A DNA stretch of 64,000 nucleotides from assembly GCF_020520425.1 (NCBI RefSeq), contig NC_079492.1, positions 140,496,361 through 140,560,360 on the forward strand, written 5' to 3'. The translations under genes and the position numbers were made by a program. Positions within the stretch are counted from its first letter, which is position 1. Every line of letters begins with the position of its first letter. The notes under the pieces were generated by a model that saw only the letters and a program-made list of their open reading frames with translations, searched no databases and had not been told where the DNA came from. This stretch comes from Spinacia oleracea. Its lineage: Eukaryota > Streptophyta > Magnoliopsida > Caryophyllales > Amaranthaceae. Shown piece by piece: positions 1 to 64,000 of this stretch.

Positions 1-3000
1 GAAGAAATTCATGGGAATCGAAGTTTCAAACTGTCCTTCGGAGTACCACTTTATCAGGTAAATAGTAGTTTTTCATCTTAGGAATGACCTAAAATTTAGG
101 AAATAGTAAATTGTCAACGATTTTTTCCTCAATAAACACTGAACATGTTTGTAATGCCCCACTGCATTTTCTTCAATGTGTTCTGTCGACCATACAAGTA
201 AAGTTAATATAGGTACGCGATGCATGCATAATTATAAGTCAAGTTAATGTGGAGTATAAAATACTTCCTCTAAGTTCATCCTTTTCTTTTTAGTTGCAAC
301 ACTTTGCTTTCACGTTTGCCAATACATAATTTGAACAATTAATATCTTTAATTGTGATAGTAAAAATTATAAAAAGTTGATATCCGTTAAAAATACATTA
401 AGACGATTCTAACAAATGAATCTAGCAAACTGCCACATGAATATATTTTCACTTAAGTATAAATCATAATAAGTAAACAAAGTAGAATATGTGAATAATG
501 CAAAAAGCAAAGTGTTGCAACTAAAAAAAACGGAGGAAGTATATTAATAACAATGGAAAATTTTCTAATGGGAAATGTAGTGACCTTATATTGACATTCC
601 TAATTGGCAGTTGGAACTTGGAAGTGTAATTGCCTTTTTTTTGTTTCTAATTCATAGTATAACTTATTTAATTATAAATAAAAAGTTAATAAAAGGGTAA
701 AAGGGGAATCACTTTTTTGACAACACCTCAAGAGTTGGCTTATATTTTTGAAATTGTCATTGTTTCTCTGTTGTTCTTGTAGCCCTTGCTAAAAGCTTAC
801 ATCGCCCTCCTTTACCATCCCACCTAGTGAATTATTTATTTCTTGTACTGAACTGGAAAACATGAGAAGGAAGTTAAATTGCACAGCTGAATAGTATCTA
901 GATTTCCCTTCTCCCATTCCAGTAGTAGCAGTGAGGCAGATTTAAAGTACATATTGTCTGAATCAGGAGCTTGGCCTATGATATGTCTCTGTTTTCTCTG
1001 CCTCAGCAATTTGGGCTTTCTATGAAAATAGTATATACAGGGAAAGGTAGACTGGGTGAGATGGCGGAGTTCACATCGTCAGGTTTTGGAAGCAAGAGTG
1101 CTGGGGGGGGGGGGGGGGATTGACTCATAAGGGATTTTTGATTCGTGGTTGACTATGGTTGAGACTTGAGAATAAGAAGGGAGGACAGGTTTAACAGTTT
1201 CATTTCTATTTTGGTAATTATCAGTGGGCAGGAAAGTGGAGTCAGTCCATCATTATCGAATTAGACAATTGGAGCTTTCTTGATTTCAGCCCATCCTTAC
1301 GACCTTACACGACTCGTGGGGACTGTATTCAAGCCTTTATCTGCTAGGGAGTGAGACTTGGTGTACATTAAAGTTTTGAACCTTCCACTTTAAATTTGAT
1401 CCAAAGGGACTCATTTGTTCTCAAAGTTTGGGTGAGTCCAGAAGATCAGTCCAAACCCAATATAAATAACTTGGCTCAAGCTGATATCAAATCCAATCGG
1501 ATCTGAAATTTAAGTCATTTGAACTTGGATGGCATATGGTTGGTGGTTGTCGAAGCCAGTGAGCTGGCATTGTTTGTATGGTAGATAGTAATTTGGAGAG
1601 AGGAATGGAGAGAGAGAAGGCTGCTATTGATGTAGTAGAGAAGGAAGGAGTTATTTTTTATTTATTGTGTGCAACTCACACACACAACTACACAAGAGCT
1701 GTAAATAAAGTTAGCCATGTGATGAGGAGAGAGAAATATACAGAACCCAAAGCCAAAAGAAGTCATTCATTCATCATCATCATCATTACCCCATTGCCTC
1801 AAAGAGGCTCCTGCAAGAAGCGGGGTAAGGGGGGGTCGGACGTACGCAACCTTACCCCTACAATTGCAGAGAGGTTGTTTTCAATTGACCCAAAAGCGAT
1901 AACGGGACGACAACGGGACGACCATCTTCTATCTACTTCATGGAAAGGAAGCGAAGAGGTTTTAAGAGCCATTTTGATTTAGCCCATTACATCCCACAGC
2001 CAAAAGAACAAATGAATCTTTGGCTCCATCGGAAATGGACAGAGCCAAAAGAAGTCATGTTACAATTTATTTGAAACTTTCCAAAAAGGAACTAGTTGTA
2101 ATTAAAAGAGAACAAAGGAGTGTATAGTAGCAGTCTAGCAGACCATATGTGACAAAATATCATTCTCTTCTCTTACAAGCGGAAATGATCTAATCTTTGA
2201 ATTCGTGTTCATTGTCGGTGGTGTTGGTATTATTAGTGGTAAAGTAACTTTTTGGGTGCAAATGTGTGCTTTTTTTTCCTGCTGTCTTTTAGAAGTAGAA
2301 ACTATTGATATGTACGGACTGATTTATCGACAGCAGGTGTCAGGTTCATATGTGCTTTAGGTATAGGTGGTGATTCAGCATGATGTTTTTATTCATTCAA
2401 TTAGTAATCACCAAGCATAGCTAGATCAACGTGTTTTGTAATAGTCAAGAAGTGTTGCCTTTACTTATTCAATGCCCTCAAAAAGGACCTTCGCTTTTAT
2501 TCATTTTGATGTTTCATGTTCAAGAACTCTCTCATCCCATTACCATCTTAGACTCCTAGTTGAAAATTATGCATTTTGAGAAGTACTATATATACGACTC
2601 AAGTTGATGAAAACTTTGTGAGTGAAACTACTTTTAATGTTACCCCACTGGCCCACTGGTTTTAGATTTGTACCTTAATCATTATTACGGTATATAAATG
2701 TCTGTATAAAAAATGCATCAAGTTACCAAAACAAGCTATTATATGAAGAATTTTAAAAAATTAGAGCATCGTGGATATGATATCATGTTTCTTTACTAAA
2801 ACATGCGTTGTTACATAAAAATGAAAATATCAATGAAATATAAGTCAAAAAATAACATTTGTCTGACTACATCTAACTTGGGTTAGGGAGCCATATGTGA
2901 TTGGCTGTTGTGGCATCAGGGTGGAGTTCTTCCTCATTTATCTAACTGATCAGTTGTTAGGTCTTGTTATGCTCTGTGAAAAAAGCCTCTAGTTCTACTG

Positions 3001-6000
3001 ATTTATCTGATATCACATTAATCTAATTTACTCTATTATTCTTCTACCATGAAATTGATCATTTGGTACTCCAGGTAACCTTGGCCCTGATGTCAAGATA
3101 TCAGAATTGATGAAGTGGAACAGCTTAGATGTACGTGTCTCCAAGTTTATTAAGCATCATCTTTACAAATCTGACAATGCTCTAATCTCTATGCCTCTTT
3201 ATAAGTGCAGAAAGCTCCTATGCAATTGCTGTTTAGCATGGTGGAAAGGGTCTTGGACGAAAGTTTAGAAAGAAAGAGCGGGGATGTACCTCATGTATGG
3301 ATTAGTTTGAACTGTATTTGCAAATTTAGCTTACTTTTGTTTTGTTTTGTTTTGTTTTGTTCCATGTTTGAATTAAAATTATAGTTTAATTTAACCTCTA
3401 ATGCTGTATTTATTGTGCTCAGCGTGTGGCGTGCCTTTTGAAAAGACTTGTACGAGAGATTGAGCGTCGGGTGTCAAATCAAGCAGATAAAATTAAAAAT
3501 GTAAACTACTTGAAATATGCAATCATTTTGATTAATACTATGTATCTATTTACTATTAGCCCCGTTTTTCATATTGCTCATGCTTGCAGCAAAACAATCT
3601 CTCCAAGGTTCGTGAAGGCAAGTATCAATCAAAAGTGAAAGCCCTTGAGACGCTTGCTGTCGGGGCTGCTGAAGAAAGCGATGTAATTTTGGTTGACTTA
3701 AGAATTCATGGGTTTTTACTAGTTCTTCCGTTCTTATTTAGTTGACACTGTTTGACTTTAGCACTATTCATACGCCCTCCTTTGACTGGATTTTGTTATT
3801 TTTGCATAAGGTAAAATGTAATCATGTGACATCTTGTTAAATTCGTCTTGATAAATAATTTCAAAATATCAACTTCTATTATTTTTCCTTTACATAATTA
3901 ATGATATTAGTGATAAAAATGTGCTTTGGCAAACTTGACTAAAGAAATGTGTCAACTAAATAAGAACGGGAAGGTATTTATTTAATACTGAATGACTGGT
4001 TTTCCTCTCTTCATTTATAGGTTGCTGTAAACCATCTTCGGCAGATAAAGGTGCACTCTTAATCTTTTCATTATTGCTTCTTGATGCTTCTTATCCACAC
4101 TTTTGGATATTTTTTGACTGTGTATTTTCACTTGTGCATGTAACTTCTTTCTGTCTCTAAAGGTATAGTTATCAATTTTTGTTTATTAATGATGTGAAGA
4201 TACAGAACTTATACGTCATTTATAAGACTTATTTTGTAAATCAAATTCCCTCTATCACGCCCCCTTCTATCATCTTGTCGAAGTCTTTAAGTAATAAAGC
4301 AATTATATTTTTGTTGCAATATGAATCTGCAATTAATTTGTCATACACAGTATTTCATAGTTCATGTGAAGGAATAGCTCAGACCTAGTCTTTTCCCTTT
4401 CTTTCTCTTTGCCTTGAGTTTTCCTTGCTTAATACCTTATCCTTCCCTTCAATTAAAAGAGGAAACCTGTTCTTAATTTGAAAGATCTTTCTGTTGCTAT
4501 ATTATGGTGGGCTAGAGTGTATTAAACTACACATCCTTCTATTTCCTCAACAATATAATTGATACACAATATCGTCGAAATTCCTCAACAATATAATTGA
4601 TACACAAACTCATCGAAGTTTATGACATCAACTTTTTCTTGCTTTCTTATTTTAGACGGAGAAAACAAAATTAGAAGAGAATAAGAAACATGGTGAGCAA
4701 GATATGGTTAAATTGATGAAAGAAAGGGATGAACGTGATGCTGAGATAAAAGCTCTCAAACAAGAGCTAGAGGTGGTTAAAATGTCAAATGAGAAGCACT
4801 GCTCACAACTGGAAACTGAAGCAAAGGAAGCAAGAGCAAAGTTTCAGGAGGAGATAATGGATCTTGAGTCTCTTCTACAAGTTTCAAAGAAAAAAGTGAA
4901 TGAACTGAAGGAAACCTTTGAACATGAGACTCAGAAATTGAAACATAGAGAGCTTCGTTACTCTTGCTTTGTAGATTCCCAATTTGTTGTTCTGAAGGTA
5001 TGATATTTTTGTGTTTTTCATTTTGATGCCCGTTTATACCTAGGTGCTATGTCACCGCACTCGGATACCCATATCAGACGGTACGTGTCCAAGTGTCACA
5101 CGGCTATTTTGTGAAAAAATTGCATTATTTTGGTCCAAAATAAGTGCTGGAGTGTCCATTACTCCGTACCCATGTCCAAGAGTGTAGAGAATCTGACATG
5201 GGTATTTGAGGTAAAGTGAAGAGTCCAGGTATCGTAGCCTAGGTGTTTGAATATAGATTTCCTGATTAGACACTATATTTGTGGTTTTGTGCAGGGACTT
5301 AGGATGGATTTAGATTCTGTAAAGAGAGAGCTTCTGAAGACGCAAGACTGTTATCCTCTTGAATTTCAATTTCTAGGTAAAGATGGTATTTGACAACTCT
5401 GGTTTCAATTCTTCCTAGTGTTACATTTTATTTTTTAAATTTCATTCACTGAACCATATCTTTTGCAGGCACAAAGCTCAAAGAACTTGTAGATGCTGCT
5501 GAGAACTACCACATGGTTCTTGCAGAAAATAGAAAATTATACAATGAGGTTCAGGATCTGAAAGGTACACTTGGTTAGCATTACTTTTCAAGCTTGGCCG
5601 TGTGTTTTGCTAGCTTATTCAATGCACTTGTTACTTTTGGTAGGAAATATTAGAGTATATTGCCGTATAAGGCCATTTCTTCCCGGGCAGAATGAGAAGC
5701 AGACGACCATAGAGTATATTGGTGAGAATGGGGAGCTTGTTGTCGTCAATCCCCTAAAACCAGGAAAAGACAGCCGCCGATTGTTTAAGTTCAACAAGGT
5801 CTTTGCTCCAGCAGCTAGTCAAGGTTTTTTACAGATTTCATTTTTTTTGGGCATCTTTTATGCATTTATTGGCTTGTGTTACTTATTTGAGCTAATGATT
5901 CATGGCTACAAATTTGGAAACTGCTTCGGCCATACAATAATGATGTCTCTTAATGACTTGGATTCAACATATTTCTTGGCAGAGGAGGTATTTATTGACA

Positions 6001-9000
6001 CCCAACCACTGATTCGATCTGTTCTTGATGGGTATAACGTATGCATTTTTGCCTATGGTCAAACTGGTTCAGGCAAGACTTATACTATGGTAGGTTTGAA
6101 TTATCTGTTTTGATGCAGTGCTTACCTAGATATTCTTGATGATTTTCAAAAGTTATTCCCCAATAATTTTCTTCTTTTTTCCGCTCTATCTAGACTGGAC
6201 CTGATATGACGTCAAAGAAGGATTGGGGAGTGAATTATCGAGCTCTGCATGATCTTTTCCAGATTTCACAAAATAGGAGAAGCTCCATCATGTATGAAAT
6301 TGGTGTCCAGATGGTTGAGATTTATAACGAGCAAGTCCGAGATTTGCTTACATGTGATGGTTCGCAGAAAAGATATCCTTCCCACTTCCTGTTCTTTTCT
6401 TAATTAGATTTTCTGACTTTTATCTCTCTAATTGACTCCTGCCAATTGTTTACAGCAAGCTCATTATGAGCTGTTTGATGATGGATTTAGATAGCTTCTT
6501 TTGTTTCTTTTAACTTTTGTCAGCTATTAGATGATGAATTCAGATAACTTCTTTCTTTTCTTTCAACTGTTGTCCTGCAAGTTTTTTTTGTTTGCATGTA
6601 AACCATCGCATTAGAATTTTACTTCCTTATAATAGTAAAAATATTAGTGGCTTCACTTGCTTTTAATTTGTATCCTCTCCACTTATCAACTAATAGTTGT
6701 TGCCACTTATCCTGCCTCAATATCAGGGATTTTTCCAAAAACTATTTACCAATAAATTTCACCTCAAGTTCCAAAAGGACATTCTATTCGTAAGAAGTAA
6801 TTAAGTCCTTATTTTGTTGCATGCTAACACGAGCCTTTATTTTTGTGCATTATGTTGATATACTTCCTCCATTCTTTTTTAGTTGACACATTTTTTTATC
6901 ACGTTTGCCAATGTAATATTTCAATCATTAATATCTTTAAATATCAATGGGTAAAAATTATAAAAAGCTGATATTATAAATCTATACAACGAGACGATTA
7001 TAACAATCATGACAATATTTTTTCTTAAGTATAAATCACAATTGATAGTCAAAGTAGATTATATGAATAGTGTCAAAAGTCAAACTTGAACTTGTGCTTC
7101 ATGTTATCAAGAGATATTTGTCATTGCTTTCACACTACTGGTATTGTTTCCTTTGACTTGCATACACTTGGGATTTGGAGTACTAGTCAACCTAATGGCT
7201 TGGCGGTCCCAGATGCGAGCATGCACCCAGTTAAGTCGACTAATGACGTGCTTGAATTGATGAACATTGGCTTCATGAACAGAGCTGTAGGCGCCACAGC
7301 GTTGAATGAAAGGAGTAGTCGATCTCACAGGTTGGTTTCTCAACTACTTCATTTTTGTACTTATGAAATCATTTTGTTGATTGTGCTTGTTGCTTTGTTA
7401 ACATTGAAGCCATTTTGCCAATTTTGCTTGTTTATTACACTGCAAAAAGTTACTGTTTAAATCAACCTTGTTAAATTTTCTATTCTGAAGTAAAACTTCC
7501 CGGAAACAAGACAAGGTGAAGGGCTTTGTTTCGACAATAAGTTTCAATGAATTCAGTAATAACATTTGACTGCAGATTTAAAGACCTAATAAATCCCTTT
7601 TACCCCACCCTCTTGTGTTGAACGTGTGAGGAGGCAGAGAAAGAGGCACTTATTTATTCACAATAAGCTTCTAAGAGAATAATAGTGTAAGCTCTGGTTA
7701 TGGGGCTCTGTTTAGAGACCATTTCTTTCTTACTTTGCTATCTGGAGGAATGAGGGCCAGGAAATGTTATGGTATTTTGTGGTTGTTGTGTTTGGAGATT
7801 AATTGTTAAATAAAATGATAGATTTTCGGTAATGAATACTTAATAGAAATTCCTTGTTGATTTCTCAATCTCTATTTCTTGTCATGCTTTGCGAGCCTTT
7901 ACAGTATTACTCGTGTATTATCGTAGTTGGGATTCTTTGCTCTCCTGTAATGCATCGGGGCTTATCCTTTTTTCTTATATATATGTGCATTGGATACTTT
8001 GTAGATTAAATTTTTTGTCTTACAAAAAAAAGTCTCAATTTAATGTCGCAGCATCCTCACTGTCCATGTCCGCGGCATGGATTTAAAGAGCAATTCTGTT
8101 TTGCGTGGTTGTCTTCACTTGGTGGACCTTGCAGGAAGTGAAAGAGTTGACCGCTCTGAAGCTACTGGAGATAGACTAAGGGAGGCCCAATATATCAACA
8201 GATCACTGTCTGCTCTTGGAGACGTAATCTTTGCGCTAGCTCAGAAGAATTCCCATGTGCCGTATAGAAATAGCAAACTCACTCAGGTTCTCCAGAGTTC
8301 TCTAGGTATTCGGCCGCTACTTAATCCTGTCATGTAATGGTTTTGCTTTTAATCATTATCATGGTGAATCATATAAATACTTGTGTTTCAGGTGGGCAAG
8401 CAAAGACATTAATGTTTGTGCAGCTTAACCCTGACGTGGAGTCTTACTCTGAAACTACCAGCACTCTTAAATTTGCTGAGAGGGTTTCTGGGGTAGAGTT
8501 GGGGGCGGCACGTAGTAACAAAGAGGGAAGAGATGTTAGGGAACTCATGGACCAGGTGTGTCTCTATGTTGTTTCTTCCTTCTGATCAATTCTTAAATCC
8601 TATAGAAAACTAATTCAGACGAGTTCTGATTTATGTCCCATGCATGTGCCTTGTGGATAGAAATATAACGTATTTTGCACAATTTTATTTTCTCATGATG
8701 GACTTGTGCTGGATTTTTTAATTTTTTGAGTGGCTATCATCTTCCGGACATGTGAAAAACAAAGTTTAATACTCCGAGTCATTATGTATTTATTAGTAGA
8801 TCAAATAGGAAGCTTGCTTCTCCATAGCACATTATATTGATTGGATAATACGACTGGTGTTGCGGACAAGATATATTGACTAGCTTTTCTTTGCATTTGT
8901 GAGAAATACTATGGTGTCCAAGCCAAAAGTTGTTAGATATGAGAATGCCAGATGTGAATAAGTGAATAACCCTATTCTGGCTTGGAAGTATTTAACATAG

Positions 9001-11111
9001 AAGTCGTGGAGGAATCAAAATAATTTCATTTGAGTTTTTTCTCCTCCCAGGTATAAGATTGGTTATTGTTCTATCTTTATATTTCGGTTTCACTTGTTTA
9101 TGAGAATGGCTTTATTGTATGCATGCCTCTTTGGTGAAGGGATATTGCACTGTATGTCAAATCTTTTAAGAAATGAAGTATTCAAATTCATCACCTGACA
9201 TAAATCTTGGGTCAAATCAAATGGAGTCTGTAAGGTATTCTAATTCTTAGCTGTTCTTTAGGTCGCATCTCTGAAAGCTACCATTGCAAAGAAAGATGAG
9301 GACATTCAGCGCTTGCGTCTTGTCAAGGTTAATACTAACAGTGAGAAGCGTGTTGTGAACTCTCTAAAGCCCGTACTTTCTTCTACTGGGAAACATTCCT
9401 TTGGGCCAACTCGATCTTCGCGTAAATTGTCAGGGCAGACTAGCAGACCAACTTCTGATCAAGATTGTTGTTCAGAACATAGTGATAGACATTCTGAAGC
9501 TGGTTCACAGCATTCAGTTGAAGAACTTAAGCATCAGCGTGAAATCTTGAGGCATCCAGACCTCCCTGCATCTGATGCAGTTCATAATTTCAATGATGAT
9601 ATCGATCTTTTAGGATTTGGAGATGTGGATGATGACGAGAGGTTAAGTGATATATCTGATAGTGGCCTTTCAATGGGGACTGAAACTGATGGTTCTATTA
9701 GCAGTGTTGTGGAGTACACACTTTTTCCTGAAGTGGCGAAACCAGCAGAAAATGCGGAGAAGTAAGCATTTCCGTGTTTTTGGTTTCAATATTTGCTAAG
9801 GATTATAATGATCAACTTGGCACACCATTTCTTTTCACCTCAGTGTCGTGATATGATATATTTTACGCTGCTTTGTTTTTTTTCTTTGATGCAATATATT
9901 TCTTTGTTTATTAGCATTCTTACTCAGCATTTAGCAGAATATCTCTCTTTACTGAAGCAGGTTAAGGTGCTGATTTGGTTGAACTTTACAGGACAGATGC
10001 ATTGTGAATTTTGTGATAGCTGGAGTTATCATCTTTTTAGCTAATGATGTTTTTTGTATAGGTATTAGAATTCCATGTTTTATAGGATGTTGATCCTTTT
10101 CTGATTGAAATTTTGCAGGTCAACCATACAAAACAAACTCCCAAAACCTCCACAGAAACAGCAGACTGGGCCTTCTCGGTCGTTACAAGGCAAGGAATCC
10201 TCTAAAGTTGTATCAAGTATGTCTACTTCTATTGGTTAATACTCCTTATATGATTATATCATTCTTTTAGCTACTACACTGTTTGGGTAGATATCATTTC
10301 TAATTTTTCTAATTTTTAAATGGAGTGCCTCTTACTTAGTCCTCCTGTCTTACTCTTGGGACTTTTTTGCTGTACACCAACAATTGAAGCCTTAATCCAA
10401 ATGATGGTGTTGGCTACGTCAAACCAAGATTTTAGCCCATGCGATCATTAACCATGATTGTCTCCCTCAACTCCTTTCTATCCGATGTTATATGCTCTTG
10501 CAAACCCAACTTTTTCAAATCATTCTTCACTCCTAGTCTTTCCATCTAAGTCATCTTCGGTCTCCCTCGGCTTCTTCTAAGATCACCATGGTCCCCAACT
10601 TTCTTTATTGGCGCATCTTCTTCTGGTTTCCGTCACACATGCCAAAACTGCAAAGAGGACTTTTTTTTACCCTGTGATTTTTCTTCATCCCTTTTCTTTC
10701 TGTTGTAGTTATCTTTTTTTTTCTTCAGTTGGCTTTCCGGATTCTTCTCCTGTTTGAGAAGTTTCTTTTATTAAGATGTTCTCTTCCAAGATCAAACCTG
10801 TACATTACGAGCCATTTAAGTTCAGACTTGTCACTAAAAAAGAGCATAAGATGGGGGAGCATAAGTTAAAAAAAAGAGTTGCATTTTCCAAAAGAATCAA
10901 TAGATATCTTCCAATATTACAAGTCCAGGTTTTTGACATTTCTGCTGCCATGTTGCCTCATGCTATCAGTCATTTCCTCTGACAATCTAGTTGCACTCCA
11001 GAAAACTAATTGCTATTATTGTTCTGATTTATTACAGGTTCTAAGAAACCGGCGTCTACTAACTCTTCATCAGTGAAGCCGAAAGTCAGGCCTTCCAAAC
11101 GGTGGGCTTGA
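1..11111 (+). CDS. Kinesin-14 family motor protein (3' part of gene)
   Basis: Microtubule motor ATPase; the plant kinesin-14 group usually has an N-terminal calponin-homology domain, which would lie upstream of this window. Exons by frame and splice sites: 1-57, 3075-3130, 3211-3294, 3423-3500, 3590-3682, 4021-4050, 4656-4997, 5295-5376, 5469-5564, 5644-5823, 5983-6089, 6194-6372, 7166-7330, 8052-8305, 8392-8555, 9262-9761, 10119-10216, 11038-11111 (TGA). All phases join, giving 878 codons. A coiled coil (exon 4656-4997) precedes the neck/motor start [12 protein letters not shown] (5644). The P-loop [11 protein letters not shown] ends exon 5983-6089; switch I NERSSRSH is at 7300-7330 and switch II DLAGSER near 8127. 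The tail is acidic and Ser-rich, then basic, ending KRWA. All ATPase motifs are intact. The intron after 6372 is AT-AC. Which kinesin-14 paralogue it is cannot be told. Confidence 0.95.
262..541. mobile_element. Stowaway-like MITE with TA flanks
   Basis: Begins tacttcctc and ends gaggaagta. The subterminal parts are inverted copies (tagttgcaacactttgc against gcaaagtgttgcaacta). About 280 bp, AT-rich, no coding capacity. It belongs to the same broad family as several other MITEs in this window (for example 38119-38380). Confidence 0.8.
1103..1118 (+). repeat. Homopolymer run of 16 G
   Basis: Uninterrupted G16 inside the first kinesin intron, in otherwise AT-rich DNA. The length is likely to vary or be mis-sequenced. 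Confidence 0.95.
1775..1925 (+). repeat. SINE-like dispersed fragment
   Basis: Contains gtcggacgtacgcaacctta, then cccctacaattgcagagagg and a ttgttttcaattgaccc tail. From memory this resembles the body of Au-type plant SINEs. No TSD or clean ends were found, so the call is tentative. Confidence 0.4.
3723..3975. mobile_element. MITE in kinesin intron
   Basis: Inverted ends cttccgttcttatttagttg and caactaaataagaacgggaa enclose about 250 bp of AT-rich DNA, wholly inside the intron between exons 3590-3682 and 4021-4050. The right end lies about 45 bp before the acceptor. Confidence 0.75.
6373..7165 (+). other. U12-type AT-AC intron in the kinesin motor domain
   Basis: No GT-AG pair keeps the conserved SQKRLGIW reading. 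The exon ends ..AAA AG and is followed by ATATCCTT, the exact minor-spliceosome donor consensus (6373-6380). The next exon starts A CTT GGG ATT TGG after ..CATAC (AC at 7164-7165). A branch-site-like TTTCCTTTGAC (7147-7157) puts its A 10 nt before the exon, within the U12 spacing. The split AG|A arginine codon is restored. Confidence 0.9.
6861..7081. mobile_element. MITE relic inside the U12 intron
   Basis: The left end tacttcctcc...agttgacac and the internal sequence match the 262-541 MITE family. The matching right terminus is missing: the sequence stops resembling the family at agtcaaact. It ends about 65 bp before the U12 branch site. Confidence 0.55.
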
Positions 11112-11703
11112 AGCTGCAATGTTCTTGCAGCTGTTGTAGGCTGTAGGCATAATTATGTTATCTCTCTCTCTCCGTTCTCTCTCATCTCACGGTCTCACCA
11201 CTTAATGTTAGCATAGGTGATTACCCGTTTGATTTGGCAGGTATATACCATAACATATATCCAGCTGTGTAGTCTATCTGATTGTCAAGGTTTATCTAAC
11301 AGTTCTTCAAAGGGTGCTTTTAAGAAGCAGCTCAATTTCTTTATGAACCTGACAAAAGACTATTGGTGATATTTGTAAATTATGTACAGGAAATGAAGGA
11401 TAATGCTTCCCATTTCGAAATTCAGATTGGCCAAAGTATCTCTTAGTTTGCTTGAATAAACTGAAAAAATCCAGGTGAATATAACGATTTTGGTTAGAGA
11501 CTAGAGTAACTCCGATGGTTGCTTGTAGGTATTTGTTCGCAAATATAAAAAATATTAAGCGAGAAGTCATACCGTTGTTGCACATCTTCTAAATTAGCTT
11601 TGGTAGGCAGGAGCTAACTATCAGAAGAATAGAAGATGACCGAATGTCTATGGGCCTAATTTTGGACATTCTGAAACAACATGCGAATCTTTTCATACAT
11701 TTT
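11112..11703 (+). other. Kinesin 3' flank / presumed 3' UTR
   Basis: Follows the kinesin TGA. Contains a CT-rich stretch (11161-11190). No further coding exon or clear repeat boundary is seen before the hAT element's TSD at 11704. Confidence 0.4.
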
Positions 11704-11711
11704 ATCACCGT

Positions 11712-12230
11712 TAGGGATGTCAGTGGAGGGGATTTTGTGAGAGACCCGTCCCGCATCCGTCCAAGTAGGCGGGGATGGGGATAGGTTTGGCGGGTGATGG
11801 AGCTGGGATGAGTATAAAAATTGTACCCGCTATGGGTGATGGGGCGGGTGTGAATTTTGTGTTAAACCCGCCCCGCCCCATCCCCACTTCATACACGCTA
11901 TGGATGATGGGGCGGGTATGGATTTATTTGTTTGTAGGTGATAATATGAATTTACGTGAGAGTTTAAAGTAATAAGGTGTATTTTCTAAAATTAATTTTT
12001 AGTTACTCCAGTTCGTTTATATCGCAAATGTTTGCTAAATAAGAAAAAACAGGAATGGATACTCAGGCGGGTGGTGGAGGCGAGGGTGGATTTTAATTTG
12101 TACCTATTGGGGCGGGGATGGGGATGAATTTTGTACCCGTCATGGGTGATGGGGCGGCGATGTGGATGAAAACTTTAGGCGGAGATGGGATGAAGGGGCC
12201 TACATCCGCCCCTCCCCGTTAACATCCCTA
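11712..12230. mobile_element. Non-autonomous hAT element (519 bp) with 8-bp TSD
   Basis: Ends tagggatgt and acatcccta are inverted, and the 8-bp duplication atcaccgt lies directly outside (11704-11711 and 12231-12238). The interior is unusually GC-rich for the region, with repeated gatggggcgggt-type words on both strands, so it can fold back extensively. No transposase frame. Confidence 0.93.
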
Positions 12231-12238
12231 ATCACCGT

Positions 12239-13425
12239 ATCATATTTTGATATGGTACTCAAAGTGGCATCTCAATTTAGGTGCTTGAAGTTTGTTACAA
12301 AACATAGGTAATATTACCAAATTCTAAGACTTGTTTTAACCTATCAAAATGCAGCTGGAGAATTGGGTTAATTTGGTTTCCAAATTTTGTCAAAATAAAA
12401 TAAAAACCTAATTTTAACTCATCAATTTCTTGTTGACGAATTATACAATTTTTTTTAAAAAATTAATTGATTATTGTAATGGTCCACCTTTGAAGTTAGA
12501 TCGAATTCTCCCTTGAATCAATCAACAACAAAAAAAACCAAGACCAAAATTCAGAAGGACTAACACATGGTTGGTGTATTTCGTCTGTAATGACATCTTT
12601 TCACGTGTCGTGATAACTTGGCAAATGACATGGTATGTGTTGATATCCATCATCGAATTCATAACCTCTCCTATGTTAATGTAGAGTTTTATCCATCACT
12701 CCAACAATACAACTTATGATTGTAAAATAATTAAAAATGAAAAAAAAAAAAAATCATTCTTATAAATGTATAAAACTCCCCCCAAATCTAGTGTGAGAAA
12801 ATCTATCTTTTTTAGAAATTTATTTAGATCAATTATGAAAAATTAATAAAGAAAAGGACAAAAAATACTTTTGTGTTTTCTTTTAGTTAATCAAATGTGT
12901 TTTTTCCCTCCAAAATATACTTTGATTTTGTAATCTACATATTTTCTTAGAATTTATAAGTAAAATACTACAAAAATAAAGTTTTACGCAACTAATGTAA
13001 ATTACTCAAAATTTTAGTTTACCGATTATTTGTTAACCAATTTGATTTTTCAACTGCACACATAATGAAGTACAAAGAAATTTATAAATGAATTTGAAAT
13101 TAGTAAAAAAAAAAAAAGCTATATACAATACTATAGGAATACCGCTCGGGTCACTAACTAATTTTCATATCATATCATAAGTTAGGTAAAAAATATACTT
13201 CGTAAATTTGGATTAGAAATGGTAAATAGTATTGCCCCCGTTTCTTAAATTTACAAAGTTAGACTTTACGCTTATCAACACGAAACTTTGAGTATAAATG
13301 TGACAAAAAGTTGATGTTGGAAAACTATTCATATTAAGAGGATTCTAATAAGATCTTATATATTTAGTGTTACCTTACGGATAAATCACCAATATTATAG
13401 TAACTAAAAAAATAAAAATTCACCA
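12239..13425. other. AT-rich intergenic stretch, no gene seen
   Basis: Only short poly-A/T tracts and half-MITE-like sequence near 13225-13400. Around 12505-12560 there is a diverged copy of the DNA just upstream of the first subtilase gene (15594-15655). Confidence 0.5.
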
Positions 13426-13860
13426 AATGGGCGGCAAGCCAACGAGCAACGAACAACAAATGGGCTGCGAGCTTGGCGTGAGAGGGCGCGGCAAGTAACT
13501 TAGGCCACAAGCTGTCCGTTTTCCTATTCTTACATACTTAAGAGTTTTATGATTATCTTAATACCTAACCTGGGATTATCCTAAAGTCTAAAGAGTTTGT
13601 GATTCACCTAAATCCTAATTCTACGGGTTTTGGTTATCCTAATTCTAGTAGGATACGACTACCTATTTTCCTATAAATATATAGGTCAAAAATTTAACAC
13701 ACAACTTGAATTGCCTATCACTAATAGTGAGATCCCGAGATAATACCTTAGACGATATCGTAGTTGGTTGAACCTTGCTGTGGACCCCGCAGAGGGGCGG
13801 CATTTGGAGCTCTGTATTGATTATGTGGCAATTAATTTGGATTATGGCAATTTATGGTTT
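13426..13860 (+). mobile_element. LTR-like remnant with promoter-type sequence
   Basis: Carries cctataaatatatagg (about 13669), then about 60 bp later a region with gatcccgagataatacc, as in plant LTR U3-R-U5 segments. The 5' part is GC-richer than its surroundings. No TG..CA ends, PBS or TSD could be fixed, so the call rests on style only. Confidence 0.35.
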
Positions 13861-13885
13861 TTTCGTATGCAATTAGATTGTCTAT

Positions 13886-14110
13886 AACCTTATACTTGTG
13901 CTGTAAGACATGTACGATTCTCCTTGTTCCGTAAGACATGTACGGTTCTCCTTGTGCCGTAAAACATGGACGGTTCTCCTTGTGCCATAAGACATGGACG
14001 GTTCTCTTTGTGCCGTAAGATATGAACGATATTCTTTATGCCGTTAGACGTGGACGGTTCTCCTTGTGCCATGAGATAGGGTTCGACTCTCCTTAGACAA
14101 GGATTAGTTC
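13886..14110. repeat. Tandem array, unit about 28 bp
   Basis: Seven or so imperfect copies of a unit such as cttgtgccgtaagacatgga followed by cggttctc. The copies differ by a few substitutions each, so this is an old array. The minus-strand open frame across it is only a product of the repeat. Confidence 0.85.
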
Positions 14111-14625
14111 TCCTAGTGCCAGGAAACAAGGCTTAGTTTTTCTTGTACCTTGAAAAGACATAACATTATCTTGAAACGACAGGACAAACATATTTGTTTG
14201 GTTTTCCTTGTACCTTGAAACAAATGGTCATTACCTTGAAACGAATGGATAATCATATTGGTTTCCTTGTACGAAACGAAACGACATGACAAAGATATTG
14301 GTTCAATTTTCTTGTACGAAACGACATGACTCTTTGAAACGACAGGACAACCATATTGGTTTAATTTCCTTGTACAAAACGACATGGCTCCTTGAAACGA
14401 CAGGACAACCATATTGGTTTAATTTCCTTGTACGAAACGACATGACTCCATGAAACGACAGGAAAAGCATACTGGTTTTCTTGTACAAAATGACATGACA
14501 AACATATTGGTTTTCTTTGTACGAAACGATAGGACTCCTTATAACGACAAGACAAACATATTGAATTTCCTTGTACGAAATGACACGACTCCTTGAAACG
14601 ACAAGACAATCATAGGACATAATTT
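14111..14625. repeat. Tandem array, unit about 58-60 bp
   Basis: Roughly eight imperfect copies containing gaaacgacatgactccttga, then gaaacgacaggacaaccata and ttggtttaatttccttgta. It abuts the 28-bp array and shares the words cttgta/ccttg, so the two may derive from one expanding precursor. Confidence 0.85.
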
Positions 14626-14639
14626 TTTTTTATATTTCT

Positions 14640-14960
14640 CCAATCACAACGTTCGTGAAACTGCCGTTTCGATTACGGGAGGGTATTGCATGAAGATAAC
14701 GTAGTTATCCTATGATAGATTATCGTATGTGGTAGAGTTGTGTTATATATGAGCTATATGATATAAGATAGAAGTATATACAAGTATGACTTTAAAAACC
14801 TACGAAAAGTAGGTTATATAGTTTGTAATATAAATAGAGGCGTACTCCCACGAATAACAACACAACAACGTATTTTCACTCAGTAATAATTTACATAATG
14901 GTTGTGATTTGTGAAATAGTACTGCTGGCCTAGAGACCGAATTAGTCCGTAGTTCTCTAG
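14640..14960 (+). mobile_element. LTR-like remnant after the arrays
   Basis: A purine-rich ttacgggagggta (like a polypurine tract) is followed by tgcatgaagataacg... and, about 150 bp on, tataaatagagg. This order (PPT, LTR start, TATA box) is what a Copia-type 3' LTR would show. Ends and TSD not established. Confidence 0.4.
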
Positions 14961-15590
14961 TCTATAATTGATAATTTCAGAGTATGTAGGTGTATAATAT
15001 AGTGGACAACTGCACTACAACTGGGCTGCAACTTAACTTGCCCACTTGTTGCTTTTAATAAAGATGTCAACTTAATTTGCTAAAGCAACAGAAAAAATAA
15101 AAGTCTGATGGATGATTGTGATTATTGTAATGAAGTTGTGTACATGCCTTGAAGATTTCTTCTGAAATGCTTACTACAAGTCTACAACAAGTTGATTGCC
15201 TTTCGCTTGTTTCATAACGCGTTTCTGATACATTCTATTTTATGTTGATTTGAATTATTTGAGAAGGCAAATTTGTCAAAAACCACCTTATAAAAATATT
15301 GTAATTAACTACATTTTAAAAAAATTATGTTGTAAATATTTCCTTTGACCGAAATATAACGTTTGACTCAAAATTCTGGAGTGCACTTTATCATATTCAT
15401 CTTACGTGTCATTTAATTATCCATTTACTGTAAGATATCATATCACTTGAAATGCACCTAGTAAAGTCATCATTCCTTTGGTCAGGTCATTCGTTGAACA
15501 GGCCAAATCATAACTAGCATTTTTTGTTACCCATTATCAAGTTCGTCTTGGTATGTGAAGTATTAAAGTAGTCTATTTTTTTACAGTTAG
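14961..15590. other. Intergenic stretch, nothing recognised
   Basis: AT-rich sequence upstream of the first subtilase gene, with no reading frame, RNA gene or repeat boundary that I can support. Confidence 0.4.
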
Positions 15591-15669
15591 ATTGAGTACT
15601 CCTTTGAATCAATCAACACTTATAGAACACAAGACCAAAACTCAGAAGGAAGGAACGTACTTAGCTTTG

Positions 15670-15703
<34 letters not shown>

Positions 15704-15720
15704 CATTATTGTTATTATTG
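15670..15720. repeat. ATT microsatellite
   Basis: About 15 near-perfect att triplets with two single-base interruptions, about 120 bp upstream of the first subtilase start codon. Confidence 0.95.
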
Positions 15721-15770
15721 AAATGCAAATATATACTAGCTAGTTGGAAAGTTTCATCTGAAATTTCAGA

Positions 15771-15778
15771 TATAAAAC
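15771..15778 (+). promoter_or_regulatory. Putative TATA box of subtilase gene 1
   Basis: tataaaac, 64 bp before the ATG at 15842. The second gene has tataaaag 61 bp before its ATG, so the spacing is conserved between the paralogues. Confidence 0.55.
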
Positions 15779-15841
15779 AAGCTTCCTTTATTGTTCTATA
15801 ATGCATTGTAATAATTAAGGAGCTTTTTCCAAAAATAGAAA

Positions 15842-27850
<12,009 letters not shown>

Positions 27851-28605
27851 CATGGAAAAGATTTTTGAATTCTATTCATGTACAAATTATTTATGGAAGA
27901 GTCCTTGAATTACATTATTTTTTTATGTAAACAAAAAGTTCATGTGAAATATTGGATATTTGGACTCCTTTCTTTTTGTTGTGTTTGAAATGAGGGAATT
28001 CTGATTAGATGTGTAAAATAGTTTAGTGTGTAGGAAAGAATACTGTAAAATCCGAAAATGTGAATATAATGTGGGCCGAATATTTAATTTATGTAAGGCT
28101 GTGACGTGTTATAAAACACTGTCTTAGAAGCAAAATTCGCCTCGACTATGGTGCAATCGTAATAGGCGTTGCCCCCCAAGATTTTACACAGCAATTCGTT
28201 TTAACGTGCACTTGAATAAAACGAACTAGGAACTCATAATATGCTCAGAATAAAACAGAGAAGAGATGAAGAGGAGAATTGTATTTCGGTGTATCTCAAC
28301 TGATTCCCAAAGTTGATTTATATAGGAATCAAAACTCGTAACCGAAAATCAGAATTTATTATTGAAATAAAAACAAAGGATCAGAATTCAAATGGGACAT
28401 TTAAAACACTTGTAACCGAAAATCTGAAGTGTAATTCGTAATTAAAACGGAAGCGAGAATCAAGGAACCGTGTCCGTAATAAATGCGACCGTTACGTTTT
28501 TAATTGAAGAATGTGGAGTGAGCTACGTAACTGAACGGTCTCATAATTACTGGACCGTCAGTTACGACTTGGCCCAAAAAGAAGGCCCCACCCCACCGTG
28601 CACGT
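27851..28605. other. Subtilase gene 1 3' flank, no gene
   Basis: Presumed 3' UTR followed by unclassified sequence. Part of 28130-28900 is GC-richer and may be a retroelement fragment, but no end, PBS or coding motif could be shown. Confidence 0.4.
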
Positions 28606-28611
28606 GCCACG

Positions 28612-28685
28612 AACACGGACACGGACACGGACACGGACACGGACACGGACACGGCCACGGCCACGGCCACGGACACGGACACGGC
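28612..28685. repeat. Hexanucleotide minisatellite (acggac/acggcc)
   Basis: About 12 tandem copies of a 6-bp unit, mostly acggac with an inner block of acggcc. Open frames appear on both strands because 6 is a multiple of 3, giving His-Gly, Thr-Arg or Val-Ser repeats. None has a plausible gene context. Confidence 0.95.
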
Positions 28686-29059
28686 TGCGGCGCGCGTGGG
28701 GATTCCCTTCCTATCCCAAACCACTAGGGGAAGCACTTCAAGAAGTAAACAACACTTCCCTATATTTAAACAAGGAGAAAAGTTCATTTTCTTTCCATGT
28801 GGGACAAAACCCTTTTCTTTAAATACTCCACTTGAAAATGCCACTTTTCATTTCCACAAATGTGGGACTTTTTCACAATATGAAAAACACTCTTTCTTTG
28901 CATTGTTTCCAACATAGTGTACATGCATCAAAGCTACTTATACAGTTATGTATTGTATGGTTGATATGAAAAAAATATGAGAAGTGTAACTTCCTTAGAA
29001 GTGGAAGATCGTGGTGTACGTTGTTGGATTTGCAAAAAGGAAGTCACACTACTACTTCA

Positions 29060-29250
29060 TGTAAAATGGAGAAAGTTACTTACCTTTATGATAGAGTATA
29101 AAACTAATTTTGGGGCTTCAACCGGGTATGAGGAGGCCTATGCTGCATCCACACTTCAAGTCCAAAGAACTTTCATGTGAGGGGGCGTGATAGAGTATAA
29201 AACTAATCTTGGAGCTTCAACCATCAACTTAAGCTTTTGGTTGAGTTGGT
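29060..29250 (+). mobile_element. LTR-type fragment (plus-strand copy)
   Basis: tttcatgtgagggggcgtga plus tagagtataaaactaat at 29172-29207, with a second tgatagagtataaaactaat at 29090. Same family as the inverted fragment in gene 1 intron 5. The direct repeat of the tgatagag start suggests a rearranged LTR. Confidence 0.5.
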
Positions 29251-29654
29251 CTTTTGACTCCCTTTAGATAAGTGGAACTTCCCATATTCCATCAAATAAC
29301 ATTTTTTATTACACAAACAATGCATGTCATCATCTATTTCAAGAACAAATTATTCCCTAAACCTAAAACATCAACTTCCCACCAACATAATCTATTTTGC
29401 ATTTGGCATGTCTTCCTACCAAGTTTGTTTTGTAGAATTTCGTTTGACTTTTAAGAATTGGTAAAACATGAGGGAGACGTTGAAAAGGACATTAGGGGTA
29501 CTAGATCGATGGATAGAGTCAATTAATTCCCTTTGGTACTATTCCCTCCTTGCTACGGAGAATATATTTATTTATTGTTCGACAACGCTTTCATGACATT
29601 ATTCTTATGCATTGATGATCACTTCCAAGCTTAGCCTTATACAAGTAGTCTACT
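29251..29654. other. Intergenic stretch, nothing recognised
   Basis: No coding or repeat structure that can be supported. Confidence 0.4.
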
Positions 29655-29663
29655 TTACCGTTA

Positions 29664-30385
29664 CAGCGCGTCTCCTGTGAGACCAGTCACACCATCAACT
29701 TGATGGTGTGACGAGCGCGAAACCAATAGCGTACCTCCCCTAAAACTATAAAAAAAAAGTAACAGACCTAAACTATAGAAGTAACATACATAAACTAAAA
29801 AAGTACCTCCTCTAAAATTATATATATAAAAAAAAAGTAACATGTCTAAACTATAGAAGTAACATACCTAAACTAAAAAAGTACCTCATCTAAAATTATT
29901 AAAAAAAAGTAACATGTCTAAACTATAGAAGTAACATACCTAAACTAAAAAAAATACCTCCTCTAAAATTATTAAAAAAAAAAGTAACATGTCTAAACTA
30001 TAGAAGTAACATAACTAAACTAAGAAGGTATCTCCCCTAAAACTACTCCGTATAAAAAAAAGTAACATGTATAAACTATAGAAGTAACATACATAAGCTA
30101 AAAAAAGTACTTCGTCTAAAATTATAAAAAAAAGTAACATGTCTAAACTATAGAAGTAACATACCTAAACTAAGAAGGTATCTCCCCTAAAATTACTCCG
30201 TATAAAAAAAGTAACATGTATAAACTATAGAAGTAACATACCTAAACTAAAAAAAGTATCTCCTCTAAAATTATATAAAAAAAGGTAACATGTCTAAACT
30301 ATAGAAGTAACATACCTAAATTCGCAAGTGTAAACTGGTCTCACCATCAGTTGATGGTGAGGACAGTCTCATATAAGAATTTGGG
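29664..30385. mobile_element. Hairpin-ended tandem-repeat element with 9-bp TSD
   Basis: ttaccgtta lies on both sides (29655-29663 and 30386-30394). Each end has a hairpin: tcacaccatcaa-c-ttgatggtgtga (29687-29711) and ctcaccatca-gt-tgatggtgag (30337-30358), the two being inverted relative to each other together with gagaccagt/actggtctc. Between them are about eight copies of a 60-80 bp unit (gaagtaacatacctaaacta, then agtacctcctctaaaatta and an A-run). Non-coding. The 9-bp duplication suggests Mutator-type mobilisation. Confidence 0.85.
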
Positions 30386-30453
30386 TTACCGTTATTATTT
30401 GCACAAATATAAAGACAAATAAGATAAGTGTATAAAAAGATTGGTAAATATAA

Positions 30454-31208
30454 TCTAATATACATATATAAAGGAGGCATATTTGCTGAAAGATTAGAGC
30501 GCCACCTAGGATTACTAATGGTTTCGGCCAATGAAAAATAAGATTTCAATTTCTTTTTGAATTAAAAAAATCAAGTGCCACGTAGATAATTAATTAGGTG
30601 TCACGTAGATATTTTAATTAATTAATTACTAATATATACAACTCCATCGAAAAGCAAACACTCTAATAATTAAAAAATAATCGATTGCAACGTAGATAAT
30701 TAATTAGGTGCCACGTAGATATTTTAATTAATTAATTAATTACTAATATATAGAACTCCATCTAAAATCAAACACTCTAATAATTAAAAAATGATTCTAG
30801 AATAAAATTCATCCAAAATCAAACAATAATCTAAAATAAAATAAATAAAATTCAATTCAAAATCAAACATTAATCCAATATTAGAGCGCCACGCAGAAAA
30901 ATCTAATGGTCCGGCCAATGAAAAATAAGATTTAAAAATTAATATCGAATTAAAAAAGTCGAATGCCACGTAAAGAAATGATTAAGTGTCACGTAGATAT
31001 TTTTTATTAATTAATTATTAATATTACGCATATACAATTTCATCCAAAAACAAACACTCTCATAATAAAAAAAAAAAAATCGAAAATGAAATTAAATGCA
31101 AAATAAAAAACTAATCTAATCTAATATATAAAAGTGGTATATACATAGGATTTTTATTTAAACATAACAATTTAATAGAATCTGTGCATCGCACGGGCTA
31201 AAATCTAG
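30454..31208 (+). mobile_element. Small non-autonomous Helitron (755 bp)
   Basis: Starts TCTAATATAC and ends with the hairpin region tgtgcatcgcacggg plus ctaaaatCTAG. The host bases are A (30453) and T (31209). A segment beginning attagagcgccac occurs twice inside (30495 and 30881), so the element contains an internal duplication. It sits inside a MITE-like host sequence that resumes at 31209. Confidence 0.75.
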
Positions 31209-31439
31209 TAAAATATAAATAAGGTAAGAGAGAATATAAAAAAAGTGGGTGAGGGTAAGAAAAGAATGAATAAAGTAAGAGAAAGTAAGTGGAAAGATGT
31301 AAATTTTATGGGATAAGAGGTACATTTTCATGTCCAAAATTAGCAAAAACACAGTGTAATAAACATTATAAAATTGACTAAAACGAAAAGTGTAAAGATC
31401 ATTATAAAACGGATATAGTATTAGCTATAAGCAATAGTT

Positions 31440-31610
31440 AATTATATAACTGAAACAAGTAGTTGGCCAGCTCTAGGACTTCTAGGCGTGAGGCCGGGGC
31501 TCGAATATCACCAAACTCAGTATAGGATCGTATTCCTTGATTCCCCTGCACCCCCTTCCCCTCGCGTCCTAGGATGGTTCTTCTACTCTTCTCCTTACCA
31601 ATCAAATAGA
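31440..31610 (+). mobile_element. SINE-like sequence
   Basis: agttggccagctctagg and ggccggggctcgaatatc resemble tRNA A- and B-box spacing, as in plant SINEs. No tail or TSD was identified. Confidence 0.3.
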
Positions 31611-31828
31611 AAGGAAAAAAGGGTAGTCTACAAAACTTTATACTTCATTCATTCCTTAAATATTGCACCATAGTTGGCTTTTACTCATAATACATTAGTT
31701 TGACTCTTAATATATCAAATTATGTATACGTAAAAATTGACAATGAAAATGATATTTAGAAAATATATATCGACACAAACCTAACATGATCTCATATTAC
31801 TAAATTTTTCTTACTTATAAATTACAAA

Positions 31829-32200
31829 CTAGTTTTTGTGCCCGTTCAAAGAACGGGCGGTTGTATAGTGGTTATTTAGTCTATTTTTTAAAGTTCTAAT
31901 TTTATTGAGTTTGTAATTTAAGAGAGAATATATGATTTAAATAGAGGTAAATTTTGAAAGTTAAAAGAATACATTAATATTGAGTGTTAATCGGGAAGAT
32001 GGAGTAAACAATGTTGAATGAATAGATTGGTGAATTGATGTTGTATGAGAAAGATGGAGTGGAAGAGGCGATTGGAATTGTATAATATATCAAACAACAA
32101 AGAAAAAGTAAAATAAAAAACTAAATTGATGGAGGAAAGATTGGATGACACGTGTCATCTAATCAAATGCGATTTTCTTTTTTTAAATACTAGGTATAGA
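31829..32200 (-). mobile_element. Small non-autonomous Helitron (372 bp), minus strand
   Basis: On the minus strand it starts TCTATACCTAGTATTTAAAA and ends with the hairpin gcccgttc-ttt-gaacgggc plus acaaaaaCTAG. The host bases fit A|T. The flanks read together as a MITE (left part from about 31640, right end gaggaagta at 32247). Confidence 0.8.
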
Positions 32201-32434
32201 TTAAAAAAAATTCAAAGTTATAGACTTATAGTGCACAGAGGAAGTATATGACTTGGCTTAAATGGGAGCCTAACTTTTATAAAGTCCCGCTTAATTTTGT
32301 TTCTTAAATTTAATCTTCACCCGTTACTTTCAATCTATCTACTGGGGTTATAAAATAAATGTCAAATAGTTCCATGACGTAACACACCGCCCAATTAGGT
32401 TTGAGATTTTTGCTTCTAAAATGAATTTGGAAAA

Positions 32435-33237
32435 GGAAGGTTTTTTAGTGGCTACAACAAAATGGTAGCCACCACAATAAATTAAATTTGAGCCCTTCAT
32501 TTTTGTTGACTCATCTAGGCCATTGAATAGGTTGACTTTATAATAAAAATTGTAATTTTTGTCATAAAAAAAATAATTAAAAATCCTTCATTCCCACGTT
32601 TAATTTTATTTATTTATTTTCTCTCTGTCTCAATAACTTCTCCATGTTCCTGTCAAAAAAAAATTCCTGTCAAAAAACAAAAACAAAAATATGCCTTCTC
32701 CCATTAGAGTATTTGTTTGTGGATGTTTTTTTTCTTCAATGTACGGAGTAGTGCATTTAGCGATTATCAATAAATAAAATTTGTTTACTCTGTATCAAGA
32801 ATGAAATGTTGTGTTTGCTGGATGAACGATTATTAATGGTGTATTTTTTTTTATTATTATTGTGTTAGATGAACGGTTATCAATGGAGTATATTTTTTTA
32901 ATTATTGTGTAGGCTGAATGATTATAAATAGATTACATTACGATTTTACGTCCCAAGTTGAGTATAAAGAACCGCTGAAAATGAAGAATAGAATCTAAGA
33001 GTTTTAGAAATTTTGCTCTTTTTTTTTTTTGATATGAAACTTCTCAGTAAAACGTAGATGAAAGTGAAGTTTTTTTTCCCATTTATTTATGGTAAAATAT
33101 TATTTTAATTAAATTACAAAATAATAAATTAAAAGTCAACAAGATCAATGGTTTAAAATAGTCTACTCTTATTTAATGGTTGAGATTTAGTTTATTGTAG
33201 TGGCTACCCTTTTATTGTAGCTATTGTAAAATCTTCC
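32435..33237. mobile_element. MULE-type MITE (803 bp) with 9-bp TSD
   Basis: tttggaaaa flanks it (32426-32434 and 33238-33246). The inverted ends are about 60 bp long: ggaaggttttttagtggcta plus caacaaaatggtagcc on the left, ggctacccttttattgtagc plus tattgtaaaatcttcc on the right. No transposase. Confidence 0.9.
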
Positions 33238-33609
33238 TTTGGAAAATCTATTACATTTTATTAAAACAGACACTAGAATTGATACATGTCGATCATTTCC
33301 TGATGAAAAATTTTCTCGTCAAAACTATTTTTCCTTTTTTTTATTCATTTATTTGTTTAAATAACTTTTAATGGAAAAATTTAGTATATTTGACTAAAAT
33401 TTTACCGAGCATTAATCTTTTGAAAATCTGTCAAATTTTTTTTTAATCCATACTACTTTATTAATTTGAACAATTCTTTGTTACTCAAATATTTTATAAA
33501 AAATGGTCAGTTTATAATTTTATAGCATCAGTTTGTGCACTAGATATAATCTAGTAAATATATATAGCTAATTTATATACCCTATGTTTCTTATTGATCT
33601 TCTTGTATA

Positions 33610-33927
33610 TACTCCTTCTGTTCCTTAATAAGTGTCTACTATTCTATCTCAGGAGTTTCCTAATAAGTATCCACTTTTTATTTTTGGACATACACTTTTT
33701 CACTTTTCCGTAAATCATGATAAATCATGATTGATTTTTCTTACACATTCTACACTTTTTCCACTTTTTCATCACACGTCCACTTTTATTTGTACTTCAT
33801 CAATAAACAATTATCGATCTACTTTATCCTTTCCCAAAAAATATTATCAATCATTAATTGTTCTTATACACTTTTCAGTTTTCTTAATTACCGTGAATTC
33901 TCTAGACACTTAGGAACGGAGAGAGTA
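33610..33927. mobile_element. MITE
   Basis: Ends tactccttctgttccttaat plus aagtgtc, and agacacttaggaacggagag plus agta, are inverted. AT-rich interior. Confidence 0.7.
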
Positions 33928-33939
33928 CTATATATACAC

Positions 33940-34277
33940 TACATCTGTTTTATAAGATCTTTACGGTTACTATTTGTATAAATATTAAGACGAAAATAGA
34001 AAAGTTGTTTGAATTTAATAAAATATGTATAGAGTAACAGAAATGTGTAAAGGGTGGGTTGGTGTAAGAAAAAAATGGATAAAGTAAGAAAAAGTAAGTG
34101 AAAAATTGTAAATATTGTAGGGTAAGAAGGGTAAGATAATAAATTTTCATGTCAAAAAATAGAATAAAGCAAAGTGTAAAGAACATTATGAAACAAACAA
34201 AAACGAAAAGTGTAAAAAATATTAATGAAACGAACTAAAACGAAAAGTGTAAATATCATTTTGAAACGGAGGTAGTA
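33940..34277. mobile_element. MITE
   Basis: Ends tacatctgttttataagatc plus tttac, and gtaaatatcattttgaaacg plus gaggtagta, are inverted. Same family as 17585-17843 and as the broken host sequence around 29640-31420. Confidence 0.7.
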
Positions 34278-34538
34278 TAACGCATCCTTAAGTCCAAATT
34301 GAAGTGTTCTAACACGCTAGAATGCTTTTAAAATGTCACCATCTTTTTATTCTAATGTTTTATAGGATAAATGACTTCATAGTAAGATCAAGTATACATT
34401 TGAAACAGAGAATTGAATTAATCAATTACAAGAAGGAATAATAAGAAGTCATCGAGTTTCGTCGGGCAAACATAAAAAAAAATAGAACTATTCTTATGAT
34501 TAAATGGAATAGTTTGGCTATTTCTTTTGAAATAGCAA

Positions 34539-34546
34539 TATAAAAG
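34539..34546 (+). promoter_or_regulatory. Putative TATA box of subtilase gene 2
   Basis: tataaaag, 61 bp before the ATG at 34608. Confidence 0.55.
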
Positions 34547-34607
34547 AAACTTACTTCATACTAGTTTTTTGCAGCACAATACATAGTCCAGATTTAGGAG
34601 ATCGAGC

Positions 34608-44541
<9,934 letters not shown>

Positions 44542-44606
44542 AACTTTTTTTTTGTGCCGTGTGCATGATAGGTGTCAGATTCGATTCATCCCGCCCCCAT
44601 CTGTAA

Positions 44607-44709
44607 TTTACATTGCTATTTGTGGCTCATTTTTGGTTTTGTGTCTGTCAACGTGGTATTGTTCATAAAATAGTTGGTTTTGTGTCCGTAACTACTAAGT
44701 AGTGTTAAA
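44607..44709 (+). repeat. 103-bp direct repeat, copy 1 (gene 2 3' flank)
   Basis: Identical by eye, base for base, to 45604-45706. It starts 65 bp after the subtilase 2 stop codon, so it is part of, or next to, the 3' UTR. It is followed at once by a minus-strand Helitron terminus. Confidence 0.93.
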
Positions 44710-44740
44710 CTAGGTTAATACCCGTGCGATGCACGATTTA
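44710..44740 (-). mobile_element. Helitron 3' terminus, minus strand
   Basis: On the minus strand: hairpin cgtgcatcgcacg, then ggtattaacCTAG at 44710-44713. The other end of this element could not be placed; it probably extends right towards 45603. Confidence 0.65.
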
Positions 44741-45603
44741 TAAAGATCACATATTAATCTTATACTAATCTAAATATTAAGAGGGGTGATATTAACTTAT
44801 CCATCCATAATTTACCTATCATAAAAAAATTATAATAGAGGTGATGATTCAACTTTAACGATTTAATATTGACCTACTCGCCAGTTGTCACAATAATAAA
44901 TTTCGCATCATAAATTTATTTTAATGTTTCGTGTAATTTAAATTGCGGAATTAATTATTACTCTGTAAAACGTATTTGTTTTCGTGACATATTGTACACC
45001 CTTAGAAGAATGTTATTGCGTATGAATTCAATCTTTGTTTAGTATTTATTATTATACTTCTAATTTGTACTATGGTAATATATATTTTTAACTGTAGAAT
45101 GAAACAAACTTTTAAAAATGATAAATTTATTATAAAAATATAAAAAGTTTTAAAAATTGATAAATTTATTATTAAAATATAAAAAGTAAGCAAAAGTCTT
45201 AATATATTGATGTGTCACATGGATTTTTTTTCAATGAATTAATTTGATTATAAAAATATATATATATAAATAGTTTTACAATATTAACCTTTAACTTAGT
45301 GAAATACGTGCCAAGATGATAAATAAGGTTTCTTTTTAACCATTAACTTGATATCTCGGGGTTTCTTTTTTTTGTTTTTGTTCTTCTCAATTTTTATAAT
45401 TAAAATAGATATAAGAAAAATAAAATTGATTATAGCCTAGTAAGCGCATAAACATACAAAGAAATACTTAAAATATATATAAGAACAATCATGTTGAATT
45501 TTAACCATTAACTTCCTTCATCTTCCTTCCGGTCGTTGTAAATCAAATTGATTAGAGCCGAGTAAGTGCATAAAGATACAAAGAAATACTTATTTCGTTC
45601 GTT

Positions 45604-45706
45604 TTTACATTGCTATTTGTGGCTCATTTTTGGTTTTGTGTCTGTCAACGTGGTATTGTTCATAAAATAGTTGGTTTTGTGTCCGTAACTACTAAGTAGT
45701 GTTAAA
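45604..45706 (+). repeat. 103-bp direct repeat, copy 2
   Basis: Exact copy of 44607-44709, 997 bp downstream. After it comes tgatttataa and then the Helitron at 45720. Confidence 0.93.
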
Positions 45707-45719
45707 TGATTTATAATAA

Positions 45720-46094
45720 TCTATATTATTAAAGCGGAGTGGTGGTAAGTATGAGAGCTCCAAAACTTCAATCCCCATCTATCATGCATTGTTATTTAAG
45801 GAAATTTAGGCGATTAAAAAATCAAAAAGCAAAAAAAGCTTAAATCAACAACATCTTCACGCACAATTAATTGGGAGACTTATTTGGAAATAAGAATAAT
45901 CCATAATACTCAACAGGAAAAAAAATAAGGAAACACTATATATTTTACACATTGAAATTGAATTACACAAAGTTAACATCGTCATTTACTCAAAAAAATA
46001 AAAAAAAAGCTAACATCGTTCAATCGTTGTTAAGAGATTTATATTTTTTTATATTTTTTATACGTACCCGTGCAATAGCACCGGCATAGACTAG
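45720..46094 (+). mobile_element. Small non-autonomous Helitron (375 bp)
   Basis: Starts TCTATATTATTAAAGCGGAG after an A. Ends with the near-perfect hairpin ccgtgc-aata-gcaccg plus gcatagaCTAG, followed by T. Confidence 0.75.
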
Positions 46095-46880
46095 TTTAGT
46101 GTTAAAGTTTAAAGTTATGTTATGTTCGACTTATTTTTAATTATTTTAGATAAAATATGTTTATAAAAGTTCAGATAAGATATGATATAATAATTTCGAA
46201 TAAAATAAGATAAGTCTAGATAAATTAAGATAAGATAAGAATATTAAGGTTAGAAAAATACCACCCAAAACATAGCTCACTCGATTCTGTAAACTTTGCT
46301 GGATCATACAACTGTTTGTCAAAGCATACAAAATAGTTTTTCATTTATAGCGTGTTGCAACTATTGTGATTTTTCTGTTTTAGGGAACTGTTGCAAATAA
46401 AAAGAAATAGAGATTATACTATTTTATACATTTTTGTAAATAGTAGTTGCAACTATTATACTTCATTATGCTCCATCTGTCCATAATGATGTTCTAATTT
46501 CTACTTTTCATGTTTTCCAATTCATATTTTGTATCATTTATATAGCTAACTTAACTATATATTAGCAAAAAAAGATAAAATTTTACTACGCACTATACAT
46601 ACCCCGTAGTACGCATGCATATCCATTTGAAACAAACATACACCCTAGTATATTTATTTTGATCATAACTTTATTTTAAGAAAATATAATTTTTGAGCAA
46701 CCAAATAAAAATACGTTTTAGTACGGAGGATATGTATTTCATAAGTTAATTTAGTCCTAAGTTTTTGTTAAATATCTTATTGTTAGCTAGTTACCGTAAA
46801 AGTTATCAAATGAGTATATTATTCTGGTAATGTACATATATTTTGTCAATAATAGTTTTCATATATATATAAAAAAATAG
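46095..46880. other. Intergenic stretch before the plastid insertion
   Basis: AT-rich; ataagataa-like short repeats near 46150-46240. No gene or bounded repeat recognised. Confidence 0.4.
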
Positions 46881-46882
46881 AT

Positions 46883-47080
46883 GGAGTCTTTGGAACAACA
46901 ATTGGTATTTTCATTACATTAGCTAAAACTTTTTTGTTCTTGTTCATTCCTATCACAACAAGATGGACTTTACCTAGACTGAGAATGGACCAATTATTAA
47001 ATCTTGGATGGAAATTTCTTTTACCTATTTCTTTAGGTAATCTATTATTAACAACTTCTTCCCAACTCTTTTCATTATAA
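46883..47080 (+). pseudogene. ndhA: NADH dehydrogenase-like complex subunit A, 3' fragment (plastid-derived)
   Basis: Codes for the last 65 residues of the NdhA membrane subunit of the plastid NDH complex ([18 protein letters not shown] ... ending SQLFSL, then TAA). The 5' part with exon 1 and the group II intron is absent, so this copy cannot make the protein. Followed by ndhI about 100 bp downstream, as in plastids. Confidence 0.95.
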
Positions 47081-47184
47081 ATTCTAAAAACAAAGTATAT
47101 TTTATATACTTACTATAATCTATAATTCACAATTTGTCACAAACAAGAGAAAGAAACAAAATCTTATTTTTTGATATTTACTCT

Positions 47185-47697
47185 ATGTTCCCTATGGTAA
47201 CTGGGTTCATCAATTATGGTCAACAAACAATACGCGCGGCAAGGTACATTGGTCAAAGTTTTATGATTACCCTATCCCATGCTAACCGCTTACCTGTAAC
47301 TATTCAATATCCTTATGAAAAATTAATAACATCGGAGCGTTTTCGTGGTCGAATTCACTTTGAATTCGATAAATGCATTGCTTGTGAAGTATGTGTTCGT
47401 GCATGTCCTATAGATTTGCCCGTTGTTGATTGGAAATTGGAAACGGATATTCGAAAGAAACGGTTGCTTAATTACAGCATTGATTTCGGAATTTGTATAT
47501 TTTGTGGTAATTGTGTTGAGTATTGTCCAACCAATTGTTTATCAATGACTGAAGAATATGAGCTTTCTACTTATGATCGTCGCGAATTAAATTATAATCA
47601 AATTGCTCTGGGTCGTTTACCAATATCAATAACCGATGATTACACAATTCGAACAATTTTGAATTCACCTCAAACAAAAGAGAAAGCTTGCGATTGA
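47185..47697 (+). CDS. ndhI: NDH complex subunit I (plastid-derived nuclear copy)
   Basis: 170 aa, full length for the family. In plastids it is the peripheral-arm iron-sulphur subunit of the photosynthetic NDH complex (cyclic electron flow and chlororespiration). Two 4Fe-4S motifs are complete: [12 protein letters not shown] and [12 protein letters not shown]. The start is taken at [12 protein letters not shown] (47185), the plastid start, rather than the in-frame ATG at 47134. In the nucleus it lacks a recognisable promoter or transit peptide, so it is an open but presumably silent copy. Confidence 0.93.
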
Positions 47698-47981
47698 AGA
47701 CTAATTTTCACTTATTAAGGTTCTTTTTTTTAAGTTTAAATTCAAAAATTTTATTTGTATTTACAATAGGTGTTCGGTTTACTGTAATTATTTTAAATAA
47801 TTTTAGTTGAGAACTACCCTCTCAGATAAAAAAAGAATGGGATGGGTCCAATAAATTGACTTTACTTACATCAAGTCACACATTAGGATTTAACAATTAG
47901 CAACGCATAAACTTCTTTTTTCCTGTTCAAATCAATAAGATCATGAAACATTCCGATTTTTTATCTCTTATTTGACATATA

Positions 47982-48512
47982 ATGGATTTACCTGGACCAA
48001 TACATGATTTTCTTTTAGTCTTTCTGGGGCCGGGTCTTATATTAGGGGCTCTAGGAGTGGTATTATTTACCAATCCTATTTTTTCTGCCTTTTCATTGGG
48101 ATTGGTTCTTGTGTGTATATCTTTATTCTATATTCTAGCAAACTCCCACTTTGTAGCTTCTGCACAACTCCTTATTTATGTGGGAGCTATAAATGTATTA
48201 ATCATATTTTCTGTGATGTTCATGAGTGGTCCAGAATATGACAAAAAGTTTCAGCTGTGGACTGTTGGGGACGGGGTTACTTCATTGGTTTGTATAAGTC
48301 TTTTTGTTTCATTAATTAGTACTATTCTAAATACATCTTGGTATGGGATTATTTGGACTACAAAATCAAACCAGATTCTCGAACAAGATTTAATAAACGC
48401 TAGTCAACAAATTGGAATTCATTTATCAACCGATTTTTTTCTTCCATTTGAACTCATTTCAATAATTCTTTTAGTTTCTTTAATAGGTGCAATTGCTGTG
48501 GCTCGTCAATAA
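47982..48512 (+). CDS. ndhG: NDH complex subunit 6 (plastid-derived nuclear copy)
   Basis: 176 aa, full length, beginning [18 protein letters not shown] and ending GAIAVARQ. It is a hydrophobic membrane-arm subunit of plastid NDH with about five membrane segments. The frame is open throughout. It lies 284 bp after ndhI and 195 bp before ndhE, as expected for the plastid operon. No nuclear expression signals seen. Confidence 0.93.
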
Positions 48513-48707
48513 TAATATATAATTTTTAAAAAATCAAAATAAATTTTCTATTTTTTCATTCAATTCTATTTGAATTTATTTAGAAATTTTTAGTTCTATT
48601 TTTTTGTTCTTAATTTATTCTATTCTAACTTGTTATATTCTAGTCAATCAAAGCGGTTTAATTGTTGTTCATATTGAAATGAATCGAGATTGATAAGGAG
48701 TTGGTCA

Positions 48708-49013
48708 ATGATACTCGAGCATGTACTTGTTTTGAGTGCTTTTTTATTTTCTATCGGGATTTATGGATTAGTCACGAGTCGAAATTTAGTTCGCGCTCTT
48801 ATGTGCCTTGAACTTATATTGAATGCAGTTAATCTAAACTTTGTAACATTTTCTGATTTTTTTGATAGTCGCCAATTAAAGGGAAACATTTTCTCCATTT
48901 TTGTTATAGCCATTGCAGCCGCTGAAGCAGCTATTGGACCGGCTATTGTTTCTTCAATTTATCGTAACAGAAAATCCATTCGTATCAATCAATCGAATTT
49001 ATTGAATAAATAG
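48708..49013 (+). CDS. ndhE: NDH complex subunit 4L (plastid-derived nuclear copy)
   Basis: 101 aa, full length. Start chosen at [14 protein letters not shown] (48708), the plastid start, not the in-frame ATG at 48690. Three membrane segments; ends SNLLNK. Open frame; presumed not functional in the nucleus. Confidence 0.93.
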
Positions 49014-49095
49014 TTATAGTATTTTTTCTTTTTATTATTTTAGTAAATTCGATTCTAAAATTTGAAATTTTAATATTTATCAATTCAAATTATAT

Positions 49096-49098
<3 letters not shown>

Positions 49099-49136
<38 letters not shown>
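49099..49136. repeat. TA dinucleotide repeat at left MULE edge
   Basis: About 19 ta units between the plastid insertion and the first base of the 14-kb MULE. A second TA repeat (63260-63283) lies at its other end. Confidence 0.95.
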
Positions 49137-49139
<3 letters not shown>

Positions 49140-49890
49140 GAAGGCTCTCGTGAGAACACCTCCTTTATGTGAGAACACAATCCTATGTGAGAATAGATCT
49201 TGACCCTTGAATCATCTCTAATCTAACAGCCTGAAATGAAGGATTATTAATGGCAATTTGGTAAATTCTTTTAAGATATATTCAGCCCATAAAATTCAGT
49301 TTTCACGTAATTAGTTTCTCTCTCTAATCTCTGCTTTCTCTCTCTGCTTTCTCTCTCTTTTTTCACGTAAATTCTTTTATGCTGCCGCCATTACAACACT
49401 TTAATCACGGTCCAATTCATCTCCAAATTCGCTTCAGAATTCAATTCAATTCTCGAATACATTCATCTACTTGATTATTTCAAGGTATTTTTTATCAATT
49501 TTCGCAATTTTGATTTGTGTTTTTTGCTTGATAATTTCCCAATTTCTGACCTAGTTTTGATTATTTATTCCAATTCCATTAGTATTGAATTGAAATTATT
49601 AATTGTTGATTATCGAATTCTTTATTTGCTGAATTTCGTGAGCTGCTTTTATAATTTGAATTTGTGAGTTGTTTTTTATTACCGAATTGCACTCATATTT
49701 GGTGAGTTGTTTTTGTTTTGTGTTTGATATTCTGATTTGTTTTTTATTTTGATTTTTGATTTTCATTTGTTATATATTTTAGATTTTTGATTATCTATTT
49801 GTTCCTTTCAATTTGTGTTTTTAATTTATGTGTTCAAATTTGTATTCAATCATGTAGTTTTTGATTTACAGATCAGTATTCTTTCGAGCA

Positions 49891-52800
49891 ATGGCATCAG
49901 AATTTCATCATAGTTCGTCCTCATCATTGACGGAATCAAGTGAGTTTTCTTATTATTGTGTCTGATTTGTTAACGTTCTGAATAATCGCTATAAATGTTC
50001 TGCATTTGTAATCCAATGTTCTATGTACATATTATACATGTTCTGAATTGTTTTTTAATTCTTTTTTTGATCATGTTGTGAATAATGTTCACCTCTAATG
50101 AACTGCAAGTTGTAAATTGTTTTTGATGATGTGAATGATTGCATTATATCTTCTGCATAGTCGTTTAAATTGTTTTGAGTAATACTTGCTTCAAGGGTTT
50201 TGTATAGTTCTCTATTTTCCTGTCACATTCTTTCTGATGTTCTGAATTATTCTTACATTGTTCTCCACTTTTAACCCAATGTTCTATGTAAACTTTATAC
50301 ATGTTCTGAATTATTTTTTTGTTATTTTTTTCTAGATTCTGTTGTGGATAATGAACAATATGCAAGTTGTTCTAATTCAAATGTGGTTGTTACTCCTGAA
50401 GTAATTCCTATATTAAGTCCAGGGTGAACGAGAGAATGGATTCCATGTTGTTCTGATGAGTTAAAACCTGTTGTAGGGATGAAATTTATGAGTGTCGAAG
50501 AGGGTATTTCATTTTATAAAGCATATTCAAAAGCTGCTGGTTTTGTGATGAGGAAATCTACTGCTACAAAAAGGAAGGCACTAGACGTTATTGCTTTTCA
50601 GTATTGTTTATGCAACAAGGCTGGTTTCAAAGAAAAAGCAATAGTTAAGGTTGGAGGCATGCCAAATGTTAAAAAAGGGGAAGGTAATGAAGATAAAGTA
50701 CCTATACCTCGAAGAAGGCTAGTTACTCGTGTTGGTTGCAAGGCTCGGATGGTCATGAAGTATAAAAATGAAGGTTTTTATGTGGTGACTGAATTCCGAG
50801 AGCCACATGTTCATCCTCTTTACACCCCGGGTTGTCTAAAATTTCAGAAAGCGGGTAGGAAAATGAATATTCTTCATAAGAAGATGATTATTGATAATTC
50901 GAAGGTGAACATTGGTCCGGTTAAGACTTTTAGATTGATGAAGGAGTTAGTTGGATCGTATGATAACGTTGGTGCATCCAAGCAAGATTTCAAAAAATTT
51001 CATAGAGATTTGAAGGCTTACATTGAAGGATCGGATGCCCAAATGTTTGTGAATAACTTTCAGAACAAGAAGTTGTTATGGAGTGCATTTTTCTTTGACT
51101 ATGAGGTGGATGAAGACGAGCAACTTTGTAAAGCTTTTTGGGCATATCCTATATGTAGAAAGAATTATGAACTCTTTGGTGATATGGTTTCTTTTGACAC
51201 CACATTTCAAACAAATAGGTAATTTCTTGTCATGTTCTAAATTCATCTAAATTTTGTTCTACATAATATTCATGATGTTCTAAGTTAAAATCTGCATGTT
51301 TTAAACATTACTCATCAAGTTCTGAATGCATGGTTATCTTGTTCTAATAACTGTACATATGTTCTAAATATTATTCAGCATGTTCTATATAACTATTCAT
51401 ATGTTCTGAACATTATACTGAATGTTCTGAAATTTGTTTTTAGGTATAATATGATATTTGGCCCATTTACTGGAGTTGATCACCACAAGAAGTGTGTTAC
51501 TTTTGGTGTTGCTTTAATAGCCCATGAGGACATCGTGTCTTTTGAGTGGGTTTTTAGAACTTTCCTCAAGGCAATGGGAGGTAATGAGCCAGCTTGTTTG
51601 ATTACGGATGAAGATCCGGCAATGAAAATAGCTATTCCTAAAGTGTTTCAGACCGCTGAGCATAGGTTTTGTATGTGGCATATAATGAAAAAAATGCCTG
51701 AGAAAGTCGGCCGTCAGATTACGCAAGATACCCTGTTTCTTAATAAAATTTGCAAATGTGTTTGGAGTGAAGAGATTGAGCCAACAGAATTTGAAGAGAA
51801 ATGGGGAAAGGTTCTTGCTGAGTTCAAGCTTCAAGACCATGAGTGGTTGAAGCAGTTGTATGAGAAGCGTCAAATGTGGATCCCAGCATACTTTAGAGAT
51901 TCGTTTCTATGTGGTATCATGAGGACTACATCAAGGTCAGAGAGTGAGAACAATTTTTATACAAAGTTTACCAATCCCCATCTCACTCTAGTAGAGTTTT
52001 ACATGAGATTTGAGAGTGCATTGGATGCTCAAAGACATACTCAAGGTCAATTTGACAATGATTCTAAACACAAGCATCCAGAATGTAAGACTTCCTTTGC
52101 ATTAGAGAAACATGCTTCTAAAATCTACACTGTTTCAGTCTTTTATGATTTTCAAGAGGAGCTCGAGATTGGTTGCTTTCACTGTGGACTTGAGGAGTAC
52201 AAGAAAGAAAATGGGTTTGAAATCTTTACCATTAGAGAAGGATGTAGAATAAGAAAGTTCGATGTTAGTTTTAACCCGGCTAACCTAGATAGTAAGTGTA
52301 TGTGCAAGATGTTTGAGAGGTTAGGGATTCCTTGTAGGCACATGGTTTGGGTGTGGAAGGCAAAGATGATTGAGTATATTCCTGATGCTTATGTGCTAAA
52401 TAGGTGGACTAGTTTGGCAACTAAAACGCCAATTTTTGATTTAGAAGGAAATATCTTGGAGGCATGTGTTGACTTTGTTGATTGTAAAAGAATGTTAAAT
52501 GAGTTATGGTCAGAAATTCACACATGTGTGAGTTTGGCTCAGGGTAATGAAGAAGATCTTACTGATCTTGTGAAGAATTTAAAAGGTTTAAGGTTAAACT
52601 TGGAAGCTAAGAAGAGTTCTAACAATCATGAAAACAATGGTTCTCCTAGCAAAGCAACAGACATCGAGCTACTGATTGGAGCTACCCTTCCTACTGAAAT
52701 TGTGGTTAAGCCGCCTAAAATTTCAAAGAACAAAGGCACGGGGGTTCATGTTCCAGGTACAGGTAGTGACAAACGATTGAAAGGTGACAAGGAAAAGGCA

Positions 52801-52908
52801 ATTGAGCAAAGCCAAAAGAAGAAAAGGTTATGTAGAGGTTGTGGAGAGCTTGGTTACCATGATATCCGGAATTGCCCACATAAAGTGAAAGAAAATTGTA
52901 AGTTATAA
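49891..52908 (+). pseudogene. FAR1/MULE-type transposase with one premature stop
   Basis: Exons 49891-49939, 50336-51218 and 51444-52908 (799 codons), plus a 5' UTR intron (about 49485-49871). Order: FAR1-type DNA-binding region (from about 50480), MULE catalytic domain with D in SFDTTF, D in LITDEDPAMK and E in SRSESENNFY, a CMWH motif, a SWIM finger (CMCKMFERLGIPCRHM) and a C-terminal CCHC knuckle (CRGCGELGYHDIRNC). TGA at 50425-50427 (codon 47) interrupts the frame; the next Met, at 50479, would keep every recognised domain, so activity after internal initiation cannot be excluded. Introns are rich in GTTCTAA words. Confidence 0.9.
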
Positions 52909-53454
52909 GTTTTTATAACATGGTTTGGATGTAAAAAATTCTATTACCTTGATGTTCTGAATAAATTATCATATATTCTAATTAATATACATGATGTTCT
53001 AAACTTATCACTATATGTTTTAGGGAATTCTGCATTCTGTTCTACACAATATTCATATTGTTCTAACCAATCTATATCATGTACTACACTTAAAACTGCA
53101 TGTTCCAGGAAACTGTGCACTATGTTCTACACAATATACATAATGTTCTAAACTATAGAATTATAATGTTTTAATTTCAATGATGCTTTTTATTCATTAT
53201 TTAGTTCCCTTGACACAATTTGTTTTGTTTTTTTTTTCCAGAATTGTCATTAAAAGCTTCTCGCCAAAGAATACACAATTTCATCATTCACCATCTCCAC
53301 ATAGATCCTCTCACTTTTTGAAGTGTTATTTTTTTATAGTTTATTTTTTTTGTGTTACGTTTTTGGACATTGTCATATTTTCCATGAACAATGTATATCT
53401 ATATAGTTTTTTCATGGCTCTGAAAAATATACTTTATGTTCCTTTTGCTTAACT

Positions 53455-53610
53455 ATTGTTTTCAACAATTAAAAGGTATCCCCATGCATCAGCGATATTG
53501 TTGATATTATTATTTTCGCCCGCATGACTTCTCATTTTAGCTTATCGTTGTACAAAAGTTCACTTCATTCATCTACAATACAAACACTAAACCAAATTTT
53601 AAGAAATAAA
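53455..53610 (-). pseudogene. Duplicated fragment of the Ulp1-gene exon
   Basis: Closely resembles 55612-55770 (the exon at 55564-55741 plus its intron edge): shared aaaaggtatccccatgcatc, attttcgcccgca and ttatcgttgtacaaaag words. A short piece present in the parent exon (ttctcttgtgattttgttt region) is missing. It lies just 3' of the transposase and is not in any open gene. Confidence 0.8.
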
Positions 53611-54216
53611 GTTAAAAGTTCGATGTTATGAGTAAGTAAAGTAATTGTTCTAATTCAACTAAGTAAATGTTCTGAATTCAAAGAGACAAAGTTCTTAATT
53701 TAAAAAGTTCTTAGTTCTTAAAAAAGTTAAAAGTTAGTGCACAAAATGTAAATGCTCTAAGTCAACTTACCATACGTTTTGAAATAACATAGTATTTGTT
53801 CCGAATCACGTTCAACAAGAAAGGATTACAAATTATTGGAATATATTTTATTTGTTTAATAGACTTGTTTCTATTTGCATTAATTAAATCAAGGATAACA
53901 ACAAATTATGAAACAAAGTCATTGCATTGAATATTTAGTTTGACAATACTAAATATCGATAATACTAAATTTTGATAATGCTAATTCTCACATTTTTCAA
54001 CTAATTATGCTAATACTCATAGTATTTATAATACTAACAAGAAATTCACATAAATGTTCTAACCACTTCAGAAATATGTTCTAACAAGAAAGCCAAAAAT
54101 TCTAAGCATTTAAGCTACATCTTCAACACAACCTATTTATAACAAGTACGAAATTTGATGCTACATGTAAGCTACATGTTTCTAGCATTGATCTACAACT
54201 AGCTATTACAATTTCC
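53611..54216. repeat. Spacer between the convergent MULE genes, GTTCTAA-rich
   Basis: No gene. Holds scattered GTTCTAA/GTTCTGA words on the plus strand and AT-rich filler, downstream of both convergent genes. Confidence 0.6.
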
Positions 54217-57200
54217 TCAAATTTTGTTTTCTAGTGCCCATGTTCTTGATTTTGAAATCATTGTATGATGTTCATCATTCTCTTTGTGCGCCAATAACTT
54301 TCCACAATATTCAACTCTCAATCTCTTCATTTGCTCAAACTGCAATGACATCAATTTGAAGGTTAGAACAAAAAAATAGATGTTAAATACACTTTGTTTT
54401 AAGCATTTAATCCAATTGTTCTAATAACTAACCCTATATGTTCTAACAAATTCAATAATATGTTCTAAATATTTTCTGAACTCATTTAATATAAGTTCTA
54501 ACAATCAATACACTTTGTTCTAAGCATTTCATCTAATTGTACTAATAATTAATCCTACATGTTCTAACCTGTTACGGTATATGTTCTAACAAGTTGAACA
54601 TGTTCTGTATCAACAAGTATATGTTCTAACTAGTTAAGGAACATGTTCTGTATAACCAAGTATATGTTTTGAGTGTATTCCAATGTTCTAAACTCATGAG
54701 GCTTAGCATTAAATTTAAATTTTAAACACTTACGTTGTCTTTTTCCAGTCCCGGATTCCATTCCTTTGCACTCTCTCCATAATAAGTTTCCATGTGCTTC
54801 AGCAAAAACACTCCACAATCATCATAATTGGCGTTGCTTTTCCATTTCATATTCAGGTTTCTTGTTTTGAAATCAGTTACAGAACTTTTGTTTCCTACAT
54901 TGTGTCTTGCAAAATAATATTCCGCGAAGCCTTTCAACTGTGAAATTGTCAAAGTGAGAAACATTATTTTTTCTGAAGTTTAGGAATATGTTCTGAATTT
55001 GTAGCACAATGTTCTAAATATTCTTTCTATATGTTCTGAATTTGGAAAATTTTGTTCTGACAATAATTAGTTAGTTAAAATCTATGTCATCACTTTAACA
55101 CAGATTTAGATAGAAAGCGTACCATATTTCTTGGTTCATTCTTGTATTTTCCCAAATACGTCATAGGGGGTGTAATGCATTGGTTGTCAATCACGTCCAA
55201 ACTTCCATTCATGAAGTTAATGCACAATAGATAGTAATGACCACCATTAACTATCGGAAAAAACACCTGAAAATTTAATGTTTAGAGTTATGTTGCTGTT
55301 TGTGAAAGTAGTATAATATTACGTCAACACTGTCACACATAATTAGAATCATACCAATTGAACTCTTTGCAAGCTTGTTACTTTAGCATGTGCTAGTTCT
55401 TCATCCATTCTTTTAAACAAAGCAGGATATCTTTCACTGAACTTGATACTCGAAAGAAAGTACTTATCTTTGCATAAGATGAGCTGAAAATGTTTAAATA
55501 TTTGTCAAAAAAAAGTGCTACTCGAATTTTAATTTAGACATCATTTTATATGTATTAACTTACATATGGCTTTGTGCTGAAGAAAAATCTACTTTCTGTT
55601 CCTACACCCCGCCTTCTGTTTTCAACATTTAAAAGGTATGCCCATGCATCAGCTATATTGTTGAGCATATGATTTTCGCCCGCAAGACTTTTCATTTCTT
55701 CTCTTGTGATTTTGTTTAGCTTATCGTTGTACAAAAGCTCACTTCATTCAACAAAAACACAAATATTATATCAATTTTTGAGAAATAAAATTAAAAGTTA
55801 GATGTTCTGAATCAGGAAAGTAATTGTTCTAATTCAACTAGGTAAATGTTTTGAATTCACAAAGATAAAGTTCTGAATTCAAAAACTATGGAATGTACAA
55901 AATGTGAATGTTCTGACTTAACTTAGTAATTGTTCTAATTCAACTAGGTAAATGTTCTGAATTCACAAAGATAAAGTTCTGACTTAACATAGTAATTGTT
56001 CTAATTCAACTAGGTAAATGTTCTGAATTCACAAAGATAAAGTTCTGACTTCACACATATAAAGTTCTGAATTCACAAAGATAAACTTCTGAATTCAAAT
56101 AATATATAAAATCTTAATAATGAAAGTGAAAATTTATAACTTACTCAATTGGTCCTTCAGCAAATGCATAATCAGCCATCCTTCTTTTAGCAACATTTAC
56201 TCTCTTGAACGCTGCATCATGTTTGACCATGAAAGGCGATCTTAAATATTGCGGGAGCTTCTCAATGCATCTTTGACTCTTTCTACTTTCATCATTTCCC
56301 CTGTACAAATTATCACACAAATATATACTAAAATCAAAGTTCTAAATCATAACACTTTGTGTTCTAAAAAACATTAAGCATTCGAATCTTTAAACAATTC
56401 TGAAAATAATAATTGTTCTAATCCATCAAAATACCAAAATACAATTATTTCATTGTTTCACGGTTTTTCCAAAATAGGAATTACAATAAATTATGTGTAA
56501 TTACCCCTCCTGCTCATCTATTTTCTGTTTTGGCTCCTCATATTTTGGCGAACCAGCTTGCTTTCCATCAATATCTAAACCAGTTGGTGTTTTAGTAGTT
56601 TCTGTTCCATTTGCTGATCATTGTTACCCAAAGTAGCCTCTGTTGGAACAACATCAGACGCTCTTTCCTTAGGGTCATCATCTTTACCCGAACTTGGCTT
56701 GTTTGTTGCATTTTCTGTGTCTGTTTGTTCTTGGCTTTTGACATTGTTTGCTGCATTTTCCAAGGATTTTTGAACTCCAAGTGCCAGATCCTAGTCCAAA
56801 TCCAAATCCATATTTTCAAACGATTCAGCACTGTCGAGAGAAATCACTTCTGTTGGCTTTAATGCAGATGAAGATGGAATATCACTAAGGATCACTGGTG
56901 ATTCTGATTCTGGAACAAAGATGTGTGTCGTTGTTGTAGCAAATGGGAGGGGTTGCTCTTCTTCTTCATCGGTTTGGCTTTGGGTCAACAATTTGAAGCC
57001 TAATATATCAGATTCATCTCTTGCCTTCTTTTTCTTTTTTGTTGGACGTGGCTTGACAAATTTCTTACTCATACCTATTCTCTCTTGGTAATCTTCCCAT
57101 GCCTTAGCCATTACCACGTCCAATTCCTCAATGAATCCAGGTTCATCAAACATTTGTTTGTCCTGGCTAAGAACTGAAGGACTCTTGACTTTTTCTTGTG

Positions 57201-57387
57201 CTTCGGGCAGAATTGGCTCAGTTGGCTTATTTGTGTACTTGCTCCAAATATTATCGACCAGCCTTTTCAGTTCCTCTGCTGTATCGCCTTCTTTGAAAAG
57301 GTCAGATGCTTTATCTACCATAACATACATCTCGTTGATATTTGAAGCCAGTGCCTTAGCCAAATCCCCAAATTTGTCCAGAAAGCC

Positions 57388-57948
57388 CTTCATTCAAGTA
57401 AAACAGATTCATCAATTAGATATATGTTCTAAGAATTAAGTCTATTTGTTCTAAATATTCTATAATATGTTCTAAGGAATGTATTCAATGTTCGGAACTG
57501 TACTAAAACTATTTTTTGAATTCATTTAATATAAGTTCCAACAACCAATACACTTTGTTCTAAGTATTTCATCTAATTGTTCTAATAATTAAACCTACAT
57601 GTTCTAACCTGTTATTGTATATGTTCTAACTAGTTAAGTAATATGTTGTAAGTATTTAATCCAAATGTTCTATTAATTACTCCTATATGTTCTAACATGT
57701 TACTGTATATGTTCTAAATTACCAATTACCATCAATCAAGGGTGAGAAAAATGGAAAATACAAAATCTCATAGACGGCAATGCATTCTAGAATCATAACC
57801 AGAGACTATCTTGTTCTATGGTAAAACAATTATGTTGGAATCACCAAACAATATGTTCTAACTAGTTAAGTAATATGTTCTGAATATTCTAACCATGTGT
57901 ACTAACTTGCATGGTAAGTATTTAAATTCTATGTTTCCAGTTACTTAC
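57388..57948 (-). repeat. Ulp1-gene intron packed with GTTCTAA words
   Basis: About 15 or more copies of gttctaa/gttctga, often as atatgttctaac, spaced 15-50 bp, on the plus strand, that is antisense to this gene. Best example of the motif discussed in the findings. Confidence 0.85.
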
Positions 57949-59925
57949 CATAATGTTGTAGGATGAAGTTGATGAGCCTGCTTGCAAGTGAGGATCTTTC
58001 TGGTATATGTGTTCTTCAACTTGTTCTTCTAGTAATCCTTCATAAGCTATTCTTTTGAGCACAACCCCCTTTCCAAAGCCCCTCTTGTTTTCAATCTTCA
58101 TTCTTTCTTCTATCCTCTCACTGTTCCAGACTGAAAGGAGAGGGAACTCTCTTGGTTGCACAATCTTCTCCCTTTGCAACCGGTCAAAATATGTAATCTG
58201 TATAGAGTTTGAATATTTATAAATATTTTGCTTCAAGTAATTAAGACATAAGCAATTACAAAACTCTTTGCTAAAAGCAGAGCGACTTTCAAAACAAAGA
58301 AGGGCAACTTTTAATCCTAATCTGTAATAATCAAGCAAGTTTAAGACTTTAAGATCAAACTAGCAAATTCATAGGCTATTTCAATTAAGTAAATGTTTCA
58401 TTGTAGATTGATATTCTACCAATTAAAATTATATGTTCTAACAACTTTATCAATATGTTCTAACAACTTAATCAATATGTTCTAACAAAATTATTTAACA
58501 TGTTCTAACCTATTGAGGAATATGTTCTGCAACTTAAGATATATATTCTAAGCAAAAAAAGAATATGTTCTAAACATTTAAGTATGTGTTCTAACCAGTT
58601 AACATAATTGTTCTATACTTTTAAACTATATGTTATGGGCAGTGTACATACCAGTAAGAAAGGCAATGGTCCAGTGAAATAAGCATTTCCTCCTTTCCAT
58701 TTTTCAGCAGTTATCTTCATATTTACAAAAGTGTAATGGCACCAGTCTAATTCATGAATTTTCTGTATGTCCATGCAGCTATACAGAAACTTGTATGCCA
58801 CTTCCGGTCTTGATGTTGAGCATATACAAGTATTCACTACACACACCACGAAATGCCATAAAAATTCATCACACAAGTCTTTTTCACATAACTCATTCAA
58901 CCTATCTAATACTTTTGACAGGTATGGACTTCCACTTTCCATGTTAAAGAATCCCCTCCATGTTCTCAGAAATGAAACCCATTCTTCATCTTCTTCCTTC
59001 TTCGGTTCCACTATTTTCCTTCCTCCTATTGGAAGCCCGTACACAAGGTGTATGTCTTTCAACTGAATATCTATTTCTTCTTTATTATCCATCACCAAAT
59101 TAACTCTGTTGGCGTCTAAGCTTGTTACAAGTTCAGCAGAAAACGCAGACTTATGGGCACCAATATCTAAATCAAGGAAGGCACCAAAGCCTATTTTCCT
59201 AATGGCAGCTCTGTGTTGTCTCGGAATTTTAGGAATAAGTGCCATGAACCAATTTGGTGGTATTCTTTGGACCAAAAGTCTAGCCTTTTTCTTCTCCACC
59301 GGTTTTGATTTGTTATCCACTTCTACACAGTCTTTTGATCCCGAGTGCACAACAACTGCAGACTTGTGCTTCTTGACATCTCTAACAACAATTTCATTCC
59401 CTTGTTTCCTTTTTGCAATATGTTTCCTTCTTTTGTCATTCTTCTGATTCACTTCCTCTTGTTCTTTGTTTACATTGGCATTGGTTTCTTCATTGATGAT
59501 AGGTTCAGTTTCTGCATTGGTTTGAGTTTCGGTTTCCCTGCAACACATGAAACAAATTAACTTAATGTTATAAATATGTTTATATGTTCTAACAATTGAA
59601 TTTATATGTTCTAACAAGTGAATCTATATGTTCTGTACGTTATTCTTATATGTTCTAATCAGTTAAGCTAAATGTTCTAAGCAGTTAAGCTATATGTTCT
59701 AGCACAGTGAGAGGTGATGTTTAGAATTTATTTTGGATTAAACCTTGAAAACTACTTAAGTCATAGAACTACAAAACAAAACAACAATATAGGAACATCG
59801 CAACATGAACACAGATTATAACTATTATTAGAATCTTAAAAACCATTTTGGGAATGGGTATGGTACAAATTATATATAAAAAACATAGAAAAGTTTAGTA
59901 GGTCCCAGCTTATTGCATATTGATA

Positions 59926-60678
59926 CACATGAATACCAATCTTTGGACAAAAATCAGATACATTCAACATACATATTATTGATTCAAGTCTAATTAATCT
60001 ACTTGTTTTCTATTTGAGAGATTATGTTTTGTCTTAAACCTGACAGTCTCTTTCCGTCCTTTAGTGAGATTAGACTCTTGTTCTTGGTTTCCATTATCAT
60101 TGCTTTTTTCATTGGTGTTAACTTCAGTTTCTTGATTGGTGTGATCTTCGGGATCCCTGCAATATATGAAACAAAATTAGTTCTTTTTTAAATAGGTATA
60201 AATATTTGAACAATTGAATTTATATGTTCTAATAAGTGAACCTATATGTTCTGTAAATTGTTCCATATGTTCTAATCAATTAAGCTAGGTGTTCTAATAA
60301 GTCTTTCAACCTAGTACGGGATTGTCATTTTGTTGTCATGTCACATGAATACCAATCTTTGGACAAAAATTAGATACATTCAACATACACGTTATTGATT
60401 TCAAGTCTAATTAATCTACCAGTTTTCTATTTGAGAGATTATGTTTTGTCTTAAACCTGACAGTCTCTTTCCGTCCTTGAGTGAGATCAGACTCTTGTTC
60501 TTGGTTTCCATTATCATTGCTTTTTTCATTGGTGTTAACTTCAGTTTCTTGATTGGTGTGATGTTCGGGATCCCTGCAACATATGAAACAAAATTAGTTC
60601 TTTTTTAAATAGGTATAAATATTTTAACAATTGAATTTATATGTTCTAATAAGTGACCCTATATGTTCTGTAAATTGA
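59926..60678 (-). repeat. Tandem duplication carrying one Ulp1 exon twice
   Basis: Segments 59926-60261 and 60342-60678 are near-identical, offset 416-417 bp. Each contains a 117-nt exon (39 codons, the same phase at both ends), so the duplication keeps the frame and doubles an acidic Glu/Asn-rich segment. Confidence 0.9.
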
Positions 60679-62200
60679 TTTGGGAATCTTCTGCACAAAT
60701 CAATCTTCTGCACAAATCAATCTCCCATGGTACTATAGCAAAGTGGTAAATCCTGTTTGCTAACCCCATGGTACTATATGCTCTCTTTCCAAATAGTTGT
60801 CAATCAACATTGTTTCAGACAATTGGACATGCATTTAACCTTGTCTATTATCAAGGTTACCAATTAACATACATCATCAACAAGAAAATTCTCAGCCAAT
60901 TCACTTCAACATAAAACTACTTTACATTCCTCAAACTTATCATTTTGTATCCGCTACAGTTATCCCATGCTTAGCAAGAAAATTCATTTCCCTTGACAGA
61001 AATTCTCTAAAATATAGCATCCTCATATACCTATTCATTTTTTGTAAGACACTAGCAACATCATGGTTAGTGTAGTAGTCCCTGACTGCCTGATACCAGC
61101 TTGACAAAGACTGAGGAGATGTAGTAGGTTTTGACTCCTTTTGAGAGAAGAGATGAATTTATGAATATATGCGAGACCAAGGTTAGAATAGGGAAATGGA
61201 GTGAATATTAAAAAGGAATAAGCTGAAAGAGAGACAAGAAAATAGGAGATAGAACAACCATTTTGAAGGGAAAAGACAAAAAAATTGGGCAAAGACAGGG
61301 ACCGAGTTGAGAAAATAGACGTCGAATAGCTTAAAATAAAATACTAATCACACACCTTGCAACAAGGCCAAAATTCAGCAACACAAGGAATGTACCTCCC
61401 AAAAACAATACTAAAATAGAAAATATGATGACTTAATACTCCTCAGCAACACAAAAACTTCAAAATCAAAGGTTATTTTTCATGAATCGAGATAGCTAAA
61501 TAGGCCACAAGAAAGTGGGTAGAGGACCATAGCCAAGTTTATATTCATTTATCAAATTTGCAGCTTCTTCTTCAAATCTGGAAAACTGATATCCTAGTAA
61601 TCCTACACATTATTCAATCGGGGATAACATCTCAATCTTATTACTATCAATCCTTGATGAACAAAGGAACAAAGAAGCACCTACAGTCCTTCATACACAG
61701 CCAGTCACAACTAGTAACATGCCTTCGTATAAATGGCTCACTCGCAACAAATTCGGCTCTATAAAACTAATGAAAATTGACTCTAATATTGCAACTAACA
61801 AATGGAGTGCCAAATATATTGGTAAGACTCTAATAATACCCCTAGGCTCAGCCTCTCCGCTCTATTTTGAGTCTTTCAACAATGCAGTATCATCACCGCC
61901 ATAACAAAACCTCAAATCCATCATTATAACTACCGGGGAATCAACACCAAGCTTTTCTGATTAACAATGTTATAAATAAGTCAAGTTTGGAGCAATTAAC
62001 TCCAACAAACAACAATATCAAAAGGAAAACTATGGCAATTAAACCACCCCATTATTCCTAAACATTGGATGATAGGAGCAATTAGAAAGCATTTGGAAAC
62101 ATTATGTAGATGAAAACATATAAATCAAGAAGTAAAACTTATATAGAAAAACAGTATTACTCAATATTATCATCAAACAAACATGATATATCTTCAACTA
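60679..62200. other. Long Ulp1-gene intron segment without the GTTCTAA motif
   Basis: Part of the 1.7-kb intron 60574-62302. Unlike the other MULE introns it has almost none of the repeated motif and a different texture (for example ttctgcacaaatcaatc twice at 60689-60722). It may be a captured or inserted segment. No coding content recognised. Confidence 0.5.
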
Positions 62201-63157
62201 GAACAAGAAGCACCCAATTTCTATGATGTTCTACACAATGATCTATGATGTTCTACATTCTTAACCTTCATGTTCTAAAGTATTTAGAGTATAAAGTATT
62301 ACTCTAAATTGTTCATGATGTCGTTCAGAAGTGATTGCGGGACAACTGGCTCCGTTTCTTTGGCGCGTTCATTCTTATTCCTTCTGTTTAAAATTTCAAA
62401 TCAAAAATATCAAAAAATGTTGAAAATATCTTAAAATTCTCAAAATAATTCAAAAAATTACAAATTAATTTCTTTTAAAAAATACTGAAAATTCATTAAA
62501 AAATTTCAGAATAATATAGGATGGTGTTAATAAAAATTCATAAAAAATATCAACATCGCTAGAAACATACAAAAATTCGCAGACTAAAAATTACAAAAAT
62601 AATTTCGAAAATTACGAAAAAAATTACAAAAATTACGGAATTAATAAATAAAATTCGCTACAATTAAAGCACCGAATTCTTACTCTTCAGTATCGACTGG
62701 ATTTGTTGCTTGTTTGTCGTGTTTGTGTTTGCTGAAAATCGAAATTTAACAAAAATTATCTTCAATTAATGTATATATACTACGAACGAAGTTCGAAATT
62801 AGGTTACAAATTCGCTTACCTTCGTCGTTCGTATTGGTTTTGTACTCCAGTCATCTTCAATTGAAAAAATTAGGTTAAAATTAGAAAAAATTGTAGAAGG
62901 AGAGAAGAAATGTAGAACTATTGAACTCGAATTTACCTTAAATCTGCAATACACCGGCGGCGAAGGACGTTGATCGGCCGTTTTTGGAGCTGCGATGGCG
63001 GTTTTCGCGAGAGGAGAGAGAAAATCGTGAGGGAGAACAGAGAGAGTCTCGAACGGGAGAGAGAAAGAAGAGGAAAGGTTTTAGAGAGAGAAAGTGGGTG
63101 GGGTTTAGTGATAGAGACGTGGCTTTTGATGGGGAAGGTGGATGGGTTTGCTCACAT

Positions 63158-63385
63158 TTAATCCTAGCCATTAGATTGAATCTAATCCTACGGATTAGAT
63201 TCATTCTCATATAAAGTAGTATACTCACATAGGGACCTATTTTCACAGGATCTCTTCCCTATATATATATATATATATATATAGGGGAGGGATCCGGTGA
63301 AAATAGGTCCCTATGTGAGTATACTAGTATATATGAGAATGAATCTAATCCGTAGGATTAGATTCAATCTAAGGGCTAGGATTAA
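63158..63385. repeat. Large inverted repeat of two MULE ends around a TA repeat
   Basis: The right end of the 14-kb element and the left end of the next one are about 100-bp inverted copies (shared gtgaaaataggtccctatgt, then gaatctaatccgtaggatta and gattcaatct) on each side of 24 bp of at repeats (63260-63283). Confidence 0.92.
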
Positions 63386-64000
63386 AACCAATTAATGGCA
63401 ATATGTAAATAACCTTCCAACTACTAACATAATAAAACCCACGCCCCTTTCTCTCTCAAACTAATCTCAGTATTCACGCTCTCTCTCTACAAACGATTAT
63501 CCTCCACCCTCTCTCTCACCATTTTCTCTCTCCTCCAGAAACAACCATTAAAGCTCTAGAGAACGGCGATCAAGCTCCAAAATCGCCGATTACTTACTGA
63601 TTTAAGGTAAAGTCTCGCTTCATTGTTCTATATTTCTTCTCTTCTACTACAATTACCGCTAATTTTAACATAATTTTGTCAGTTGAAGATGAACGAAGGT
63701 GAATATTCAACAAATCAACCTGGAAAAAAAATACGAACGAAGAAGGTAAATGAAATACACAAAATTCAAACTATTTTCCTTGTTTTTAAACATTATTTTA
63801 GTTAATTTGTGATAAGTTTTGATTGTAAGGTAAAAATATAGAAAATTTGTAAGTATTTGAGTAGATTGAATGTTCTGATTGTAGTATTTGATGTTCTATT
63901 TGTTGTTTTATTTTTTCTGAATTTAGAATCAGTTTGTTCTGGATTTTTTTTGATCGATTTCTGAATCCAGAATCAGTTTGTTCTGAACTTTTGTGATTAA
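63284..64000 (+). mobile_element. Start of a second, related MULE (runs off the window)
   Basis: TIR ggggagggatccggtgaaaa, then a CT-rich 5' UTR, a UTR intron (donor after gatttaag, about 63607; acceptor cag at 63680-63682) and a first coding exon at 63689-63745 beginning MNEGEYSTNQ. This matches the layout at the right end of the first element in mirror image, so its Ulp1-type gene reads rightwards. GTTCTG words resume at 63871. Confidence 0.75.
63689..63745 (+). CDS. First exon of a Ulp1-type gene in the second MULE (partial)
   Basis: 19 codons, MNEGEYSTNQPGKKIRTKK, followed by the gtaaat donor. The context (ttgaagATG just after a cag acceptor) matches the start of the minus-strand Ulp1 gene at 62854. 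The function of the encoded protein is inferred only from this homology; the rest lies outside the window. Confidence 0.5.

Follow-up and report, generated by a model that had tools for sequence, protein, structure and literature searches.

Oriented arrays of ATGTTCTRA in a Ulp1-carrying MULE of spinach are a predicted target of the element's own VANC-like protein

We found that the non-coding DNA of a Ulp1-carrying MULE of spinach (Spinacia oleracea) is filled with degenerate 21–22-bp tandem arrays built from GTTCTRA sites, in which the longer word ATGTTCTRA is kept. It is probable that the element's own second protein, encoded by a VANC-like gene (VC), is the binder of this word and strips methylation from the element as VANC proteins do, and that arrays and protein change together. 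The element lies in a stretch of 64,000 nucleotides (NC_079492.1, positions 140,496,361 to 140,560,360), which was analysed as a whole and is called the window here; positions are those of the window. The family to which the window copy belongs is referred to as F1.

Alignment of the ends to a second copy and of each end to the opposite one placed the element at 49137–63263 on the plus strand. Its terminal inverted repeats are degenerate and about 100 bp long, and it sits in a (TA)n tract, which masks the target duplication. Pfam domains and a splice model define a VANA-like transposase gene at 49891–52908 (plus strand) with three predicted exons (49891–49939, 50336–51218, 51444–52908). Its FAR1 (5.2e-17), MULE (2.5e-21) and SWIM (5.2e-6) domains were detected by Pfam, and CCHC was recognised by eye only. 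Of 16 further loci examined, 3 were unreadable, and the other 13 all lack an in-frame stop that the window copy has in exon 2. As the first-pass annotation had stated, the second gene runs in the opposite direction. VC occupies 54217–60573 on the minus strand and was modelled from exon phases and Pfam matches with 11 predicted exons, without the 5' end. Repeated N-terminal exons are followed by a PMD-like domain (58652–59537), a variable middle and a Ulp1/C48 protease (54217–56300), and the exon phases agree inside the N-terminal block and inside the C-terminal block. In the exon at 56505–57387 there are in-frame stops and the frame changes, which reflects either an unmodelled intron or decay. 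For the spliced C-terminus of 310 amino acids, Pfam yielded Peptidase_C48 at 5e-8 (33.5 bits, cut-off 20.7). The PMD match of the N-terminal domain stayed below the cut-off (E 0.005–0.008), and no DUF1985 match was obtained for VC in Pfam. A PDB search with the PMD-like exon gave no matches at E up to 10, the Ulp1 part gave weak SENP7 matches only (E 0.35 and 0.42), and AlphaFold, given an alignment of three rows, produced an unusable model of the PMD-like exon (mean pLDDT 39.6).

An estimate by eye of about 100 GTTCTA/GTTCTG copies, nearly all on the plus strand and with a scarce reverse complement, was confirmed by counting. Between 49137 and 63259 there are 94 copies on the plus strand vs 8 on the minus strand (GTTCTA 65/6, GTTCTG 29/2), and the longer forms behave alike (GTTCTAA 53/2, GTTCTGA 22/1, ATATGTTCTAAC 12/0). 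Over 49137–63263, the strand of the transposase has 75 GTTCTRA sites and the opposite strand has 3 (binomial p about 5e-19, a value that assumes independent sites, which tandem copies are not). The comparison with a shuffled or Markov background that had been suggested as a check put these 75 sites above every maximum obtained: 28 for an order 3 Markov model fitted to the element itself (mean 15.6, 200 runs, plus strand), 5 for one of equal order fitted to window positions 1–48900 (mean 2.1) and 12 on both strands for 100 dinucleotide shuffles (mean 5.2). A composition artefact is thus ruled out as the source of the excess. The preference for introns and spacers also held, with 72 of the 75 sites outside predicted exons. 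The latter cover 5583 of 14127 bp and contain 3 sites (p about 8e-13, again assuming an independence that tandem copies lack). The remaining sites are distributed over VC introns (51, all antisense within this minus-strand gene), transposase introns (11), the spacer (8) and the region upstream of VC (2), and none lies in the 754 bp that precede the transposase ATG.

According to the first-pass annotation, the motif was irregularly spaced and not a simple tandem repeat, and this view has to be revised. Successive GTTCTRA sites are separated by exactly 22 bp in 28 of 74 gaps and by 20–23 bp in 35 of 74, and the distances between all pairs peak at 22, 44, 66, 88, 110 and 132. The flanks do differ, as had been noted, mainly in a linker of about 13 bp, but the ATGTTCTRA arrays are regular at 21–22 bp, and this word is kept in one orientation over about ten separate stretches that include both genes and the spacer. 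TRF reported many 21–22-bp arrays in the element. On the plus strand, TRF together with motif positions located arrays in transposase intron 2 (51234–51430, 7 sites), in the 3'-most VC intron (54418–54691, 9 sites) and in further VC introns at 57426–57883 (11 sites), 58435–58594 (22-bp array, 6 sites) and 59586–59680 (22-bp array, 4 sites). Motif positions define additional groups on the same strand in transposase intron 1 (49975–50309, 4 sites), in the spacer separating transposase and VC (52954–54084, 8 sites), in VC introns at 54990–55060 (21–22-bp array, 4 sites) and 56339–56421 (3 sites), and among the repeated 5' VC exons and directly upstream of them (60226–60649, 4 sites), together with a lone site at 62272. 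A 22/66-bp array of 11 plus-strand sites, 8 of them of the GTTCTGA type, lies in a VC intron at 55804–56070. The densest arrays sit in VC introns. Neighbouring sites share their A/G type beyond chance in the window copy (p 0.014) and in a second F1 copy, F1b (p 0.0002), and not clearly so in a related lineage, F3 (p 0.18). Elsewhere in the window, a 22-bp array at 29729–30320 has no transposase of the F1 kind nearby, and one of two control stretches also exceeds shuffles in 20–23-bp recurrences (52, shuffle maximum 15).

The check for strand bias in other family members gave a divided answer. Within the close family, motif orientation matched transposase orientation in 19 of 19 F1 loci including the window copy, scored on 3 kb of flanks per locus. 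Eight of these loci lie on the chromosome minus strand, so that the bias tracks the element and not the chromosome. A directional replication or repair signal, which had been proposed as one source of the bias, is ruled out because orientation follows the element on both chromosome strands. Among the first 100 matches listed for ATATGTTCTAAC, all on one contig (C1), the 10 clusters with at least 2 matches were each of a single orientation, and gaps below 100 bp were 22 bp in 16 of 29 cases, followed by 44 (6), 88 (3), 66 (2), 21 and 40. The window copy and F1b, which are 99% identical in the MULE part, differ by an expansion of about 318 bp in F1b of the array at 55804–56070 and by a 22-bp indel in another array. 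Substitutions between them amount to 9/511 in the motif vs 48/1374 in the linkers, a weak difference (p 0.05). A related element occupies 63280–64000 and runs past the window end. By terminus comparison, its end matches the right end of the F1 element at 94% identity over 107 bp. The motif had been reported there and is indeed present (2 vs 0 inside the window), but the strand bias is absent over 63280–66640 (12 vs 8, with blocks in both orientations).

Arrays are also present in four further MULE lineages of the genome, for which we compared one long copy each of F2, F3 and F5 and four copies of F4. Their MULE parts are 73% (F2), 49% (F3), 44–49% (F4) and 47–54% (F5) identical to that of F1. 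F2 carries the F1 word at 21 bp, with an orientation of 28 vs 51 that flips in blocks. The word of F3 is GCAGRTACA (CAGRTAC at 22 bp, 23 vs 0), that of F4 is GTTTACTTTT (TTTACWTTT at 21 bp, 18 vs 8) and that of F5 is the palindrome GCTCATTT (at 31/62 bp, 35 vs 30). Uniform orientation is thus absent from F2, F4 and the neighbouring element and F5 is palindromic, so that a strand bias common to all relatives is not supported. Compared with 100 shuffles, each lineage is enriched in its own word (F3 23, maximum 8; F4 26, maximum 7; F5 65, maximum 4), the words having been picked after looking at the sequences. GTTCTRA is not raised in F3, F4 and F5 (1, 6, 2), nor are their words in F1 (2, 1, 0). 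This lineage-specific enrichment agrees with the prediction of protein-target coevolution. The best 7-mer of any kind did not rise above shuffles in F3 (19, maximum 23) and F4 (24, maximum 27), so that the excess in these two lineages is confined to the chosen words and the 20–23-bp recurrences. The least expected point is that four of the five lineages retain the 21–22-bp register despite changes of the word.

VC homologues divergently adjoin the transposase in F2, F3 (Ulp1 part) and F5. Between F1 and F2 the VC parts are 40–57% identical vs 73% for the MULE part, and Pfam gave no PMD match for the F2 and F5 VC exons. For F4 we obtained no convincing VC: single-exon matches (E 0.003–0.009) were out of order and a joined Ulp1 query had no matches. 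Two relatives of 12.95 kb each, L042 and L043, lack both arrays and VC and may be broken elements. L042 has three CAGRTAC sites before the transposase (3 vs 2 overall) and 24 recurrences at 20–23 bp, above shuffles (maximum 8); in L043 there are small arrays of 18 bp and 28 bp. The rule that arrays occur only where VC is found fits F1, F2, F3, F5 and, broadly, L042 and L043, but F4 has arrays with no convincing VC, and the sites and recurrences of L042 and the small arrays of L043 also speak against it, so that we do not rely on this rule.

The first-pass annotation knew of no described equivalent, but such arrays have been described. In the anti-silencing system VANDAL/VANC of Arabidopsis, as presented in the main text of Hosaka 2017 (PMC5735166), each protein attaches to the element that encodes it, at short words repeated in tandem and in the same orientation in non-coding DNA; VANC21 targets YAGTATTAY, its motifs showing high density and the same orientation, and VANC6 targets AGTTGTCC/AC. 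In common with VANDAL21/VANC21 and VANDAL6/VANC6 as covered there, F1 combines a transposase with a less conserved second protein, and its introns and spacers contain tandem arrays of short words. The words vary among related families, array length varies among near copies, and one word has two variants (C/T type in VANDALs, A/G type in F1). The SWIM (and, by eye, CCHC) Mutator-like transposase, the dense one-orientation non-coding arrays and the different words of related families (three others, in F3, F4 and F5), all of which characterise VANDALs, were found here, with mixed orientation in F2, F4 and F5. VANDALs have absent or degenerate terminal inverted repeats and a 9-bp target duplication; the F1 ends are degenerate over about 100 bp. 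F1 differs in the word itself, in its 21–22-bp register (neither 'periodic' nor 'bp repeat' occurs in the main text of PMC5735166), in a model of two genes without the third gene VANB, and in a second protein with Ulp1 and without a DUF1985 match, whereas VANC is a DUF1985 second gene. Moreover, the VANC21 signal takes in terminal regions, in contrast to the empty 754 bp of F1. The Ulp1 domain is shared with KIU (Kaonashi), the Ulp1-carrying VANC genes of VANDALs, and with Ulp1 MULEs of melon, grapevine and rice, according to passages of PMC13317346, which also state, citing Sasaki 2022, that KIU-carrying VANDALs recognise non-coding motifs and that eudicots show strong conservation of the Ulp1 domain. 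Our literature search gave no account of the F1–F5 words or of the host species, and Sasaki 2022 may contain some. We regard the F1 arrays as a probable further case of the known VANDAL/VANC-type strategy.

By analogy with VANC21 and VANC6, we infer that VC, with its PMD-like domain and Ulp1, binds ATGTTCTRA as recognition word. At high binding density, introns and spacers would lose their DNA methylation, an effect that would spread to the whole element and spare the rest of the genome. Tandem duplication would let the arrays grow, shrink and change their word, and the VC protein would change alongside. The F4 arrays with no convincing VC and the recurrences in the control stretch lower our confidence in this reading slightly. 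The earlier suggestions of a spread binding site and of a silencing feature pointed in the right direction. However, the VANC-like protein with its Ulp1 tail, which the element itself encodes, is a more likely binder than a host factor or the FAR1/SWIM transposase, and binding would probably counteract silencing.

Several other explanations have to be weighed against binding by VC. It is unlikely that the arrays are neutral minisatellites, in which replication slippage in AT-rich non-coding DNA gave rise to repeats of 22 bp that copying between arrays then spread, with no binding function and with strand bias as a by-product of tandem growth. Such an origin would suit the array expansion between the two close F1 copies, the type sharing of neighbouring F1 sites and the array at 29729–30320, but against it stand a word kept in one orientation while linkers vary, a motif substitution rate half that of the linkers (weak, as stated above), other words in three lineages and nearly the same period in three of the four further ones. 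MULE transposases bind DNA, and Pfam names FAR1 a DNA-binding domain, so that sites for the element's own transposase scattered through the element body might be considered. MULE transposases have known sites in the terminal inverted repeats, whereas in F1 the region before the ATG is empty and the VC introns are densest. The word also changes in F3–F5 despite 44–54% identity of the MULE part, an argument that is not exclusive alone, and we judge this reading very improbable.

There is similarly little probability that a host DNA-binding protein, for instance a recruiter of silencing, is addressed. Passages of Sasaki 2023 (PMC10398659) describe an overlap of RdDM targets with VANC target regions in Arabidopsis, least clearly for VANC21, but selection on the element should remove such sites rather than amplify them, and lineage-specific words would require several host proteins. 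An RNA or small-RNA feature appears hardly credible. TTCTAAC and TTCTGAC, which are similar to a plant branch point (CTRAY), and a period that matches the length of 21–22-nt siRNAs and might reflect their phasing, are set against the 51 of 75 antisense sites, the others in the spacer and an F3 word unlike a branch point. An array of branch points is ruled out because most sites are antisense to their intron.

Returning to binding by VANC-like proteins, we put forward only tentatively that several of the lineages each have a private word, repeated in a common register of 21–22 bp or about two turns of the helix, and a protein of their own, in most cases with a Ulp1 tail, that reads it. If so, these proteins would line up cooperatively on one side of the DNA, the system would conserve array geometry rather than the word, and orientation would count only within an array (block flips of F2) or never (palindromic F5). 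If our reading is true, the word-array anti-silencing strategy would operate in spinach, far from Brassicaceae, leaving aside the extent to which this is already in Sasaki 2022, and four different words would exist side by side in one species. Simple binding assays on such natural word/protein pairs would allow protein-target coevolution to be tested, and the 21–22-bp spacing suggests a geometric rule for sequence-addressed demethylation.

The element, a Ulp1-carrying MULE that is the window copy of family F1, occupies 49137-63263, is bordered by (TA)n tracts and terminates in degenerate inverted repeats of ~100 bp. Its plus-strand transposase gene (three predicted exons; FAR1, MULE and SWIM domains) carries an in-frame stop in exon 2, which was absent from all 13 readable copies among 16 other loci tried. 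The VANC-like gene on the minus strand, here called VC, was modelled with 11 predicted exons and without its 5' end. Its repeated N-terminal exons are followed by a PMD-like domain (E 0.005, under the cut-off), and a Ulp1/C48 protease (E 5e-8) is encoded at the C-terminal end. Stops and a change of frame in its exon at 56505-57387 may represent an unmodelled intron or decay. At 59997-60593, two near-identical N-terminal exons are arranged in tandem, accompanied by a third that has diverged; they resemble the tandem peptide motifs reported for VANC variable regions (PMC5735166). A second, decayed VC exon piece (58% identity) was found in the spacer at 53410-53538. Immediately left of the element, a plastid-derived insert (47119-49013) carries ndhG (Pfam Oxidored_q3, 1.2e-32) and, by eye, ndhI-like and ndhE-like frames. 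Translations inspected by eye also suggested two tandem subtilase-like genes (24545-27850 and 40489-44541) and a kinesin-like frame (5562-6113).

When we counted the motif in 49137-63259, GTTCTA/GTTCTG occurred 94 times on the plus strand vs 8 on the minus strand; the corresponding values were 53 and 2 for GTTCTAA, 22 and 1 for GTTCTGA, and 12 and 0 for ATATGTTCTAAC. The 75 plus-strand GTTCTRA sites (3 on the minus strand) exceeded the expectation from third-order Markov models trained on the element itself (mean 15.6, maximum 28; 200 runs, plus strand) or on window 1-48900 (mean 2.1, maximum 5), and also that from dinucleotide shuffles (mean 5.2, maximum 12; 100 shuffles, both strands). The strand bias noticed in the first-pass annotation is confirmed, the abundance holds against background, and its impression that exons are nearly free of the motif is borne out by the predicted splice model of both genes, which places 72 of the 75 sites in non-coding DNA (predicted exons, 5583 of 14127 bp). 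Of these, VC introns hold 51 and transposase introns 11, whereas 8 lie between the two genes and 2 upstream of VC; no site falls in the 754 bp that precede the ATG of the transposase.

The spacing had initially been described as irregular, and this description has to be revised. Successive GTTCTRA sites were exactly 22 bp apart in 28 of 74 gaps (20-23 bp in 35), all-pair distances peaked at 22, 44, 66, 88, 110 and 132, and TRF reported many 21-22-bp arrays in the element. Alignment of the non-coding sites showed agreement at ATGTTCTRA and little across the ~13 bp between words. Because of this periodicity and of the conserved word beside a variable linker, the sites constitute degenerate tandem arrays that retain the word. 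Compared with F1b, a close second copy (MULE part 99%), the window copy differed by 318 bp in one array and by 22 bp in another. Substitutions affected 9 of 511 motif positions vs 48 of 1374 linker positions, which is half the rate (p 0.05); coding changes amounted to 48/5493 and the remaining non-coding changes to 672/5869, the latter including a poorly aligned part at ~60.3-62.2 kb. In F1, adjacent units tended to share the A or the G variant of the word (p 0.014 and 0.0002); in lineage F3 such clustering was not clear (p 0.18).

A genome search with the MULE-SWIM exon (894,210,420 bases, 242 contigs) yielded at least 91 matches, with 87 of 1778 candidates scored. The matches listed include 17 that are longer than 440 residues and 95-100% identical, one of them being the window copy. 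With 3 kb of flanks each, motif orientation followed the transposase strand in 19 of 19 F1-family loci, 8 of which lie on the chromosome minus strand, so that the bias recurs in other family copies. One of the loci (21 vs 12) adjoins an inverted partial copy. Genome-wide, ATATGTTCTAAC occurred 527 times in forward and 551 times in reverse orientation, and the reversed-word control 50 and 64 times. The first 100 places listed, all on one contig (C1), formed 10 clusters of at least two hits, each in a single orientation. Within its 4 kb, a cluster at C1:49840500-49844500 (24 vs 2) matched neither the transposase nor VC, and motif-bearing remnants or non-autonomous relatives therefore probably exist.

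The comparison was extended to nine relatives, which together with one F1 copy made ten long stretches, and adjoining parts of five were added; percentages give MULE-part identity to F1. F2 (73%) carries the F1 word with a 21-bp spacing, some blocks facing one way and some the other (28 vs 51). F3 (49%) has CAGRTAC, mainly GCAGATACA, at 22 bp (23 vs 0); F4 (four copies, 44-49%) has TTTACWTTT at 21 bp (18 vs 8, 15 vs 8, 12 vs 3 and 8 vs 2); F5 (47-54%) has GCTCATTT as palindromes at ~31 and 62 bp (35 vs 30). Beside or inside the F3 copy, a 1114-codon open frame (L049 1529-4873) looked by eye like another DNA transposon type. The F3-F5 words, picked after looking, exceeded 100 shuffles in their own lineages (F3 23, maximum 8; F4 26, maximum 7; F5 65, maximum 4). 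GTTCTRA was not raised in F3, F4 and F5 (1, 6 and 2), nor were their words in F1 (2, 1 and 0; 100 shuffles each). In an unbiased count, the best 7-mer was above shuffles in F1, F2 and F5 and within them in F3 (19, maximum 23) and F4 (24, maximum 27). Recurrences at 20-23 bp exceeded shuffles in F1, F2, F3 and F4, and also in one of two window control stretches (52, maximum 15), which includes part of a 22-bp-period array at 29729-30320 (AAGTAACATGTCTAAACTATAG, TRF). A transposase of the F1 kind was found in the window at 50428-52905 only.

VC homologues adjoin the transposase divergently in F2, F3 (Ulp1 part only) and F5. F4 gave single-exon matches only (E 0.003-0.009, order scrambled) and no match to the joined Ulp1 query. 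Two other relatives, L042 and L043, were negative for VC over 12.95 kb each, and none of their 7-mers exceeded shuffles; both contain small arrays and may be broken elements. Since the F4 matches are weak and these two loci combine arrays with a missing VC match, the data suggest that arrays and VC are linked but do not establish it.

According to the available portions of PMC5735166 and PMC10398659, the Arabidopsis anti-silencing protein VANC21 binds YAGTATTAY, and VANC6 targets have AGTTGTCC or AGTTGTAC. These words are tandemly repeated within introns and between genes, those of VANC21 in a single orientation and at high density; they vary between families, their number changes from copy to copy, and VANA is far more conserved than VANC. 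Between F1 and F2, VC parts share 40-57% identity, vs 73% for the MULE part. Some VANC genes carry Ulp1 (KIU), a domain conserved in eudicots, and KIU proteins also recognise motifs, as stated in the accessible part of a review (PMC13317346, citing Sasaki 2022). As DUF1985 was not detected in the element, its assignment to the VANDAL clade is not established. Judged by its anatomy, the element would resemble a VANC system in its working, with an element-coded protein and its own putative docking word. Two features of the spinach elements go further than what those portions of the Arabidopsis papers describe: four of the five lineages share a 21-22-bp register, and in some lineages the words are of mixed orientation or palindromic.
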